A DNA stretch of 64,000 nt, taken from positions 107,837 through 171,836 of IMG/VR virus record IMGVR_UViG_3300033233_000004. One strand, 5' to 3'. The position numbers were made by a program, and so were the translations under genes. Shown piece after piece: positions 1-64,000 of the stretch. The DNA is from a virus. Each line of letters begins with the position of its first letter. Position 1 is the first letter of the stretch. The notes beneath the pieces were generated by a model. It saw nothing but the letters and a program-made list of their open reading frames with translations. It did no database searches and was not told the origin of the DNA.

Positions 1-249
1 CAATGCAATTCCAACAAGCATTCCGCTCATTGAAATATCAGAAGAATTTGCTACTCGGCCATCTATTGTAACAACATCATAAGCTGAGATTAATTCAGTA
101 GCTTGAATTGCTACAGTATTTGTACCACCAGTAAATTGCAGTAGTCGTTCAATATTATCAACAGCTTCGGCAAGTAATAATACCTGATTTCTATTAGCTG
201 CCCATGTATGCTCGCCGTAATTATCAAGAATGAATTTATTAATTGGCAT
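1..249 (-). CDS. Virion protein, N-terminal part (runs off the window)
   Basis: The reading frame starts at an ATG (MPINKFILDNYGEH) and stays open to the window edge, so the C-terminus is missing. I do not recognise the family. The stretch VVTIDGRVANSSDISMSGML resembles the small beta-rich head decoration or cement proteins encoded next to capsid genes, and the gene lies just downstream of the major capsid gene. A terminator separates it from the capsid gene. The structural role is inferred from position and character, not from a diagnostic motif. Confidence 0.55.
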   Translation of the reverse strand, partial: MPINKFILDNYGEHTWAANRNQVLLLAEAVDNIERLLQFTGGTNTVAIQATELISAYDVVTIDGRVANSSDISMSGMLVGIAL

Positions 250-271
250 AAGATAGGAAGTATTAAAACGC

Positions 272-310
272 AAAAAGGGTTAACCCTCGTTAAGAAGGTT
301 AACCCCTTTG
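272..310 (-). terminator. Rho-independent terminator after the major capsid gene
   Basis: Read on the minus strand, AAAGGGGTTAACC pairs with GGTTAACCCTTT around a short loop and is followed by a run of T. It sits 38 bases after the capsid stop codon and would uncouple capsid transcription from the next gene. Confidence 0.75.
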
Positions 311-347
311 AAGGTTTCTTAAAAATTACAGATTAAATTACCCTATG

Positions 348-1142
348 TTATTGGGTAATTGTACCTGAATGCGTACCACGAGCAACGCCGTTAGCAACCA
401 AAGCCGCCATACCAAGTTCCTCATAAGCTACGTAACCGATACTTGCCTGTTTTGGAGCATCGTCTGGCATAAGCATAAGCTCAGTACGGACAGGCATAAC
501 ACCAAAGAATCTTGGCTCTGCCAATGCGTACACTGAACCACGCTGTACCTGACGGCTGACAATAAGGTCAATACCCCAAATGGAACCGTACAGACCAGTT
601 TCCAATACCTCACGAAGAGATACAGGGTCGAGGTCTTTGTTCGACCAAACACGGATGTCTGCGAACGAACGGAAACGCATAAGGAATGCGTACTGTGGGA
701 GGTCGAAGTCCATGATAGACGTAGATAAGTCGTTCAAGAAAATCTTGCTTGCACCAGCCGTACCAACTGTGTAAGGAACATTGGCAAGGTTACCTGCCGT
801 TGTACCATTCAAAAGTGCCAAGAACTGCAAGTCTTCCTGTTCCTGAACTGCAATCTTAAGTGCTTCTTGAGTACGATCAAGAATGTTGAAACGCCTCTGT
901 TGAATCTCAGACAGACGGATGTTTGCGTCTGCGAAGATTTCCCAAGTCGTCGGTTCAACAAACTCAGCGTTGATATTAACTTCATCAACCGCACCCTTCT
1001 TTGCAACTACGAAAGCATTAACTTGTTTCTTAATGTCCCTATCGTAACGAACAATCTGACCTTGAGCCAGAATGTCAATTTCGAGGAACTTTCGGGCTAC
1101 ACCAACGTAGTCCAATTGTTCACGGATAGGCACTGCCATTTG
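348..1142 (-). CDS. Major capsid protein, exon 2
   Basis: This is the larger exon (264 residues) of a capsid gene interrupted by a group I intron. The first codons after the junction read QMAVPIREQLDYVGVARKFL, a segment typical of the start of the HK97-fold body in phage capsid proteins (IREQLDY... then a beta-rich region). Without splicing the frame would need a TTG start with no ribosome site, and the capsid N-terminal arm would be lost. Joined to exon 1 the protein has 314 residues. The family call rests on overall sequence character and on neighbouring virion genes. Confidence 0.8.
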   Translation of the reverse strand, partial: QMAVPIREQLDYVGVARKFLEIDILAQGQIVRYDRDIKKQVNAFVVAKKGAVDEVNINAEFVEPTTWEIFADANIRLSEIQQRRFNILDRTQEALKIAVQEQEDLQFLALLNGTTAGNLANVPYTVGTAGASKIFLNDLSTSIMDFDLPQYAFLMRFRSFADIRVWSNKDLDPVSLREVLETGLYGSIWGIDLIVSRQVQRGSVYALAEPRFFGVMPVRTELMLMPDDAPKQASIGYVAYEELGMAALVANGVARGTHSGTITQ

Positions 1143-2166
1143 CAATATGTTACGTCTTATTCAGACGGTGACAGTATTTCTACTGCACTCTTACTGTTGC
1201 CAGTAAGCTCGGACTATCTCTTCACTTTGGTATATTCAACCAAAATGTTTCACGTATAGTCTCTGAGGAGCACAAAACTTCTTTATGCATTTTGTATTTG
1301 AAATAAGGAACATAAAATCGAGAAAGATATTTGCTCAATATATGTCTTGTATCAGCCGCAAAATACAAATACCAATAGTGGGTTTTTCCATTACTTTTTT
1401 GAATCGGTGTTGTTTTTATTCCAAATTTTTTGAAGAAGTAATACCGAATAAGTTTTACTTCTTCTAAAGTAAAGGAACATGTTGATAACCAATAACTATT
1501 TTTATCAAATGCTCCATCGTCATAGAATAAAAAGACAAGGCCAAGTATACTTAACCTATCCAACGCCTCTTCTGTAACAATTTTACGTTTTTCTTCATTA
1601 TACATCATCCTATATATACATTTCAAATCGGGATGTTGTATAGTAGAAAATCCGCAACTAACATCGTTCATTTCATATTTTATATCTTGAACACATAGAT
1701 TATTCAGCAGTAGCCTTTTAATCTTTACGTATTCTTGTTGTTTATACGAATGATGAACTCTTAGTCTAACAGAACCATTTTTATTAATATCTAAATTACC
1801 ATCTCCAAAAATAGTGCCAATAATAAAACCATATTGCCATTCTGGAATTGGATTACATCGAAGTACTTCCGCCCGTTGTTGAATATCGGCAAGTTCTGTT
1901 GTCAATCCAAAAGATTTTCTATAAAATATTATAGGGTCTATAGGAATATTCAGTATACTTGCAACTTCAACATGAGAAAGTTGCTTGATATCATTTTGAT
2001 TAAGAAAAGATTCTGTCAGTATGTTACTATACTTGTAACGATACGTTCCCATCTTAGTTTTGCTTTCCTGCTGATTGACTCTGTTCTCGGATTTTTACCC
2101 TTTGGGTACCGCTAACATTAAATGAGTTGTTCCAGCATATAGTGAAATTAGGTGCCCAAATTACTA
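1143..2166 (-). other. Group I intron in the major capsid gene
   Basis: The 1024-base element has the hallmarks of a group I intron. The 5' exon ends in GGTGCT and an internal guide GGCACC just inside the intron pairs with it, giving a P1 helix with the expected U-G pair at the cut. The bases just before the guide (TTTG) pair with the start of exon 2 (CAAA) as P10. The intron ends in G. Near the 3' end, GACTATA and GATAGTCC fit the two strands of P7, and a 5' segment TCAGCAGGAAAGC fits the P4-P6 region. Exact ligation restores one open frame. A LAGLIDADG gene occupies the middle and runs into the 3' core. Confidence 0.88.
1222..2052 (-). CDS. LAGLIDADG homing endonuclease (intron-encoded)
   Basis: A 276-residue protein with two LAGLIDADG-type motifs: IIGTIFGDGNL near residue 78 and GLVFLFYDDGAF near residue 171. 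Each carries an acidic residue at the catalytic position, so it should act as a single-chain, pseudo-symmetric homing endonuclease. It lies inside the capsid-gene intron and its last codons overlap the intron 3' core, an arrangement common in phage introns. Known members cut intron-less alleles and so spread the intron. Cleavage of the capsid gene of intron-less relatives is the expected role. Confidence 0.9.
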   Translation of the reverse strand: MGTYRYKYSNILTESFLNQNDIKQLSHVEVASILNIPIDPIIFYRKSFGLTTELADIQQRAEVLRCNPIPEWQYGFIIGTIFGDGNLDINKNGSVRLRVHHSYKQQEYVKIKRLLLNNLCVQDIKYEMNDVSCGFSTIQHPDLKCIYRMMYNEEKRKIVTEEALDRLSILGLVFLFYDDGAFDKNSYWLSTCSFTLEEVKLIRYYFFKKFGIKTTPIQKSNGKTHYWYLYFAADTRHILSKYLSRFYVPYFKYKMHKEVLCSSETIRETFWLNIPK

Positions 2167-2316
2167 AGCACCAACTGCTTGCCTTCCCGCTTCTGTTTGC
2201 AACGCATCAAACACTTGGTCTACGCTTACGGCATCCTGAAACGTCTGGAATCCGTCTTGTGCAGCCGTTGCCTGTGATGCTGTTGTTGCAAAACCTGCTT
2301 GTGGCTTGTTATTCAT
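2167..2316 (-). CDS. Major capsid protein, exon 1
   Basis: Fifty codons starting at ATG with a good ribosome site (GAGAGGTAATATC) and ending in EAGRQAVGA, followed by an in-frame TAG if unspliced. This is the typical N-terminal arm of a capsid protein (FQTFQDAVSVDQVFDALQ). Joining its last codon GCT to CAA of exon 2 continues the frame as GRQAVGA-QMAVPIREQLDY. Unspliced message would give only a 50-residue peptide, so capsid production depends on splicing. Confidence 0.85.
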
Positions 2317-2352
2317 GATATTACCTCTCATGTTATTATGTGATTATATTAC

Positions 2353-2414
2353 CTGCAAGACAAACTTGCAGTTATTGTACCGATATTGGAGCGGGATTTA
2401 AGGGAACCCCGCTC
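2353..2414 (-). terminator. Two hairpins between decoration-like gene and capsid gene
   Basis: CTGCAAG/CTTGCAG (2353-2371) and GAGCGGG/CCCGCTC (2389-2414) form two stable hairpins in the space between the upstream gene and capsid exon 1. Neither has a strong T-run, so they may attenuate, process or stabilise the messages rather than terminate fully. Confidence 0.5.
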
Positions 2415-2430
2415 AGACCTTTTGCACAGC

Positions 2431-2913
2431 TTAGATACGGAACAAAATACCAAGCGTGTAATCGTTGGCTGCATTAGGCACCTGAATAAGCTTTGCCTGT
2501 ACAGAACCTGTCTGGCTTGCGCCACCAACTGTAACCACCGAACCAGTAAGCGTTAGCCTACCAAGAGAGTTGACCCACAAGTTATTACCAACAGAACCAG
2601 CTTCAACATCAAGTGCATATGCACGAGTTGGATCACCTGCTGCAACTTCTGCGGAGTGGTTGATATAAACCTTTGAACCAACACCATAGATACCAGTCAA
2701 CAGAGAACCTGTTGGCGGAGTCGAAAGACCCAACTGTGTGGTATTTGCAGGGTCAACACCCATGAAGAGAGCATTGTCATTTGCTGCTAATACTGCTTCC
2801 CCAAGAGAGTTTAATGTGAAAAAGTTACCCGGAACCCAACCAGTTGTAATGGTTGCTGCGGAAACTTTGAAAGTGTCTTTTGCAAACACACGATTCATTA
2901 ATACTTTACTCAT
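2431..2913 (-). CDS. Small virion protein, decoration-like
   Basis: A 160-residue protein rich in Gly, Ala, Thr, Val and Asn, without Cys and with alternating beta-type segments (GSKVYINHSAEVAAGDPTRA, GRLTLTGSVVTVGG). It is encoded directly upstream of the capsid gene, where head decoration or stabilising proteins are often found. The ATG has an AGAGGTAATATT ribosome site. The assignment is by position and composition only. Confidence 0.6.
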   Translation of the reverse strand: MSKVLMNRVFAKDTFKVSAATITTGWVPGNFFTLNSLGEAVLAANDNALFMGVDPANTTQLGLSTPPTGSLLTGIYGVGSKVYINHSAEVAAGDPTRAYALDVEAGSVGNNLWVNSLGRLTLTGSVVTVGGASQTGSVQAKLIQVPNAANDYTLGILFRI

Positions 2914-2965
2914 AATATTACCTCTTTACATTTGAGATTGAACGAATTTACGATTTTTTGACCGC

Positions 2966-4816
2966 TTACACTTTTTTCCTGTAATGCGGACGAACTTTTC
3001 GATACGATTCTTGTTCAGGGTCGAGTCCTTGTTTACGCAGACGATTTGCATACGTATCAAGATTATGTGCAAATGATGTCTTAGTTAACGAAGACGTTGT
3101 TTGCATCTGTGGTACTACTGCGGCTTGAGTAATCTTACCATCAGTACTTACTTCTGATGCAACACCTTCTGTATCAACATTCTTGTTATCTGGTTTACGA
3201 ACAGCTTCATGAGTATTTGCAAGAATACCTTGTTCTACTTCTTCATTATCAGGAATACGAGCTTCTTTCAAAGCCGCTTCATTGACGATTGGCATAGACT
3301 CAATAAGTTCTTTCTGTGCTGCGAACTTAGCTTCGTCATATTCGACAACCTTACGAGCATACTCTGCAATAGCCGTCTTTGTAAACTTCACAATACCACG
3401 GCTTGCTGCCAAACGAGAGAAGTCAACTGCTACGCGAGCTTTTGCCCTGCGTATTTCAACTGAAGCTTCCGTCTTTGGCTTACCAGAACCAACTGAATCT
3501 GCATCATTACCACCAGTCAAACCACCCTCTACATCGTTTGCCGACTCTTCCTCTGGCTTGTAGTTAATGTTCATATCAACACCACTCTTGGTACCTGCAT
3601 TTGCAGCAGCATCATTGATACCTGCGCCAAGATTAGCACCAGTCTTCTGACTTGATGTTAATGCTTTTGCAAACTCTGCATCACCAAATGCATCTTTGTA
3701 ATATGCACGAAGTTTTGCTTTGTCCTTTACCTTTGGTTCGCGTTCTGCCGTTGCTTCCAAACCAATAGTATCAACTTCTGCATTCAAATATGCTGCAACA
3801 GCCTCGATACCATTCTTTCTAATATGATTTACAACATTCTGTGAGAATGCTGGACTTGTGAAAATAGCATAATTTTCTGCGGTCTTATCACCAACTGCTT
3901 TTGCCAATTTATCCCACGTTACAACAGCGTACTTACCTTGTTTGTCCTTGTTCAATGCACGAAGAACAAGAGCCGAACCAAATACATTGTTCTTGTTAAC
4001 AACCTTGGCATTAACATATGCACCGAATTCATGTGGGTTACCTTCATCAGTCAAACGAGGTTCAGCAGCAGCATTTGGAAGAGCATCTTCCTTTGCCTTG
4101 TTTGTATGGAATTCTGCATTACCTGCTTCGTAGTGTTTGATTTCTTTTTTTGCGGAGTAGTTAATGTCTCCATTAATACCCTTATCACCACTAAACTCTG
4201 CACCTGTTGGTGGAACTGCGGTACCAAATACTGTACCAAGTTCTGACCATGCTTGTTTTGCTTCTTTCACGTTCTGAACAACTGCATGAAGAGGGGAGTT
4301 ATTGGAAACTTTAGTTGATGTTGATTTTCGTTTCAAAAGAAAAGCCCAATGACGAATTGCTCCACGAGCATCCTCAACTGCGGAAATAGCTTGCTGTGTC
4401 AAAAGACCAATTTCGTTTTGTGCCTTTGCACTCAAACGGAAAGTCTTACTTGAAGTCTTTTGTTCCATATCAGCACCTTGGTCGGTAATGTTGTCGATAC
4501 CCTCAACAACAGCCTTAAGGTCTGTGATAGCTTCATTAACAGTCTTCTTCGCCTCTTCAGGAGTCTTGATCTCAGGAACTTTTTCTTTACCTTCTTCTGT
4601 ACCTGCTGGTGCACCAATTTCACTACCACCTGTCATGTCAACACCACCAAGATTTGCACTATCTTCATTGGACATATCGCCTGTACCTGCACCTGTAAAG
4701 GATTCAGGCGTATCATTAGATAGTTTGTTAATTAAATACTGTGCGCTCTTTTTGACAGAAGCAAGTTCAGTCAACATTTCACGCAGACTCTGGTTAACCT
4801 GTGCAGTTGAAATCAT
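2966..4816 (-). CDS. Large scaffold-like or internal head protein
   Basis: The 616-residue frame is taken from the ATG of MISTAQVNQSLREMLTEL, which has a GGGG ribosome site; an upstream in-frame extension has none. The protein is charged, helical and Ala/Lys/Glu-rich, with low-complexity linkers such as GGVDMTGGSEIGAPAGTEEG near residue 55 and GGLTGGNDADSVGSGK near residue 440. It lies directly upstream of the decoration-like and capsid genes, the usual place for scaffold or prohead-core genes. No enzymatic motif is visible. Its length exceeds most scaffold proteins, so an internal head protein is an alternative. Confidence 0.5.
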   Translation of the reverse strand: MISTAQVNQSLREMLTELASVKKSAQYLINKLSNDTPESFTGAGTGDMSNEDSANLGGVDMTGGSEIGAPAGTEEGKEKVPEIKTPEEAKKTVNEAITDLKAVVEGIDNITDQGADMEQKTSSKTFRLSAKAQNEIGLLTQQAISAVEDARGAIRHWAFLLKRKSTSTKVSNNSPLHAVVQNVKEAKQAWSELGTVFGTAVPPTGAEFSGDKGINGDINYSAKKEIKHYEAGNAEFHTNKAKEDALPNAAAEPRLTDEGNPHEFGAYVNAKVVNKNNVFGSALVLRALNKDKQGKYAVVTWDKLAKAVGDKTAENYAIFTSPAFSQNVVNHIRKNGIEAVAAYLNAEVDTIGLEATAEREPKVKDKAKLRAYYKDAFGDAEFAKALTSSQKTGANLGAGINDAAANAGTKSGVDMNINYKPEEESANDVEGGLTGGNDADSVGSGKPKTEASVEIRRAKARVAVDFSRLAASRGIVKFTKTAIAEYARKVVEYDEAKFAAQKELIESMPIVNEAALKEARIPDNEEVEQGILANTHEAVRKPDNKNVDTEGVASEVSTDGKITQAAVVPQMQTTSSLTKTSFAHNLDTYANRLRKQGLDPEQESYRKVRPHYRKKV

Positions 4817-4920
4817 ATGAGAACCCCATTTTAAAAATTCATGTAAAAGAAGATGGTATATGTCCACCCTACACACTAAAAGTAATGCTGAGAGGTCGAA
4901 ATTTATAGTGGGTAAGAGAA

Positions 4921-4960
4921 AAAAGTAAAATAAAAAGAGATGCCACTTACAATGACATCT
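4921..4960 (-). terminator. Rho-independent terminator
   Basis: On the minus strand AGATGTCA pairs with TGGCATCT across a 7-base loop and is followed by CTTTTTATTTT. It ends the phosphatase-kinase-Nudix operon before the scaffold-like gene. The rest of the 4817-5094 gap holds no gene with a usable start. Confidence 0.75.
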
Positions 4961-5094
4961 TTTCGATGACGAAACTTATGTTAATTGCTTAATATAGAGT
5001 AGATTGAGCTATCCCGTATGAGATGCAGTATTTAGCTTCTTTTGGAAGTTTAATACCATGCCACACAGAAATAATAAGATAAACAGAAATGTTA

Positions 5095-5907
5095 TTATAC
5101 TACAATTGAGGAAGGTTTTCCAATAACTTGTAATGTCACCAAGTCTGGAAAAGATACTGCGGTAAGAATACCTGATTGGAAACAGCCTGTATCAACTCCA
5201 CAAGCTTTTTTACTGAACTTAGGTACATCTCCTACAATTTTGTGTCCATAGAAAACAAAGAATTCCCCATCATAATTATTTTCCCAATCAATACGGTCTG
5301 GCTTACCTTCAAGAGAGACAGAACGAACAGGGCCGTATATTGCATATTCCATTGTCTTCGCTGGCCCCCATTCATTGACCATACCATAGCCATAAAAATG
5401 TGGATAAAAGGCTGCATGTACAGCTACAGCAGTTTGCGTTGGAGCAACCATCTTAATAGTTAAAGGTGTAGTTGCAAGAAATCGTTTATATGTATTTCGA
5501 GTATGCTCATCGACACCGGCAATTTGAAATAGAGTTGTATCAAGACCATGTTTTGGTTGAACTTTATTACCATTAAGTGCTCGAAGTAATTTCTCATCAT
5601 GATTTCCAAGCACATTAAAAAATGGCATAAGAAGTTGGTCTTGTGTAAATCCTGCTCCTCGAAGATATAACATAAGATGTAAACTCTGAAGAGAATCCTC
5701 ACCACGATCACAAATATCTCCAATAAATACTATTTTTGTAGTGAAGTTGTCATTCGCTCCACCATCTTTACCAAGAGCTATCTCATAGTCAGCAATTTTG
5801 AAAAGAAGGTCTTGAAATTGATTAACCATACCATGGACATCACCTATAATCCAAAATCGGTTGGCTGTCTCTTCTTGTACAAATGGCATTGTTGCTGGAA
5901 TTTTCAT
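5095..5907 (-). CDS. PPP-family metallophosphatase
   Basis: A 270-residue protein with the ordered calcineurin-like motifs GDVHG (22-26), GDICDRG (63-69), GNHDE (101-105) and a later YGH. These bind two metal ions and define PPP phosphatases, including protein phosphatases and diadenosine tetraphosphatases. Substrate cannot be read from sequence. It is the last gene of an operon with a kinase and a Nudix hydrolase (4-base overlap upstream), so nucleotide or RNA-end phosphate removal is as likely as protein dephosphorylation. Confidence 0.88.
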   Translation of the reverse strand: MKIPATMPFVQEETANRFWIIGDVHGMVNQFQDLLFKIADYEIALGKDGGANDNFTTKIVFIGDICDRGEDSLQSLHLMLYLRGAGFTQDQLLMPFFNVLGNHDEKLLRALNGNKVQPKHGLDTTLFQIAGVDEHTRNTYKRFLATTPLTIKMVAPTQTAVAVHAAFYPHFYGYGMVNEWGPAKTMEYAIYGPVRSVSLEGKPDRIDWENNYDGEFFVFYGHKIVGDVPKFSKKACGVDTGCFQSGILTAVSFPDLVTLQVIGKPSSIVV

Positions 5908-6155
5908 TGACGGTCACCTTTGTGTATAGAATCTACTATATCCTTCATCTTTGAAAAAACGTCATTGATAGCATTCCATGAATTTTCAAGTTGAATATAA
6001 CTTTGTTTTATTTCGAATAGTTGAGTTTCTAACCATAGTTGATATTCCCAAGAAGCAAAACCTAATTCACCATGACAAACTGGATTTGTTAACCATCTTT
6101 TACCAGTAGTTCTTTCATAATCTTCTCGTATAACTTCTGTTATTTCTTTATTCAT
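5904..6155 (-). CDS. Small protein of unknown function
   Basis: Eighty-three residues (MNKEITEVIREDYERTTGKR), acidic and helical, with a Trp-rich middle (WEYQLWLETQLFEIKQ). It overlaps both neighbours by 4 bases, so it is translated with the kinase and phosphatase. I recognise no domain. Confidence 0.7.
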   Translation of the reverse strand: MNKEITEVIREDYERTTGKRWLTNPVCHGELGFASWEYQLWLETQLFEIKQSYIQLENSWNAINDVFSKMKDIVDSIHKGDRQ

Positions 6156-6628
6156 AGTCGGTCATCCTCCACAAATGGAAAAGCGTGTTTAAAATTGTTA
6201 TGATAGCGTCGCACCACATCTTCTGATACTCGACGTTCACGATTGGCGTTTGCTATTAATGCATCTTCAAGCGTAGTACCAAGGATAATATATACAATAC
6301 GATATCCATATCGCTTTGCATAGTCGGCCATAATACGGCGAGTTTTTTGTTTGACCATGTATGCTGCATCAAAAATGACATCTTGTTTGAAACGCATTGC
6401 TTCTTCCAAACGTTGATATGCAATACGCCATGCTTCAGCATTTACTGATTGGTCAGATTCATCACCGGATATTTCTGCACGAATTTCATCAGGACATATC
6501 TCGTTGACATTATGTGGGGCATCTATTGATTGTTGTTGAAGAAGCCCCAAGGACAAAGTTCGACGAATAGTGCTCTTTCCTGTGGAGATACCACCTATTA
6601 ATAAATACAATATAGGTGTATGTGTCAT
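6152..6628 (-). CDS. P-loop kinase (AAA_33 / polynucleotide kinase type)
   Basis: A 158-residue protein with Walker A GGISTGKST (12-20), a DEI segment after CPDEIRAEI, and an Asp in VIFDAAYMV typical of the kinase fold shared by polynucleotide kinases and zeta-like kinases. A lid-like region with Arg (RERRVSEDVVRRYHNNF) follows. It would phosphorylate a nucleic-acid end or small nucleotide. The neighbouring phosphatase and Nudix hydrolase make an RNA-end or nucleotide repair role plausible, but no separate phosphatase domain is fused to it. Confidence 0.8.
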   Translation of the reverse strand: MTHTPILYLLIGGISTGKSTIRRTLSLGLLQQQSIDAPHNVNEICPDEIRAEISGDESDQSVNAEAWRIAYQRLEEAMRFKQDVIFDAAYMVKQKTRRIMADYAKRYGYRIVYIILGTTLEDALIANANRERRVSEDVVRRYHNNFKHAFPFVEDDRL

Positions 6629-7053
6629 ATTGTGATTACCTTTCTTTGAATTAAATACTCTTGTAACCTATCCAAAAATACAACTTGAGTGTGATGAATT
6701 ATCGTTTTTGCTTCTTCAATAGAATAGGGTGCAAAACTATTAATCTCCCAACTAAGCTTTCCAAAGCCGATATATGGATGACAAAAACCATGTATTGTCT
6801 TCTGACCGTGTTTATACAATGAACAGCCAAGATAATACAAGTCTTTATCTTGTGCTTCAATACCAATTTCCTCTTTTACTTCTCTAATGGCACAATGACG
6901 AAAACTATTTTCATCAATAGCGTCCATCTCTCCTTTAGGAATACTCCACTTAGCTTTACTATTATCGTTGATAACAGAAGATGGATGAACTAACCAAACT
7001 CTTAGATCAAAAACACGTTGTTCATAGAAAAGAATACCCGCCGTATAAATCAC
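6625..7053 (-). CDS. Nudix hydrolase
   Basis: A 142-residue protein with a Nudix box running from WSIPKGEMDAIDE through AIREVKEEIGIE. The catalytic REVKEEIG core is intact; the first half is two residues longer than the textbook spacing. Nudix enzymes cleave nucleoside diphosphates linked to another group, such as Ap4A, NAD, ADP-ribose or capped RNA. Context with kinase and PPP phosphatase suggests nucleotide or RNA-end housekeeping. The exact substrate is not inferable. Confidence 0.88.
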   Translation of the reverse strand: MIYTAGILFYEQRVFDLRVWLVHPSSVINDNSKAKWSIPKGEMDAIDENSFRHCAIREVKEEIGIEAQDKDLYYLGCSLYKHGQKTIHGFCHPYIGFGKLSWEINSFAPYSIEEAKTIIHHTQVVFLDRLQEYLIQRKVITI

Positions 7054-7343
7054 TTCTCGTCTTCTTCTTTCACAATAGATTTCTTGATAAGATGTTTATG
7101 TTCTGATTCTTTGTATGGAATCACCTCTGTATGTCTTGAAATAAGCTCATGTTTATACATAGGTGGATAAGTAACCATTACATTACCTAAACCAATACTT
7201 ATCAATTCGATAATTTTGTCACAATCAACAATAACATACTTTTCGCCTACTTTGCCATTTTTGATATACATTAATCCTTCCTGCAAAGGATAAGATGGAT
7301 TATCATAACTTTGGTCGATATGTTCTTCTTGTTTTGACTTCAT
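7050..7343 (-). CDS. Small protein of unknown function
   Basis: The ATG giving MKSKQEEHIDQSYDNPSYPL is chosen because TGGAG lies 8 bases upstream; a GTG four codons earlier lacks a site. The 97-residue protein has a hydrophobic strand (KYVIVDCDKIIELISIGLG) and a charged tail. It overlaps the Nudix gene by 4 bases. No known domain recognised. Confidence 0.65.
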   Translation of the reverse strand: MKSKQEEHIDQSYDNPSYPLQEGLMYIKNGKVGEKYVIVDCDKIIELISIGLGNVMVTYPPMYKHELISRHTEVIPYKESEHKHLIKKSIVKEEDEK

Positions 7344-7345
7344 GT

Positions 7346-7672
7346 TTATCTCCACGAACGCAATTGTGTATGACCTTTGACTCCACGATTATGTCTTCGA
7401 GCAAGTCTTTGAGCTTTACGAAATTTCTTTCTGGCAACAATAGCTCGCCTCTTACTTTTACTCGTTTGGTTATTAATTCTCTTATTTGGTGAAACAATCC
7501 CTCTTTTGAAACGACGCAGTATTCCCTGTACTGCATTGAGTGCACTATCACTATGTGGATATAATTCTGTACCTTCTCCACGTGAGTCTATAAAAGGTTC
7601 CGATGGTATCTTATCAGAACGTAGTGGTTGATTAGCAACCACATCAAGTTTCTCGTCTTTTTCCGAAGTCAT
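7346..7672 (-). CDS. Small basic protein
   Basis: A 108-residue protein whose C-terminal half is strongly basic (KSKRRAIVARKKFRKAQRLA). This suggests nucleic-acid or ribosome binding, but there is no recognisable fold. It starts the run of tightly packed genes that ends with the PPP phosphatase. Confidence 0.6.
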   Translation of the reverse strand: MTSEKDEKLDVVANQPLRSDKIPSEPFIDSRGEGTELYPHSDSALNAVQGILRRFKRGIVSPNKRINNQTSKSKRRAIVARKKFRKAQRLARRHNRGVKGHTQLRSWR

Positions 7673-7697
7673 AACAAAATCTCCTGTGAATATAAAT

Positions 7698-7715
7698 GGG
7701 GGACTTTCATCCCCC
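7698..7715 (-). terminator. Hairpin after the DUF932 gene
   Basis: GGGGGA pairs with TCCCCC around a 6-base loop, 12 bases past the stop codon, followed on the minus strand by ATTTATATT. It is probably a terminator or 3'-end stabiliser. Confidence 0.55.
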
Positions 7716-7726
7716 GTGGGGCTTGT

Positions 7727-8755
7727 TCAGTTCACGTTGATATTGCTGATTGGACGTTTGTCGTCAGCTAATACCAGTGCATGGTTGAATGCCAGTTGCT
7801 TCTTTTGGTAACCAGTACCAAAAAGTAAGCTATCTGCACGAGCATCAAGAGTTTTGAATGTAGTCTCGTGGTCGATGAATTCAGCTACAGCATTGAAGGC
7901 TCCCCAAACAGTTCCTTTCGCTGTTTCCAACTGAGCACCGTGCCCAACTTCAACAAGTTGAAGAACCTTGTCTCTTTTCTCTTGAACACGCCCTTTAATG
8001 AGGTCAGATGCTTCTTTCTTGATGGGAAGAAGTGTGTTTACATATCGAAGAAGTTCGTCTGGTGTAATTTTGGCAAGAGCCATCTTGTTGAAAACTTTGC
8101 CAATCTCCATATTGTATTGATTGACCAGACCCATCAAACGAGACGCTTCTTCCATACGTCCTTCCGCAGAAGCTGTATGACGTATGGAAACCTGTGAGAA
8201 ATTATTATTCAACGCCATATTAAGAGTGTTATTGCATACTACTCTTATTGGCGTGAGCATTGCAAGAAGAGATGAGGTTCCATCATGCCAATTCGCTAAC
8301 AACATGTATGGACGAATCTTATCATCTTCATGACCAAGAATCTTGATAAAGTCAGGAAGAACTGCCAACAAGAAGATTGCACGTCCCTGCTTCAGGATAC
8401 CAGCCGTCTCGTAGATAGCTTCGCCCTTACCGACCACATTGTCGAAAAACTTGAAGGCATCGACATTCTGGATAGGCGTGTAATTACGACCAACCCGCCC
8501 ACACAGAATTGACTCGGTACCATCTTGATTAATACGGACGTTGGAAAAGGAGTCGCTGAGAGCGATAGTTTCAATGCGCCCGCGCTCTCGTTTGAGAAAT
8601 GTGGTGTTCTGTCGTTTCTCGACCTTGAAGTTGAAATTGGGAACGTACTGAATTATCTCTTCCGAGGTAATCAGTTGTTGTGGGAGAACGGTTGCGATAC
8701 CATGCCACGGTACCAGACCTTTTGTGCTGACCATATTCTCGATTTTGTGTGCCAT
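7727..8755 (-). CDS. DUF932 phage/plasmid-like protein
   Basis: A 342-residue protein matching the DUF932 / TIGR03299 family pattern: an N-terminal WHGIATVLPQ-type segment, LCGRVGRNYTPIQN near residue 85, and TPIRVVCNNTLNMAL near residue 165. These proteins are common in phages and plasmids and their biochemical role is unknown. Transcription starts from a promoter that is duplicated exactly elsewhere in the window. The gene has its own ribosome site AAAAGGAGAT. Confidence 0.85.
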   Translation of the reverse strand: MAHKIENMVSTKGLVPWHGIATVLPQQLITSEEIIQYVPNFNFKVEKRQNTTFLKRERGRIETIALSDSFSNVRINQDGTESILCGRVGRNYTPIQNVDAFKFFDNVVGKGEAIYETAGILKQGRAIFLLAVLPDFIKILGHEDDKIRPYMLLANWHDGTSSLLAMLTPIRVVCNNTLNMALNNNFSQVSIRHTASAEGRMEEASRLMGLVNQYNMEIGKVFNKMALAKITPDELLRYVNTLLPIKKEASDLIKGRVQEKRDKVLQLVEVGHGAQLETAKGTVWGAFNAVAEFIDHETTFKTLDARADSLLFGTGYQKKQLAFNHALVLADDKRPISNINVN

Positions 8756-8761
8756 AATAGA

Positions 8762-8833
8762 ATCTCCTTTTTGAGTGATTGGATGACAACTTTTGACACA
8801 TTCAATATACTACATAGAAATTTAAAAGTCAAG
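8762..8833 (-). repeat. 72-bp promoter-leader repeat, copy 1
   Basis: This segment contains -35 TTGACT, 17 bases, -10 TATATT (8804-8832), an untranslated leader and an AAAAGGAGAT ribosome site. It is identical over 72 bases to 40801-40872. It drives the DUF932 gene. Confidence 0.92.
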
Positions 8834-9575
8834 TAGCTATATGAAAATTCTTTACATTTTCTTCTGGAATAGTTATATCAGTAAAAAGACCAGTTTCTGT
8901 ATCAAATTCAAGAAATGTATACTCACTTTGCAGACAGTCAATATTGTAATTATTACCGATGGAACGTATCCCGTTTGTAATACCATCTCGCGCTGCATCC
9001 TTATGTATGTCTATCCACAATGTGTGCCCAAATACTTGCTTCAGTCCTTCTACAGGTTCGAAATCTAAATTATAATCACACCAAAGTATTCCAGAACATG
9101 GTCTTCTACCGCCCCTCGATTGACCAATCCAATGAATCGGAGATTCTACTGGTGTCGATGACCATGTAGTCAGGGTTTCTTCTACTTTGTCTAATGTCAA
9201 ACCTACATTATCCCATAACCCTTTTGAAAGACCTGCATGTGTTACCAATAATTGATGGTCTTTCAAATAGAGAAAATATTTTGATCGAGCTTTAATAGCA
9301 TCGTAATATGGTTGTAATAAATAATCTGTTTCTGGATTCCAACCAGAAGCTCTCATGTGTTGATATAAATACGATTCCTCGTGATTACCTCTGATTAAAC
9401 CACAATCACTACTCAGAATTAAACGCATACATTCAACTTGATCTCTTGGTGTGAATTTAAACGAATCCATAATATCACCAACAAAACAAAGTTGATATTG
9501 CGAGAAATTTCCAAGTAAGAATTGAACCAACTTTAAATCACCGTGGATATCGCCTATGAACAAATACTTACTCAT
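8829..9575 (-). CDS. PPP-family metallophosphatase (second copy)
   Basis: A 248-residue protein with GDIHGD (8-13), GDIMDS, RGNHEE, THAGLS and FGHT in the right order for a PPP-type dinuclear metallophosphatase. It is clearly different from the enzyme at 5.1 kb and closer in layout to Ser/Thr phosphatase or ApaH-like proteins of phages. It overlaps the gene upstream by 4 bases, and its stop region overlaps the -35 of the DUF932 promoter. Substrate unknown. Confidence 0.87.
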   Translation of the reverse strand: MSKYLFIGDIHGDLKLVQFLLGNFSQYQLCFVGDIMDSFKFTPRDQVECMRLILSSDCGLIRGNHEESYLYQHMRASGWNPETDYLLQPYYDAIKARSKYFLYLKDHQLLVTHAGLSKGLWDNVGLTLDKVEETLTTWSSTPVESPIHWIGQSRGGRRPCSGILWCDYNLDFEPVEGLKQVFGHTLWIDIHKDAARDGITNGIRSIGNNYNIDCLQSEYTFLEFDTETGLFTDITIPEENVKNFHIAT

Positions 9576-9799
9576 TCTTCAAGAGAGCCTATTATGATAT
9601 TTCGTTTGCGAACAATATCAAAAGCTTCATCTACGTCTACAACCATTTCGGTTTTGATATCTGCTGGTTTATTTAATGAATATTGCCATTCATCTTTACC
9701 AGTCCCTTTACTCTTTTTACAAAAGACAAAGGCTCGGTCATCCTGTTTATGTGTTGCCGCAGGAAGTGTAAATCCTGTTTCAAATTGAACCTCGTTCAT
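9572..9799 (-). CDS. Small protein of unknown function
   Basis: Start placed at MNEVQFETGFTLPAATHKQD because AAGGC precedes it; a longer frame has no site. The 75-residue protein has FVFCKKSKGTGKDEWQYSLN and an acidic C-terminus. It is coupled to the phosphatase by a 4-base overlap. No family recognised. Confidence 0.55.
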   Translation of the reverse strand: MNEVQFETGFTLPAATHKQDDRAFVFCKKSKGTGKDEWQYSLNKPADIKTEMVVDVDEAFDIVRKRNIIIGSLEE

Positions 9800-9807
9800 A
9801 ATATGCC

Positions 9808-10626
9808 TTATTGATTTGTTATTGAATTCACACACATATCAGTATAATAAGTTCCAGCCATAAGTTGTATCAGTAATTTATCTATAGCTTCTCTATCTGG
9901 CTGTGTAGGTAGAGTAGATGCTAACCAAGCTGATGTTAATTCTTTTTGTAAACCTTCTGCCATATCCTGAATAGCAGATAGTGAATATTTCCCACGCTTG
10001 ATCTCTGTAAGATAATCTGCATCTATATTGGTACGATCACAAATTATTTCACCAGTCCTTAAGAACTCAGTCCCTTGTCTCAATAACAAAATGAGACTAC
10101 TGGCATTCTTTGTATCATAGCCGAAGTTATCCACCATCTCTTTGCGCTTGGCACCCATATCACGTGTATGTCCACCATTCTTCATACGATGTAATTGACC
10201 AAGAGCATATTTTCCAAATGATTCATAAGCTAATTTGCTACTAAAGAGATGTCGATTAGATCGAAGTAATTGATATTGCCATTTACGAGTAATAATTTTG
10301 TTATCTGGTATCCAAAGTATTTCCATCAAATTTGGATTACATTTAAGCATTAGTCGAACTACTTTATCCATACTATAAACAATGACATCCCAATCACCAT
10401 CTTCCTCTGATGATTGATGTTCAAATTGTTCCCATTTATCAGGCGGCGCATTATTCAAACCTATGATATGTGTCAAAGGCGGTGTAACAAAACCAATAAG
10501 GTCATTATCGGAAAGACCTTGGATATAGGTACCATGAAGCATACTTCCTCTATACGCCAAGAAAACCGTGTTAGGAAGTAAATCAAACCGTGTTTCTCGA
10601 CCAAAGAGTTCAGGTATTTGTATCAT
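9808..10626 (-). CDS. Nucleotidyltransferase, RlaP-like
   Basis: A 272-residue protein with the polymerase-beta-type motif YRGSMLHGTYIQGLSDNDLI: the GS pair followed by the D-x-D metal site. The rest (NLMEILWIPDNKII, LRQGTEFLRTGEI) fits the RlaP group of nucleotidyltransferases predicted to act in RNA repair. The ATG is chosen inside a longer frame because it has the better ribosome site; it overlaps the end of the AAA ATPase gene by 17 bases. Repair of tRNA ends is an attractive inference given the tRNA array. Confidence 0.75.
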   Translation of the reverse strand: MIQIPELFGRETRFDLLPNTVFLAYRGSMLHGTYIQGLSDNDLIGFVTPPLTHIIGLNNAPPDKWEQFEHQSSEEDGDWDVIVYSMDKVVRLMLKCNPNLMEILWIPDNKIITRKWQYQLLRSNRHLFSSKLAYESFGKYALGQLHRMKNGGHTRDMGAKRKEMVDNFGYDTKNASSLILLLRQGTEFLRTGEIICDRTNIDADYLTEIKRGKYSLSAIQDMAEGLQKELTSAWLASTLPTQPDREAIDKLLIQLMAGTYYTDMCVNSITNQ

Positions 10627-11944
10627 ACTTAACCTTTTTTCTTTCCCAATAGCGTTTGATTGCCAATAGTTCACATTTCTTGGTAAATTGTGCACCCGTT
10701 TCACCTTCAGAGGCATTCACAAGTGGTAAAATCTCTGTTAGTGGGTCAAACTCGGTGAGAATACGATTTGCAATCATTGTTCTACCAGTCGCATCTGGTG
10801 AAATAAATTCAACCAATTTATCAATTCTACCCGGTCTTGTACTTTCACCTTGTTTATTCAATATACCTAAAGCCGAATCAATTCTCGAAATATCATTTGC
10901 TGTTATAAATGTTAAAACTCCATTCGATTGTTCAACACCAGAAATACAGTTGAGTAAACTATCAAGGGTCATAGCATTTTGGTTCATTTTATGTCCAACA
11001 TTGAAATTACCATCCTTGTCAAACAGACGGTCGATATCTTCAAATAAAGCAACACACGGAGCATGTTCAAGCATGTATTGCCAATTTTTTACTAAATCCT
11101 GATTATTCATTGAATTTAAATCAAAAGAAAAAATGGGTATATCCAATAATTGTGCAATGGCTCTAATGAAACTTGATTTACCAGTGCCAGCAGACCCATA
11201 TGCGCAAACTCCAAATCGCCAATCAAGTCCGTGGTCTAAATACCACTGTTCAGATTCTTTCCATTGTTGTAATAATACTTTCATCTCTTCTAATGAGTTA
11301 TTCAAAGCCAAATATTCAAATGGCTTTTTTGAAGTTGGTGCACCAAGGTCAGAAAGCGTATATTTTAACGGACGAATACCAGTTTCGAGTTCTGCGAATG
11401 ACTTTATATTACGTTCGTCGCCGGATGATGGAGCGGTAGTTTTATTACCTTGGTCATTTCTTAATTGGAGAATTGAACCAAACAACTTTTCAATTCTAAA
11501 TCTTGTTTTCCCGTTAGCATTTTGTTTACGATGATTATATTCATCTATAGCATTAATCAATAACTCTTCTGTATTAAACAAGCCGCGTACAAATGATATA
11601 GTAAGCATATTATTTGGGTCTCCATTATTATTAAATCCTTGAGAAACGAATAATGGTTTCCAACCTTTGAAAAATGTTAGTGCTTTACCTGAGCTTTCAA
11701 AAGGCACAGATTCATAACGATTACTTGGTTTAACAAATATATCTATGGCAATGTATCGTTTTTTTCCAATACGACTCGTTTTGAAATTACGCCATAGATA
11801 TCCCATTGTTGCTTCTGCTATTGTTCCATGTATCTCAAATGAAACAACAACATATGAAGTTAGCCGTTGAAGAAAACCACGTATTTGATTCCACATTGCG
11901 ATAATTGCAGCAATAGGGCCGAAGGTCATTAGATCAGCCATCAT
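10610..11944 (-). CDS. BCS1-like AAA ATPase
   Basis: A 444-residue protein with a hydrophobic N-terminus, a BCS1_N-like region (residues about 40-170) and one AAA module: Walker A GSAGTGKSS, Walker B CVALFEDID, sensor-like TFITANDISRID and an arginine-finger region RPGRIDKLVEF. Bacterial and phage BCS1-like proteins are AAA unfoldases or translocases; the mitochondrial member moves folded Rieske protein. The role in a phage is unknown. It is followed directly by the nucleotidyltransferase. Confidence 0.87.
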   Translation of the reverse strand: MMADLMTFGPIAAIIAMWNQIRGFLQRLTSYVVVSFEIHGTIAEATMGYLWRNFKTSRIGKKRYIAIDIFVKPSNRYESVPFESSGKALTFFKGWKPLFVSQGFNNNGDPNNMLTISFVRGLFNTEELLINAIDEYNHRKQNANGKTRFRIEKLFGSILQLRNDQGNKTTAPSSGDERNIKSFAELETGIRPLKYTLSDLGAPTSKKPFEYLALNNSLEEMKVLLQQWKESEQWYLDHGLDWRFGVCAYGSAGTGKSSFIRAIAQLLDIPIFSFDLNSMNNQDLVKNWQYMLEHAPCVALFEDIDRLFDKDGNFNVGHKMNQNAMTLDSLLNCISGVEQSNGVLTFITANDISRIDSALGILNKQGESTRPGRIDKLVEFISPDATGRTMIANRILTEFDPLTEILPLVNASEGETGAQFTKKCELLAIKRYWERKKVKYDTNT

Positions 11945-11947
11945 GGT

Positions 11948-12211
11948 TTATATTTTCTCCTGCTGTTTCATTTGGTTGGTTAAATTTTTCAAAAATTCTA
12001 AGGGGTATTGTTCCATTGGATGTTCCTTTATATACTCTTCACATTGTACCCATATCCATCCTTTTCTTGGTCTATAGTGCCGAGTTGTGCCAGTATTTTT
12101 TGGGTCAACTTCCAACTTATAGACATAATAGTAATACTCATCTAAGATTTGTTGTAATTCAAATAACGCTTTTGATAGTTTGCTGGCAATATTTGATTTG
12201 AACTCATCCAT
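11948..12211 (-). CDS. Small helical protein
   Basis: Eighty-seven residues with a Tyr-rich stretch (QQILDEYYYYVYKLEVDPKN) and a Lys/Gln-rich C-terminus. It lies 3 bases upstream of the AAA ATPase gene and its start overlaps the end of a tiny membrane-peptide gene, so all are probably one message. Function unknown. Confidence 0.65.
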   Translation of the reverse strand: MDEFKSNIASKLSKALFELQQILDEYYYYVYKLEVDPKNTGTTRHYRPRKGWIWVQCEEYIKEHPMEQYPLEFLKNLTNQMKQQEKI

Positions 12212-12293
12212 TACATAAGCTTACAAGTAATGAAACAAAGACACCAACTACAAGAAATAATGCAACAACCAATATGAGATGTTTGTATTTCAT
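12204..12293 (-). CDS. 29-residue membrane peptide
   Basis: The ATG overlaps the deformylase stop codon as ATGA, and the stop overlaps the next gene's start. The peptide MKYKHLILVVALFLVVGVF continues to a single transmembrane helix ending in CNG. Tight coupling on both sides argues that it is a real gene. Role unknown. Confidence 0.6.
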   Translation of the reverse strand: MKYKHLILVVALFLVVGVFVSLLVSLCNG

Positions 12294-12790
12294 CTGCCAT
12301 GACACTTTTTGAATTTCTTATTTGAGCCGCAATAACATTTTTCATTACGACCGATCTTTCGATTGATATCGGTAATTAAAATTCCATCAAGATGATTTGT
12401 CTCATGTTGATATACTCTGGAATCATCCCCTGTCAGAACACAATGTCCCATAACATCATCACTAACTTCAATTTGAGAATATCGTTCTACCCAACAATAC
12501 ACATCAGGTAAAGACAAACAACCTTCTTCTGATGTAATCATCGGACGGTCAAAACGAATAATAGTCGGATTAGCAACTCGATTCAAGACTTTCTTGGCAT
12601 CTTCCAATTTGCCAGAAGCTCCCCAATATACAAAAGCTCTTTTCTTGATGCCTATTTGTGGAGCACTCAACCCAATTGCATTTTTATGTTTCTTGATTTC
12701 TTCTTCCAATTGAGCAAATATAGATTCATATTCTTCTGGATAAATCGGGTCGGACGGCTTATGTAGTTCGACGAGATCAGTTACTATCAT
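12290..12790 (-). CDS. def: Peptide deformylase with C-terminal SEC-C zinc motif
   Basis: A 166-residue enzyme with all three deformylase motifs: GLSAPQIG (40-47), EGCLSLP (89-95) and QHETNHLDG (128-136), whose Cys and two His bind the catalytic metal. It should remove the formyl group from nascent proteins. Unusually, residues 146-165 form a SEC-C motif (C152, C154, C163, H164; NEKCYCGSNKKFKKCHG), a zinc tail known from SecA where it contacts SecB. Phage deformylases are known, mostly in marine phages; this tail may place the enzyme near ribosomes or a chaperone. Confidence 0.92.
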   Translation of the reverse strand: MIVTDLVELHKPSDPIYPEEYESIFAQLEEEIKKHKNAIGLSAPQIGIKKRAFVYWGASGKLEDAKKVLNRVANPTIIRFDRPMITSEEGCLSLPDVYCWVERYSQIEVSDDVMGHCVLTGDDSRVYQHETNHLDGILITDINRKIGRNEKCYCGSNKKFKKCHGR

Positions 12791-12801
12791 GATTACCCTT
12801 T

Positions 12802-13494
12802 CTATTTACGTGCATAACGACTCCAAATTTCATAATCCAATTGTGCGGGACTCATCTTGAGATTATCCGCACAACGTAAGAACATCTCTTCCCAATATAG
12901 ATACTTCTTACCTGTTGGCGTTGAAGTTGGTACATCTTCTTTATTATATACCTCTTTGAGAAATTTCAAGATGTGTGTGTCAAGTACTGCCAATCGTTGA
13001 TTAGGTCTGGTGTGGAGAATAAAAAATCGAGCCGTCTTAGCTCCAATGCCATGAATCTTTTCCAAATCTTCAACCGAACACATCCGTAAATTGATACCAG
13101 ATCGAACCAATTCTGCATATGATCGTGTAAGTACATCATATCTTCCAAGACTGGCCGTCTTAAGATTTCTTCTCAGTGTACGTTTTGCCAGCATACGTCG
13201 AACTCTTAAGAAAGGAGATGTCCCTTTTTCCAAAGCAAGAAACTTGTCTATTGCAAGCACAATTGTTTTTGCTGTCTTACCAGCTACTGCTACAGCAAAC
13301 AAAATGAACTTCTCAAGTTGTGCATCAGACATCTTCTTATGAGGGTCTGGACTTGCTAAATTGAACTCTATATTTACTTTGTGTTTTTGTGGCACTTTTT
13401 CTTTCTTTAGTCTGTTTATTTCACCATTTTCTTTGGAACGTTGTTTCCAGTTTTGTTGTCGAAGAAAGTATAAGTATGAATGTCCACCATCCAA
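12802..13494 (-). CDS. HhH-GPD DNA glycosylase-like protein
   Basis: A 230-residue protein with a helix-hairpin-helix segment IHGIGAKTARFFILH followed by the catalytic-Asp region LAVLDTHILKFLKEV, the order seen in HhH-GPD base-excision glycosylases. There is no C-terminal iron-sulfur cluster of the Nth/MutY type. It would remove damaged or mispaired bases. The first 25 codons overlap a small membrane gene, so the true start could be a GTG or ATG further in. Confidence 0.75.
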   Translation of the reverse strand: MDGGHSYLYFLRQQNWKQRSKENGEINRLKKEKVPQKHKVNIEFNLASPDPHKKMSDAQLEKFILFAVAVAGKTAKTIVLAIDKFLALEKGTSPFLRVRRMLAKRTLRRNLKTASLGRYDVLTRSYAELVRSGINLRMCSVEDLEKIHGIGAKTARFFILHTRPNQRLAVLDTHILKFLKEVYNKEDVPTSTPTGKKYLYWEEMFLRCADNLKMSPAQLDYEIWSRYARK

Positions 13495-13567
13495 CCATAC
13501 CAGTTATACAAAGATATATTCCAAGACCAATTGTGATTATTGAAAACCAATTTATTATAAGTTTCAT
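13421..13567 (-). CDS. 48-residue membrane protein
   Basis: The ATG has a strong TGAGGAGTAATGAT ribosome site. The product begins MKLIINWFSIITIGLGIYLC and contains two short hydrophobic helices followed by a polar tail. It overlaps the annotated start of the glycosylase gene. Function unknown. Confidence 0.55.
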   Translation of the reverse strand: MKLIINWFSIITIGLGIYLCITGMVGWWTFILILSSTTKLETTFQRKW

Positions 13568-13571
13568 ATCA

Positions 13572-14267
13572 TTACTCCTCAGTTGTTGGTTTTAACCATA
13601 GTTGTGGATAAAGCTTAAAAAGGGTATATGTTAACCGCCCAAACTTATTCAAAGCAAGGAGAGTCTTATATGAATTTGCTTTGAAGCATTTGGTCAACTC
13701 ATCACGTACTCGATCTACGGAGACAGTATTCAACTTGTTAATAAGCTTATCATTATAGAGACATACTTCCGTCTCATTCACAATCTGAAAGTCTTTCGTA
13801 ATAGAGAAGCGAATAGCTCTCAACATACGGAGCGGGTCTTCATTGAAGCGGTCAAATGAATTACCAACGCATCGAATAAGACCGACAGTGATAGCTGTAC
13901 GTCCATTATGAGGATCAATATACTCTCCTGTCTCGACATCTTGAGCAATGGCGTTCATGGTGAAATCTCGTCTGGCTAAGTCATCGTAGATGGTACCCAC
14001 TGTAACATTATCTGGTCGTCTGCCATCTGAATAGAAACCATCCCTGCGACATAATACAAAATCAGCATCACCCAACTTTGGCATCTTAGCCCGAATGGTC
14101 AGATACTGTTCCCGTTCCTGCCATATGGTACCACCATTGGCGAGAATGTAGTCACGCATAGCTTCATAGCTTGGAGCTTCAACAGCGTAGTCCAAATCTT
14201 TACCAATAGATAAACCAAGCAACTGGTCTCGAAGGGTTCCACCAACAAGATAAATTTTGATACTCAT
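13572..14267 (-). CDS. cca: CCA-adding-enzyme-like tRNA nucleotidyltransferase, short form
   Basis: A 231-residue class II nucleotidyltransferase: YLVGGTLRDQLLG (flexible GG-R motif), DLDYAV (metal-binding D-x-D), ARRDFTMNAIA, and EDPLRMLRAIRF (nucleotide-binding neck). Bacterial CCA enzymes have about 400 residues; this one stops after head and neck and lacks the body and tail that hold the tRNA. Most tRNA genes here do not encode CCA, so an enzyme that completes tRNA ends fits. It has its own strong promoter. It may be CCA- or only A-adding. Confidence 0.87.
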   Translation of the reverse strand: MSIKIYLVGGTLRDQLLGLSIGKDLDYAVEAPSYEAMRDYILANGGTIWQEREQYLTIRAKMPKLGDADFVLCRRDGFYSDGRRPDNVTVGTIYDDLARRDFTMNAIAQDVETGEYIDPHNGRTAITVGLIRCVGNSFDRFNEDPLRMLRAIRFSITKDFQIVNETEVCLYNDKLINKLNTVSVDRVRDELTKCFKANSYKTLLALNKFGRLTYTLFKLYPQLWLKPTTEE

Positions 14268-14285
14268 GAAGTTCCTTTATGACAC

Positions 14286-14314
14286 AATATAACACATGAA
14301 AGTGTCAATGTCAA
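14286..14314 (-). promoter_or_regulatory. Sigma70-type promoter for the CCA-enzyme gene
   Basis: TTGACA, 17-base spacer, TATATT on the minus strand, ending 19 bases upstream of the start codon. Confidence 0.85.
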
Positions 14315-14322
14315 GTAAAATT

Positions 14323-14364
14323 AAAAAAAAACTCAACATCTACAATTTCTTGTAAACATTGAGT
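14323..14364 (-). terminator. Rho-independent terminator after the protease operon
   Basis: ACTCAA and TTGAGT enclose TTACAA/TTGTA around a GAAA loop, followed by eight or nine T on the minus strand. It closes the lipoprotein-protease transcript just before the promoter of the CCA-enzyme gene. Confidence 0.88.
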
Positions 14365-14385
14365 TTAACAATGTTAATAGTTACT

Positions 14386-15033
14386 TTATCTGATTTTTGC
14401 ACTATCTATATTATTTGCAATTTGTATTTTGGTTAATAATGTTTCAAAAGCCGATACTTGAGCGGCTACACCATATACGATTTGATTATCTATACCAACA
14501 GACTTTTCTATTATACCTATCAATTCGCCGTCAGTATTGAAAACTCCACTACCAGAGGCTCCCGGTAATATCGCTTGATTAATTGAGAAATGATTAGTAT
14601 AGATACGATTGATATAACCAGTATTATGATAAAGGTGCAAGTGTGGTACATTTAATGAGTCATAAAATGTTAAAGGTTGTATCCAATAAATAATTTCACC
14701 TAAGTAAACATGTTGATTAACAACAATAGGAGATTTACTTTTACAATATGTACCCTTTAGTAAAGCTTGGTCTTCAACACTATCAACTACAGATACAACA
14801 CTATCAATTAATTCATCATTAATTATAGCCCAATGACTACAATTAATTACGACATGTTGTGCTGTGATAACATATTTGTTTCCTATTTGTACGCCAGACC
14901 CAAAGCCGTCATCTGTCCATACAATAACATAACGTGATATCATCTCACGAGTATCAATTCCGTTTCTATAAAAACAAGAAGAAAGAAACGGAATTATGAC
15001 AATGAATAGAAATGCTTTCACAAAAAAACGCAT
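14386..15033 (-). CDS. Lipid-anchored trypsin-like serine protease
   Basis: A 215-residue protein starting MRFFVKAFLFIVIIPFLSSC, a lipoprotein signal peptide with lipobox LSSC. The mature part has the chymotrypsin-fold triad: H in ITAQHVV, D in SVEDQALL, S in LPGASGSGVF. The start has a GAAGGA site; a TTG five codons earlier is less likely. It should be exported and anchored in the host membrane, cleaving envelope or incoming proteins. It forms an operon with another lipoprotein. A role in superinfection exclusion is inference only. Confidence 0.82.
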   Translation of the reverse strand: MRFFVKAFLFIVIIPFLSSCFYRNGIDTREMISRYVIVWTDDGFGSGVQIGNKYVITAQHVVINCSHWAIINDELIDSVVSVVDSVEDQALLKGTYCKSKSPIVVNQHVYLGEIIYWIQPLTFYDSLNVPHLHLYHNTGYINRIYTNHFSINQAILPGASGSGVFNTDGELIGIIEKSVGIDNQIVYGVAAQVSAFETLLTKIQIANNIDSAKIR

Positions 15034-15044
15034 GGATTTTTCCT

Positions 15045-15497
15045 TCAATATATGAAAATGAATTTTAACCGATGATACAAACCAGTTGCACCAAGTGGTG
15101 GTATAAAGACTTTTGTCTTAGCCATGTGTTGTAATGTTTCATTAGGAAGAATCACAGATTTTATAGAAACAAATTGTGGGTCTTGAATATTAATAAATGT
15201 ATCTACATGACCAATTTGTCCAGTACTCACAAGGTCTGGTCTGTCATTATCATATGCTTGAAGCGTGAAATATACTTCCAAATAAGGTACAACCCGTAGA
15301 GGTATAGTTCCTGTATTTGTAATATCACCGCCCGTAAATACGAAATAACTTAATCCTGTATCGGTTCTAATATAGAAGCCATAATTAAATTCGTATTGAG
15401 GATATACTGAAGTGACGATATCTCCTTTACAACTAAAGAGAGATGTGCAGAGTATAAGTAAGAAGAAAAAAGAAAAGTATTTGAAAGAAGGATTCAT
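15045..15497 (-). CDS. Lipoprotein of unknown function
   Basis: A 150-residue protein with signal peptide and lipobox (FFFLLILCTSLFSCKGDI). The mature part is beta-rich (YFVFTGGDITNTGTIPLRVV) and resembles small FxLYD-type or immunoglobulin-like secreted domains, without a firm match. Its gene ends 11 bases before the protease start codon, so the two act together or are at least co-expressed. Confidence 0.7.
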   Translation of the reverse strand: MNPSFKYFSFFFLLILCTSLFSCKGDIVTSVYPQYEFNYGFYIRTDTGLSYFVFTGGDITNTGTIPLRVVPYLEVYFTLQAYDNDRPDLVSTGQIGHVDTFINIQDPQFVSIKSVILPNETLQHMAKTKVFIPPLGATGLYHRLKFIFIY

Positions 15498-15499
15498 AG

Positions 15500-15585
15500 T
15501 ACCCTCAGTAGGATTCGAACCTACACGCTACTATTACTTCGCACTGGCTTCTAAGGCCAGCATGTCTGCATTTCATCATGAGGGC
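15500..15585 (-). tRNA. tRNA-Leu(TAG)
   Basis: Complete class II cloverleaf: acceptor GCCCTCA/TGAGGGT, anticodon loop CTTAGAA, long variable arm, T arm GTAGG/CCTAC. CCA is not encoded. First of a minus-strand tRNA array. Confidence 0.92.
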
Positions 15586-15776
15586 AGTAATAAGTACTAT
15601 GGTGACATTGCATTTGCAGCGAAGGACTTACTCTTAAAGTTACTGGCGGAAAAAGCACAAGAAGCAGGCGAAAGTATACCTTCTTGTGTAAGACCAGCAA
15701 GTAAACGAGCGGACAATGAACGAACTATACTTGAAGAGCTATCATTTGCTACGCCAGTACACATTACAACTATTGT

Positions 15777-15847
15777 CAAGGTGTTGGGAATCGAACCCAA
15801 ATTATTCCAATTTCCGATACTGGTACCATACCATTAGGCGACACCCT
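15777..15847 (-). tRNA. tRNA-Pro(CGG)
   Basis: Acceptor AGGGTGT/ACACCTT, anticodon arm CCAGT-ATCGGAA-ATTGG, T arm TTGGG/CCCAA. Short D arm; no encoded CCA. Confidence 0.85.
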
Positions 15848-15855
15848 GAAATTTT

Positions 15856-15918
15856 TGAGGAGTCACGGTCGCACACGCTTCGTGCATCCAAGTTAACCGT
15901 TTGTGAGTTGACTCCTCA
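15856..15918 (-). ncRNA. Inverted-repeat element between tRNA and gene
   Basis: A perfect 10-bp stem (TGAGGAGTCA/TGACTCCTCA) encloses inner helices CGGT/ACCG and GCAC/GTGC. It lacks a T loop, so it is not a tRNA. T-rich sequence follows, so it may terminate. Similar closed elements recur through the tRNA array. Confidence 0.45.
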
Positions 15919-15920
15919 TT

Positions 15921-16415
15921 TTATAACTCTCTTCGTACTATTTTATCCGCCGCATAAGATGCAGCATATGCTTCTGGCTTAGGCGTACATGGAAAACCAC
16001 AACCTCGAACCCATCCTATTGCCCAATCATACATTTCATTGCTTTTGAATTCTTTCTCTTTGTTGAAGTCTAAATGCATGTCATACTCCACAATATTTGG
16101 TAATTCAAATGTACCAGTATCTCTGAAATAAGTAGCCATCTCAATGATAATTTCAACTTCACGACTCAATCGTTTGAAATCATCTCGATGATATTCTCTT
16201 GTCATAGTCCCAACAATGTGTGCACCTTTACCATAACGGTAAAGTACAATAGCGATACCAAATTCTGCCCATCCCGCATCTTTTGGAAGAGAATCACATC
16301 CTACCCAAAGAGAAAATGGTTCCTGTCGATACTCAGCAACATATGCTTTAATATATTGTGCCAAGTCAGTAATATGAACACGAGAGAGACCAGTTGTTCT
16401 AAACTTGAAATCCAT
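15921..16415 (-). CDS. RNase H-like nuclease, DUF458/YkuK family
   Basis: A 164-residue protein with the YkuK/DUF458 pattern: WVGCDSLPKDAGWAEFGIAIVLY, KRLSREVEIIIEMA, YDMHLDFNKE and KPEAYAASYAADKIVRREL. The family is predicted to adopt an RNase H fold, and conserved Asp residues (CDS, HLDF) are present. The substrate is unknown. Location inside the tRNA array suggests RNA processing or decay, but that is inference. Confidence 0.85.
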   Translation of the reverse strand: MDFKFRTTGLSRVHITDLAQYIKAYVAEYRQEPFSLWVGCDSLPKDAGWAEFGIAIVLYRYGKGAHIVGTMTREYHRDDFKRLSREVEIIIEMATYFRDTGTFELPNIVEYDMHLDFNKEKEFKSNEMYDWAIGWVRGCGFPCTPKPEAYAASYAADKIVRREL

Positions 16416-16455
16416 GTCTATGGTTTCCTTTCTTTGTCAGCGTAACTTATTATTG

Positions 16456-16526
16456 CTGCCCCACAGAGATTCGAACTCCGATAAACACCTTCAAAGGGTG
16501 CCGTCCTTCCGTTGAACGATGAGGCA
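16456..16526 (-). tRNA. tRNA-Gln(TTG)
   Basis: Acceptor TGCCTCA/TGGGGCA, anticodon arm GCACC-CTTTGAA-GGTGT, T arm CGGAG/CTCTG, discriminator G. Confidence 0.9.
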
Positions 16527-16532
16527 ATTATT

Positions 16533-17039
16533 TTACATAAAAATAAATGCTATAACGAATGACACAATCAAACCAATTGCTGCTTGAATCAACAAGATTC
16601 TTCCAAAAATAGGTGTCACTCTTGTTATCTTTGGTGAAATCTTCTTAAATATGAAATTGTATGCCTGTAAAAATAATCCAACCAATGTCCACGATGCCCA
16701 TACAACTTCGTTTCCCAATACTTCCAACATAAATGCAAATTTATGATTGTACCAATTGAATATGTAGCAGAACAGATAGTAAAGCAAATCTGCCAACCAT
16801 ACATCCCACATGAAAAGAAACAAAATTGCAGGAACCCAACTAAACTGCCACCAAAGTACTGTTGTAAGAAGTATCTGAAAAATGGTTTGATAGATTCGAT
16901 ATTCATTAACTTCCCATTTAAAAAATGTAACCATAATATTATTTCGCCCAAGTTTGTTATACCCTATATAATCAAATAAGGCAAACACAAACAATGCTGC
17001 AAAAGCTATTAACCATATAATAATCCATGAAAACATCAT
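16533..17039 (-). CDS. Multi-pass membrane protein
   Basis: Start set at the ATG of MMFSWIIIWLIAFAALFVFA with an AAGGAAGG site; longer frames run into the tRNA-Lys gene. The 168-residue protein has about five hydrophobic segments with Trp-rich interfaces (TTVLWWQFSWVPAILFLFMW). No transport or enzyme motif recognised. It lies between tRNA genes and may be co-transcribed with them. Confidence 0.75.
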   Translation of the reverse strand: MMFSWIIIWLIAFAALFVFALFDYIGYNKLGRNNIMVTFFKWEVNEYRIYQTIFQILLTTVLWWQFSWVPAILFLFMWDVWLADLLYYLFCYIFNWYNHKFAFMLEVLGNEVVWASWTLVGLFLQAYNFIFKKISPKITRVTPIFGRILLIQAAIGLIVSFVIAFIFM

Positions 17040-17053
17040 AGTACCTTCCTTTT

Positions 17054-17129
17054 TGGTGCATCCAGTAGGAGTCGAACCTACAACCTTTCGATTAAGAATC
17101 GAAAGCTCTACCAATTGAGCTATGGATAC
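17054..17129 (-). tRNA. tRNA-Lys(CTT), CCA encoded
   Basis: Acceptor GTATCCA/TGGATGC, anticodon arm TTCGA-TTCTTAA-TCGAA, T arm GTAGG/CCTAC, followed by A-CCA. Confidence 0.93.
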
Positions 17130-17156
17130 GTATTTTTAAATTCGAACTGTATTTTG

Positions 17157-17228
17157 TGCCGCCACTCAGAATCGAACTGAGGCCTCGCTGCTTAAAAGGC
17201 AGGTGAGCTACCATTACCCCATGGGGGC
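17157..17228 (-). tRNA. tRNA-Lys(TTT)
   Basis: Acceptor GCCCCCA/TGGCGGC with one C-C mismatch, anticodon loop CTTTTAA on a CTGC/GCAG stem, T arm CTCAG/CTGAG. No encoded CCA. Confidence 0.85.
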
Positions 17229-17270
17229 GATTTTATTTCATCCCATAAGGCGTTTCATCAATTGGTGAAA

Positions 17271-17753
17271 CTACTCATTAGGTGAAACTTCAAACGGAGA
17301 CTCCTGTTTAAGAGCCTCAGTCTGTTTAGAACGTAATTCATCAAGTTCCTGTTTGGATTCTATAACTTCTTGTTTCATTGCTTCTACAAGAGTATCCACA
17401 AGTGTAGGAGTTAATGCAACAGACTGACCAGATACTTCCGTATTTCGTTCTTGTTCATCCTTAACAAACTTATAACACGAAGACAGATTTTTCTTGATTA
17501 ACTTGGCATTATTCAAATCAGCACGAATATAACTTTCTATCTTTCCATTGAATAAATATTGTGCTTTAGCACCGTCCATTCCATTCCATATATATCGAAC
17601 AGAACCATCATTGAAAAATAATGCTAATTCAAATGCAACAGTACCTTCTGGAAGATTCAGAGCTTTAATATCTTCATTGATATCCGGTCTATTAACCAAA
17701 CCCATTTCTGCATTAATTTCTTCTGCTGATTTTGTTACTGTATTTTCTTCCAT
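17271..17753 (-). CDS. Acidic protein of unknown function
   Basis: A 160-residue acidic protein with a beta-rich central part (GTVAFELALFFNDGSVRYIW) and a helical Gln/Glu/Lys-rich C-terminus that may form a coiled coil. No recognised domain. Flanked by tRNA-Lys and tRNA-Ser genes. Confidence 0.65.
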   Translation of the reverse strand: MEENTVTKSAEEINAEMGLVNRPDINEDIKALNLPEGTVAFELALFFNDGSVRYIWNGMDGAKAQYLFNGKIESYIRADLNNAKLIKKNLSSCYKFVKDEQERNTEVSGQSVALTPTLVDTLVEAMKQEVIESKQELDELRSKQTEALKQESPFEVSPNE

Positions 17754-17849
17754 GATATCCTCTTTGTGTCTGGATATGTCTTGATACTTATGAATTGATT
17801 AAATACTGTCTATTTTCTGGACATTTATCTGGACATAATGTCCAAATTG

Positions 17850-17932
17850 CAGATAGTACGAGACTTGAACTCGTAATCCCAATTAAGGACACCAATATTC
17901 CAAATTGGCTCTTTTCCATTCAGTTACTCTTT
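17850..17932 (-). tRNA. tRNA-Ser(GGA), possibly degenerate
   Basis: Anticodon arm CCAAT-TTGGAAT-ATTGG, long variable arm, T arm ACGAG/CTCGT. The acceptor stem AAAGAGT/ACTATCT has two mismatches, and the 5' end overlaps the stop region of the HNH gene. Confidence 0.65.
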
Positions 17933-18385
17933 ATTTACATTAGTTGTTGCTCCCCATCCACGAGCTTGTCTATATGCAGTTGTGTCTTGTTCTGGATGAA
18001 GGCTACGAAAATTTCTTTTGTTTATTATTTTACAAAGTTTACATATTCTGCTGTTTCTGTTTGGTGGTATATAAGTATTGTCTTTATCATATGCATGTCC
18101 TTTTGGACAATGTGTTTTATTGGTTCGAGGTTCTCCAACATTACACGCTAAATGACTGAAAGCTATATTACTTAAATCCCAAAATAATTTGGGGTCATTA
18201 TTTAACCATGCAGTCTTATGCTCAATCGACAAGTCTTCTACAAATTCTATACAGCGATTACATCTATAACAAATATTCTCGTTATGAAGAATAAGCAAAT
18301 GAAAGATAATCATTTTACGTAAACGTCCATTTGCCGTTCCAAATGGCATACCTAACTGTGCAGTTTTAATTGCATTAGAGTTCAT
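17924..18385 (-). CDS. HNH endonuclease-like protein
   Basis: A 153-residue protein with an HNH-type core: CYRCNRCIEF, LSIEHKTAWLNND and ALSNIAFSHLACN-like spacing (IEH...N...SHLACN), then a second Cys/His set (HCPKGHAYDKDNTYI...CKLCK). This matches free-standing phage homing endonucleases. It sits between two tRNA-Ser genes and its 3' end overlaps one of them, consistent with insertion as a mobile gene. Confidence 0.78.
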   Translation of the reverse strand: MNSNAIKTAQLGMPFGTANGRLRKMIIFHLLILHNENICYRCNRCIEFVEDLSIEHKTAWLNNDPKLFWDLSNIAFSHLACNVGEPRTNKTHCPKGHAYDKDNTYIPPNRNSRICKLCKIINKRNFRSLHPEQDTTAYRQARGWGATTNVNKE

Positions 18386-18417
18386 TTTAAGTCCTTTGAC
18401 ATTATGAACAAATAGAG

Positions 18418-18506
18418 CGGAGAGGTAGGGACTCGAACCCTATTGGGAGCTTTCGCCCCCCACGGTTTAGCAGACCGTTGCGACGCACCATCTTCGCCGC
18501 CTCTCC
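18418..18506 (-). tRNA. tRNA-Ser(GCT)
   Basis: Perfect acceptor GGAGAGG/CCTCTCC, anticodon arm ACGGT-CTGCTAA-ACCGT, long variable arm GGGGGGCGAAAGCTCCC, T arm TAGGG/CCCTA, discriminator G. Confidence 0.94.
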
Positions 18507-18559
18507 ATGCAAGTTTTCAAATAATGTCAATACTTAGGAGACCTTGCAACCCATACGAA

Positions 18560-18868
18560 CTAATTCAACATTTCCATCCGTTTCACAGATAATAACATTC
18601 TTACAGTAAATACATTGGCTTCATCTTCCATATCATGACATTCACAAACAGGAAAGAAGACCAATCTTGAAGTACCATCACCACGAGACCCAAATCCAAG
18701 AGCAGCCTCATCACCATCTGGAAGAATTACACCCCAATTATTAGTCGATGCTGTACAAATCCAGCAAGATGCATAACTGTTCTTTAATGAAGCAATCTTA
18801 TTTTTGATAGCTTTGCTGAATTCTTCTATAGTTGGTATATTCATACAGTTTTCGCCAATCCTGTTCAT
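18560..18868 (-). CDS. Small protein of unknown function
   Basis: A 102-residue protein (MNRIGENCMNIPTIEEFSKA) with Cys pairs CWICTA and VCECHD that could bind metal, and a DGDEAALGFGSRGDGTSRLV loop. No family recognised. Confidence 0.6.
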   Translation of the reverse strand: MNRIGENCMNIPTIEEFSKAIKNKIASLKNSYASCWICTASTNNWGVILPDGDEAALGFGSRGDGTSRLVFFPVCECHDMEDEANVFTVRMLLSVKRMEMLN

Positions 18869-19037
18869 TATTTATCTCTGTTCACAAAAAATGAACATAT
18901 CAAAAAATGAACACAATGAGCTTACGCCAACTTCTGCTTTAGGTCATGATTTCTCTTGCGGCCTGTACCCGCCTTCATCGGTAAAGAATGCGTCTACCTC
19001 TGGCTGTTTCAGTTGCACACATACTGGTGGTACTATC

Positions 19038-19072
19038 GAACTGACCGTAGCTTTCAGGGCTACGACCAGTTC
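19038..19072. repeat. Long imperfect hairpin in a gene-poor block
   Basis: GAACTG-CAGTTC and CGTAGC-GCTACG pair with a symmetric two-base internal loop. It lies in a 230-base block (18890-19118) that is richer in G+C than its surroundings and holds no credible gene. Confidence 0.55.
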
Positions 19073-19118
19073 TCCCGCTCATTCTTAGTGTGGTCGGACG
19101 TTTCTCTCATCCCTATTC

Positions 19119-19358
19119 CTACAGGGATAGAGCCATGACTTCTCTGTTGTGTTTCATTTCATACTTCTCGTTCAAACAATACAAACACATTTGTTGCGTT
19201 GCATAACCGTTATCCAATTCATATCTCTTTGTTTCAACATATGCATGATGTTTGAATATATGACACAGTATTGCTCTACCGAGAGGTTTCAACGAACCTA
19301 CATATATCACTATCCTCGGAAAAAGATACGGAATTCGTATGACAATTGGATTTTTCAT
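19119..19358 (-). CDS. Small hypothetical protein
   Basis: Seventy-nine residues beginning MKNPIVIRIPYLFPRIVIYV, immediately after the 3' end of tRNA-Gly(GCC). It has an MCLYCLNEKYEMKHN tail that could be a metal site. No ribosome site is visible because the upstream sequence is the tRNA, so this is tentative. Confidence 0.4.
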   Translation of the reverse strand: MKNPIVIRIPYLFPRIVIYVGSLKPLGRAILCHIFKHHAYVETKRYELDNGYATQQMCLYCLNEKYEMKHNREVMALSL

Positions 19359-19360
19359 TG

Positions 19361-19433
19361 TGTAGGTGAAGAGATTCGAACTCTCACGCCAGCGTTGGCA
19401 ACGCCGTATGCTAACCATTAACATCACACCTAC
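19361..19433 (-). tRNA. tRNA-Gly(GCC)
   Basis: Acceptor GTAGGTG/CACCTAC... (CACCTAC at the 3' side), anticodon arm CGGCG-TTGCCAA-CGCTG, T arm GAGAG/CTCTT. Confidence 0.9.
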
Positions 19434-19474
19434 AAAAACTTAGCTGTCTCATATTGCTCTATCGTGCGACATTC

Positions 19475-19516
19475 AACCCATACGAATCTTAATAGGCACT
19501 CCTATCCGAATGGGTT
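19475..19516 (-). repeat. Inverted repeat between tRNA-Gly and tRNA-Arg
   Basis: AACCCAT/ATGGGTT encloses an inner ATAGG/CCTAT hairpin. No T loop or anticodon arm. One of a series of such elements in tRNA spacers. Confidence 0.5.
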
Positions 19517-19518
19517 TG

Positions 19519-19593
19519 TAGCCTCAGAAGGAGTTGAACCCTCAAATCTCTGCGTTCGAAGCGCAGCATGTTATCCAGTTACACCATGAGGCC
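19519..19593 (-). tRNA. tRNA-Arg(TCG)
   Basis: Acceptor GGCCTCA/TGAGGCT, anticodon arm CTGCG-CTTCGAA-CGCAG, T arm GAGGG/CCTTC, discriminator A. Confidence 0.9.
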
Positions 19594-19687
19594 AAAATGA
19601 ATCTTTTACAGTTCGACCAACATCAAGGTCAAAGTCGAGTTCAAAATAGAAGCAACTTACGTTACCTTGTATTTAACAAGTTCCACC

Positions 19688-19770
19688 GACAGAAAGCGTT
19701 TGGTAGTAAGTAAGGGAGACTATTATCGACTGGCGGTGCCATAACCGTTAGTCCAGTTGATGCTTTCGTC
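19688..19770 (-). ncRNA. Possible structured RNA between tRNA genes
   Basis: Nested pairings GAAAGC/GCTTTC, ACTGG/CCAGT and CGGT/ACCG fold the segment into a compact multi-helix shape. It has no T loop. The rest of the 19594-19803 gap holds nothing I can assign. Confidence 0.3.
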
Positions 19771-19803
19771 TTCTTCTTTATGGCAAGTACTCCTATTTTT
19801 TTG

Positions 19804-19874
19804 AGCGGGTAGTGGTAGTTGAAACCACGTCCGATGGTTGGAAGCCACCTATAATACCGTTATACGATACCCGC
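19804..19874 (-). tRNA. tRNA-Gly(TCC)
   Basis: Acceptor GCGGGTA/TACCCGC, anticodon arm GGTGG-CTTCCAA-CCATC, T arm GTGGT/ACCAC, discriminator U as usual for Gly. Confidence 0.9.
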
Positions 19875-19875
19875 A

Positions 19876-20130
19876 TTATTCTTTATCCCAAAAATTCACA
19901 TTAGAAAAATCGTGTGGTAAACCTAATGAATCTTCTAATTTATTCAATTGATAATTTTGATAATCTAATTGCTGTTGTTGAAGCTTGTATAGAGACTCAT
20001 ATTGCATACGTTGAGCTTTTGCTGTTACATATGTTCCATGTTCTTTAACAAGAGAGTTTAATTCAATACAGAACCAAAGAAGTGCAGTAACTAATAAAAG
20101 AGTCATTACTACTTTTATAACATTCATCAT
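19876..20130 (-). CDS. Membrane-anchored coiled-coil protein
   Basis: An 84-residue protein with an N-terminal transmembrane helix (VVMTLLLVTALLWFCIELNS) and a Gln-rich helical tail (YKLQQQQLDYQNYQLNKLED), a spanin-like or holin-accessory layout, but nothing specific supports lysis. Located between tRNA genes. Confidence 0.6.
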   Translation of the reverse strand: MMNVIKVVMTLLLVTALLWFCIELNSLVKEHGTYVTAKAQRMQYESLYKLQQQQLDYQNYQLNKLEDSLGLPHDFSNVNFWDKE

Positions 20131-20189
20131 GCAACCTTATTTGATTGTTTTCTCTGAAAATCAACCATTAAAGGTTGATTATAACTTTG

Positions 20190-20263
20190 TACCCATGGCG
20201 AGACTCGAACTCGCATCGACGTAGGGTTTAAGCCTACCGAATATGCCATTCTTCTACATGGGC
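20190..20263 (-). tRNA. tRNA-Leu(TAA), short variable arm
   Basis: Acceptor GCCCATG/CATGGGT, anticodon arm GTAGG-CTTAAAC-CCTAC, T arm GCGAG/CTCGC. Unlike other Leu tRNAs here it has a short variable region. A promoter lies directly at its 5' end. Confidence 0.78.
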
Positions 20264-20265
20264 AT

Positions 20266-20294
20266 AATGTACACAAACGAAAATCAAAAGTCAA
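20266..20294 (-). promoter_or_regulatory. Promoter reading into tRNA-Leu(TAA)
   Basis: TTGACT, 17 bases, TACATT. The -10 box ends only 3 bases before the mature tRNA 5' end, so transcription should begin at or just inside the tRNA. Confidence 0.75.
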
Positions 20295-20321
20295 GAGAAA
20301 TCTAAATAAAAATAGAGTTGC

Positions 20322-20343
20322 TGGCAGGATTCGATACCTGCCA
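20322..20343 (-). terminator. Hairpin resembling a tRNA T arm after the methyltransferase gene
   Basis: TGGCAGG/CCTGCCA around TATCGAAT, then CAACTCTATTTTTATTT. It looks like the T arm of a lost tRNA reused as a terminator for the MT-A70 gene. Confidence 0.55.
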
Positions 20344-20346
20344 TTG

Positions 20347-20901
20347 TTATACGCCATGCGTTGCGGCAACTTCCAGCTGCACATCGCTGGCAATCTCGTT
20401 TCCCCATGTATCCCACCCGTCAACTCTTCGACGGGCGAACAATTCAACGCGAGGATTCAATCCTTTCGTCGCTCGTTCAATTAACTGGCGAAATTCTTCT
20501 GGCTTCTCACTGTGTCGCAATGCTTTCAACTGGAGAAAATTCGGTTCTTGACATCTAAAAGCCTTCACACGCCCACGTACACCAACAAGGATATGCTCTG
20601 TTTGTCCTCTGAACCAATAGCCCATTCCGAGACTCATTATCTTGCGCCACGTCAGCATTGTCTTGAAGGAATATCCCCACGCCCTGAGAACTTGAAACCC
20701 TTCTTCCATCATCGGAACGGTTACCCAAAGAAAAAGCACACTGTTGTTATCAGCAATTTCGCGCACGTTCAATCGACAAATTTCATCAACAGTCATTGTC
20801 TTGTATTGGTATTCTGCCCCGCTTTGCATAGACTCACCCGTTTTCTTGTTTCGATATGTCCACGGGGGGTCTGCATATATTATCTGATATCGTTTTTCCA
20901 T
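20347..20901 (-). CDS. MT-A70-type adenine methyltransferase
   Basis: A 184-residue protein with YADPPWTYRNKKTG (DPPW catalytic motif), LFLWVTVPMMEEGFQVLRAW and RGQTEHILVGVRG, the signature of MT-A70-like N6-adenine methyltransferases. Phage members modify DNA adenines. It is the first gene of a short region (20.3-22.1 kb) whose genes look slightly more GC-rich than neighbours and may have been acquired together. Confidence 0.88.
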   Translation of the reverse strand: MEKRYQIIYADPPWTYRNKKTGESMQSGAEYQYKTMTVDEICRLNVREIADNNSVLFLWVTVPMMEEGFQVLRAWGYSFKTMLTWRKIMSLGMGYWFRGQTEHILVGVRGRVKAFRCQEPNFLQLKALRHSEKPEEFRQLIERATKGLNPRVELFARRRVDGWDTWGNEIASDVQLEVAATHGV

Positions 20902-21025
20902 TGCTCAAATCGTTGCCGCAAAACACGCACGGCGTATAACAAGCGGGTTAACGCAAGCCCTACCCAAATTGGTTTTGAAAAGCATCGTCTGGCAAGCCCT
21001 TCGCCTGCTCCAACCCGACTGGACG

Positions 21026-21289
21026 TTAGCCGCCATTTCGCTTACGCACATTTTCTTTACGCCAAAGTGCAAGCCCTGATCGTCCAGCAAGTTTGTCAAC
21101 AACCGTAAATGCACCACGTATAAATTGACGACGTTCTTCTTCTGTTGCAAACCCGTGATGTTTTGGGAAATCGGCTGGTATAGCCCAGCAGTTAAGTTTA
21201 GTCCACCACCGTGCCAACCGAGCGCGCAAACGGCGGCTCACAATCGTGCTTACGTCGCTCACTCTTTTAGATTTCTTCATAGAATTCAC
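21026..21289 (-). CDS. Small basic protein
   Basis: An 87-residue frame, possibly starting at a GTG or at the ATG of MKKSKRVSDVSTIVSRRLRA, with an AAAGG site. Arg/Trp-rich N-terminus (RARLARWWTKLNCW) and EEERRQFIRGAFTVVDKLAG. Function unknown. Confidence 0.55.
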   Translation of the reverse strand: MNSMKKSKRVSDVSTIVSRRLRARLARWWTKLNCWAIPADFPKHHGFATEEERRQFIRGAFTVVDKLAGRSGLALWRKENVRKRNGG

Positions 21290-21350
21290 TCAACACCTTT
21301 CTCATTCATAAAAAGCGTGGAGTTCGGTGTGTGCATTGTTGGCGCACACG

Positions 21351-21641
21351 TTAACTGCAAGGTGGCGGTGGAAGTGGCATCCAATGCGTTATATTGAACG
21401 CAAACTCCGTTCCTTCCCATTCGCAATTATGGCTTATTCCTTCTCTTGTTTTCATTGTCATAAATGATGATAAGTAACCAACCCTAATATCTTTCCTTTC
21501 CTCTCCCGTATGCGTTTTCCAATCATCAAACAATAGAACTTCTTTTCCTAATTCAGGTAGTTTGTCAACCACCGCTACCCAGTTAACACCACCTTGCTGC
21601 AATGCGGGTTTCTTCTTACTTTTTGAGTTTGTAGTTTTCAT
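21351..21641 (-). CDS. DUF551-like protein
   Basis: A 96-residue protein with WVAVVDKLPELGKEVLLFDD and an ITHWMPLPPPP ending, the N- and C-terminal signature of DUF551 proteins found in many phages. Function of the family is unknown. Confidence 0.75.
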   Translation of the reverse strand: MKTTNSKSKKKPALQQGGVNWVAVVDKLPELGKEVLLFDDWKTHTGEERKDIRVGYLSSFMTMKTREGISHNCEWEGTEFAFNITHWMPLPPPPCS

Positions 21642-21679
21642 ATTATTTTGTTTTTATAGTTAAGTTTTCCACTTCACAG

Positions 21680-21772
21680 TCAATCCTGCCAAGTTGTATC
21701 ATCAGGCCGTCTGTCTTTGATTTCGTGCCAAGCAATTAGTCGAATGAAATCAATCTGTGTAAAAGCGTCCAT
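21680..21772 (-). CDS. 30-residue peptide
   Basis: MDAFTQIDFIRLIAWHEIKD and ten more residues, preceded by AAAGGAGTGAGCA, a good ribosome site. Function unknown. Confidence 0.4.
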   Translation of the reverse strand: MDAFTQIDFIRLIAWHEIKDRRPDDTTWQD

Positions 21773-21855
21773 TGCTCACTCCTTTGATGTTTGAATTGTG
21801 TTCGCAACGTCGGACTTACGCCGTCACGCTGGTTGCCATGCGGTGCATTTTATAG

Positions 21856-22089
21856 TCACCGCTCGACAAGCGTATCGTGCAAATCTCGGTCTGGTTTCGG
21901 TACAACCTTTGCATTGCCGGGGACATATCCCCACCGAGTCCCACAGCAAAGGCATTCGTACTGTATTACACCGATCAGTGGCGTTCCCGGAGGATCACCA
22001 GTTCCAGCTATTCTTGAATAATCTGGAATGTATGAATCATCAACTCTCATCACGTATTTACAAACACATTCTCTATGGCTCATTTTCAT
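21856..22089 (-). CDS. Small zinc-ribbon-like protein
   Basis: Up to 77 residues (MKMSHRECVCKYVMRVDDSY) with CVC and CLCCGTRWGYVPG pairs that could bind one zinc ion. A GGGG site precedes the start. No known function. Confidence 0.5.
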   Translation of the reverse strand: MKMSHRECVCKYVMRVDDSYIPDYSRIAGTGDPPGTPLIGVIQYECLCCGTRWGYVPGNAKVVPKPDRDLHDTLVER

Positions 22090-22254
22090 TTTACCCCGCT
22101 CAAATTATTGTACGCACCGACAACTAACAATGCAAAAGTACGGCACTGGCCGAAAGGAACTTATCTCCTCGATTTACCACGCCCCGATAAGTGGATGACG
22201 TAGACAAGCATAAGGCACAATCTGCTTTAGCGTCTATCTTCCGCCACAGCACCT

Positions 22255-22330
22255 TGGTGCTCCCACTACGAATCGAACGCAGGTCTCTTGAGTGTAGGTC
22301 AAGCGTGATACACCACTCTACTATAGGAGC
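22255..22330 (-). tRNA. tRNA-Val(TAC), CCA encoded, C33
   Basis: Acceptor GCTCCTA/TGGGAGC, anticodon arm CTTGA-CCTACAC-TCAAG, T arm CTGCG/CGTAG, then A-CCA. Position 33 is C instead of the near-universal U. Confidence 0.88.
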
Positions 22331-22339
22331 AAAATTATG

Positions 22340-22411
22340 TACTCTCAAAAGGAATTGAACCTTCATCTTAGATTTAGGAAATCCATATCCTATCCATTGG
22401 ACGATGAGAGC
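22340..22411 (-). tRNA. tRNA-Arg(CCT)
   Basis: Acceptor GCTCTCA/TGAGAGT, anticodon arm TGGAT-TTCCTAA-ATCTA, T arm GAAGG/CCTTT. Confidence 0.87.
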
Positions 22412-22499
22412 AAATGCAATGGTCAGACGACTCCCGATAGCCTTATACAGATTCATCTTGCGACTGGTAGAAGCTACCCTTTAACGTTCGTATTAATAG

Positions 22500-22573
22500 T
22501 ACCCACGGTCAGACTCGAACTGACACTGTACGGCTTCTCGAACCGTTCCCTCTACCAATTGGGCTACGAAGGC
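22500..22573 (-). tRNA. tRNA with anticodon GAG (Leu?), C33
   Basis: T arm GTCAG/CTGAC and D arm are normal, and the acceptor GCCTTCG/CGTGGGT has one mismatch. The anticodon arm ACGGT-TCGAGAA-GCCGT gives GAG with C at position 33 but no long variable arm as expected for Leu. Identity is uncertain. Confidence 0.6.
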
Positions 22574-22628
22574 GGTACGAGTGATTTTAACGAAGATGAG
22601 TAAAATCAAATCCGCCAAACGGTCTTAG

Positions 22629-22702
22629 TACTACGTAGGAGCCTCGAACTCCTAATCTCCTGATTGAAAGTCAGGTGAGTTATCCATTTCCTCTAACGTA
22701 GC
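22629..22702 (-). tRNA. tRNA-Glu(TTC)
   Basis: Acceptor GCTACGT/ACGTAGT, anticodon arm CCTGA-CTTTCAA-TCAGG, T arm AGGAG/CTCCT. Confidence 0.9.
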
Positions 22703-22728
22703 ATTTAGTCGAATCTGAAAGTTCAACT

Positions 22729-22905
22729 CTATTCGTCGCCCTTTTTCGTACAAGTGCAGGGTGAATATCTTTTGCACTTGCAATTATTACATTGATGCTC
22801 TGGCTGTTTATTTGTTGAAGCCCGAAGTTGTCGAAGACCTTTATACTTAGTTGGGTCAAATGCTGTAACTACACCGCGCATATCTACTGTTGTTCCATTA
22901 TTCAT
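22729..22905 (-). CDS. 58-residue Cys-rich protein
   Basis: MNNGTTVDMRGVVTAFDPTK leads to a C-terminal cluster QCNNCKCKRYSPCTCTKKGD with five Cys, a likely zinc site. A GGAAAG site precedes the ATG. Function unknown. Confidence 0.55.
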   Translation of the reverse strand: MNNGTTVDMRGVVTAFDPTKYKGLRQLRASTNKQPEHQCNNCKCKRYSPCTCTKKGDE

Positions 22906-22970
22906 CGAGTTCTTTCCGTTTCATGTAACCGCATAATTCTCAGACTCTCGGATCGCCAATTGTCCCTCTG

Positions 22971-23075
22971 CTATCCGTCTGCTAATACTATTCCGTCCCT
23001 TGCCATCAAACGAAGTACTTCTTGCTGCCGAGCAGTGAGTATCACATAAGGATGGTTAATAGTCTTCACAGTCAT
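22971..23075 (-). CDS. Very short helix-turn-helix-like ORF
   Basis: Thirty-four codons starting inside the end of the upstream gene (coupled ATG). LTARQQEVLRLMARDGIV matches the start of a LuxR-type helix-turn-helix. It is too short to be a full domain and could be chance or a remnant. Confidence 0.3.
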   Translation of the reverse strand: MTVKTINHPYVILTARQQEVLRLMARDGIVLADG

Positions 23076-23307
23076 AACATCTGCACTCTGCACAATGCTT
23101 AACACCATGGTTGTGTTCGTCTGCCAGTTCAGCATCGTTACACCACGTACCACATTTCTCACATTCTACGACACTGTTCTCCGAAAGATAGTGCTCCAAC
23201 TCTTCGAGGTCAGAAAACGCCAATCCATACTTTTGGAGTATGTCAGCTATGCTTTGAGCAGTTCCTAACAAGTCGTCAGCAATCTTCGCTTTGAGTTCGA
23301 GTTCCAT
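23056..23307 (-). CDS. Small zinc-finger-like protein
   Basis: Start placed at MELELKAKIADDLLGTAQ, 5 bases after the upstream stop; a longer frame would overlap that gene by 80 bases. The 83-residue protein has a helical N-half and a C-terminal Cys/His cluster (CEKCGTWCNDAE, HCAECRCYDCED). Function unknown. Confidence 0.6.
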   Translation of the reverse strand: MELELKAKIADDLLGTAQSIADILQKYGLAFSDLEELEHYLSENSVVECEKCGTWCNDAELADEHNHGVKHCAECRCYDCEDY

Positions 23308-23311
23308 CAAC

Positions 23312-23821
23312 TTAGACCTTGATACATAGATAACTGAACCCGCTACCTTTTCTGTACATCTTGGTGATTTGACAACCACCAAAGACTCCATGCACCCATT
23401 TCATATATACATGTAAACGTTTGTTTGCTTGCCATGTGCCTGTTTTCCCGATACAAGGTCTTCCACTACGATTTCCTTCATATACAGAAATGTAGATGCA
23501 ACCACCAACCTTCACATGTCGTCTTGCCAACCAAAGCACTTCTGTAATACCAGTAGATGTCTCGATGACATTTAGAACATTACACAAAGTAACAGTGTCA
23601 TAGTCATATCGTTCGAGCATTCTGGCATTGTGGTCGGATGTTCTATTGTAGGGGTCATAGATGAAGTTCCCTACACTTCGTTCCGCCAAATATTTAGTTG
23701 CTTCCTCGAACTTTCCACCACCAATATCCAGATTGCTGGTATGTGGATACCAGTTTACTAACTTAAACACTGCTGGTATCTGCTTGATACAGGTTCGTGC
23801 TGAACGATGTATTGTATCCAT
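23312..23821 (-). CDS. SAM-dependent methyltransferase-like protein
   Basis: A 169-residue protein with motif I-like SNLDIGGGKFEEATKYL (residues 29-45), an acidic motif II region YDPYNR, and TVTLCNVLNVIETSTGITEV before a VKVGGCIYISVYEG strand, the order of a class I methyltransferase. Substrate unknown; nothing ties it to DNA or tRNA. Confidence 0.78.
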   Translation of the reverse strand: MDTIHRSARTCIKQIPAVFKLVNWYPHTSNLDIGGGKFEEATKYLAERSVGNFIYDPYNRTSDHNARMLERYDYDTVTLCNVLNVIETSTGITEVLWLARRHVKVGGCIYISVYEGNRSGRPCIGKTGTWQANKRLHVYMKWVHGVFGGCQITKMYRKGSGFSYLCIKV

Positions 23822-23835
23822 GGTATCTCCCTTTG

Positions 23836-23924
23836 TGCCCTAAGTGGGACTCGAACCCACAATCGTTTCTAATGTTTGCCGTAGGGTTTGAGCCTACCGA
23901 CTTTGCCAGTTTGTCTACAAGGGC
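23836..23924 (-). tRNA. tRNA-Leu(CAA)
   Basis: Anticodon arm GTAGG-CTCAAAC-CCTAC, long variable arm, T arm GTGGG/CCCAC, acceptor GCCCTTG/TTAGGGC with one mismatch. Confidence 0.88.
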
Positions 23925-23925
23925 G

Positions 23926-24099
23926 TTACTGTATGCATCCGATACTTGTATGTCTCTTCGTGTTATCGCATATCGCATATTGCGATATGCAAATGCTCGT
24001 TTGGACGGTTTCTTTGTCTTGTGGCTTCACAAGCTCTTTGCGATGCTTAAGAGCCAGATGAACCAATTGTCGTATCAAACTTCTGCTTGGCTTTTCCAT
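23926..24099 (-). CDS. Possible small protein between two tRNA genes
   Basis: MEKPSRSLIRQLVHLALKHR continues to 57 residues and ends at the tRNA-Leu(CAA) 5' flank. A GCATATCGCA/TGCGATATGC hairpin falls inside. Coding is uncertain because there is no ribosome site. Confidence 0.3.
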   Translation of the reverse strand: MEKPSRSLIRQLVHLALKHRKELVKPQDKETVQTSICISQYAICDNTKRHTSIGCIQ

Positions 24100-24100
24100 G

Positions 24101-24174
24101 TACCACATAAGGGCCTCGAACCCTTAATCTTCTGCTTGAGAGGCAGATGTGTTAGCCTATTCCACTAATGTGGC
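24101..24174 (-). tRNA. tRNA-Glu(CTC)
   Basis: Acceptor GCCACAT/ATGTGGT, anticodon arm TCTGC-CTCTCAA-GCAGA, T arm AAGGG/CCCTT. Confidence 0.9.
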
Positions 24175-24369
24175 ATTTCCGCTCTTTGCTCCCCACTTCA
24201 TCATCTTCCAGACTCTGTGGTAGATGAAGTACAGCATAATGCGTATACCGATATATGTGAGACTTGTTTGAATAGAGTGTATTAAGATGTAAATAAGAAT
24301 CAATCCGAATAATTCCCACACAACGCCTTTTACAAACGTCCGAATATAGCTACGCTTCTTATCTGTCAT
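24157..24369 (-). CDS. DUF2061-like membrane protein
   Basis: Start at MTDKKRSYIRTFVKGVVWEL, one base after the preceding stop. The 70-residue protein has RTFVKGVVWE at the first helix and LYFIYHRVWKMMKWG at the end, the DUF2061 signature (conserved E/HRVW). The last codons lie inside tRNA-Glu(CTC). Two transmembrane helices predicted. Function unknown. Confidence 0.7.
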   Translation of the reverse strand: MTDKKRSYIRTFVKGVVWELFGLILIYILIHSIQTSLTYIGIRIMLYFIYHRVWKMMKWGAKSGNATLVE

Positions 24370-24370
24370 C

Positions 24371-24535
24371 TTATAGTATCCACTTTTCTCCACATTCTTG
24401 ACATTCATATAATGACGACTTTGGACGAATGGGTTTGAACTTGACTTCTGGTAAACCTATCAGCATTCTTCCATTACTTAGATGAAAGAATCTGCACCAC
24501 ATTCGTCGCCAGAAACTTGGGTCTCTTTTTTCCAT
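24371..24535 (-). CDS. 54-residue CxxC protein
   Basis: MEKRDPSFWRRMWCRFFHLS with C-terminal YECQECGEKWIL, a rubredoxin-like knuckle. AGAAAGG lies upstream, and the stop is 1 base before the DUF2061-like start, so the two are coupled. Confidence 0.6.
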   Translation of the reverse strand: MEKRDPSFWRRMWCRFFHLSNGRMLIGLPEVKFKPIRPKSSLYECQECGEKWIL

Positions 24536-24555
24536 ATGGCCTTTCTACTTGTTTG

Positions 24556-24630
24556 TACTCGGTGTAGGATTCGAACCCACGTTGACGCAGAATATAAGTC
24601 TGCCGCCTTAACCTGTCGTGCCAACCGAGC
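24556..24630 (-). tRNA. tRNA-Ile(TAT)
   Basis: Acceptor GCTCGGT/ACCGAGT, anticodon arm GCAGA-CTTATAT-TCTGC, T arm GTGGG/CCTAC. Reads AUA directly, without lysidine. Confidence 0.9.
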
Positions 24631-24741
24631 ATAAAAACCGACAAATAGAATCGAAAACCAAACTCGTTTAATATACAGTTCGACTATAAATATTGGTCAT
24701 ATCCCTCTATATATATACTATATAGAAAGGATAACTACATC

Positions 24742-25353
24742 ATGACAAATTCCAAACAACGACAAGTCGAAGGACAACACATTACTGCGGCAATGTCTCA
24801 TCAACGTTATCTAATACGAATAGAAACATACAAGCAAACTCCAAACTTATGTGCACAGTGTTATGCACCGCTTGCTTATAGCCACCGAAAAAACAAATTC
24901 TGTTCTCATTCTTGTGCAGCTATTGTTACTAACAGGCTTTTTCCAAAAAGACAACAAACAAATGGAACAAGAGAATATCGAAGACAAGGAAAATGGCGTA
25001 AACAATTTAGAAAAAAAAGGCTCCGTGACCTGACATTACTGGAATATTTAGAACGAACACACGTTAAACCTCTTCCAGCGATGATAAAGAAATCTGCTCT
25101 TCGTTCTTTTGCTCGACATTGGAATCAAGACATTCTCAAAAAACCGTGTGCAAATTGTGGATATGATAAACACGTTCAATTAGCACATATAAAAGCAATT
25201 CGAGATTTTCCATTAACAGCAACTTTGGGAGAAATTAACTCTCGAACAAACGTCATACAACTTTGCCCAAACTGTCATTGGGAATTCGATAATACCTTCC
25301 TTAAAATCTCTGTAGGGACAGAAGGATTTGAACCTTCAATTTCTCGATTATGA
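24742..25353 (+). CDS. HNH endonuclease on the opposite strand
   Basis: The only clear plus-strand gene in the array. The 203-residue protein has an N-terminal zinc knuckle (CAQCYAPL...FCSHSC) and a C-terminal HNH domain: CANCGYDKHVQLAHIKAIRD and NVIQLCPNCHWEFDN. A AGAAAGGATAACTACATC leader gives a ribosome site. The last 14 codons read through the complement of tRNA-Met(CAT), so its 3' end overlaps that tRNA gene. Probably a free-standing homing endonuclease. Confidence 0.85.
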   Translation: MTNSKQRQVEGQHITAAMSHQRYLIRIETYKQTPNLCAQCYAPLAYSHRKNKFCSHSCAAIVTNRLFPKRQQTNGTREYRRQGKWRKQFRKKRLRDLTLLEYLERTHVKPLPAMIKKSALRSFARHWNQDILKKPCANCGYDKHVQLAHIKAIRDFPLTATLGEINSRTNVIQLCPNCHWEFDNTFLKISVGTEGFEPSISRL

Positions 25354-25385
25354 GCCGAGCGGATTAGCCATTCTCCTATATCCCT
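25313..25385 (-). tRNA. tRNA-Met(CAT) or Ile2
   Basis: Acceptor AGGGATA/TGTCCCT, anticodon arm CTCGG-CTCATAA-TCGAG, T arm GAAGG/CCTTC. CAU tRNAs cannot be split into Met or lysidine-Ile by anticodon alone. Confidence 0.88.
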
Positions 25386-25395
25386 AAAAAGTACG

Positions 25396-25455
25396 TACCC
25401 CCAAAGAGGACTCGAACTTGGATGTTACTCGCTACTGCCGACCTCAACCCCACTA
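25396..25455 (-). pseudogene. tRNA remnant
   Basis: A T arm-like CCAAGTTCGAGTCC with a partial acceptor is present, but no anticodon arm or matching 5' half. Confidence 0.4.
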
Positions 25456-25462
25456 TAATTTT

Positions 25463-25927
25463 TTACGGAACAGGTCGTAATGATGTTATATTTCTATTAC
25501 CATCTACTCCAATTCTGAATGTTGCACCAACTTCGACAAACTGAGCAAGCAACTCACTGTATGGACTAATTACAGTAATGCCAAATTCTTTATTACCTTG
25601 CTCGTTACCAATCTGGTCATTCCATTGATTAACTAATGAAAGTACTGGCTCCTGAAATTGATTTACCGGAACTCCTCGTAAAACATTGGTGTTGGATTGA
25701 ACCACGCCAACAAAACCTTCAGTACTATACAAAAATGCTTGTCCATTATCCCAAGCAGAAAGTGTTACAACACCTACTTTCTCCAAAGACTGTACAGTAG
25801 TGGAGATTGGATTAATGTTTGAATCTGATGCTTGTGTACAGCCAGAACAATACAAACAAACTGCTGTAAACAAAAGCAACAAACTGGCTGAAAATATCTT
25901 AACTGCTTTAGCCGTTTGACTCTTCAT
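25463..25927 (-). CDS. Lipoprotein of unknown function
   Basis: A 154-residue protein with a signal peptide and lipobox (LLLLFTAVCLYCSGC). The mature part is beta-rich (FLYSTEGFVGVVQSNTNVLR) and Cys-free. It would be exported and membrane-anchored. An AAGGAGATACTT site precedes it. Third lipoprotein in the window. Confidence 0.7.
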   Translation of the reverse strand: MKSQTAKAVKIFSASLLLLFTAVCLYCSGCTQASDSNINPISTTVQSLEKVGVVTLSAWDNGQAFLYSTEGFVGVVQSNTNVLRGVPVNQFQEPVLSLVNQWNDQIGNEQGNKEFGITVISPYSELLAQFVEVGATFRIGVDGNRNITSLRPVP

Positions 25928-25985
25928 ATAAGTATCTCCTTAAATTATGTGATTTGTTATTTTAGTGAATTAGTGTTGTGAATTG

Positions 25986-26062
25986 TACCCTTGATGGGAA
26001 TTGAACCCACATTTTCATCCGTTATGCACGTTCTGCTTAGAAGGCAGAGCCATTACAAGGGC
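25986..26062 (-). tRNA. tRNA-Arg(TCT) lacking a D arm
   Basis: Acceptor GCCCTTG/CAAGGGT, anticodon arm TCTGC-CTTCTAA-GCAGA and T arm GTGGG/CCCAT are clear. Only 7 bases separate acceptor and anticodon stems, while 21 bases follow the anticodon arm, so the D arm is missing or displaced. Confidence 0.65.
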
Positions 26063-26078
26063 AAATCTAATTGTGACT

Positions 26079-26146
26079 GGCTTACAGCATATCATAAGTT
26101 CACTTACAAACGAAGCTACTATCATGCAAGGGTTTGTCTGTAAGCC
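26079..26146 (-). repeat. Inverted repeat between tRNA-Arg and tRNA-Ile
   Basis: GGCTTACAG/CTGTAAGCC with an inner ACAAAC/GTTTGT pairing. No tRNA features. Confidence 0.5.
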
Positions 26147-26150
26147 ATCG

Positions 26151-26221
26151 TCCGCCCAAGAGGAATCGAACCTCTATTACCAGTATATCGGACTGGCTTC
26201 CTACCGTTGAAAGACAGGCGG
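26151..26221 (-). tRNA. tRNA-Ile(GAT), C33
   Basis: Acceptor CCGCCTG/TGGGCGG, anticodon arm CCAGT-CCGATAT-ACTGG, T arm AGAGG/CCTCT. Position 33 is C. Confidence 0.8.
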
Positions 26222-26232
26222 AAAAGTATATC

Positions 26233-26295
26233 TTATTTACTTGGTTCATCAAGGTTAATACGAGTAAACTCATCAATGTCGATGTTGTGCGCCAT
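26233..26295 (-). CDS. 20-residue peptide
   Basis: MAHNIDIDEFTRINLDEPSK starts 2 bases after the preceding gene ends. Tight spacing is the only support. Confidence 0.25.
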   Translation of the reverse strand: MAHNIDIDEFTRINLDEPSK

Positions 26296-26297
26296 GC

Positions 26298-26507
26298 TTA
26301 GTTTATCCCCTGCCGACATCCACAATTCTGACAGTAATCGGTATATTCGGGCCGATCAATGTGTACCACCATTTCAGCGTGGGGATCGCCGCACAGAATC
26401 ACTTTTCGATGAACTCGATCATACACAATCGAATCTGCGGGTCGATCACAGTCATCGTCGGGATATTCGCACTTGTCTTTTCCAGTCAAATGTCGTACTT
26501 CGCTCAT
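26298..26507 (-). CDS. Small Cys-rich protein
   Basis: Sixty-nine residues (MSEVRHLTGKDKCEYPDDDC) with Cys pairs at both ends (CEYPDDDC, CQNCGCRQG). AAAGGAGAAC precedes the ATG. Probably binds zinc; function unknown. Confidence 0.6.
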   Translation of the reverse strand: MSEVRHLTGKDKCEYPDDDCDRPADSIVYDRVHRKVILCGDPHAEMVVHIDRPEYTDYCQNCGCRQGIN

Positions 26508-26566
26508 AAAGTTCTCCTTTCATTTAATCGGCATCGCACTACCCACTAAAAATACAAAGAATAAAG

Positions 26567-26653
26567 GGACAATGTGGAACCCAAAGTCAACTTAGCCGCC
26601 TTACCATGCTGTGTACGGGAGACAGGAGTAAACCGTACATGAGAACATTGTCC
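26567..26653 (-). repeat. Inverted repeat upstream of tRNA-Ala
   Basis: Outer GGACAATGT/ACATTGTCC and inner TGTACGG/CCGTACA stems make an 87-base closed element without tRNA features. Confidence 0.5.
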
Positions 26654-26659
26654 ATTGAG

Positions 26660-26734
26660 TGGACACAGGTGAGATTCGAACTCACAACCTCCGCATTGCA
26701 GGTGCGGCGCATTCCCATTAATGCTACTGGCCCC
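26660..26734 (-). tRNA. tRNA-Ala(TGC), C33
   Basis: Anticodon arm CCGCA-CCTGCAA-TGCGG (C at 33), T arm GTGAG/CTCAC. The acceptor GGGGCCAG/CTGTGTCC is 8 bp with two central mismatches but keeps a G3-U70 pair, the Ala identity element. Confidence 0.7.
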
Positions 26735-26852
26735 AAAAAGTCATTACACTGGTCAACCACTGCGCTACCCATCTGGATTGCTCTATGCGGTTATGGATTG
26801 TCTCCGCCGAATAGTCCAGCATAAGCCTTGTCCGTTGTATGCAATGACTTTG

Positions 26853-26925
26853 TACCATCATACAGATTCGAACTGTATCTTTGAAGTCCACAACTTCACG
26901 TGCTATCCATTAACACTATGATGGC
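26853..26925 (-). tRNA. tRNA-His(GTG)
   Basis: Acceptor GCCATCA/TGATGGT, anticodon arm TGAAG-TTGTGGA-CTTCA, T arm TACAG/CTGTA. Confidence 0.9.
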
Positions 26926-26930
26926 ATAAT

Positions 26931-26978
26931 ACTTCCAGACCCAACGTTTGAGGGTTATAAAGACCCAAGTCTGGAAGT
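26931..26978 (-). repeat. Inverted repeat after tRNA-His
   Basis: Perfect 10-bp ACTTCCAGAC/GTCTGGAAGT stem enclosing a GGGTCTTTATAACCC hairpin. Confidence 0.6.
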
Positions 26979-27222
26979 TATTTTTATACTATGTTCCCAT
27001 CCACCGCTTATGCAGCAGATACACTGTCCATTCAGCCTCACAATTATGACGACCGTTAAAGTGGGAACTTCTTTTTTTAACCTCTGGCGAAGTTGTCTCC
27101 GCTTTCCACTCGACTGGCGAACGATTTGAGAAGTAGGTTTCGAGCCTTGTTTCATTTGTCGTTCCTAAATCAGAGGGTGTTACCTGAATCATTCTCTTAA
27201 ATTGTCGTCCAATGATTCATTG

Positions 27223-27299
27223 CAGGACGTAGAGGAATCGAACCTCTTCGCTATTTGCACAGGTTTTGGAGACCTGCCGGAGACCATCTCCCACGTCCC
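27223..27299 (-). tRNA. tRNA-Trp(CCA)
   Basis: Acceptor GGGACGT/ACGTCCT, anticodon arm CAGGT-CTCCAAA-ACCTG, T arm AGAGG/CCTCT, discriminator G. Variable region is longer than usual (about 12 bases). Confidence 0.87.
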
Positions 27300-27359
27300 A
27301 TTTGTGGTACCTTCCATAGAACCTCTTAAGATGCTGAGAAAGATACCATAATTTTATTA

Positions 27360-27417
27360 AGTCCCTTATCTGCGGTTTTTGCACAGTGAACTGTGCAAAA
27401 ATACTCACAAAGGGACT
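27360..27417 (-). terminator. Nested inverted repeat, possible bidirectional terminator
   Basis: AGTCCCTT/AAGGGACT encloses an 11-bp TTTTTGCACAG/CTGTGCAAAAA hairpin with a 4-base loop and T-runs on both strands. Confidence 0.6.
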
Positions 27418-27520
27418 ATAAATACGGGATAACCTACAGGTGCGACCTGCTTCTGTATCGTCGGATTATCAGCGACTATCCAATATCAAGATTCCCTTGA
27501 ATCCTGTTCTTGGAGTGGTG

Positions 27521-27596
27521 TAGCAAGAGCAGGATTCAAACCTGCGATTTCTTGATTATGAGTCAAGCGAGGACGGTCAGACTCCTCTATCTTGCA
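27521..27596 (-). tRNA. tRNA-Met(CAT), second CAT tRNA
   Basis: D arm GAGG/CCTC, anticodon arm CTTGA-CTCATAA-TCAAG, T arm GCAGG/CCTGC. The acceptor TGCAAGA/TCTTGCT leaves bases 1 and 72 unpaired, an initiator-like feature, but the anticodon stem lacks the initiator G-C pairs. Confidence 0.83.
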
Positions 27597-27597
27597 G

Positions 27598-27671
27598 TCA
27601 AGGTGACAGGATTCGAACCTGCGACTTTCTGGCCCCAAACCAGACGCTCTACCAGACTGAGCCACACCCTG
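27598..27671 (-). tRNA. tRNA-Pro(TGG)
   Basis: Acceptor CAGGGTG/CACCTTG, anticodon arm TCTGG-TTTGGGG-CCAGA, T arm GCAGG/CCTGT. One base from tRNA-Met. Confidence 0.9.
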
Positions 27672-27689
27672 AAGTTATCTAAAAAACAA

Positions 27690-28210
27690 ACCATTTTGAC
27701 TACGCTCTGAATCTCGTTTACAACCATTGCAGAATTTGACCATAAAAATCAACTACCTTAGTGGACGTGTCGGCAATCGAAGCCGAGTCCAAAGTACTAC
27801 TAATAAAAAATCATTCACAGGTTTAGTCAGGCTTAGAACTCTTTGGTGCCACTACAAACCCGACGAACTCAGGCAACCGCAACAAAGCATTTGTTCAGTC
27901 CACGGTGCTTTGTACCTTCCGTGTTTCGCCATCTCCACCATCTGGTTTTTTGTCGTTGTGAGGTGTGTCAAACAGACCATATACCAGAACCTCACGAACT
28001 TATACCATTACTGGCACAAGTTCACTCTCGTCTGCAAAGACCAAAATACCAGCCTCGTCAACGAAAGCCGTAGAAGATTTAGCTTCTGCGTTTGTGTTTT
28101 TTAGTTACATTACGGTGTAACAACCCCGACCTGCATTCTTTACTAATTTTACCCTGTCGAATCCTTTCACGCCCATTGTATTACAACTATCTCTTTTTTC
28201 TCTGCTCTTT
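27690..28210. other. Gene-poor stretch
   Basis: About 520 bases with no gene I can support. A T arm-like remnant (TCGGCTTCGATTGCCGA) lies near 27770. A plus-strand frame ending CRCEVCQTDHIPEPHELIPL near 28073 looks protein-like but has no ribosome site; a short minus-strand frame MVCLTHLTTTKNQMVEMAKH is equally weak. Confidence 0.5.
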
Positions 28211-28483
28211 TTACAAGTGTCGATGACCAGTGTATACAAAATGCTTTCTGTAAATTTCTCGTGTTGGTTTCCTATTACTACCATTTGTTAAGAACAACTC
28301 AGGATGCTCATCTCCTTGTTTGGTAACAAATACCGAAAAGGTATTACAAGCTAAGAATTCGTCAGCACATCTTTTCTGGAATACACATGTATCACAAGGC
28401 GACGGAACCAGAAGTTCACCCATGGATGCTTCAATTATGGATGCTTCTTCCTGCGTAAGATATTTTTGAATAAGATTACTCAT
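28211..28483 (-). CDS. Small Cys-containing protein
   Basis: Ninety residues; CDTCVFQKRCADEFLAC (29-46) could bind a metal or an iron-sulfur cluster, in the style of small WhiB-like sites but without further match. It has an AAGGAGATAC ribosome site and its own promoter. Function unknown. Confidence 0.65.
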   Translation of the reverse strand: MSNLIQKYLTQEEASIIEASMGELLVPSPCDTCVFQKRCADEFLACNTFSVFVTKQGDEHPELFLTNGSNRKPTREIYRKHFVYTGHRHL

Positions 28484-28502
28484 GTATCTCCTTGTTTGAG
28501 TA

Positions 28503-28531
28503 ATATACTCATATCATCTGTAAAAGTCAAG
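28503..28531 (-). promoter_or_regulatory. Sigma70-type promoter
   Basis: TTGACT, 17 bases, TATATT, 20 bases upstream of the next start codon. Confidence 0.85.
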
Positions 28532-28550
28532 TGAAGTCTAAACTTTTTTG

Positions 28551-28623
28551 TGGGGCAAGTAGGAGTCGAACCTGCTTATCTGGATTTTCAGTCCAGCACA
28601 CTGACCACCAGTGTTATCACCCC
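28551..28623 (-). tRNA. tRNA-Phe(GAA)
   Basis: Acceptor GGGGTGA/TTGCCCC, anticodon arm CTGGA-CTGAAAA-TCCAG, T loop TTCGACT. Confidence 0.87.
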
Positions 28624-28626
28624 AAT

Positions 28627-28672
28627 AAGAGGCTGTCTCTAATGTATGTCTCCTACAGTGCAACAGCCTCTT
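28627..28672 (-). repeat. Inverted repeat upstream of tRNA-Phe
   Basis: AAGAGGCTG/CAGCCTCTT, 9 bp, enclosing 28 bases without tRNA features. Confidence 0.55.
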
Positions 28673-28812
28673 GGCTCTCGAAGGAGTCCTTTATTTGCTT
28701 TGTAGGCTAACAGCTTGTTTTTACCACAACGTCTTGTAGTATGGGTCAAGCATTATTCCCATGTCCTGTATCTCAACATCCCATAGAACGTTGAGGTTCA
28801 GTTTTTTGAAAA

Positions 28813-28884
28813 TCGTCCCTGTCGGAATCCGACCGACATCTCTCCTTGAAAATAAGGAGTGTTCTAAGCAGTTAAACTAAGGGC
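28813..28884 (-). pseudogene. Degenerate tRNA-like sequence
   Basis: T arm GTCGG/CCGAC and a CTCCT/AGGAG arm with an 8-base TATTTTCA loop are visible, but the acceptor pairs only with a bulge. Identity (Glu or Lys) cannot be set. Confidence 0.45.
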
Positions 28885-28888
28885 ATTT

Positions 28889-29116
28889 CTATGATTTCGA
28901 TATTTCATTTACACCATGTTTTTCTAAGCAGTCTGGCGTAATACAATTTCCTTCTGAATCAACTTGTATTGGGCCACAACCTTCACAGAGAACTACAGCA
29001 TATAATCCTTGTGCTTCTTCTTCTATTGTTGTTATTCCAACAAAATCACCTTTATGAATGTCACCACCATTATGTGGATATAAATTCTCTGCACATTGTC
29101 TACAGAATTCTGCCAT
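28889..29116 (-). CDS. Small double zinc-ribbon protein
   Basis: Seventy-five residues with FCRQCAENLYPHNGG near the N-terminus and LCEGCGPIQVDSEGNC near residue 45. This CxxC...CxxC pattern with PIQVDSEGNC recurs in small phage proteins of unknown function. AGGAGATAAT precedes the ATG. Confidence 0.7.
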   Translation of the reverse strand: MAEFCRQCAENLYPHNGGDIHKGDFVGITTIEEEAQGLYAVVLCEGCGPIQVDSEGNCITPDCLEKHGVNEISKS

Positions 29117-29117
29117 A

Positions 29118-29318
29118 TTATCTCCTCTTTGGTAATCTTATTTCACTACGTCCATCATTAGGGTCGAAAGACTCGTATCCACGATACCTAAAGAATTGTT
29201 GTGACTTTTTATTCTTATCTAACACAACGTTATTCTTGACTATTCTAAAACCAGTTGGATATTGGTCAATAAGTTTTCGCTGTTGTTTATTATGCTTTTC
29301 ATTGCTTAAAAATGTCAT
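29118..29318 (-). CDS. Small basic protein
   Basis: Start at MTFLSNEKHNKQQRKLIDQY with GGAG upstream. Sixty-six residues, Lys/Arg/Gln-rich. It overlaps the upstream gene by 20 bases. Function unknown. Confidence 0.55.
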   Translation of the reverse strand: MTFLSNEKHNKQQRKLIDQYPTGFRIVKNNVVLDKNKKSQQFFRYRGYESFDPNDGRSEIRLPKRR

Positions 29319-29514
29319 CTGAGGCTCCAACTAAAATCTCTCCATGGGCACCTTTTAAAAGAATAACATTTACACCCTTTTCAAATAGGTTTCGTGCCAC
29401 TTTATACTCATCGACATTAGTCAGAACCTGATTGTGTTTGTAACCAGAGTCTTTGATAGCTTTAATTTCTCGATGAGAGGTATGCCATGCAAACACTGTT
29501 ACTTTTTCAGCCAT
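29299..29514 (-). CDS. Small alpha/beta protein
   Basis: Seventy-one residues with alternating strands and helices (KVTVFAWHTSHREIKAIKDS, GVNVILLKGAHGEILVGA). Possibly a small Rossmann-like domain; no family recognised. Confidence 0.55.
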   Translation of the reverse strand: MAEKVTVFAWHTSHREIKAIKDSGYKHNQVLTNVDEYKVARNLFEKGVNVILLKGAHGEILVGASDDIFKQ

Positions 29515-29516
29515 AT

Positions 29517-29747
29517 TTACCCTTTGTCAAAATGTTTGTATTTTTCGGTAAAGGATACAAATCTGACTTCTATATCTTGCAATGCATCTGAAACACAAGC
29601 GTAAGGGCCATACGTAGTAATCATATTACCATGAATCACCATAGTAGCATACCAACAACCATTTCCCTTGTCCCAATAGATACCACAACCATCTTGTTCA
29701 GTACCACAGGTAAAATGTCTTGTTCTTTTATCATATGTCCATACCAT
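29517..29747 (-). CDS. Small protein of unknown function
   Basis: Seventy-six residues, aromatic and beta-rich (GIYWDKGNGCWYATMVIHGN). It ends 2 bases before the next gene, so the three genes here form an operon. AGGAGATTC precedes the ATG. Confidence 0.6.
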   Translation of the reverse strand: MVWTYDKRTRHFTCGTEQDGCGIYWDKGNGCWYATMVIHGNMITTYGPYACVSDALQDIEVRFVSFTEKYKHFDKG

Positions 29748-29764
29748 AGAATCTCCTGTTTACG

Positions 29765-29855
29765 CGGTAAGTGACGGATTCGAACCCTCAAAACATCTTT
29801 CGACGTTCAACCAATTTTCAAGATTGGGCCTCGCACCAATGAGGTCAGACTTACC
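29765..29855 (-). tRNA. tRNA-Ser(TGA)
   Basis: Acceptor GGTAAGT/ACTTACC, anticodon arm CCAAT-CTTGAAA-ATTGG, long variable arm, discriminator G. Confidence 0.92.
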
Positions 29856-29996
29856 AAAACTAACCTATTTTGAATACTATCTATAATTTGAACATTTGTG
29901 CAAGGCAAAACAGACACAAATACCCAACCGTTATCTGCAAGCCGTTGTCATTCGTAGCGGCTCACTGCCATCACCTAATTTCCGTTGTGGCACGAC

Positions 29997-30158
29997 CTAT
30001 CCGCTTTTTTCTGTCAAGCCAAATTCGTTGTTTCCGACAATGAAAAACTCATGCTCTCTGTCATCAATGAGATAATCATCGTCCTGTAATTCCGGTTTGT
30101 TCTTGGTGACAAATACTACTCCGTTGGGTTGTAATGCTAACCATACCTTTATCTTCAT
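29997..30158 (-). CDS. 53-residue protein
   Basis: MKIKVWLALQPNGVVFVTKN then an acidic stretch (ELQDDDYLIDDREHEFF). AAAAGGAGCGAAAGAC gives a clear ribosome site. Function unknown. Confidence 0.6.
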   Translation of the reverse strand: MKIKVWLALQPNGVVFVTKNKPELQDDDYLIDDREHEFFIVGNNEFGLTEKSG

Positions 30159-30263
30159 GTCTTTCGCTCCTTTTCAAAATCTAAACAGGTGAGGTTTTGA
30201 ATCTCTGGTTCATCTGCTGATACTACAGATGCGTCTTCTTCTCTTTAGACGATACCTGTTGTG

Positions 30264-30335
30264 AGCCGCAAATGTGAATCGAACACACACCACCTGACAT
30301 ACCAAGTCAGTGCACTACCATTATGCTACTGCGGC
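30264..30335 (-). tRNA. tRNA-Thr(GGT)
   Basis: Acceptor GCCGCAG/TTGCGGC, anticodon arm CTGAC-TTGGTAT-GTCAG, T arm GTGTG/CACAT. Confidence 0.9.
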
Positions 30336-30349
30336 ATTACTTATTATTA

Positions 30350-30421
30350 GGCCAACGACTTGACTTGAACAAGCATCTCTCGATTACGAAACGAGAATTC
30401 TACCACTTAAACTACGCTGGC
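30350..30421 (-). tRNA. tRNA-Thr(CGT)
   Basis: Acceptor GCCAGCG/CGTTGGC, anticodon arm CTCGT-TTCGTAA-TCGAG, T arm GCTTG/CAAGT. Confidence 0.85.
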
Positions 30422-30574
30422 GTTTCTTTCTTCCACATAATGGTAGATAATCTCACCAAATGGAACGACAGTGACCTTTGACTTCATTTGAGAAGTTTGA
30501 GGAGTCTTTGGATGTCCAAAAAAAGCACTATAAATCCAAGCTCCAATTAACATTGATATAAGGTTAAGTCCCAT
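30407..30574 (-). CDS. Small membrane protein overlapping tRNA-Thr
   Basis: MGLNLISMLIGAWIYSAFFG gives one transmembrane helix; the last codons lie in tRNA-Thr(CGT). The promoter -10 box ends only 5 bases before the ATG, so the message would be leaderless, or this frame is not used. Confidence 0.4.
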   Translation of the reverse strand: MGLNLISMLIGAWIYSAFFGHPKTPQTSQMKSKVTVVPFGEIIYHYVEERNASVV

Positions 30575-30579
30575 GATGT

Positions 30580-30608
30580 AATGTACATAATCGTAAATCA
30601 AAAGTCAA
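30580..30608 (-). promoter_or_regulatory. Sigma70-type promoter
   Basis: TTGACT, 17 bases, TACATT, reading toward the Thr tRNAs. Confidence 0.78.
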
Positions 30609-30625
30609 GGTAAATCTGAACTATT

Positions 30626-30700
30626 TGGAGCCACAAATCCGATTCGAACGGATGCCATTATCTTACAGGGATAATATACTTCCAACTATACTATTGTGGC
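30626..30700 (-). tRNA. tRNA-Thr(TGT), CCA encoded, C33
   Basis: Acceptor GCCACAA/TTGTGGC, anticodon arm TTATC-CCTGTAA-GATAA (C at 33), T arm ATCCG/CGGAT, then U-CCA. Confidence 0.87.
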
Positions 30701-30704
30701 ATTG

Positions 30705-30776
30705 AGACCAGAGTGGAATTCGAATCCACATACGTAGTTTTGCGGACTACTACCTAAGCCCTTCGGTCATCTGGTC
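30705..30776 (-). tRNA. tRNA-Cys(GCA), C33
   Basis: Acceptor GACCAGA/TCTGGTC, anticodon arm GTAGT-CCGCAAA-ACTAC (C at 33), T arm GTGGA/TCCAC. Confidence 0.87.
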
Positions 30777-30816
30777 AATGTCTAATTAAACGTTGCTACT
30801 TCAACAACCAATTGGG

Positions 30817-30858
30817 ATTTCTGTCATAGTTGTTGCGAGCATAAAGTATGACAGAAAT
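30817..30858 (-). repeat. Inverted repeat after a protein fragment
   Basis: Perfect 12-bp ATTTCTGTCATA/TATGACAGAAAT. Next to it (to about 30965) a minus-strand frame without a start reads EELEAFFEIEIEHMKVLPKF...CYFCHTLC, probably a decayed small gene. Confidence 0.6.
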
Positions 30859-30987
30859 AACATTCGCCTTTTGGAAACTTTGGTAAAACTTTCATATGCT
30901 CAATTTCAATCTCAAAGAATGCTTCCAACTCTTCATTTGATTTAAGATGGAATTTCTTTTTATTTCATCAATGAATCTACCCATGTG

Positions 30988-31059
30988 CTGCGGACGAATG
31001 AATCGAACATTCATGATAGGCTTCAGAGACCTACATCTTATCCATTAGATGAATCCGCA
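30988..31059 (-). tRNA. tRNA-Gln(CTG)
   Basis: Acceptor TGCGGAT/GTCCGCA, anticodon arm TAGGT-CTCTGAA-GCCTA, T arm GAATG/CATTC, discriminator G. Confidence 0.88.
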
Positions 31060-31060
31060 A

Positions 31061-31366
31061 TTATTTCTTTTTATCAGTTTTCTCACGAGTACGAAGCTCA
31101 TTAAATAGAGCTACAACAGCGTCCGCCGATTTCAAATCCTTCTTGCGTTCTATTGCTCCTACTACAGCGTAAGGATAAAAACTTCGCCAAGTATCTGTAC
31201 TCGCAAAGTACGTGATACTGAATCTATGTTCCCAATTTTGTAATGTAACTACAAGATGGGGTGTACCATTGAGTGAAAATCTGAATTCCGCACCTTCAAT
31301 TTTTTCACCCAACTCTTTAATCTTGGCTTCAATAACTGCTGAGAATTTGGTTATTCTGTTTCCCAT
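31061..31366 (-). CDS. Small protein of unknown function
   Basis: Start at MGNRITKFSAVIEAKIKELG with a GAGGAACC site; a longer frame runs into tRNA-Asn. The 101-residue protein has a beta-rich middle (AEFRFSLNGTPHLVVTLQNW) and a basic C-terminus. No family recognised. Confidence 0.6.
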   Translation of the reverse strand: MGNRITKFSAVIEAKIKELGEKIEGAEFRFSLNGTPHLVVTLQNWEHRFSITYFASTDTWRSFYPYAVVGAIERKKDLKSADAVVALFNELRTREKTDKKK

Positions 31367-31386
31367 ATTAGGTTCCTCAATCTGTT

Positions 31387-31462
31387 GTGGCTCCGACAGC
31401 AAGAGTCGAACTTGCAACTCCACGGTTAACAGCCGTGTACTCTGCCATTGAGTTATGTCGGA
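31387..31462 (-). tRNA. tRNA-Asn(GTT), CCA encoded
   Basis: Acceptor TCCGACA/TGTCGGA, anticodon arm CACGG-CTGTTAA-CCGTG, T arm GCAAG/CTTGC, then G-CCA. Confidence 0.93.
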
Positions 31463-31544
31463 ATAAAATCTGATGTTCTATTTCCCGCCAAGAGTAGGAT
31501 AGGTAACTCTAACAAGTGTTACTCTCACCCGCATACTCGGTGCC

Positions 31545-31588
31545 TATCTATGTGTATGCGACCCAAGGTAACACAGCGTACATAGATA
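31545..31588 (-). repeat. Inverted repeat upstream of tRNA-Asn
   Basis: TATCTATGT/ACATAGATA; a second pairing GTGTTAC/GTAACAC crosses it and could form a pseudoknot. Confidence 0.45.
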
Positions 31589-31590
31589 CA

Positions 31591-31797
31591 TCAGAAAGCT
31601 TCAAATTCTCCTATATAACTAATACCATATTCCAAAATAGGAAAATCAGAAGTCATGATTTCATCTTCCATACGAAAAGCTTCTATAACAGCTTCTTCTT
31701 TTGTCTGAAATACTTTAGAAGTTCCAAAATAACTTCTCAAAGTATCTTTTCTTTCTTGAGAACCTTCTGGATAATAATCTATATTCTCATTAGATCG
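31591..31797 (-). pseudogene. Small gene with a disrupted start
   Basis: The frame ENIDYYPEGSQERKDTLRSY...ILEYGISYIGEFEAF looks like genuine protein sequence, but the only nearby ATG (31790) is out of frame by one base. A single lost G at that ATG would explain it. It could be a pseudogene or a sequencing error. Confidence 0.45.
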
Positions 31798-31919
31798 TCA
31801 GAGGTCTACTCAAAGTGTCTTCTCGACACATCCAGTATCAACAATTCAAAGTAGCGAACTTCAAATTTACACTGGTCTTAGTTTTCACCAACGATTGATA
31901 CCTTATCACGTCCCAAAAT

Positions 31920-32018
31920 AGTTCTTTTGACTGGATTCGAACCAGTAATCATTCGCTTCTTGTGCACATGGGCGAATACGGGTATTCCGCTCGGCTGCCA
32001 GTTTCGACACAAAAGAAC
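31920..32018 (-). tRNA. tRNA-like sequence, identity unclear
   Basis: A 9-bp closing stem GTTCTTTTG/CAAAAGAAC and a perfect T arm ACTGG-TTCGAAT-CCAGT are present. The middle has a CCGAGCGG D loop-like motif, GAATA/TATTC and TTCGC/GCGAA stems, but no standard 7-base anticodon loop. Either an unusual class II tRNA or a tRNA with an insertion. Confidence 0.45.
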
Positions 32019-32036
32019 ACGATATATCTCCTTTTT

Positions 32037-32186
32037 TTATGAACCAATAGAATAACCACGCTCTTTTAAAGCAGCAAGTATCTTTTTTGCTTCAGAAATA
32101 GCTGCTTCTTTTGTATAACTTTCGTCGCTTATTGAACGAAATCCATACAGAATAGTTGCGATGTCTTCAACAAATAATTTTTCCAT
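32037..32186 (-). CDS. 49-residue protein
   Basis: MEKLFVEDIATILYGFRSIS, helical and charged, with an AGAAGGATACTTTT ribosome site. It lies between tRNA-Tyr and the odd tRNA-like sequence. Function unknown. Confidence 0.5.
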   Translation of the reverse strand: MEKLFVEDIATILYGFRSISDESYTKEAAISEAKKILAALKERGYSIGS

Positions 32187-32207
32187 AAAAGTATCCTTCT
32201 TTCTTTG

Positions 32208-32292
32208 TGTATCAGGATGGATTCGAACCACCAAGGATTTCTCCTACTTGTGGGTTACAGCCACATGCCTTACCAATTGAGGCTACAGATAC
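32208..32292 (-). tRNA. tRNA-Tyr(GTA)
   Basis: Acceptor GTATCTG/CTGATAC, anticodon arm TGTGG-CTGTAAC-CCACA, long variable arm as in bacterial Tyr tRNA, T arm GGTGG/CCATC. Confidence 0.9.
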
Positions 32293-32321
32293 AAACTTGT
32301 AATGGACTCCCAAATTTAATG

Positions 32322-32392
32322 CGGAGCCAGAGAGAATCGAACTCTCAATCCTTGCGTGACAGGCAAGCAGTTTGCCATTAACTTATGACTCC
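32322..32392 (-). tRNA. tRNA-Asp(GTC)
   Basis: Acceptor GGAGTCA/TGGCTCC, anticodon arm CTTGC-CTGTCAC-GCAAG, T arm GAGAG/CTCTC, discriminator G. First tRNA in transcription order. Confidence 0.92.
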
Positions 32393-32427
32393 AAATATTA
32401 ACATTAGAATCTCCCTTATACTTCAAC

Positions 32428-32456
32428 AATATACACACTGAAAACGTAAAAGTCAA
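32428..32456 (-). promoter_or_regulatory. Promoter of the tRNA array
   Basis: TTGACT, 17 bases, TATATT, preceded by the TTTCTC seen at several promoters here; 36 bases upstream of tRNA-Asp. It should start the leftward tRNA transcript. Confidence 0.85.
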
Positions 32457-32479
32457 GAGAAATCTGAACTATTTTTTAA

Positions 32480-32518
32480 AGTGACTGGTGGAACAGATGT
32501 GTAATTATCAGTCACTTC
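32480..32518 (-). repeat. Inverted repeat upstream of the tRNA promoter
   Basis: AAGTGACTG/CAGTCACTT. The remaining sequence to 32711 shows no gene or further feature I can support. Confidence 0.5.
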
Positions 32519-32711
32519 GGGCAGCTTCTCCCCAATGACCAATAAGGTAATTAGGTGAGTTTTTTAGTTGAAAAGCAATAATTAGGTGTGCGGGTTATGC
32601 CCATGGTGGAATGTATCCACACCGATTCTTGTTTTGTGATATGTGATGCTGCTTTCATGTATAATAGTTAGTAGTAATATTTTCTTTTTATAGAGGATTT
32701 GGAAGATTTTT

Positions 32712-33170
32712 TTAGTCTTTCAGGACACCTATAAATTTGGGGTTTTTGAGCAGTTCATTCATCAATTCTACAACAGGTTCCCGTTCTAATTCTCCATTAC
32801 CAGTACCCAATACTGGTACATATACCGATGTATTAGAAAACTCATTAGCATGCTCCTCAAGCCACATCAAGGATTCAGTAATGATGAATATATCCGAAGG
32901 TTGTTTCCATGACAACTGTGGTTTCTTCTTATTGAGACCTTTTGATGGAACACAAATCAGTCGATATTCTTTGAAATATTGATGTGGTTGATATGCCTGA
33001 CAGAAGGCACCATATATAATTGGAAGTTCTGGAAACATCTGTGCAGCATCTCGTGCCAAACCTCGACCCATAACATTCTCGCCAGAATTTTTCCACCCTG
33101 CATTCGTCGGAATAACGATTACTCTTCCAATACTGTGAAACTGCCAAATATTACCAGTAACCCATTGCAT
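32712..33170 (-). CDS. Macro-domain protein
   Basis: A 152-residue protein with the macro fold signature: VIVIPTNAGWKNSGENVMGRGLARDA near the N-terminus (ADP-ribose loop 1) and YVPVLGTGNGELERE (loop 2, residues 117-131). Macro domains bind or remove ADP-ribose or act on ADP-ribose-1''-phosphate, a by-product of tRNA splicing or repair. Either reversal of ADP-ribosylation or clean-up after RNA repair is possible; the sequence does not decide. Confidence 0.8.
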   Translation of the reverse strand: MQWVTGNIWQFHSIGRVIVIPTNAGWKNSGENVMGRGLARDAAQMFPELPIIYGAFCQAYQPHQYFKEYRLICVPSKGLNKKKPQLSWKQPSDIFIITESLMWLEEHANEFSNTSVYVPVLGTGNGELEREPVVELMNELLKNPKFIGVLKD

Positions 33171-33175
33171 ACAAA

Positions 33176-33568
33176 TTATTCCTCTTTAGATTCTTCTGAT
33201 GGTGGAACATGCGGCTTAACAATCACACCTTTATCAGATACTTCTATTTCGCCAAGTTCATCCTCTTCTTCAACCAATTCGAATTGTTCACAACCACATT
33301 CACACGACAATGGAGTATTATGGACTTTATTAAGAAGCTGAATTAACATATCTTCAACAGCATGCTTACTACCAAATGCTGCTTTGAAGTTGAAAACATT
33401 TCCTTTCTCATCAGCAACAGCAACTCCAATATGAGCATGAACAAGTCTGCCAGCATCATCTGCATTTATTACTTCCTGTAATTTGTTGATAGTACTTTCT
33501 ATCTCTTCACGTGCAGTTTCCATTGCTTTTTCAAACTCTGGATTGGGTTGTAATATTTCGTCGCTCAT
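33176..33568 (-). CDS. Acidic protein of unknown function
   Basis: A 130-residue protein with a helical N-half, a CECGCEQFELVEEEDELG segment that may bind metal, and a Ser/Glu-rich tail. It starts the macro-domain transcript or lies just before it (6-base gap). No family recognised. Confidence 0.6.
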   Translation of the reverse strand: MSDEILQPNPEFEKAMETAREEIESTINKLQEVINADDAGRLVHAHIGVAVADEKGNVFNFKAAFGSKHAVEDMLIQLLNKVHNTPLSCECGCEQFELVEEEDELGEIEVSDKGVIVKPHVPPSEESKEE

Positions 33569-33577
33569 AGTATCAAT

Positions 33578-33835
33578 TCAGGATGGTTTTTTTGGTAGTT
33601 CAATAGTTTGTTTTGGTTTTGTTCGTGGGTCTGGCTTTCCACCGGAGAATGCGCCGCCATTGACAAGATGAAACCATCCATTAATAGGTTTCAATTTCAT
33701 CATACATTCTGGACATACACAACCGTCCCATATCAGTTCCCACCCAAGAGGACAAAATATACCAGAAGCCTGTATGTAACAATAATCACATGTCCACACA
33801 GGTAACGATGCCGACAAATTCTCCTTTATGCCCAT
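33578..33835 (-). CDS. Small zinc-binding protein
   Basis: Eighty-five residues with WTCDYCYIQASGIFCPLGWE and CVCPECMMKL, two CxxC knuckles, and a Pro/Lys-rich tail. It overlaps the exonuclease gene by 10 bases. Function unknown. Confidence 0.65.
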   Translation of the reverse strand: MGIKENLSASLPVWTCDYCYIQASGIFCPLGWELIWDGCVCPECMMKLKPINGWFHLVNGGAFSGGKPDPRTKPKQTIELPKKPS

Positions 33836-34422
33836 GGATTTTCTTTCACTGGATAATCTTTGAAGTCATCAAACAACGACACACCTTCGATTAACCGCGC
33901 AATAGCCTCTGCTTCCCAAATTGCCCCGTTAAGTGCGTAATGCGGTGTTGGCTCATTAGGAATACCAAGCTTCTCATAGATAAACGATGCTGACATATCC
34001 TTGGGATACCAGAAACCTTTCCACTGACGATAATGCGTATGCGCAACTGTATGCAGGTCATATACTCGATGCGTGAATATATTCAAAGTCTTCTTGAGAC
34101 CACAACGTTCCATTTCTTGTGTGATAAAATCAAGGTCAAACTTCGAATTATGTCCAGCCAGAACAGGTGATGTATTTTGCTCCCGGCACCACGCAAAAAA
34201 ATTAGATAATACAACTACTATTGGGTCTGGTAACGCTTTCAAGGATTCTACTGTCATTCCATTGACATCTAAGGCACCTTGTGTAATCTCAACATTGGCA
34301 CTTGGACGACCTTCTCCATAAAAATACTGTGTTGGGTCATCATAATTAACAGCACCTATACTAATAATACCGTGAAGCCACGGTTTCAAACCTGTTGTCT
34401 CGACATCAACTACAATAGGCAT
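33826..34422 (-). CDS. DnaQ-like 3'-5' exonuclease, last catalytic Asp replaced
   Basis: Start at MPIVVDVETTG with GAGG upstream. The 198-residue protein has Exo I (DVETTG), Exo II (AGHNSKFDLDF) and an Exo III-like PHYALNGAIWEAEA. DEDDh enzymes need H-x-A-x-x-D here; the final Asp is Gly. Three of four metal ligands remain. The protein may be inactive, altered, or use a nearby acid. Possible roles: proofreading, RNA trimming or a binding protein. Confidence 0.82.
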   Translation of the reverse strand: MPIVVDVETTGLKPWLHGIISIGAVNYDDPTQYFYGEGRPSANVEITQGALDVNGMTVESLKALPDPIVVVLSNFFAWCREQNTSPVLAGHNSKFDLDFITQEMERCGLKKTLNIFTHRVYDLHTVAHTHYRQWKGFWYPKDMSASFIYEKLGIPNEPTPHYALNGAIWEAEAIARLIEGVSLFDDFKDYPVKENPWA

Positions 34423-34430
34423 GTGATGCC

Positions 34431-35021
34431 TCACTCTGTCGTATTTGAATTGTGTTCGCCACTTTGTTGTTGCTCTCCATTTGTAGTGCCGCAAGCAGCC
34501 ATCTTGCGCTCGTAGTAGTGGAGAGACTTATTAATCTTACGAATAGCCGTCTCTGCTCTCTTTGCTTTTGTGAACCATCGTTTCTTTCGGTCATACAACT
34601 GGATGATCTTAGCTTCGTCGGTTCTTTCTTTCGGTTTTGGCTCTTGTCGGAATCGCAAAAAGAAGCCACGCACATACTCAACATTGAACGTCTCATCCTT
34701 TGCCATGTCACCATGCTTCAGTCCACGGCAATGACACAACTCATGCAAGAGCGTTCTCGCTATGTTCATTGCCGGGTCATCATCTTTCCGGCACGAGTGA
34801 ACTCGGTCTGCATCCTTCGATATTTTGAGAACAACCACCCCACTATTATAATAGGCATAACCGCCACAAAAGCCATCCCGCACTCGTCGGTAAATACAGG
34901 TGATGCTAACCCGCTCCGGCTTCGTGTGAGTTCTCCAATATTCTTTCATCACGGTGGAGACGATACGCCGGATGTCCCTGTTCTGATACTTTGTCTTATT
35001 GTAAATTGCGATTCGGCTCAT
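34431..35021 (-). CDS. Zinc metallopeptidase-like protein
   Basis: Start at MSRIAIYNKTKYQNRDIRRI with an AAAGGAGAGCC site. The 196-residue protein has LLHELCHCRGLKHGD, an HExxHxxGxxH zinc site of metzincin type, and a Lys/Arg-rich C-terminal helix region. It may be a protease acting on host or virion proteins; SprT-like DNA-repair proteases have a shorter HExxH form. Last gene before the CRISPR array. Confidence 0.7.
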   Translation of the reverse strand: MSRIAIYNKTKYQNRDIRRIVSTVMKEYWRTHTKPERVSITCIYRRVRDGFCGGYAYYNSGVVVLKISKDADRVHSCRKDDDPAMNIARTLLHELCHCRGLKHGDMAKDETFNVEYVRGFFLRFRQEPKPKERTDEAKIIQLYDRKKRWFTKAKRAETAIRKINKSLHYYERKMAACGTTNGEQQQSGEHNSNTTE

Positions 35022-35102
35022 TGCTTGGCTCTCCTTTCTTGGCTCGGACACCGTGTCCTTGCATACTACAATATAACACATGACATTTTTGTCGTTCACT
35101 CG

Positions 35103-35128
35103 GTTGCGATTCTGTTCTGTGTTCGCAA
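35103..35128. repeat. Inverted repeat in the region flanking the CRISPR array
   Basis: TTGCGA/TCGCAA separated by 14 bases. The 35100-35273 segment carries no gene; it is the candidate leader if the array is read on the plus strand. Confidence 0.4.
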
Positions 35129-35273
35129 GTCAACACGGTCTAAGTCATTACGCATCGGTCAATAATTCTGTCAAGAGCGTTTCCCGAATTGCGCTCGATC
35201 TCGTTTGGAAGTTGCCGATTGCCGCTCACGCTCACAAGAAAATTTATTTTCAAGAGCCTGATTCCTGTTCCGA

Positions 35274-35507
35274 CTGTCATCTCATACACACGTGCGAGTT
35301 GCAACGGGGAATCATGAATCAAATCAGAATCTCAGCAAACTGTCATCTCATACACACGTGCGAGTTGCAACATCTGACCGAGCCGTAAGATGTTGATCGC
35401 AGCATTCCTGTCATCTCATACACACGTGCGAGTTGCAACACGAACACTCTCTTCTATGAGGATGATTACCACAAGCTGTCATCTCATACACACGTGCGAG
35501 TTGCAAC
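35274..35507. CRISPR. Four-repeat CRISPR array beside a TnpB/Cas12-like gene
   Basis: Four identical 32-bp repeats start at 35274, 35340, 35408 and 35476. On the plus strand they begin CTGTCATCTCATACA and end GCGAGTTGCAAC; three unrelated spacers of 34, 36 and 36 bases lie between them. The repeat end GTTGCAAC is self-complementary, and a TGCAAC end is known from Cas12f-type repeats. There is no cas1 or cas2 nearby. Spacer 2 matches the 3' part of a tnpB gene (see findings). The array begins 26 bases after the nuclease stop codon, where TnpB elements normally encode their guide RNA. Transcription direction is not settled. Confidence 0.93.
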
Positions 35508-35533
35508 CACTATACAAATCTGTCAACACCAGT

Positions 35534-36814
35534 CTATACAATCTGTATAGCTTCCGCTAACCCAAACTTTTGAGACCCTTCTGACTCGATACACCCGTCA
35601 GTCGGTGAGACGAACGTCTCTTTACAGGCTTGCGCCTGTTGGCTCTGACCGAGCCTTAAGATGTTAATAGCAGCATTCAAATCTCGATTTATTTCAAGCC
35701 CACATTCGCATGTATATATTCGTTCCGCTAACGTCTTCTTTTGCACACGACCACACTGTGAACATGTACTTGTTGTTCCTGCTGCTTTTACTTTCACAAA
35801 GACCCTACCAGCTTCTTCCGCTTTGTAGGCAATCTGATTCAAAAACTGTGACCAACCAGCATCAGCAATAGACTTATTCAATCCGTTCGGTAAACTTGAT
35901 TTTGGCTTACATCGCTTAGACATTGTTTTTACGTTCAAATCTTCAACAGCAATCAACCCATACTGATTTACAAGCGTTCGAGACAATTTATGGTGAAAAT
36001 CTGCTCGTTGTCTACGAATCTTGGTATGTAAAGCAACAACTCGTTTTTTAGCGTTTTGACGACGATTAGAGCCTTTGGCCTTGCGACTCAAACTTTGTTG
36101 TGCTTCGGTTAGCGCAACCGCCGCCTTACGATACCAACGAGGGTTTTCTATTGCCTGTCCAGTAGATAACATAGCAAAGGTGTTCAAACCAACATCAATA
36201 CCGACTTGTTTGTCGGTATTAGGTAATCTTTGACAAGGTACATTATTACAAGAAAATACAACATACCACTCATTTGCTTCTCGTTTGATTATTGTAGTCT
36301 TGATTGTCCCAAGAATACTGCGGTCTATCTTGACACGAACAAGACCAATGTTCAAGAATCTTACAACGAATCTACCACTTGGGAGCTTCACAAGTTTACA
36401 ACCAGAACCGTATGTTGGATACACAAGACTATCCCATCTATCTCGTCCTTTGAATCGAGGAAAACCTGCGGCTTTACCTGCACCTACTTGTACACGTTTC
36501 TCGAATGCCTTGTAAGCCTTATGTAGACGGTCTAATACCGCATTACAAGTTTGTGCTGGTACTTGACCAAGACCAGCAGGGTCAGAAATACGGGCTTCTG
36601 GATAAAATCTCATCTGGTCATACGCAGTAAGCGATGATACAGAAGACGTATATTTCTTTTTGTTCTCATTCCAAAACTTGGGTGTAGACTTGTACTGATG
36701 TATACGCTGTTCCAACGCAGCATTATACAGAGACCGAGTTGCATTCAATTGTAACTCAAGTTTCTGAATTTGAACCTTGTTAGGATACAAACGATATTTA
36801 AATGATTTACGCAT
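35534..36814 (-). CDS. tnpB: TnpB/Cas12-like RNA-guided nuclease
   Basis: A 426-residue protein of IS605 OrfB type. N-terminus MRKSFKYRLYPNKVQIQKLE is the usual TnpB start; the RuvC catalytic residues are intact: D207 (VGIDVGLN), E291 (AVEDLN) and D378 (NRDLNAA); a zinc ribbon uses C351, C354, C369 and C371. TnpB enzymes use a guide RNA from their own 3' end to cut DNA, and Cas12 nucleases evolved from them. Here a CRISPR array lies at that 3' position, there is no TnpA transposase, and the size fits compact type V-U/Cas12f-like effectors. It could still be an ordinary TnpB; only guide-RNA data would decide. Confidence 0.92.
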   Translation of the reverse strand: MRKSFKYRLYPNKVQIQKLELQLNATRSLYNAALEQRIHQYKSTPKFWNENKKKYTSSVSSLTAYDQMRFYPEARISDPAGLGQVPAQTCNAVLDRLHKAYKAFEKRVQVGAGKAAGFPRFKGRDRWDSLVYPTYGSGCKLVKLPSGRFVVRFLNIGLVRVKIDRSILGTIKTTIIKREANEWYVVFSCNNVPCQRLPNTDKQVGIDVGLNTFAMLSTGQAIENPRWYRKAAVALTEAQQSLSRKAKGSNRRQNAKKRVVALHTKIRRQRADFHHKLSRTLVNQYGLIAVEDLNVKTMSKRCKPKSSLPNGLNKSIADAGWSQFLNQIAYKAEEAGRVFVKVKAAGTTSTCSQCGRVQKKTLAERIYTCECGLEINRDLNAAINILRLGQSQQAQACKETFVSPTDGCIESEGSQKFGLAEAIQIV

Positions 36815-36824
36815 AGTACAAGTC

Positions 36825-37250
36825 CTAAATCATAAGTACGTCTATACTGACTTGATACGCCAGTACTGTATGTTGATTGTAATATTGTTTCGTGAATTTG
36901 GCAATCTTAATAATATCTTCTCTGGAACAACTAATACGCACTGGTATCATTGGCTCAACAATAAGAGTTTTTGTTTGTGGATGTATCCAAGTACCTTTGG
37001 CTGTTTTGAGTAATGTCATTCCTTCTGAAAGTGAATAAACGAAATCATCCCATTGTTGATGGTAAGAAACTGAAATTTCATTACCATCCTTATCATTTGC
37101 TGGTACCAAAATCTCCCACATCATTACAGGAATAGATGGCAATTCAAAAAAAGCACGCGCATGACGAATACGATCTTGTTCTGCAAAAAGAGTATGCACT
37201 AACAAACTGCCATTACTAAGCCGTTGTTTTAAACATTTAAAACTACTCAT
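36825..37250 (-). CDS. Protein of unknown function
   Basis: A 141-residue protein (MSSFKCLKQRLSNGSLLVHT) with a beta-rich middle and FFELPSIPVMMWEILVPAND. It ends 10 bases upstream of the nuclease gene, so the two may share a transcript. No known Cas or accessory family recognised. Confidence 0.6.
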   Translation of the reverse strand: MSSFKCLKQRLSNGSLLVHTLFAEQDRIRHARAFFELPSIPVMMWEILVPANDKDGNEISVSYHQQWDDFVYSLSEGMTLLKTAKGTWIHPQTKTLIVEPMIPVRISCSREDIIKIAKFTKQYYNQHTVLAYQVSIDVLMI

Positions 37251-37315
37251 TCTTCCTCGCCTTCAGTATTAAATTCATTCACAACTGACCAACACCCGAT
37301 ACCACATTTTGATAT

Positions 37316-37546
37316 CTATTGGTTTATCCAATCATGAATAGCAATACCGACCAATGTCACCGGCCCACCAATTACCGAAACCGCCACACTATAGACCACA
37401 TTTATTTTATGCTCCCTATCTTGAATTTCGGGATGGTATGTGCGGTTTATTTCAGCATCATAATAACGAACCATCGGACGAAGTGCCAATAAGACACAAA
37501 CAATCCACAAACAAGCTATGGGATGCTTTAAAAGGAATCGTGTCAT
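37316..37546 (-). CDS. Two-helix membrane protein
   Basis: Seventy-six residues with helices at HPIACLWIVCVLLALRPM and VVYSVAVSVIGGPVTLVGIA joined by a charged loop. A consensus promoter lies upstream. Could be a holin-like or envelope protein; no further evidence. Confidence 0.65.
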   Translation of the reverse strand: MTRFLLKHPIACLWIVCVLLALRPMVRYYDAEINRTYHPEIQDREHKINVVYSVAVSVIGGPVTLVGIAIHDWINQ

Positions 37547-37593
37547 TTGTTTACTGCCACCTTTCTTTGTTTATTTTTGATATAAGTAATTTT

Positions 37594-37622
37594 AATATAC
37601 ACAAATAAAAAATCAAAGTCAA
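37594..37622 (-). promoter_or_regulatory. Sigma70-type promoter
   Basis: TTGACT, 17 bases, TATATT, upstream of the two-helix membrane protein gene; the -35 overlaps the end of the preceding gene. Confidence 0.85.
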
Positions 37623-37894
37623 GTTCTTGGTACTTTTTCTTTATCGAGAAACGAAATCCTCATAGAAGGATAAGAATGACCATCTACAACCTTTAAGTTT
37701 TGCTCAATAATGTAGTTTCGATAACCCGTATTAAATAACAGATTATGTAATCGTTGTAATTCTCCATCAGGAATCAATTGACATTGAACATACATCTCAT
37801 GATGACAAGAACATTCAGTATTGAAGCCATTATCCCGTAGAAGCTTTACTTCTGGACGAATGTATTCCTCTATAACTTCTTCCAACCATGTCAT
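37619..37894 (-). CDS. Small protein of unknown function
   Basis: Ninety-one residues with a CSCHHEMYVQCQL segment and a beta-rich C-half. Overlaps the upstream membrane-protein gene by 4 bases. No family recognised. Confidence 0.6.
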   Translation of the reverse strand: MTWLEEVIEEYIRPEVKLLRDNGFNTECSCHHEMYVQCQLIPDGELQRLHNLLFNTGYRNYIIEQNLKVVDGHSYPSMRISFLDKEKVPRT

Positions 37895-38157
37895 AGTTTC
37901 ACTGCCATGTAAATAAACAGAATGAGATAAACAATCTGGACGACATAGCTCTGAACAGTACTATATTTCTTATAATACTCTGGTTGCATCATTTTTTTCA
38001 ACTGTTTGGAAAGAACTGAATTAATGATATATAATACAACCACGCTTACAGCAGCGTAACGCAGATTAGGAACATACAACAGAATATAACCAAGCGTTAA
38101 AATAGTCAAAGCAAATATTGGCAGAACGATACAAATAGCAAACAAAGTTCCTTTCAA
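37891..38157 (-). CDS. Membrane protein
   Basis: Eighty-eight residues with three hydrophobic segments (FAICIVLPIFALTILTLGYI, YAAVSVVVLYIINSVL, YVVQIVYLILFIYMAV). Four-base overlaps on both sides place it in an operon with the zinc-ribbon protein. Confidence 0.65.
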   Translation of the reverse strand: MKGTLFAICIVLPIFALTILTLGYILLYVPNLRYAAVSVVVLYIINSVLSKQLKKMMQPEYYKKYSTVQSYVVQIVYLILFIYMAVKL

Positions 38158-38942
38158 ATTCTGGTTTTAAGACAATTTGGACAAGTATCAAAACCATTCT
38201 CAACATCTACAGGTACTTCGTGACAAATAGTACAAAGATGTGATATATCTTTTCCTTTATCAATAAGATTTACAGGAACTGCACCTTGAGCAATAGCTGT
38301 CAAACCATTTTCCCGAATCTTACGAGCAATAAAAGCGTCAATCTCGCCTTTAGCTTCTGTAACAGCATTAGTCATTTGCTCGTGAAACTGACCGAGCACA
38401 AATGGCATATTGTTAGCAATACCCATGGATGCGCCTTCCAACTTTGAAAGTACTTCCTTAAGCTTCGTCTTGGGAATCGTCGGTTTCAACATCAATTCTT
38501 TGAGATCATGCACTGCTGTAGCAAGGTCGGTGGATATTTCCTGCGCTTTCTGAGCGAATTCACTACGGAATTCTCGTTTGACATCACTATACTCAGGCAG
38601 TGGAAATCTCTTTTTATTGATGTGACGAATGGTTACAGGCGTACCTGAGCCTTGACCGAAACTGGTAATGACATCAGCAAATTGTGTGGGCGACATCCAA
38701 ACTTCGATGATTTCATCTCTATCGTGGAAGTAGTCGCTGTTGAATTTACGATGTTTTTCGGCATGACTGATGGTTAAACAGATAGTTTCGTGATGTTCAA
38801 TAGATGACCCAAAAAGAGCCGTAACACGACCTTGCATGCGATTGATATTCAACACACCATAAGATGGATGAGTCTCGACATAATCTGTCATGACATCACC
38901 AGTCTTAGTGCGAATAGGTGATGTTACTTGCTGTTCACTCAT
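38154..38942 (-). CDS. Phage protein with C-terminal zinc ribbon
   Basis: A 262-residue protein: beta-rich N-terminal half (YGVLNINRMQGRVTALFGSS), long helices (residues 120-215), then a zinc ribbon LCTICHEVPVDVENGFDTCPNC. I recognise no specific family. The helical middle and ribbon could mediate oligomer or nucleic-acid binding. Confidence 0.65.
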   Translation of the reverse strand: MSEQQVTSPIRTKTGDVMTDYVETHPSYGVLNINRMQGRVTALFGSSIEHHETICLTISHAEKHRKFNSDYFHDRDEIIEVWMSPTQFADVITSFGQGSGTPVTIRHINKKRFPLPEYSDVKREFRSEFAQKAQEISTDLATAVHDLKELMLKPTIPKTKLKEVLSKLEGASMGIANNMPFVLGQFHEQMTNAVTEAKGEIDAFIARKIRENGLTAIAQGAVPVNLIDKGKDISHLCTICHEVPVDVENGFDTCPNCLKTRI

Positions 38943-39187
38943 TACTCATTCCTTTCTGGCGTACCACCCTTGGTTTTCAGCAATGGACTACCTGTGTAAC
39001 AAATTACGATTCTACCAAACCGAAAAAATCTCCTGTGATATCCGATAAATTCATACTCATCTGTCCTGCCAAACTCAAAAGCCCACCACGAAACATTTAG
39101 CCAAACTTGTATTTTATGATTAGCTGAACTCCACAGAGTAGTTCCGATACTCCACAACGGTCGTTTACCAATATCTTGTTTGTACAT
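38942..39187 (-). CDS. Small aromatic protein
   Basis: Eighty-one residues, Trp/Phe/Tyr-rich (VWLNVSWWAFEFGRTDEYEF), beta-type. Its promoter lies just upstream and its stop overlaps the next start. Function unknown. Confidence 0.6.
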   Translation of the reverse strand: MYKQDIGKRPLWSIGTTLWSSANHKIQVWLNVSWWAFEFGRTDEYEFIGYHRRFFRFGRIVICYTGSPLLKTKGGTPERNE

Positions 39188-39210
39188 GATTATCTCTTTT
39201 TCTTGGTACT

Positions 39211-39239
39211 AATATGCTACAAAAAAATGTAAATGTCAA
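39211..39239 (-). promoter_or_regulatory. Sigma70-type promoter
   Basis: TTGACA, 17 bases, CATATT, with the TTTCTC extension upstream of -35; reads into the 39.2-36.8 kb genes. Confidence 0.8.
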
Positions 39240-39301
39240 GAGAAATTTCCACAATCTTCCACACTATTACTTTTTTGCCAAAAATAGACTTATTTAAGTA
39301 G

Positions 39302-39856
39302 TTACCAGTCTCTTAACTTGTCCAAAGTTTCCAGAAACTTCTCTAAACGGTCAAGGTCATTCCGTCCTTGTCCTTTAACCATATGGATGAGAATAGGGCC
39401 TTGGTCATGAGCATAGTGGAATATAGCATCTATACCTACAAGGATATCAATATCGGTTTGAGCTTTTTCTAATTTCTCAATACGTTCCCTAAGATATCTC
39501 ATCCAGTGTCCGTTCTGTCCACTTAATAAACCGTCAGATTTGTCACAAAATTTATCAAAAAAGTCTTCAATTAGATATTGGTTATCCTTATCTTTGCAAC
39601 TTTCTTGCCAAAGCAGGTTCAATTTCTTTGTATTGTTTAAGAACGCTCTCGCTATAGGAAGAACAATAGACCGAAGCTCAATAACATCATCCAAATAGTA
39701 ATAACCCTTACGATACTTATTATAGCATGTAAGTATCTGAGTCCTACTTGGAAGTGGCGGAATAGGGTCTGGCTTTATTTTTTCCAAATCTTTAGGAGTC
39801 ATTGGCCTTGTACTAACAGTGGATTCACTAATATTATAGAGTTTTGGTTTCTTCAT
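39302..39856 (-). CDS. Helical protein of unknown function
   Basis: A 184-residue charged, mostly helical protein with a Pro-rich segment (PDPIPPLPSRTQIL) and a C-terminal HMVKGQGRNDLDRLEKFLET. Four-base overlap with the gene upstream. No family recognised. Confidence 0.6.
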   Translation of the reverse strand: MKKPKLYNISESTVSTRPMTPKDLEKIKPDPIPPLPSRTQILTCYNKYRKGYYYLDDVIELRSIVLPIARAFLNNTKKLNLLWQESCKDKDNQYLIEDFFDKFCDKSDGLLSGQNGHWMRYLRERIEKLEKAQTDIDILVGIDAIFHYAHDQGPILIHMVKGQGRNDLDRLEKFLETLDKLRDW

Positions 39857-40341
39857 ACATCAATTTCCTTATATGGGTCTTCCAACAAACCGGCATCTAA
39901 TTCTGCTTGGAGAGCTATCTGATGCGCTTCCCAATACTCTTTTCCATCCCTCATAGCTTTGAATTCTACTATCTCATGTAGAATAGTGCTTTCGAGAAAT
40001 AAGTTTGACACTGGCTGAAAGGGTTTGACATTTATACACAAACATTCATTGTGAGCAGCAGATACCCATATTTCATTTAAAGGGATGAATTCGTATACAT
40101 AGCCATGTCCACCATGACCAAATGTGGCATTCAGATTATTTTTCACCCACTCCGAATTGACAACAAACACATCAAAACCATCTTGAACAACATATTTGCT
40201 TTTCCAAGTTCCTTCTAACTTAAATGTACTGGACTTATTCAATGCTCTTGCTTGAACTTTGCATTCAAGTTCTCGCCATGCAGGGTCTGAGATATCATTA
40301 GCCAATGTTAAAGACGACTTCAGAATATCTGTTTTGTTCAT
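39853..40341 (-). CDS. Possible metallopeptidase-like protein
   Basis: Start at MNKTDILKSSLTLANDISDP with AAGGAAC upstream. The 162-residue protein carries STILHEIVEFKAMRDGKEYW followed by EAH, an HExxE...EAH arrangement seen in some zinc-dependent phage proteins. A gene-level function cannot be claimed. It overlaps the next gene by 4 bases. Confidence 0.5.
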   Translation of the reverse strand: MNKTDILKSSLTLANDISDPAWRELECKVQARALNKSSTFKLEGTWKSKYVVQDGFDVFVVNSEWVKNNLNATFGHGGHGYVYEFIPLNEIWVSAAHNECLCINVKPFQPVSNLFLESTILHEIVEFKAMRDGKEYWEAHQIALQAELDAGLLEDPYKEIDV

Positions 40342-40351
40342 AAAGTTCCTT

Positions 40352-40534
40352 TCATCTGGCTGCATCGAGCATATGATGATGATTCATATATGCCCGAATA
40401 TGGATACCTTTACTCCGAGCAATCTTGGCAACTCTATTGAGATACTTGGTGAGTCGTGCCGTTGTTATTCCATTCCAAAAGTCAATATCGAGTGAGAGAT
40501 AGAACGGCTCATTCATGTGGCTTAATTTTTCCAT
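40352..40534 (-). CDS. Short protein, possibly a truncated hydrolase fragment
   Basis: Sixty residues; NEPFYLSLDIDFWNG matches the first strand of UPF0489/arginase-like proteins (S-x-D-x-D-F/W), but the fold would need four times this length. It may be a remnant or a small independent protein. Confidence 0.45.
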   Translation of the reverse strand: MEKLSHMNEPFYLSLDIDFWNGITTARLTKYLNRVAKIARSKGIHIRAYMNHHHMLDAAR

Positions 40535-40555
40535 TGTTAATAGCAGTGACCGTTT

Positions 40556-40795
40556 TTATGGATTAACCTTTACAAGATCATGACCAACTTTTACAGAAGA
40601 ACCTATAAGTTCTGTAAGCATAGCACAACTACCATCCTTAAATACTACAATAGCGTCTGTTCCTAATCCTTCAAGAGAACGTTTAACTCCATATGAAAAA
40701 ATATCTTTCAGGTTTTCATCTCCTGATACTTCTTCACAAAAGCATAAAGAGTATTCATTTGTTCCACGGAATAGAATTTTTTTAACGGTACTCAT
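40556..40795 (-). CDS. Small protein downstream of the duplicated promoter
   Basis: Start at MSTVKKILFRGTNEYSLCFC with the AAAAGGAGAT site of the promoter repeat. Seventy-nine residues, alpha/beta, no Cys cluster. Function unknown. Shares its promoter and leader with the DUF932 gene. Confidence 0.65.
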   Translation of the reverse strand: MSTVKKILFRGTNEYSLCFCEEVSGDENLKDIFSYGVKRSLEGLGTDAIVVFKDGSCAMLTELIGSSVKVGHDLVKVNP

Positions 40796-40800
40796 CGTTG

Positions 40801-40872
40801 ATCTCCTTTTTGAGTGATTGGATGACAACTTTTGACACATTCAATATACTACATAGAAATTTAAAAGTCAAG
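40801..40872 (-). repeat. 72-bp promoter-leader repeat, copy 2
   Basis: Identical to 8762-8833. -35 TTGACT and -10 TATATT span 40843-40871 with a 17-base spacer. The identity includes promoter, leader and ribosome site but not the coding sequence. Confidence 0.92.
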
Positions 40873-40878
40873 AGAAAA

Positions 40879-41186
40879 ATGATGGGAGGTAAAGATTACC
40901 CGTTCGGACGGAAATATGGGCAAATATTGTCTAAATTATAAATCAAAAGACGCACTTCTATAAATTGCCCCCCTCCCGTGTAGCATCGCCGGTGCTCGTT
41001 CCTGCATCATTTGCAGGTATTGTACAAGATGCAGGGTATGATTTATTGGATCACTACGTTAACTCCAACTTAGATCAACTTGTGACCTTGCGTGGTGTTA
41101 CTCAATGTCTTGCAATTAACTTTAACGGAGCGGCTTTGGTCGCTGGTCAAATTCATGCCTACGAGATAGTCTGGATAGAGGAGTAA
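40879..41186 (+). pseudogene. Fragment of a virion-type protein on the plus strand
   Basis: One frame reads MMGGKDYPFGRKYGQILSKL then stops; the next frame continues without a start as ASPVLVPASFAGIVQDAGYD...LRGVTQCLAINFNGAALVAG and ends in VWIEE. The second part resembles the end of a beta-sandwich virion protein. A frame break near 40934 and the opposite orientation to all neighbours suggest a transferred or broken gene piece. A functional short gene starting at TTG 40965 is less likely. Confidence 0.4.
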
Positions 41187-41189
41187 AAA

Positions 41190-41552
41190 TTATAGGTTAA
41201 AAATATCTGCTTCATCGAGAGTAGGAACATTATCGGTAGGAAGCCAAACTACATGCACGAGGTCGTGAGGAAGGAAGATTTCAGAAATGCCTTTGCCAAA
41301 TGCTACTTTGAGAATAATGTCTGTAGGTTTCGGAACAACGTAGTCCGGTACATGACAAATACTCCACCATTCATGTTCATGCGAATGCGGGTAAAAAATA
41401 TGAGTTACTTCGCCAATGCACTTAAGATAGCGCATCCCGTAGCGTACCATACCCACAGTTTTGAAGACAATCAAGACAGAAGCCCCTATTTTTATTGGAA
41501 GAGTTGGAACTGAACCATAATACCTTCCTTTATATTGAAATATTTGACTCAT
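41190..41552 (-). CDS. Protein of unknown function
   Basis: A 120-residue beta-rich protein (MSQIFQYKGRYYGSVPTLPI) with HSHEHEWWSICHVPDYVVPK. Coupled to thyX by a 4-base overlap, so possibly linked to nucleotide metabolism, but no motif supports this. Confidence 0.6.
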   Translation of the reverse strand: MSQIFQYKGRYYGSVPTLPIKIGASVLIVFKTVGMVRYGMRYLKCIGEVTHIFYPHSHEHEWWSICHVPDYVVPKPTDIILKVAFGKGISEIFLPHDLVHVVWLPTDNVPTLDEADIFNL

Positions 41553-42196
41553 AACTGTGCTGCTGCTGCAATGGTCGGAAAATTCTGTTTGAATATATGT
41601 AGTATAGATTCTGCTACTTGACGATGTTCTAATTGAGCGTGTTCATCACAACGAACCTGCAAATAATGTATCCAACTTCTCACGGAACCTTTCATATAAA
41701 GAGTAGTTTGTGTAGTAAGAGGTAATATCATTCGAGCACACTCTTTGGCAATACCTATGGATAATAAATCCTCGTATGATTCTTCGGCTATTTGAACCGC
41801 ATTTCGAACAACATCATCCGCATAAACCTTGTCATCACCTATGGGTACTATTGTCGATGACTGCCGATTCTTAGTAGCCTGATAACGCAACTGTACTGGT
41901 TCCATTGCCGATACTATAGCATAACGTTGCGAAAACTCCTGAAAAGAAAAAGAGCGATGTCGAAGTATTTGTTGTGCAATAGCTCGACTTGTTACGATCT
42001 CTACACACATATCTACTTGTTCGAAAGGCGACCAGTGTTTATTAGATATGAGATACTGAATCAATTTGGATGCAGTCTCAGTATTCAACTGATTGCTTGG
42101 GTTACTAACTCTCGCAATGTATACTATCAACTCTTCTGGTGATAGTTCTTGTTCTGTAATATAGGATTTAGTGAGAGATATAAGACGTACTTTCAT
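41549..42196 (-). CDS. thyX: Flavin-dependent thymidylate synthase
   Basis: A 215-residue ThyX with the signature RHRSFSFQEFSQRY (RHRxxSxxxxSxRY) near residue 79 and the C-terminal region LQVRCDEHAQLEHRQVAESI. It makes dTMP from dUMP using FAD, NADPH and methylene-tetrahydrofolate. It overlaps the RNR gene by 4 bases, so dNTP supply is organised as one operon. Phage ThyX is common in large phages. Confidence 0.95.
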   Translation of the reverse strand: MKVRLISLTKSYITEQELSPEELIVYIARVSNPSNQLNTETASKLIQYLISNKHWSPFEQVDMCVEIVTSRAIAQQILRHRSFSFQEFSQRYAIVSAMEPVQLRYQATKNRQSSTIVPIGDDKVYADDVVRNAVQIAEESYEDLLSIGIAKECARMILPLTTQTTLYMKGSVRSWIHYLQVRCDEHAQLEHRQVAESILHIFKQNFPTIAAAAQL

Positions 42197-44208
42197 AACG
42201 TGCCTTTCGAAGTAATTTCACAGACATCGTTTGAACAATACTTCTCAATAGCAACTTCTTCCCCACGTATACGTCCTAATCTAAGCTTACCCAACTTCTT
42301 CATCTTTGCTTTGCATGTTTTCTCATCAATAGCTTCATATGGCATTTGACGATACACATGAGTCTTATGTCGTGGTAAGAAGCTCACACCTTTAAGTTGG
42401 TATTGGAAGTAATCCAATGCATGAACTAATTCTTCGCCTTCGGTCATTGGATTGAAAGATACTGTAGCGGATACTTGATTATCACTCCAATACTTCTGCA
42501 TAAATGCTGCTAAGGATAACTGTTCCCACATGGACACTTCATCCACAGAACGCATACCAACACCAATGTCCACAGGCACCTCCACAACTACCGTGGTGTG
42601 CTCCAATCCGTAACATGGTTCTACATGATAGCCAGCTTTCTTCAATGGTGCAATTAATTCAGATGTGTTATTCAGTCGGATTCGACGAATGTAGAATCTG
42701 GATTCAGGATAATGAATTCCGGGAGTTGCACCTGCTAACAGCGAAACAGTTCCAGATGGTTTCACGGAAGTAGTTTTAATGCTAAGTGGAATTGCAAACC
42801 ATTCGGAATAAACAGTATCCCATTTTTGTACAGTGTCGTAACCAGCTATAAGCCATTGGCGTAGTGTCTCAATTCCACGATAAGTCACAAACTGAGCAAT
42901 ACCACTAACCGAACAACCTATTCTTCGATTACGCAGCATGATACGATTGGTCTCTGCCCAATGTGTCTTACCTAATGTTACTGTCTTGGCATAGAGATAG
43001 GCATACTTAAGTGTGATAAGATAATCTTCCAACGTATCGTGTTTGAAAGGAAATGTCTCAACTAAACAGCAAAGCTCCATTGATTCAAGCGTTTGTTCAC
43101 CACAGGGATTAGTTCCATCAGCACGACGATCTTTATTATCTATGTCCTTATTCATACGAGAATAACCACGCATATTATCAAGCCATGCTATTCCCGGCTC
43201 TCCATTATCTATAATACGTTCCGCTATTGAAGCATATTGATCTCCCATTTTTGCAAATACGGAATTATTGGATGCCCAACCATACTCTTCTCGGTGTGGA
43301 TTTTTTTTGTAGTTCTTAAGGTCTAAATATTCTATATTGTCTATGCCACCAAGAACTAATTCTGCACTTCGACGAATATTTCCTGATACCACACACTTAC
43401 CAATAAGATTCATAATATCTACAATAGTGGTAACACTGATAGGCGACCCCACTTCTTTGTCCAATATCTTTCGCACAGCTTCGTGCATTTCTGTAAGCGG
43501 TTTATATCCTGAACTCGTACCACCAAAACCTTTGATTGGTTCTCCTTCCTTTCGAATAAGAGTATAATCAAATACAATCGGTGCTGTAGATAAAAAATAG
43601 GATTCAAGAAGAAGACGCAGACTTTCTACCCACCCCTCTCGTGTATCAGGGATTTGGAATTTCTCCACACTACGTTTGGTGTTAGGCTCCTTGATAATAA
43701 TCTGACCAGCCCCCAAAGTATCAAACGCTATACCACACCCTAACATGGACATATCCATAAGGAACATAAAAGGCTTGGCTAAATCCTCTTTCAGATTTTT
43801 AGTAGACACATACCCACAATTATTTAATGCAGCATACAAGCCCTTCTCTTCCGTAATAGAACTACCCATTGCCCATAGTCCACGACCCGGTGGAAGGAAT
43901 TTCATCTTGAACATTCGAGTATACATCTCTTGGGCTGACTTCTGAGCTTGCCATGCATTCCATCCACACCCATGTTTCTCGATGTGTTGCTTCTGCATCC
44001 GATACGTACCTTCTACAACTCTCCTACAGGTTTCAAACCATTGCTCATTGGGACACTCACACTTTTGTGTCTGTGCACAGGTTGGACTATGTTGAATACG
44101 TGAGTATGCTTGCATGTATGCCAACTCTCCCAAGCCGTTGAAACCGAATGGTGGTAACTTAGTTTTGAATGTATCAATGAAACTGTCAGACAACTGAAAC
44201 TTGTCCAT
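42193..44208 (-). CDS. Class II (B12-dependent) ribonucleoside-triphosphate reductase
   Basis: A 671-residue protein with PPGRGLWAMGSS, NNCGYVST (reductive Cys), NPCGEQTLESMELCC (radical Cys and general base Glu) and VKPSGTVSLLAGATPGIHYP. The C-terminal KYCSNDVC holds the redox pair that regenerates the enzyme. This is the monomeric adenosylcobalamin-dependent type known from Lactobacillus leichmannii (about 740 residues). It reduces NTPs without oxygen or a second subunit, but depends on host cobalamin. Confidence 0.93.
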   Translation of the reverse strand: MDKFQLSDSFIDTFKTKLPPFGFNGLGELAYMQAYSRIQHSPTCAQTQKCECPNEQWFETCRRVVEGTYRMQKQHIEKHGCGWNAWQAQKSAQEMYTRMFKMKFLPPGRGLWAMGSSITEEKGLYAALNNCGYVSTKNLKEDLAKPFMFLMDMSMLGCGIAFDTLGAGQIIIKEPNTKRSVEKFQIPDTREGWVESLRLLLESYFLSTAPIVFDYTLIRKEGEPIKGFGGTSSGYKPLTEMHEAVRKILDKEVGSPISVTTIVDIMNLIGKCVVSGNIRRSAELVLGGIDNIEYLDLKNYKKNPHREEYGWASNNSVFAKMGDQYASIAERIIDNGEPGIAWLDNMRGYSRMNKDIDNKDRRADGTNPCGEQTLESMELCCLVETFPFKHDTLEDYLITLKYAYLYAKTVTLGKTHWAETNRIMLRNRRIGCSVSGIAQFVTYRGIETLRQWLIAGYDTVQKWDTVYSEWFAIPLSIKTTSVKPSGTVSLLAGATPGIHYPESRFYIRRIRLNNTSELIAPLKKAGYHVEPCYGLEHTTVVVEVPVDIGVGMRSVDEVSMWEQLSLAAFMQKYWSDNQVSATVSFNPMTEGEELVHALDYFQYQLKGVSFLPRHKTHVYRQMPYEAIDEKTCKAKMKKLGKLRLGRIRGEEVAIEKYCSNDVCEITSKGTL

Positions 44209-44266
44209 ATAAGAGACTTCCTTTTCAGTGTAAAATGGATATCAACAATGAATTATAATATGAGTA

Positions 44267-44374
44267 CTATTGAGCAAATGTGCCAAGAATGAAACATATT
44301 TTGGCATACCACACCCAAATGCGAGGAAGAAGACGTTGCAGATATGTAACAAGAGAATAGGAATGCGTAATCAT
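44267..44374 (-). CDS. 35-residue hydrophobic peptide
   Basis: MITHSYSLVTYLQRLLPRIW and a further hydrophobic stretch; AAGG precedes the ATG. It fills most of the space between RNR and the next gene. Tentative. Confidence 0.35.
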   Translation of the reverse strand: MITHSYSLVTYLQRLLPRIWVWYAKICFILGTFAQ

Positions 44375-44404
44375 AGTAATTACCTTGGTATTAGAACTAT
44401 TATA

Positions 44405-44797
44405 TTAAAACTCGTTATCGAGAACGAGATAGTCGATAACGAATTCATAATTGAGTACAATTGAAAACAACGTAAGAAAACTACATCCATAAGGATAATG
44501 AGACAACGCTATTCTGTTTATATCACGATGCAATACCATGGATGCCAGTTGCAATCGAGTCGGTTCAGTATAGAAAGGAGCATACTTTCCAATGATACTA
44601 TAGTTCCTCTTGTAATCATCGAACAGTATCATCAAAATAATACGAGCCAATTCCCACCTACTGGCAGTCTTAAGATAATTCTCTGTTAATTTGAATCGTT
44701 CACATTTACATAACCAGCATTTATTTCCATCAAATGGAGAGTGTTGGTATAGTCGATGGTTACATTCGCAGAACAAATCGTGGTTTGGTTTTGACAT
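44405..44797 (-). CDS. Protein with N-terminal zinc knuckle
   Basis: A 130-residue protein: CECNHRLYQHSPFDGNKCWL then CKCERF forms a Cys/His site, followed by helices. Its 3' end contains a TCGTTATC/GATAACGA inverted repeat. A consensus promoter is directly upstream. Function unknown. Confidence 0.65.
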   Translation of the reverse strand: MSKPNHDLFCECNHRLYQHSPFDGNKCWLCKCERFKLTENYLKTASRWELARIILMILFDDYKRNYSIIGKYAPFYTEPTRLQLASMVLHRDINRIALSHYPYGCSFLTLFSIVLNYEFVIDYLVLDNEF

Positions 44798-44808
44798 GGA
44801 TTACCTCT

Positions 44809-44837
44809 AATATATACATTTGTTTCGAGAAAGTCAA
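44809..44837 (-). promoter_or_regulatory. Sigma70-type promoter
   Basis: TTGACT, 17 bases, TATATT, just upstream of the zinc-knuckle gene and heading toward RNR and thyX. Confidence 0.82.
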
Positions 44838-44844
44838 ATGTTCA

Positions 44845-44888
44845 TAAAAATAGATGTGTACCAATTATTCATTTCTTGGTACACGTCT
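44845..44888 (-). terminator. Rho-independent terminator of the giant-protein operon
   Basis: AGATGTGTACCAA pairs with TTGGTACACGTCT over 13 bp, followed on the minus strand by ATTTTTA. It ends the transcript that runs from beyond 64 kb. Confidence 0.82.
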
Positions 44889-44920
44889 AAGAAACATGTC
44901 CCTAACGGGTGCATGTTCAT

Positions 44921-47350
44921 TTACATGTATTCTGCCCAAAACTCTTGACTTTCGAGTTGTTTTATAAACGCTGCTTTAGCTTCATCAACTTTGGTATCTA
45001 TTTCATTGAATGCTTTATCCATTGCTTCGGCTGCATAAGCCAAGCCATTCCATATCTTGAATTCGGGTTCTTCGCCTTGTTCTACAAGAAGTTCAGCAGT
45101 GGAATTCAAATCTGGCTCTCTTTGCCACAGCGTCTCCCATATAATTTCTGCATAAGGTAAACCAAACTTAGACTCATTAATTACAAGTTGCAACCAACCG
45201 CCTGACCGACCAGTAATTTCATAACCTTCAATCCATGGATAAGTTTCCTTCAAACTTAATACAAAATCATAAAGAGTAGTTGCTGTGTTTTGTTGGATAA
45301 TACTATTCATATTATCTGCACTTATAGCTAATCGTACATTGTCAGGAATATCTACTCTATAGTATTTGACGTTGAATGCCAATTGTCCATCTACCTCATG
45401 GAAGTGACCGTTCTGTAAGAACGAAGCAATATTCTGATAAGCAGTATTTGCCTGAGTCTTTGCTACATCAATTTGAGACGGCTGAGATATAATATCAGAG
45501 AACTTAAGAGAACCTACTAATTCCATTTCTGGTTCAGGTCGTGGAATAACATACTTAATCTTATTCTTCTCTACTATACCAAATGATTCACTCCCATCAT
45601 TCCAAATTACATACACAGAATCGCCTTCATCTTTAACCGCAGCACCCGTAGTGCCTTTTGGAATTACTCCTTGTGTAGGAATAACGATGTCCTCCAACGC
45701 TTCTACTCGGTGAGATTTATCAGTTCTTTTTGGTGGTCTTCCTCTTCGCTTTGTTACTGGCTTACCATAAGGATATGGATATTCCTCGAAATCAGGAGCG
45801 AGTGAGTCTATAAACTTACGTTCCAATGTTCTACCTACATAAGAGAACCTAAGACTGCCTATACGCTCATCCTCATATGGATTGGTTCTCAATTGCTTTG
45901 GTCGTCCAGTTGATTTATTTTCACGAGATTTTTCAACCTTCTTTCCACATTTTTTACAAGTGTAAATATACTTGTCCCCAATAGCTAAAGGATATCCCAT
46001 AGATATATGGCATTCTGGACACATTGTAGAAGCATAGACATCATGTCTATGTTCTTGTCCGATTTGGCTATCTCCACCTTCAAGCTCCAATTCTGGATAT
46101 TCTTGTGGTTTGCCAGACATTGGTGTGGATGCCTCTGGTTGTGCATTATCCTCTGTTGGTGGCATTGATGTATCTACACCTTCAGATAGACCCTCAAATA
46201 CACCTTCACGGATAAGAAGGAATGGCTCATACATACGACTTACCAACCACGGTGATGTAGAGTTAAGGAATTTACCATTCTTTTGAGGTAGTAAAGCACG
46301 AAGAGAACGAGGCCCCGTGCCCGTCCAAGCTCCTTTGAAACGAATGAATCTCGATTGTCGGCGGGTAGGGGCATTCTCCAAGAGACGATCAATACGGATA
46401 AGGCTATTTGATGTTTGCCAAATTTGTCCTGCACGAGCAATATGCTTGAACTGTTCCCATGTATACTCACCTTGATGAATTGGTCGAGCAGAAGTTGTAT
46501 TTAAAGAAGCTATTTTTTTCCACCAACCACGACCCCTAATAATGTGCTCTCCTTCTTCTTCTACATACAAGTCGCCTGCTACATAGCCTTGTCCAAGTAA
46601 TTGGGCAATATAGTCAAGACTTACTTGGTCGTTAACAAGGTCATAATCGAGAGCATTCTTTCCTGTTAACTGCCACTCAATATCATCTCGTAATACAGTA
46701 ACTACACCATGATTACTTTCATCCTCTTCATAGAAGTCTGGTAATCCAATTACATCTGCAAACTTCAACTCACCAGTCACAGCCATCAAATCCTTACGTA
46801 ATGTAAATGGAAAGTCAGATGATATAAGTGTATTAGGCTGGCTCGGTGTTAGTCGCTGATTGTCGGCTGTACGCCACTGGATACCACTCATAACTATTCG
46901 ATTATTGTCACGAGCAGTTACAGCAAAGTTTGGTTGTAGATGTAAGAAGTTACCAGATTGACTTTGCCACACCTGATTAGGAGCTACCATATTGGCAAAG
47001 TCTCCCATAGAGTTGGCAATTAATTTCTGTTGTGGTGCATTAGCAGTTGGCTGAACGGCTGGTTGTACCTCAGCAGCAGTCTTCTCTTCTGGCAAGAATT
47101 GAAGCTCTCTGATATTGACTGCCAAAGCTCCCATGTACGGTTTATCATCCCAATTTACAAACGCAGTGTCTCCCAACATATTGAAGATAGTACCTTTACT
47201 ATTAGGTGGAAGATTCAAGTCGAAGTTCACATTCTTAAGAGCTACTCTGGCTCCTTTACCAAGAATCGTAAAATGAGGTTGTCCAATGATGTCAGCAGTT
47301 TTTGGTCTGAATGGAAAATGTAATGGTATTATTTTATTGAGTAATTTCAT
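44921..47350 (-). CDS. Giant modular protein A
   Basis: Start at MKLLNKIIPLHFPFRPKTAD; ATGA overlaps the upstream stop. The 809-residue protein has the boundary motif KTADIIGQP near residue 17, ELKFADVIGLP near 195 and SLKFSDIISQP near 635. It contains two QVW/QIW modules (APNQVWQSQSGNFLHL, RAGQIWQTSNSLIRI), a KOW-like segment (GARVALKNVNFDLNLPPNSK), a zinc ribbon (CPECHISMG...CKKCGKK) and an AT-hook-like KRRGRPPKR. Role unknown; size, repeats and operon suggest virion or internal head proteins. Confidence 0.65.
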   Translation of the reverse strand: MKLLNKIIPLHFPFRPKTADIIGQPHFTILGKGARVALKNVNFDLNLPPNSKGTIFNMLGDTAFVNWDDKPYMGALAVNIRELQFLPEEKTAAEVQPAVQPTANAPQQKLIANSMGDFANMVAPNQVWQSQSGNFLHLQPNFAVTARDNNRIVMSGIQWRTADNQRLTPSQPNTLISSDFPFTLRKDLMAVTGELKFADVIGLPDFYEEDESNHGVVTVLRDDIEWQLTGKNALDYDLVNDQVSLDYIAQLLGQGYVAGDLYVEEEGEHIIRGRGWWKKIASLNTTSARPIHQGEYTWEQFKHIARAGQIWQTSNSLIRIDRLLENAPTRRQSRFIRFKGAWTGTGPRSLRALLPQKNGKFLNSTSPWLVSRMYEPFLLIREGVFEGLSEGVDTSMPPTEDNAQPEASTPMSGKPQEYPELELEGGDSQIGQEHRHDVYASTMCPECHISMGYPLAIGDKYIYTCKKCGKKVEKSRENKSTGRPKQLRTNPYEDERIGSLRFSYVGRTLERKFIDSLAPDFEEYPYPYGKPVTKRRGRPPKRTDKSHRVEALEDIVIPTQGVIPKGTTGAAVKDEGDSVYVIWNDGSESFGIVEKNKIKYVIPRPEPEMELVGSLKFSDIISQPSQIDVAKTQANTAYQNIASFLQNGHFHEVDGQLAFNVKYYRVDIPDNVRLAISADNMNSIIQQNTATTLYDFVLSLKETYPWIEGYEITGRSGGWLQLVINESKFGLPYAEIIWETLWQREPDLNSTAELLVEQGEEPEFKIWNGLAYAAEAMDKAFNEIDTKVDEAKAAFIKQLESQEFWAEYM

Positions 47351-50300
47351 TTTTCTTCTTTCGGCTGTTGAACTACTTGTACAAAGCGAATCTGTGTCCA
47401 ACCATCTTCCGTTGGAAACCCGGTGGATACGTCTTTATCGGGACTCATAGATTCTTCAAGAGAATTACCAAATATACCATGCACTTGACCAAGCTCTGGA
47501 TTAAGACTGGTAATCTTAACAAACCTATTAATATATTGACCTTGGAGTTGCGCTTGTCCTGCTCGTTGAAAAGACCATACTTGATTTTCACGTGCATACT
47601 GCCAAAAACGTTCTACATCCAATACTTGAGCACTAAGATATCCTATCCAATCAGCTTGTGTATTCATGTCTTCTCCAAACTTAAGTGATGCTACGGCTTC
47701 TTGCGTCGGTGTCGATTCTCCAACTTTCCGAGCTTCATATATCTCTTCATGTTGTTTTGGTGGAGTAAGACTATACGTGACATCACCAATCTTCACAGAC
47801 AACTTTCTACCAAGGGCTGTAGATTCATTACGCTTAATTGTCCATGGTTGACCTTCATCATTAATGTCTGTACGACGAACCATCCATACGTCATTTACTT
47901 GCATTTGTGCATACGCGTCAGCAAGTGGTATCCAAATCTCTGGTGGTTGACGTGGAATTTCATCCCATCCCATCTCTATAGTTTCACCCCGCTCGTGTTG
48001 ACGCGTAGCTTCATCTGCCATGTCTTGTACTGGTGGTGGAACGTTTTCCAAAGGTTCACGTACAACTTCCCCACCAGCATCAATAGGCGGAGTATCTGAA
48101 TACGACCAACTTGTACCATGCCTAAAAGCAAGGTCGCTGGCAAAATTTTCAGCATCGGGTTGGTTATTAAAAGATGATACAAAAGTATCTACTTCATCAG
48201 TTGTATTTAACCACCAAACACCCCACTCTGAATTCCCCACATCCATAGGAGCTACAAGTAATGTACGTTTTGATGTAGGTGTAATTGGGTCTTGTCCTAA
48301 TTCACGGAAAGAGTCAATAATATCACCAAATTTCAAAGATGCAAAATGAGGGGGGAACTTATCGTAGATTTTCTGAGCCTTATCAATTTGGTCTTGTATC
48401 AAAGACTCGTTATAAGGCATAATCTCAGAAGGAGACAATATTTGCGTATTCCAAGAACCACCAATCACACGTTTAGATGCATCAAATTCTACCACATAGA
48501 GAAAACCTTCATCTGGTATTTGTAACCATGGAGTACCACTACTTTTTCTCCAACTATTAAGAGTACGAGTATATTGAGCTTGTCCACGTTCGTAAATCTT
48601 CTTAATAGTAGCAGGAATACCAGCAAGAAACCACACATGCCATGGTAAAGGCCAGTGCTTGGCTGCTTGCTCTACATCCAAAAGAATTCTATCACCAACT
48701 TTATAAGTCGAAAGTTGACTAATAATGTCTGCAAACTTAAGCGAGGCAACAGGATTAATCAATGGTTCTACTGGCAATGCATACCACCGAGCACCGACTA
48801 ATCCATTGGTTCTTCGAAGCTGGATTTCGGCTGCATCTGGCTGTGCTTTGAAATAAACGATAACGTCTGGCCCCGAAGAGCGATACTGGCTTTTTAAGTA
48901 ACCAACATGTCCTTCTTGAATAGCCACCGCATGTATTTGCTTCACAACTCTATTATTATACCACCCCAACATTCTATCACCACCATCAAAATATACAAGC
49001 GTACTCAATATAGAAGCTGGTTGTTCTGATTGTGGTGGCATCTCTGATTTTTCCTGCATAGATGGCTGTCCAATAATGTCAGCTTGCTTCATAAACTCGA
49101 ACGTAAGTCCAGTATAGAGATGTGGTCTCAGTTCTTTCTCTGTTTGTGGCTGTGGTAATGTTTGTCCTTCATAATCAATCATTCTATATTGACTTGGGTC
49201 TGGCTTAGGGCGTGGGTGAGGCCAGTGTGCAGGTGCATAGAATTCATGCTCATTAAATGGACGTACATGTTCATCGTCATAATGCATTTTCTTGAGCATG
49301 TTACGATACGCTGTTTCACCAGTCTCATTATAGTAATCTGGATGATAGTAATTTTCCATCAAGTCCCAACTAATGTATTCCATCGGGTCTATTTCATCAA
49401 ATTCAGTATACCCCCGTTCTTCCATCAACTCTTCAAGCATGGCCTCATTGATAAATATGTCATCCCACGGTACAGTCCAACCATATGAGGCATACAGTAT
49501 TTCTTCAACACCATGCTGATACAATGGGGTGCCTGTATCCAACCAACCTTCTACTTGAACAAGATGTACACCATCAGCGAATTTCTTGGCATAGATAATC
49601 TTTGGGTTTTCCCACTCATCATTATCTTCCAGTAATTCCCAACCGTGTCTATGAGCATATCGACTAATCTCAGTTTCAAACTCGGCAGTTATCTTATTAT
49701 CTCGGTCAACTTCATGCTTCTTACGTGCCACAAACTTCTGAAATGATTCTACATGTTTCTTATGAGCATCTAACATCTGCTGTGGAGTCATACTCGGATA
49801 GTTCTCTTGAGAAACAGTTTGTGGCGGTGGATTTTCATTCTCTTCTATATCTTCGGATTCTGGTGGATGGACATACTCAGGATACTGGTCTGCTATTTCT
49901 TGAAGATACTCATCATAATCTTTTGGTTCGATGTTCTGAATGATGTCTGCTGTCTTGGATTTTCGATAATCATTCAAAACAAGTTCATATGGTTCTTCGT
50001 TTTTATGTACACGTACATTACCCATCTGGTCATCTTGGAAATTATTATGTAAACTTAATTCCCATGTAGAATCAGAAATATCAAAATAATAATCTTTTAT
50101 ATACTTTGTTATTTGTGGGTGTTCACCAATATATAAATATTGAAGGCTACCTAAATGTGATTTCCATACTTGATATGGTCGTATCATTTTTGGTAAATCT
50201 TCCCATTTAATTATCGGTCGAAGTTGGTTAAGAATATCAGCCGTCTTTGTTGGTGATACATCTTTCAGTTTTTCAAACTCTTTCTTAAGCTCTTGATAAC

Positions 50301-51021
50301 CTGCTGTATCCTGTTGATTCTTCTTTCGTAACAATTGTAATTGGTCAATCAATTGACGCTTACGGTCGTATTTTGAATCTGCAAACTTAAGACTTCCTTC
50401 ACCTGCTAACAATCGACCTTCCCATGGAGTGAGATTTGTTACCAATCCATCATAGGTTGCTACAACAATATGGTCATCCATACGATAATATTTATCATCA
50501 GAAGACTTCACATATAGAACTGAGTTAGCGGCTTCCTGTTCTTGATGTAATTGCATCCGCTCTTCAGCAGTTGGCATATATCCCAATTCGTATGCAGTAG
50601 GACGATGATATCTACGACTTTTATGTTGCACCACGAGTGGTATACCAGCATAACTAAGAAATCTATTCATCATGATAGCTGTATATTTCGTATACCAACC
50701 ACCATTGTCCAAGTCTACCTCATTAGGAAGGAATCTAATAATATCCGTATCATGATACTTAATACGTATAGAGAAATCATCAGGTTCAAATCTCACAGTA
50801 ATACCAGTAACAGGGTCATTAATCTTTTTACGGATGATAGTCTTGGATTCAATCTCAGTAGTTTCTGGCACTTTAAGTGTTTGAAAGAAGTCATTGAACA
50901 TACGCTGATAAATCGGATGACCCATTTGTATACGATTCATTGGGTCAATCTGACTGATGATGTCCGCAGTTTTGGTCAACCCACTTATCAGCTTGTTCCA
51001 TATGGTTTTAAACGTAATCAT
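47347..51021 (-). CDS. Giant modular protein B
   Basis: A 1224-residue protein with boundary motifs KTADIISQI (near 18), SLKFADS, KTADILNQL, KTADIIQNI, KQADIIGQP, SLKFADIISQL, SLKFGDIIDSF and SLKFGEDM. Between them lie beta-rich modules such as IRPYQVWKSHLGSLQYLYIG, YKVGDRILLDVEQ and ARENQVWSFQRAGQA, and long acidic linkers. Its start overlaps the stop of protein C as ATGA, and its stop overlaps the start of A. No enzyme motif is visible. Confidence 0.65.
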   Translation of the reverse strand: MITFKTIWNKLISGLTKTADIISQIDPMNRIQMGHPIYQRMFNDFFQTLKVPETTEIESKTIIRKKINDPVTGITVRFEPDDFSIRIKYHDTDIIRFLPNEVDLDNGGWYTKYTAIMMNRFLSYAGIPLVVQHKSRRYHRPTAYELGYMPTAEERMQLHQEQEAANSVLYVKSSDDKYYRMDDHIVVATYDGLVTNLTPWEGRLLAGEGSLKFADSKYDRKRQLIDQLQLLRKKNQQDTAGYQELKKEFEKLKDVSPTKTADILNQLRPIIKWEDLPKMIRPYQVWKSHLGSLQYLYIGEHPQITKYIKDYYFDISDSTWELSLHNNFQDDQMGNVRVHKNEEPYELVLNDYRKSKTADIIQNIEPKDYDEYLQEIADQYPEYVHPPESEDIEENENPPPQTVSQENYPSMTPQQMLDAHKKHVESFQKFVARKKHEVDRDNKITAEFETEISRYAHRHGWELLEDNDEWENPKIIYAKKFADGVHLVQVEGWLDTGTPLYQHGVEEILYASYGWTVPWDDIFINEAMLEELMEERGYTEFDEIDPMEYISWDLMENYYHPDYYNETGETAYRNMLKKMHYDDEHVRPFNEHEFYAPAHWPHPRPKPDPSQYRMIDYEGQTLPQPQTEKELRPHLYTGLTFEFMKQADIIGQPSMQEKSEMPPQSEQPASILSTLVYFDGGDRMLGWYNNRVVKQIHAVAIQEGHVGYLKSQYRSSGPDVIVYFKAQPDAAEIQLRRTNGLVGARWYALPVEPLINPVASLKFADIISQLSTYKVGDRILLDVEQAAKHWPLPWHVWFLAGIPATIKKIYERGQAQYTRTLNSWRKSSGTPWLQIPDEGFLYVVEFDASKRVIGGSWNTQILSPSEIMPYNESLIQDQIDKAQKIYDKFPPHFASLKFGDIIDSFRELGQDPITPTSKRTLLVAPMDVGNSEWGVWWLNTTDEVDTFVSSFNNQPDAENFASDLAFRHGTSWSYSDTPPIDAGGEVVREPLENVPPPVQDMADEATRQHERGETIEMGWDEIPRQPPEIWIPLADAYAQMQVNDVWMVRRTDINDEGQPWTIKRNESTALGRKLSVKIGDVTYSLTPPKQHEEIYEARKVGESTPTQEAVASLKFGEDMNTQADWIGYLSAQVLDVERFWQYARENQVWSFQRAGQAQLQGQYINRFVKITSLNPELGQVHGIFGNSLEESMSPDKDVSTGFPTEDGWTQIRFVQVVQQPKEEK

Positions 51022-54000
51022 ACTTGCACTTCTTGTTCTTCGTCCTTTTTTATTAAATTAAACCTTGGATAATCAAGACAATCACGAACTGGTTGTGGCA
51101 TGGTTGAAGTTTTAGAAGAGACTTTAATCAAGTCCGAATATACATTTTCGAACGGCATTTCCATTGTTAACAATTGCACGGGTGGTTCATGAAGTTTACT
51201 ATATACTCCAAATATAGCTGTCTTGTTTCGTAAATTAAAGCCTAAAAGAGTAATTGGACAATCATACACAAAATTGTAAATGGTTGGATATCCTGCATCA
51301 TAAACTTTCTGCTTGTAATCTGGAAGTAATTTCATATCCATATACTGCCATACTTGTTCAAAGGACTCAGTATCAGTGATGAATTCAAACGAATCACCAA
51401 TTCGATAAGTCCATACGTCACTTTGTTCCATATTCAAAATATCGGCTGTCTTGAATGCTTTGTCCACATTCTCCAATAGTTTAAGTACGCGCTTAGTATC
51501 TTCTTTTGAGTTGTTCCACTTCTTGAAATAGTCAACGTCGTTTTCAACTTTTATAATCATGTATCCTACGTCTGGATTATTCTTGTTATAATAAGCAAGT
51601 AATTTCTGTGGGTCAATTTCTCCATAGCCATCATAGAATTTACCTTTATACCATACAAAAGCATGTCCATCAGCACCGTAAGTTTCCATTTGTTCTGCAT
51701 TTGTAGCATCTACAGCAAACAATTCTGCTCCAAATAATTTACGGAACGCTCTTGCTATAGCAACGCAGTCACCGTTATCAACCAATGTCTCGGCTTGCAG
51801 TACTTCTTGATGTTTCTTGTCAAGAAATGGTAATGTTGTTCTGGTAGTATAAGGACGACGAGTTGCAGCTTCCTTAATGTTTCCTTGATATATACCCCTG
51901 TCGATTAGTATTTCATTAGGTGTATCTGGATAATAAGCTATGATACGATACGTTGGATATGATTCGGCAGAGACTTCACCGTATTCCTTGGCACTTCGTT
52001 TATCTTTCGTTACCCATATGAGTCGTTGTGCAGGGATAGATGCTAACGCCTTTTCTGACATAAGTACACGTAAATCCTTATTACCCAATTCATGACGTTC
52101 ATAGTTTATGACATCAAGTGCAGTTTTATTTCTTGGCATTGCACTGTCAGGGCCACCACGATAGAAATGAGTAGCTTCCTTCACTGAGAACTTGAGAGAA
52201 CCTAATCGTCGTGCTTTCATACGTTCTGCTATTGCAGCTAATTCTTGTGGGGTATATCCAGATAAATGATAATCTAAGTACATCTCTTCACCAGTCTCAT
52301 AATCACGTAAAGGATCAACATTCGAATATGTATCATCGTTGGCTTGTTCAGAAGCTCCGTAGTATTCTAACCACTTCACCGTTTGACCAACAATAGAATC
52401 AAACTCGGTGTCGTATTCCTCATCAGCCATATCTACTATGATTTCCTTACCTTCTTCATCTTCCCATCCTGTCTCAGCAAAATCACCAGTCTGTGCCGAT
52501 TCAGGAGTAATAATAGCATATGTGGTCTTGATACGTCTACCAGTTGGATATTCGTCGCGTAAGCCAGTGAGAATGTCAGAAAACTTTGGTACAGCAGAGA
52601 ACTTCAAACTACCAAACGCTATATTCCAATACTGTTTGAACTGAGGTGGAATTCTCGAACCATCTAATGTGTATGCAGCATAACGGTTGCCTAAATACTG
52701 AATCATATTAGCAAATAAGTACTCAAAACCCTGTGGTAGCGATGCCGATAGAATAGTCAACTCCATCTCACTTGGATTAAGCTTGAAGGTCATATTACCA
52801 ATTTTATGTTCCTTGTCTTCATATTGTGTATGTCCTTTGGTAGTCAAAATTAACTCGTATTGATTGTCTCCAACTTTTTTCACATCAAATAATTCAGCTA
52901 CTGTACCAGCAGTAGTCTCTGCTGACGATGTAGTTCGAGTCCAACCTTCCGGTGCCTCTCGTTTATCATCCAAGTATACTTTAATACCACCTAACGATTT
53001 CTTGACGATTACCTGACGATTACCTGACGATTGGGAACCTTGTTGACGTATGTCATTCTTGTACACATTGAATGCAGTAGGGTCATTTTCTTTCAACCAA
53101 TTACCAAATGGTAATCCAGATGCAAGTATTTCATTCGCTTGGTCGGCATAATGTGTCTCTGATGGCTCAAAGTCATTTAATAGTTCAATAGCACGTTTAT
53201 CCCAATCAACATCATCTTCTTGTGCACGGAAGTTCTGAATAATATCTCCAAATTTAAGTGATGCTACTGCATGGGTTAATGTATTCCTGAAATCGTTATT
53301 CACCAAACGGAACTTCATTGGTTGTACCCCATATGCATCCTTTGTCCATATAGTCGGTGGAAACTCAGGATGATTCATCCATTCCCTAATGAATTCCTCA
53401 TTGGTTAACCACGGTGCCCAAAAGCCTTGAGCTATTTTGAAACCTTTGTACTTGTAACCACCCCGATATCCTGATACATATTCATCAATAACTGTTGGGT
53501 CTATAACAAAGAGGTACTTGCCTAATTGAAATGGGTCTGATGCAGGTGACCAAACTTGATAAGGACGCATATATTGTGGCAATTCATCCCATGTAACAAC
53601 CATTTCTTCTGGTAGTTGTGCACCTATAATGTCTGCCGTTACCTGAACCTGTTTTGGCTTTAATAGATAATAAAATGCATCAATAGAGAAGAATAACCAA
53701 CTCCAACCGGAATGTGGCGTACCATAAGTTGTAAGTACTACATCATCTGGATGCAACACTGCGTCTCTCTTTGTAATACCAATATACTGGTTATTAGCCC
53801 ACAAGTCCTTCTTTAAGAATTGAGACTTAGCATGATTACCTTGTGTTTCTGGAAAGTCTGGACTGCCTAATTGTATTACAGTTACTGTCGATGTACGTGG
53901 ACTATTAGCCAAGAGTGGACGCATAGACGTATCCTTGACTTCCCATTCAGAATTTGGTAATGGTTGTGTACGTACTTCTGACATAGGGAAGTTAGATAAT

Positions 54001-55586
54001 ATATCTGCAAATTTGATATTGGTACCTATAGAGGCGGCTATCTTCCCTTCTTCATCAAATTTGTACTCATTAGCCCTAAAATTCTCCGCCATCTCTTCAT
54101 CATTAGGGGGTTGGTCTGCGGCTTCAAGCCACTTAGCATATTTCTTCTCCAAGTCAAAGAAGTAATCTGTAACGAGATTAGCAATAGCAGTTAATGCATC
54201 AGTCCAACTGAATCTTACACGTGAATATTGTTCCTCGGCTCCATGGTCTTCTACATGGGCTGTTTCATCATACCACTCAATATCAACAAGACCTTGCAAT
54301 AAGGCTTTCCATGCTGTCTTTGGAATAACTGGATGAATAGCCTGTGGAAATTTACGCTGTCGTTCACGAAAATACTTTAATAGAGATTTGGTGAATACCC
54401 CCCAATCCGAAACAATGATACCACATTCCACATTAAGTGGATTAGTACTTACCTCTTTTACCGTGAGCCTTAATCCATATGCCTTGGCATCATCTTCATA
54501 TTGAGATATTTCCTCATCAACATCCAATTGGTTCCAATAATAACGATAGTTCTCAACAGCTTTGTCCTTGATTTCATCGGGTAGTTGGTCATATGGAAGT
54601 GGAGTTTGAAAGTGCCAGTTACCTTCCTCATCTTCAAATGCAGGAGTAACAGAAATTATATCCGCAGTCTTCTTTGGTACTGGTACTAAATCCCTACGAA
54701 GATAGAACGCTCCTACTGGAATAGTTGACACGTCATATATTGGTTCATCGAGTGGAAAAGGTATTACTTGCCCTACTAAATCTTTATTATTTTCGTTCCA
54801 ATGATTCCATTCTGACGTATGCGGAAAATAAATACCAGTAACAATATATTCACGAAAAGGGGAATGCGGAATACTATCAAGACCAACACTCTTACTGATA
54901 ACTCTAACCTTATCTCCTATCTTAATATCAGGAATCTGAGAGATAATGTCTGCCGTTTTCGCCATAAACTCCTTCATTGATTCCACTGTGTCCACTGCTG
55001 AATCCCATACTAATGCATCCTTCTTGATGTATCCTGCTTTTACCAACTCGAAGACAGCATCCACCATTTGTTGACGATTAGATGCCCTCCACACACTAAC
55101 AGCAGAACCATCGGGATAGAATCGACCTATAACTGCTCCACCACCAATACCTTCATCGCCAGTTTTTGCATCACCACGATGATATTGTCCAACCATACCC
55201 ACTGTCAAGTTACCATCAGTATAAGAATAAGGAATACCAGTATCGTGCAATTGCATCAAATGTGCATTTTGATTCTCACTTAAAAAAGGATACATAGATT
55301 CGTTCTCATTTGATGCAATCTTATGCGTTGTCATGAATTTATTGAAGTGGTTCCAGTATTCAGGTAGATATTGTAGTAATCCAGCAGCATAAACTTCAAC
55401 AGCATATGCTGTCTGATACATAGGATCATTAGAGAAGCGGAAGTTCTGATAGTTAGTCTCCACCCAATCGTTTACAGCAGTTTGAAAGATGGGTATATTT
55501 TTCTCTCCAATGAGCTTTATCAATTGTCGCATAAGCTCAACTGACATAGCCGTCTTTTGGAATGTGATATTTAGGTTAGATTCCAT
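51018..55586 (-). CDS. Giant modular protein C with toxin-like domains
   Basis: About 1522 residues. Boundary motifs: KTADIISQI, KTADIISVT, IKFADILSNF, VTADIIGAQ, SLKFGDIIQNF, FSDILTGL, SLKFSVKE and KTADILNME. After SLKFSVKE a domain with THFYRGGPDS and RLIWVTKDKRSAKEYGEVSA resembles an ADP-ribosyltransferase fold; next, GDCVAIARAFRKLFG with DGHAFVWYKGKFYDGYG looks like a Cys-His papain/transglutaminase-like domain. GIKVYLDDKREAPEGWTRT near residue 870 recalls a receiver-like cREC domain. Start set at ATG 55586; a TTG lies two codons earlier. Catalysis is unproven. Confidence 0.65.
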   Translation of the reverse strand: MESNLNITFQKTAMSVELMRQLIKLIGEKNIPIFQTAVNDWVETNYQNFRFSNDPMYQTAYAVEVYAAGLLQYLPEYWNHFNKFMTTHKIASNENESMYPFLSENQNAHLMQLHDTGIPYSYTDGNLTVGMVGQYHRGDAKTGDEGIGGGAVIGRFYPDGSAVSVWRASNRQQMVDAVFELVKAGYIKKDALVWDSAVDTVESMKEFMAKTADIISQIPDIKIGDKVRVISKSVGLDSIPHSPFREYIVTGIYFPHTSEWNHWNENNKDLVGQVIPFPLDEPIYDVSTIPVGAFYLRRDLVPVPKKTADIISVTPAFEDEEGNWHFQTPLPYDQLPDEIKDKAVENYRYYWNQLDVDEEISQYEDDAKAYGLRLTVKEVSTNPLNVECGIIVSDWGVFTKSLLKYFRERQRKFPQAIHPVIPKTAWKALLQGLVDIEWYDETAHVEDHGAEEQYSRVRFSWTDALTAIANLVTDYFFDLEKKYAKWLEAADQPPNDEEMAENFRANEYKFDEEGKIAASIGTNIKFADILSNFPMSEVRTQPLPNSEWEVKDTSMRPLLANSPRTSTVTVIQLGSPDFPETQGNHAKSQFLKKDLWANNQYIGITKRDAVLHPDDVVLTTYGTPHSGWSWLFFSIDAFYYLLKPKQVQVTADIIGAQLPEEMVVTWDELPQYMRPYQVWSPASDPFQLGKYLFVIDPTVIDEYVSGYRGGYKYKGFKIAQGFWAPWLTNEEFIREWMNHPEFPPTIWTKDAYGVQPMKFRLVNNDFRNTLTHAVASLKFGDIIQNFRAQEDDVDWDKRAIELLNDFEPSETHYADQANEILASGLPFGNWLKENDPTAFNVYKNDIRQQGSQSSGNRQVIVKKSLGGIKVYLDDKREAPEGWTRTTSSAETTAGTVAELFDVKKVGDNQYELILTTKGHTQYEDKEHKIGNMTFKLNPSEMELTILSASLPQGFEYLFANMIQYLGNRYAAYTLDGSRIPPQFKQYWNIAFGSLKFSAVPKFSDILTGLRDEYPTGRRIKTTYAIITPESAQTGDFAETGWEDEEGKEIIVDMADEEYDTEFDSIVGQTVKWLEYYGASEQANDDTYSNVDPLRDYETGEEMYLDYHLSGYTPQELAAIAERMKARRLGSLKFSVKEATHFYRGGPDSAMPRNKTALDVINYERHELGNKDLRVLMSEKALASIPAQRLIWVTKDKRSAKEYGEVSAESYPTYRIIAYYPDTPNEILIDRGIYQGNIKEAATRRPYTTRTTLPFLDKKHQEVLQAETLVDNGDCVAIARAFRKLFGAELFAVDATNAEQMETYGADGHAFVWYKGKFYDGYGEIDPQKLLAYYNKNNPDVGYMIIKVENDVDYFKKWNNSKEDTKRVLKLLENVDKAFKTADILNMEQSDVWTYRIGDSFEFITDTESFEQVWQYMDMKLLPDYKQKVYDAGYPTIYNFVYDCPITLLGFNLRNKTAIFGVYSKLHEPPVQLLTMEMPFENVYSDLIKVSSKTSTMPQPVRDCLDYPRFNLIKKDEEQEVQV

Positions 55587-55615
55587 ATACAAAATATAGA
55601 TAAATGTTAATGCTT

Positions 55616-58600
55616 TTACTGATACGGTTCAGTATTGCCATCCATTTCTCGATAATCAGCATAAATATGAGTACCTTCCTTGGTTACTGCCTCATAATAA
55701 TCAGGATATATCCCAATGATGGTTACTGTATCCCCAATCTCCAATCTCAGGTGTTCACCATTCGTTACTTCCACATCAAATGGCATTGTGACAATGACTT
55801 TCACTGGATTTGGTTCTATGTCACCGCCACGATCTTGATTCACCCAAGCGTAGCGGTGGTCTTTGTAGATGAGTCGGGATATATCTACGTCTTTTTCATC
55901 TGGTTGAATTATATCTGCTGTCTTACCACCAAGATGGTGTTGCTGCTGTGAGACCCAATCTGGTACAGGGTCTTTGGTTACCCAAAACTGGTTGAAGTAT
56001 TCAAGTGGAAGAATAGATGTCACACCATCGACATACTGTGGGTCTACGCCCAGTGTAACGATTACAATGTCGAAGTCCCCAATTTTACTCAAGGCATATG
56101 ATGGTAAAGAGGAATCAGGATACTTCTGTAAAGCATTAAGTTTGGTACCAATATATACAATAGAAGATTTGCCAAACGTAAGATTATGCCATACGAATTG
56201 ACCTATGTGTAAATCTGGATGTTCAGGCTGTGGTTCGCCTACTATATCTGCTTTCTTAATAGGCGGATTATATTTCTTTTCCCATTCTTCTACTGGTACG
56301 AAATCACTATAAAGTTCGTATATCGGTGTGAATATCCAAGAGTCCTTTTCGTAAGGTGCATGCATTCTCACAACAGGCGTACCCGATGGAAGTTTTCTCA
56401 AATTATCTATGTTTAATGCACCACCGGGAACATAAGGCAATACCTCTTCAATAGGACTAATCATATCCACTACCCAACTTACTTGTGCTTGTGGGTCATC
56501 ATGCATGAATTCCTTACCAAGTAGACTTTCTGATGGATTAACAATATCTCCTATAATATCTGATGTCTTTTGAAGTTGCCATGCTATACGTTGCCATTCA
56601 TCTATAGTAGCCCATCGAAGACCGTGTATACGGGTTCTTTCGAATATAACAACAATAGCATTTTTATCAGCCATACCCCATAGAGAAAATGCTGGTGAGC
56701 CATATCGTGTTGCATCACCCCACGAAGGTTTTAAATCAGCTACTCGACCGACCGCTATTACATAGAAAGAATCGGATGGTTGTTGTGGTTGAATATACTT
56801 CTCACCAACTGTAGGTATACTAATAATGTCTGCTGTAGTTTCTATAGAACTATATTGTGAGAATTCTATTTGTTCCAATACACTTTCAGGAGTTCCTTCA
56901 AAATCCATTCTACCTTTTTGGTTACCTATTATTGACCCTGTATCTTCGTTAACGTATTCCACTCTTACTTTAGTATTGGGATTGAGTGTACGCAGATACT
57001 TAATCAAGGCATTCTTCGACTTACGTATGTCTGTTATCATAATGTTATTGAAGTATGTACGCAACCAGCCTTTATCAAGAAGGAATTTAATTTGTGTCCA
57101 TCTCTCCGTACCAGACAAATCTACATTATATTCCTTCTCGGCTATTTCTCTTGCAATAGCACCATGATCGTCTATACCACTTTCGTCATAATATGGCTCA
57201 CCATTAGGGTCGATAAATCCATAATGACCTTCAAGCTCGGAATACTTCTTAACACTTTGTTTGATGTACCTTGGATATTGGCTATAATCACCATAGACAA
57301 TAGATGGATACGCCTCACCTTCCAATTCACTATTGTCAGCAGTCTTTGAAGATGTTTGTTTAACAGGGGTGTCCACAATCAATTTCCATACGACAATACC
57401 AACGTTACCTTCTGTCTCACCGTCTTCTATAGCACGAGCGATAAGGTTTACCGTTTCTGGTCGCAGTGGACGTTTAGATGGATTGCCTTGTCGAACCCAC
57501 TTCAACTTCCAGCCAGCACCAGAAGTAATACCATAACGCACCAATAAAGCAATATCTTCTTTTGGCAAAGCTCCCACCAAGCCAATAATATCGGCAGTCT
57601 TTATAGTAGACTGTTCTTGTCGAGTATTCATAAATACATCCAAACGTTCTGCGTAAGGACGACTTGTGTTAAAAGAAGCATTATATACCACGACCATATC
57701 ATCCAATGAATCAATACTATACTTATACTTATTTTCCCAATTATCCAATTCCTTAATAGACATACCAAACTTTTCTTCAGCTTCTTTTCCAGTACATACA
57801 TCAAGAACGGTAACTATAGAATATGGGTATTCTCTATGTCTCCAAGTAGTACCAATAGCAATTGGATATTGCATTTTGTTAATTATATCCGCAGTACGAT
57901 GAATAGCCGCCTTTTTGTATAGACGAAAATTCTCACTAAATAATCCTATTGGTATATATATTACATCACGGGGATTATACGTATTTTCTGAATTGAATAT
58001 CGCTACAAAAAAATCAGTATTATTGTCTTTGTATTCTTGCCATGGTCTGTCTTGATTAGCAAAAGGATGACGATAACGAATATCCTTTAATGTACCTATA
58101 TCGAGTACTTCCCACTTAATACCGCCAGTTATATCTTTATTGGTATATATTTCTCCAATAGATATATTGAAATTTGGAATGTTAGAGATAATGTCTGCAA
58201 TCTTCTTCTGTGAACTTGGTACAAAAAGATAGTTCAACTCCTCAATAGTCAATGCCATATATTTCCATGAAAGTTCGTTATCAGCATAATACATACGCAA
58301 TAAACCAAACACTAATTGAGAATCGTTTGGTAACGATGTCTGAAATAGCGATCTATTTGTGTATGGCACATGAATAAACACATGGGCATGCTTCTTGCTC
58401 AGTTCCGCCTTTGTACCAAAATCCACTATTTCAAATGTAATAGTAGTAGGAAATTCATCGTTGGGATCATGGTCATATAACAACGCTGACATCTGATTAG
58501 GCTTAACAGTATAGATTGTACCTATTACTGGTTCAGTAGGGAATTGAGATAGTATATCAGCAGTGGTATCCAAAGGTTTCTCAACGTGTTCATAATAATC

Positions 58601-59395
58601 AATAAAATCTTCAACAGGTGCCCACCAATAATGTTTCTCCTGAGTATCACTCTCACTATACCACACAATGTATGGGTTATCTTTCTTCATTTTCTGTATA
58701 GATACTCGCATATCATTGGTACTATGCATGTAGTCTTCCCCTAACTGACGAAGAGCAATATTAAAGGACTCAATTTTGTAGGGTTCCATAACACCACCAC
58801 TATGAGGAGATTTATAGTGATCATAAAGAATGACATCATGAATAGGGAATTGAGATAGTATGTCGGCAGTAGTACTTAGTGGTATTTTGGAATAGGTAGC
58901 CAATTCAGGATCATCGGGATAGAAGAATTGAAAATCCACACGACGATTGTTCCAGTGTGGTTTGGATGCATTGGTAGGGAACTTAGAGTGGTATTCTTCA
59001 GAAAGTTGTAACGATGTCTTACCTCGTATAGGTTGAACGATTACACCAATGTCAAGGTCGCTATCAGGTGTAGCCGTACCTTTAGCCTCTGAGCCAATGA
59101 TGAAGGCATCAAGGATTGGTCGGTGGGTTGGTGCATATAAACTATTACGTAAGGTATTACGCACCCACGATACGGAAGGATAGGCAGAATCAGACACTTT
59201 TCCTACTTTATCCAACTCCACTGTGGAAATCTGACTGGAATCATCATTCTCTTCTAAATTGAAGTCGGAACGTGGTTCGGTAGGCATCGCATCAGAGCCA
59301 CCAGAGGTCGGATTGGACTCTGAGTAATATCGCACAGAAGTCGGGATAGAGGATACCCCGACTTCCAAAGATGTACTTGAGGTAATTTTTTCCAT
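55616..59395 (-). CDS. Giant modular protein D with nucleotidyltransferase-like domain
   Basis: A 1259-residue protein. Residues about 95-125 carry AFIIGSEAKGTATPDSDLDI, a minimal nucleotidyltransferase motif (GS...DxD) with HWNNRRVDFQFF as a possible third acid. Then nine or ten boundary motifs (TTADILSQFP twice, KIADIISNIP, RTADIINKM, KTADIIGLV, TTADIISIP, KTSDIIGDI, KKADIVGEP, KTADIIQP) separate modules that often begin IGxxY or VGEKY and are rich in beta strands. N-terminus is Ser/Thr-rich. Domain activity is predicted only. Confidence 0.65.
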   Translation of the reverse strand: MEKITSSTSLEVGVSSIPTSVRYYSESNPTSGGSDAMPTEPRSDFNLEENDDSSQISTVELDKVGKVSDSAYPSVSWVRNTLRNSLYAPTHRPILDAFIIGSEAKGTATPDSDLDIGVIVQPIRGKTSLQLSEEYHSKFPTNASKPHWNNRRVDFQFFYPDDPELATYSKIPLSTTADILSQFPIHDVILYDHYKSPHSGGVMEPYKIESFNIALRQLGEDYMHSTNDMRVSIQKMKKDNPYIVWYSESDTQEKHYWWAPVEDFIDYYEHVEKPLDTTADILSQFPTEPVIGTIYTVKPNQMSALLYDHDPNDEFPTTITFEIVDFGTKAELSKKHAHVFIHVPYTNRSLFQTSLPNDSQLVFGLLRMYYADNELSWKYMALTIEELNYLFVPSSQKKIADIISNIPNFNISIGEIYTNKDITGGIKWEVLDIGTLKDIRYRHPFANQDRPWQEYKDNNTDFFVAIFNSENTYNPRDVIYIPIGLFSENFRLYKKAAIHRTADIINKMQYPIAIGTTWRHREYPYSIVTVLDVCTGKEAEEKFGMSIKELDNWENKYKYSIDSLDDMVVVYNASFNTSRPYAERLDVFMNTRQEQSTIKTADIIGLVGALPKEDIALLVRYGITSGAGWKLKWVRQGNPSKRPLRPETVNLIARAIEDGETEGNVGIVVWKLIVDTPVKQTSSKTADNSELEGEAYPSIVYGDYSQYPRYIKQSVKKYSELEGHYGFIDPNGEPYYDESGIDDHGAIAREIAEKEYNVDLSGTERWTQIKFLLDKGWLRTYFNNIMITDIRKSKNALIKYLRTLNPNTKVRVEYVNEDTGSIIGNQKGRMDFEGTPESVLEQIEFSQYSSIETTADIISIPTVGEKYIQPQQPSDSFYVIAVGRVADLKPSWGDATRYGSPAFSLWGMADKNAIVVIFERTRIHGLRWATIDEWQRIAWQLQKTSDIIGDIVNPSESLLGKEFMHDDPQAQVSWVVDMISPIEEVLPYVPGGALNIDNLRKLPSGTPVVRMHAPYEKDSWIFTPIYELYSDFVPVEEWEKKYNPPIKKADIVGEPQPEHPDLHIGQFVWHNLTFGKSSIVYIGTKLNALQKYPDSSLPSYALSKIGDFDIVIVTLGVDPQYVDGVTSILPLEYFNQFWVTKDPVPDWVSQQQHHLGGKTADIIQPDEKDVDISRLIYKDHRYAWVNQDRGGDIEPNPVKVIVTMPFDVEVTNGEHLRLEIGDTVTIIGIYPDYYEAVTKEGTHIYADYREMDGNTEPYQ

Positions 59396-59412
59396 ATAGG
59401 TACCATGAATCC

Positions 59413-61755
59413 TTACCCTAATGCGGAGAGTGTCGTCTTGTATTTTCTACCAGAGAATGAAGCAATAACCTCTTCTCCACTAATGGACTCGATAATACCA
59501 TCACCAAGGTTTACATCTTTGACAGATGAACCTACTGACCAAAAACCTCTTGATTTTGAAGGGAGACCTTTGTAACCATCGTTGTAACCACGAGTATAAT
59601 CTTCATTTGGAGAATTAAGGGCTACATTTAATGCGGGTTGTCCGTTGACTTTATCCAAATGTCCATTCCTATAGCCATCTTCATAGGTTAAAGCTGCTGA
59701 TGCTTTCTTACCCTTGGTTGTTGATACTGGTGCAGGTTCAGGGGCAGGTTGAACCTGAGATTGGTCTTGAGCACCTGCCGGTGGAACTACTGGTTGAGGT
59801 TGAGGAACACCATTGACCATATCAGATGTACCCGGTGGTGTATCTTCCATAGAGATATTTACAGTACCATCAGTCTTTCTTTGAAACTCAATGTTCGCTG
59901 CTTCCTTGGATTTCATATGAGCTTCATCTTCTTTACGAAGCTTGAACTCTTCAGAACCTTCATCTTCTACTTCCTCACCACGCTTACTGTATTCATGATT
60001 CTTATGGAAGTTCATTTGACCTTCACTGAACCCTGAATCACATGTAGTGCAATAGTATGGCTTCTTAGCAGCAGTTTTCTTCGAAGATATTACCTCCAAC
60101 TTTTGTGTACTTCGCATATCACCATATCCCAACTCATCCCAATCAACTGTAGCAACCAAACCATCTACCCGTAGTACAGTTCCGTGTAAACCACGCTCTC
60201 TATCAAGTACACGTGAACCTATTTGTACTTCTGGATTACCCGGAGTATAAGGTATATTAAGACCTGTAGCGTCATAATTACTACCATAATCAGCTACTGA
60301 CATGAGAACAGATTCCCATGAAGATTTCTTTGGCTTAGTGTCGTGAAGCTTCATACCACGATTTTTCATCCACCATGCGAGTGCGAATGGATTATCCACT
60401 TTCTTGCTCTTCTTCAATTCGTGAACTGTGTATTCCGAATGAGGTGGTGACTTGGCTAAAGTCTTCCATGAAGATTCACCATGAAGACCTTTGTCAAAGT
60501 CATCATTATCTTCCGATGGTTCTGATAAATCTTCCGATGTATCATCCTTCTTTAACTCACCATTATCCTTTGTCGGAGTGCCTATATCGCCTCTGAACTC
60601 ATTAACTATCTGAACGATGTTCTCTGCTGTAAAGAACTTTGGCTCTCCATCCTCACCAATAGCATATGCCACACTACCTTCAGGAACTTCGCAAAGATCG
60701 GTATCGTTGATAGAAGGACTATCAGTAAGCTTTTTCGCTTCATTGGCATCGTCGTCATAACCCTTTGCCTTCTCTTCCAGTTCATTGTGCTTAATACCAT
60801 CTTCGCCTTCCACTTTCTCAGGTGGTACCGTATAATCAGCCTTATATTCAAAGCTGGCTATAAAGTTACCAAGAGGGGTAAGAATTATTGCTGCATCATT
60901 ACGCTCTGGACGAGTGTATGCAACTACAATCAAATTCTCATTGGTAGGTGAGGCTTCACCATTAGGACTGACATAGATGCATTCCTTTGCAGCAATCCTC
61001 TCTTTAAACTTGGCAAATGTACCCATATCCTGCAATACAGCAATATTCTTGGATACACGAGATGCAAATTTAGAACCAATACGATACTTGGTGCCAACTG
61101 TAGATGATTTTGGACGCATATCATGAATGCCCCCATGAATACCGAATGGTTGGCGAGGACTAAATCGTCGTTCTCTATCTTCTAACGATTCGTCTACCAT
61201 AAAATCACTCCCTGTACCAGTAGGATCACCCTCACTTGGCATAAAACGGGTATCACATTTTGGACAAATTATGTTAAAGCCGTTTGTTGGAGAAAAGTCT
61301 TGACTTGCTCCTTGAAAACCACATGATGGGCAGTGATAATATCTAACCGCATTTTTATTAAGATTAAACATGTTCTTCCAAGCACCTGTCTTGTAAGTAG
61401 GTTCTGAACCCTTAGCCAACTCATCGTGTGTCTTCACAGTCTCCGCTCGACCAGCATTCTCATTAGTCAATACGTCCTTGAGATATCGCCAATTTTTCTC
61501 TTTAAGAGAATCACCATTACGGGGATTTGCCTTAAGACGATAAGTCTTATCCATGGCATTCTGTTCCTTCCAAGTGGATATTTCTTTCTTGGCGGGGTCA
61601 CCCGTAGCGGGATATTTGTCCCCTGTAAACTCAGCCCGTAAAGGTGTCTCCTTACCTTTCTCGTTCTTGAATAATACACGTTTTTGCTGTTGCGTAGTCA
61701 GGCTTGTGTTAATGCTTGACAATTTAAGTAATATTTGTTTCCAGTTGATACGCAT
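59413..61755 (-). CDS. Large zinc-ribbon protein E
   Basis: A 780-residue protein with a GGAGTAAATATC ribosome site. It has a zinc ribbon YHCPSCGFQGASQDF...CPKCDTRF near residue 145, a KOW-like segment (VQIGSRVLDRERGLHGTVLR), a second finger PYYCTTCDSGFSEGQMNFHK, Pro/Gln-rich linkers, and ALTYEDGYRNGHLD...TRGYNDGY near the C-terminus. Unlike its neighbours it lacks the TADII/SLKF motif. Its place in the same operon suggests a related structural or processing role. Confidence 0.6.
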   Translation of the reverse strand: MRINWKQILLKLSSINTSLTTQQQKRVLFKNEKGKETPLRAEFTGDKYPATGDPAKKEISTWKEQNAMDKTYRLKANPRNGDSLKEKNWRYLKDVLTNENAGRAETVKTHDELAKGSEPTYKTGAWKNMFNLNKNAVRYYHCPSCGFQGASQDFSPTNGFNIICPKCDTRFMPSEGDPTGTGSDFMVDESLEDRERRFSPRQPFGIHGGIHDMRPKSSTVGTKYRIGSKFASRVSKNIAVLQDMGTFAKFKERIAAKECIYVSPNGEASPTNENLIVVAYTRPERNDAAIILTPLGNFIASFEYKADYTVPPEKVEGEDGIKHNELEEKAKGYDDDANEAKKLTDSPSINDTDLCEVPEGSVAYAIGEDGEPKFFTAENIVQIVNEFRGDIGTPTKDNGELKKDDTSEDLSEPSEDNDDFDKGLHGESSWKTLAKSPPHSEYTVHELKKSKKVDNPFALAWWMKNRGMKLHDTKPKKSSWESVLMSVADYGSNYDATGLNIPYTPGNPEVQIGSRVLDRERGLHGTVLRVDGLVATVDWDELGYGDMRSTQKLEVISSKKTAAKKPYYCTTCDSGFSEGQMNFHKNHEYSKRGEEVEDEGSEEFKLRKEDEAHMKSKEAANIEFQRKTDGTVNISMEDTPPGTSDMVNGVPQPQPVVPPAGAQDQSQVQPAPEPAPVSTTKGKKASAALTYEDGYRNGHLDKVNGQPALNVALNSPNEDYTRGYNDGYKGLPSKSRGFWSVGSSVKDVNLGDGIIESISGEEVIASFSGRKYKTTLSALG

Positions 61756-61781
61756 GATATTTACTCCATTTGTTTGTTGTA

Positions 61782-64000
61782 TTAGTCTAACTCGTAGACA
61801 TATATTTCACCTTCAAATCCTCTATTAACACCGAGTGATCGAAGAACTTCTTTTGGTAAATCGTTTATGTTCATATAATATGAATCCAAAGTCCTCTGAT
61901 TAAAACCCAATACGTTAAGATATTCACCTCTACCCCGTGCGCTTATACGTCTAACATCCTCGCGAGACAAGCCATGTGCTAACTCAATGGCTTTATCTGC
62001 CATTTCGTCCGTAGCCATAGCATACATACGCCCATCCATCTGGACAACGGGTAAACTATTGTGTGTTCTACCCTGTATTAACGATACGTGTTTAGAACGT
62101 CCTCTTAACATATCCGAAAACTTCAAGTTAATATGTTTATTCGAACCATATTTAGACATAAAATCTTCTTGTGAGCCTTGAAATACAACAGCAGGGATAT
62201 ATGCATACTCATGTTCTTGTAACCATTGCTGCATTTCTGATGATAATTCTCGTCCCGCATACTCATAATATTGACCAACGATATAAGCATACTCTTCTTT
62301 TATATTTTCAGATTCATACGGTTGATAAATGTTAATCAATACTTCTTTGAATTTAACTGGTTGACTATCAAGATACTTCTTAGCTACTTCTATTACATGC
62401 TGAGTGTCAAACCCACTAAAAGCAATACCACTGCCTTGTTCTGTAGAATAATATGCTTGAGTAGCATCATTTACACGCACCCAACCACGAATTAACAGAT
62501 AATTCAAAGCTATTAAACTTACGGTTATAAAGTAATCATTATCTGTTTTCGGAGCTACTTCAAGTAAACTTTGAAGTCTCTTATATACGTCAGGAACATG
62601 CTTTATTAATTCCATAGCTAATATATTATGCACTCCAAATGCTTTTCCTTCTGCGGAATAGAACTTTCCATCGGGGGATAGTAAACCATCTGGAATAGAA
62701 GTCGTATATAATACTCTTGGATGTTGCCCCTGATGTTCCTTGGACTTATAGTAATCATCTCTGTACTGATAATCATCAGCACCTTCTGTAGTCAATGAAG
62801 CCTTGAATTTGAATTGACGTTTCCAACCTGTACCCGATGGAGTATCTTTAGAAACCCCACCTTTCTGCGGAACGAACTGATAACCGGGTATTTGTTGATA
62901 AGTTAATTCACCAGTCTGCGATGGCATATTAAGCAATTTATCTAAAGCTCCTTGAACATCGCCTTGATATACTGGTGTTTCTTCTATTAATTTGAATGAG
63001 TTAATATCATGTTTTAAAAGTATTAATTCAACTTCGGTATTCTTGGGTAAAGTGTTTAAGTATTGACTAATCAAATCACTCTGGTCTTTATTTAAACCAC
63101 TTCCACCAACACCTACTTGGATTATGCCACCATTAATGTATATATAACCTCTACTTAACAATGCGTTATCAGCAGGTACATTAAATCTATTCTGGAATTC
63201 TACTGGTGTCAATCCAAAAAGTTTTTGAACTTCAAAAGCACGTTTATTAAACGGAATCACGTTACCCTGTGGCGTAATTAACGCATCAGATATTTCTGAA
63301 AACTTTAATGATGCATGTTGTGATTTAATAGATTGTAATTCTTCAGGATATACTTGAAAAATATTTCCATCTCTATCTTTAACACGATACATTGCTTCAT
63401 ACATTTTGGTTTCAGGTGTATATTCAACCACAGTAACTATTTGCATATCATTTCTATCATCTATGTTAGTATATAATACCTTACTACCTTCTGGAAATAT
63501 CCACTTAGTATATTCTGGTTGTTCAGGAAAATTCGTAATTATGTCAGCAAGTTTCAACGAAGAAGGTGAAAATAAAACTTGTTCTATTTCTGAAAACTTT
63601 AACGATGCTGTACTTTCTTTCACATACATCCAAGCATCTTGTTCTGCCTTAATCTTTAATACCGATGCATCAAATGGTATACCCGCTAATCGTGCAGCAT
63701 GAGCAGCAGCATGAGCAACATAAGCAGCATCAGCAGCAGAAGAAGCAGCATGAGCAGCATTAGCAGCATTAGCAGCAGCATGGGCAGCATAAGCAGCAGC
63801 ATCAGCATTAGTAGCAGCATAAACAGCAGTATAAGCAGCATCAGCAGCAGCATCAGCAGTTTCTTTTGTTTGATGCTTCAACCACAATCTCGCTGCATCA
63901 ATTGCTGCACGAGGACGGTTATCATTGGGATATGCATCTTCAAATATTTTGATTACTGCTTCTGCACAATATACCGCCCATAAGACGTTAACTATCCTTT
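61782..64000 (-). CDS. Modular protein F with Imm-5-like Ala-rich N-part (5' end beyond window)
   Basis: The frame is open to the window edge, so the start lies upstream. The visible N-part reads AVYCAEAVIKIFEDAYPNDN then PRAAIDAARLWLKHQ and a long Ala-rich repeat (AAYAAHAAANAANAAHAA), the pattern of the Imm-5-like putative immunity domain. It is followed by boundary motifs SLKFSEIEQVLF, SLKLADIITNF, SLKFSEISDAL and NLKFSDML with modules between. The C-terminal part (VQMDGRMYAMATDEMADKAI) may be a small enzyme-like domain but is not recognised. Confidence 0.65.
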   Translation of the reverse strand, partial: RIVNVLWAVYCAEAVIKIFEDAYPNDNRPRAAIDAARLWLKHQTKETADAAADAAYTAVYAATNADAAAYAAHAAANAANAAHAASSAADAAYVAHAAAHAARLAGIPFDASVLKIKAEQDAWMYVKESTASLKFSEIEQVLFSPSSLKLADIITNFPEQPEYTKWIFPEGSKVLYTNIDDRNDMQIVTVVEYTPETKMYEAMYRVKDRDGNIFQVYPEELQSIKSQHASLKFSEISDALITPQGNVIPFNKRAFEVQKLFGLTPVEFQNRFNVPADNALLSRGYIYINGGIIQVGVGGSGLNKDQSDLISQYLNTLPKNTEVELILLKHDINSFKLIEETPVYQGDVQGALDKLLNMPSQTGELTYQQIPGYQFVPQKGGVSKDTPSGTGWKRQFKFKASLTTEGADDYQYRDDYYKSKEHQGQHPRVLYTTSIPDGLLSPDGKFYSAEGKAFGVHNILAMELIKHVPDVYKRLQSLLEVAPKTDNDYFITVSLIALNYLLIRGWVRVNDATQAYYSTEQGSGIAFSGFDTQHVIEVAKKYLDSQPVKFKEVLINIYQPYESENIKEEYAYIVGQYYEYAGRELSSEMQQWLQEHEYAYIPAVVFQGSQEDFMSKYGSNKHINLKFSDMLRGRSKHVSLIQGRTHNSLPVVQMDGRMYAMATDEMADKAIELAHGLSREDVRRISARGRGEYLNVLGFNQRTLDSYYMNINDLPKEVLRSLGVNRGFEGEIYVYELD
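63700..63860 (-). repeat. Ala-codon trinucleotide repeat
   Basis: About 160 bases of mostly GCA/GCT codons interrupted by TAT, CAT and AAT encode the Ala-rich helix repeat of protein F. The repeat is prone to length change by slippage. Confidence 0.75.

Follow-up and report, generated by a model that had tools for sequence, protein, structure and literature searches.

A phage tnpB gene with an adjoining CRISPR array as a likely intermediate between transposon-encoded and type V CRISPR nucleases

A large uncultured tailed phage carries a locus that looks like a transposon nuclease caught turning into a CRISPR system. A small CRISPR array directly follows a tnpB gene, each repeat bears near its end a short strand able to pair with the loop of omega-RNA stem A, and one spacer closely resembles part of tnpB. 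We consider it likely that this locus is an intermediate between the TnpB nucleases of transposons and type V CRISPR systems.

The tnpB gene and its array

The window, the 64-kb stretch of DNA analyzed here, is the final part of a viral record of 171,836 bases in total. The phage encodes an HK97 capsid gene, relatives of which were found in 14 viral contigs. Neither a tnpB of this kind nor a protospacer for the array spacers was found in these 14 contigs. A LAGLIDADG_2 endonuclease gene (1222-2052; E 4.8e-25), likely a homing endonuclease, adjoins the major capsid gene. Within 15499-32392 lie 35 tRNA genes and one tmRNA, whose predicted tag peptide is long, at 29 aa. Two relatives have a ribonucleotide reductase gene interrupted near residue 486 by about 1.16 kb, likely an intein or intron (L063:15800-18982; L066:11875-15057); the copy in the window (42193-44208) is uninterrupted.

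The array (35274-35507) contains four identical 32-nt repeats, starting at 35274, 35340, 35408, and 35476, and spacers of 34, 36, and 36 nt. It begins 26 nt past the tnpB stop codon and lies on the same strand. In tnpB-strand order, the features are as follows.

35534-36814, minus strand: tnpB, 426 aa; Pfam OrfB_IS605 and Cas12f1-like_TNB; guided_TnpB, 289 bits
35476-35507, minus strand: first CRISPR repeat, GTTGCAACTCGCACGTGTGTATGAGATGACAG; TGAC two bases 5' of the spacer
35440-35475, minus strand: spacer 3, the first in this order, 36 nt
35408-35439, minus strand: second CRISPR repeat, identical 32 nt
35372-35407, minus strand: spacer 2, 36 nt; matches tnpB at 35643-35678
35340-35371, minus strand: third CRISPR repeat, identical 32 nt
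35306-35339, minus strand: spacer 1, 34 nt
35274-35305, minus strand: fourth CRISPR repeat, identical 32 nt

The encoded TnpB retains its RuvC residues D207, E291, and D378, which are invariant in alignment with relatives, and its zinc-ribbon cysteines are intact. The closest TnpB proteins found were about 40-48% identical. No IS605 left or right transposon ends were recognized by eye at this gene, and flanking relatives were too diverged for an empty-site comparison. The same phage encodes a second TnpB of 403 aa between structural-looking genes (record position 81713-82924; L016:1713-2924). This second tnpB has canonical IS605-type end hairpins and no array, making it a useful contrast inside the same phage. 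Elsewhere, a single MAG, Proteobacteria bacterium F1-120-MAGs186 (L085/L086), contained 139 tnpB matches, an unusually high load.

Neither cas1 nor the adaptation genes of a complete CRISPR-Cas system were found in the 171,836-base record, which is possibly incomplete. Array-like repeats were present at none of 79 related viral tnpB loci (flank up to 1.5 kb). The core of spacer 1 gave no match in searches. Spacer 3, read as FYEDDYHK, matched two phage proteins; this candidate was rejected, as the DNA identity of 20-21 of 36 was at noise level.

Omega-RNA scaffold and repeat ends

In the nearest relatives the omega-RNA lies in the gene end, with stem A directly after the NIL codons, followed by further hairpins, a terminal hairpin, a short tail, and the guide. 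These ends were placed on the basis of conserved sequence and are putative. The local locus contains the corresponding parts, listed here with a candidate anti-repeat.

35641-35655, minus strand: omega-RNA stem A, GGCTC-GGTCA-GAGCC, inside the tnpB 3' end; loop GTCA (35646-35649) is the pseudoknot strand
35508-35680, minus strand: folded omega-RNA scaffold (tnpB coding end plus 26 nt downstream); z = -4.2 and -4.5
35520-35529, minus strand: presumed original omega-RNA 3' end, GTGT-TGAC-AG; TGAC at 35522-35525, 2 nt 5' of its guide; compare GGTG-CTTC-AC in L121
35554-35567, minus strand: candidate anti-repeat (weak), which in the folded scaffold pairs with positions 2-14 of the repeat

At z = -4.5, the scaffold fell below all 150 of 150 random windows on the same strand. 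A hairpin comparable to stem A occupies the equivalent position in relatives (L019, L022, L121, L122, L127, and L132). An Rfam search returned nothing worth keeping. As a long duplex, the anti-repeat was not significant, its region ranking 521st of 17142 windows. A direct repeat, ACAGATTGTATAG / ACAGATTTGTATAG, flanks the presumed omega-RNA end (minus strand, window 35510-35545) and could hide that end in a 12-bp hairpin.

Pairing between the stem A loop and the tail connects this scaffold to the array. With loops and tails picked by eye and G-U pairs allowed, the loop paired with a tail ending 2 nt before the guide in 21 of 23 related TnpBs, and none of 5000 shuffles did as well. Counted by distinct types (n = 18), 16 loops paired with their own tails, compared to a mean of 7.9 in shuffles. 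Under strict Watson-Crick pairing, scored automatically on 54 sequences, loops matched their own tails in 25 cases (46%) and foreign tails in 117 of 1080 (11%). Loop and tail pairs among relatives include GACG/CGTC, GACT/AGTC, GACA/TGTC, GAAG/CTTC, and GATTAC/GTAATC.

The local loop requires TGAC. With the array read in the direction of tnpB, every spacer is preceded by TGAC at a distance of exactly 2 nt, and a further TGAC lies 12 nt ahead of the array, where the omega-RNA presumably ended originally. Of the loops compared, the local tail fits its own but none of 17 others; for a random tail, pairing with the local loop is expected in 0.8% of cases, a figure that concerns a single 4-base match. 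Because TGAC precedes every spacer by 2 nt and recurs at the presumed original end, the repeats look as if the omega-RNA 3' element had been multiplied, and the local TnpB is their putative effector. On this evidence from base pairing, the array seems to form a structural component of the guide-RNA system of the local TnpB, an important connection that the original prediction did not make.

Some properties of the repeat fit less well. In the local repeats, AG stands between TGAC and the guide instead of the usual AC, which counts against the intermediate model. In the tnpB-strand orientation the isolated repeat folded no better than shuffles (z 0.6), and slightly better in the opposite orientation (z -0.9); the terminal hairpin ahead of TGAC is weak within the repeat. 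No second locus with this repeat was found, hence the covariation results concern the relatives and not the repeat itself.

Spacer 2 and its source

The match of spacer 2 to the adjacent nuclease gene, claimed in the original prediction, was confirmed.

35643-35678, minus strand: local counterpart of the spacer 2 target; encodes the RuvC-III peptide NAAINILRLGQ and shares bases with omega-RNA stem A, loop included; GATTT on the 5' side

Spacer 2 (35372-35407) aligned with this segment without gaps at 32 of 36 positions, between the repeats at 35340-35371 and 35408-35439. Across 713 kb, comprising this phage and the 14 capsid relatives, the next-best match reached only 24 of 36, so the similarity greatly exceeds chance. 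Counted along the guide on the minus strand, the differences are at positions 10, 13, 23, and 36. Of these, the first three are silent, as predicted (GCT/GCG, ATT/ATC, and AGG/CGG), leaving the peptide NAAINILRLGQ unchanged. By our arithmetic, random single changes in these codons are silent about 23% of the time, such that three of three would be silent by chance in about 1% of cases. The mismatch at position 36 may be a repeat-border base, since T precedes the repeat after both spacers 2 and 3.

The matching site is doubly constrained, encoding both the RuvC-III peptide and the loop of omega-RNA stem A. The hairpin loop GGTCA is common to spacer 2 and the local gene. We rejected spacer 2 as a part of the scaffold, as it lacks the 3' strand of stem A. 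Together with the repeat end GACAG, spacer 2 also reads in frame on the minus strand (35372-35412) as D-R-NAAINILRLGQ, resembling a RuvC-III motif. This is probably chance, because every repeat has the same end. The T-rich flank GATTT belongs to the local gene, not to a known target, and is unlike the TTTAY-like flanks glimpsed in relatives, where left-end comparison was too noisy to yield a target-adjacent motif.

The similarity does not reach past the repeat border on either side. This is what a true spacer should show, in contrast to a decayed copy of the gene end. The latter, the alternative to acquisition already named in the original prediction, draws on the gene copy lying only 235 bases away. 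With identical repeats on either side, a length equal to that of the next spacer, and silent changes, we regard it as highly improbable.

The proposal that spacer 2 derives from a homologous tnpB was borne out in part: it is a real spacer, and the tnpB it derives from is very close to the local gene. Its placement in another element went beyond what the searches support. No external tnpB matched better than the local gene, an outcome that the original prediction had itself named as refuting it, although the collections searched lack close siblings (the nearest relative protein is about 48% identical). IMG/VR contained no exact copy of spacer 2, and the peptide NAAINILRLGQ was absent from all viral contigs searched. 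Outside this phage the peptide was seen only in one MAG, in two matches with other codons, canonical omega-RNA ends, and no array. As a better external match is absent, we can only infer that the source was either a closely related sibling of this tnpB or this gene in an earlier form; of these, a rival element appears the likely source. Escape of the local gene by silent changes is compatible with the data. It is no more than compatible, because ordinary divergence between orthologues yields the identical pattern, and drift in the local gene itself is also conceivable.

Such drift would follow if the phage had acquired spacer 2 from its own tnpB, or from that gene's direct ancestor, leaving an array that is partly self-targeting or decayed. 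The lack of a better external match in the collections searched is in line with this, and purifying selection on the protein would leave silent changes alone. Self-acquisition would be harmful if the nuclease is active, three of three silent changes are equally consistent with orthologue divergence, and guide position 36 differs as well. We hold an own-gene origin to be unlikely. It concerns only where the spacer came from and can coexist with the intermediate model.

If the locus is such an intermediate, the tnpB transcript would run through the omega-RNA scaffold and on into the array. Each repeat would end with the omega-RNA 3' element, consisting of the 4-base strand pairing with the stem A loop, two bases, and then the guide. 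TnpB would bind the scaffold in the gene end, which would serve in the manner of a tracrRNA, plus any repeat-spacer unit, and would cut DNA matching the spacer. Spacer 2 would aim TnpB at a sibling tnpB on a rival phage or element, while the mismatches of the local gene at guide positions 10 and 13 should weaken self-cleavage.

Alternative readings and known systems

The array could instead be an ordinary viral CRISPR mini-array that uses host Cas proteins against related phages, its position beside tnpB being coincidental. Such arrays, with repeats of host type and spacers directed at related viruses, are common (PMC11656645; PMC7162821). The local array resembles them in its few spacers, in the absence of cas1 or any other adaptation gene found in the record, and in a spacer directed at a phage-type gene. 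It differs in adjoining its own candidate effector and in its repeat, for which 84,980 species, each represented by one genome, and the viral contigs, phage, and plasmid records searched gave no exact match, although the host may be absent from these collections. Moreover, the array occupies the exact position of the omega-RNA guide, and its repeat ends bear the stem A partner at the canonical distance. We hold the mini-array reading to be unlikely. A different role for the locus, that of an allele weapon, is quite unlikely in our assessment: TnpB guided by spacer 2 would cut the sibling tnpB of a co-infecting phage, repair from the local copy would replace the rival system, and the array would spread by homing.

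The intermediate model places the locus nearest to TranC (LaTranC, PDB 9jfo), the closest known system. TranC, described in 2025, reportedly pairs a TnpB-type nuclease with a CRISPR array, omega-RNA function apparently being split between a scaffold and repeat-spacer units. As in TranC, omega-RNA and array are adjacent in the local locus. Features of TranC and type V-U intermediates found here include an intact RuvC site, an adjoining array, and a repeat bearing the omega-RNA element next to the guide. The local protein is nonetheless nearer to ISDra2 TnpB, its best solved relative (156 bits), than to LaTranC (76 bits), and its locus is phage-borne, with three spacers, one apparently against a sibling tnpB. 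With ISDra2 and other IS605-family TnpBs it shares the protein family, stem A, loop-tail pairing, and an omega-RNA overlapping the gene end. It departs from them in having an array and, unlike the second tnpB of this phage, no recognized transposon ends.

The same pairing of TnpB and array is seen where type V-U or TnpB genes lie beside arrays in phages and other mobile elements. TnpB is inferred to have become associated with arrays or adaptation modules about 50 independent times (PMC12669027). Viral TnpBs of 401 and 433 aa are reported to adjoin arrays (PMC12607003), and TnpB-array loci are reported in viruses (PMC12607003; PMC7162821). Apparent omega-RNA pairing borne by the repeats and a probable tnpB target set the local locus apart; neither is described in the passages of PMC12669027 and PMC12607003 examined. 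The special feature of the local locus is its spacer, apparently against a sibling tnpB.

How TnpB is converted into a CRISPR effector is an active research question, for which this locus provides a natural example. Behind a single gene, an omega-RNA end that appears complete adjoins repeats bearing the identical pairing strand, such that each step of the conversion could be tested by a few base swaps. The locus further suggests that phages may turn such systems on one another's nucleases.
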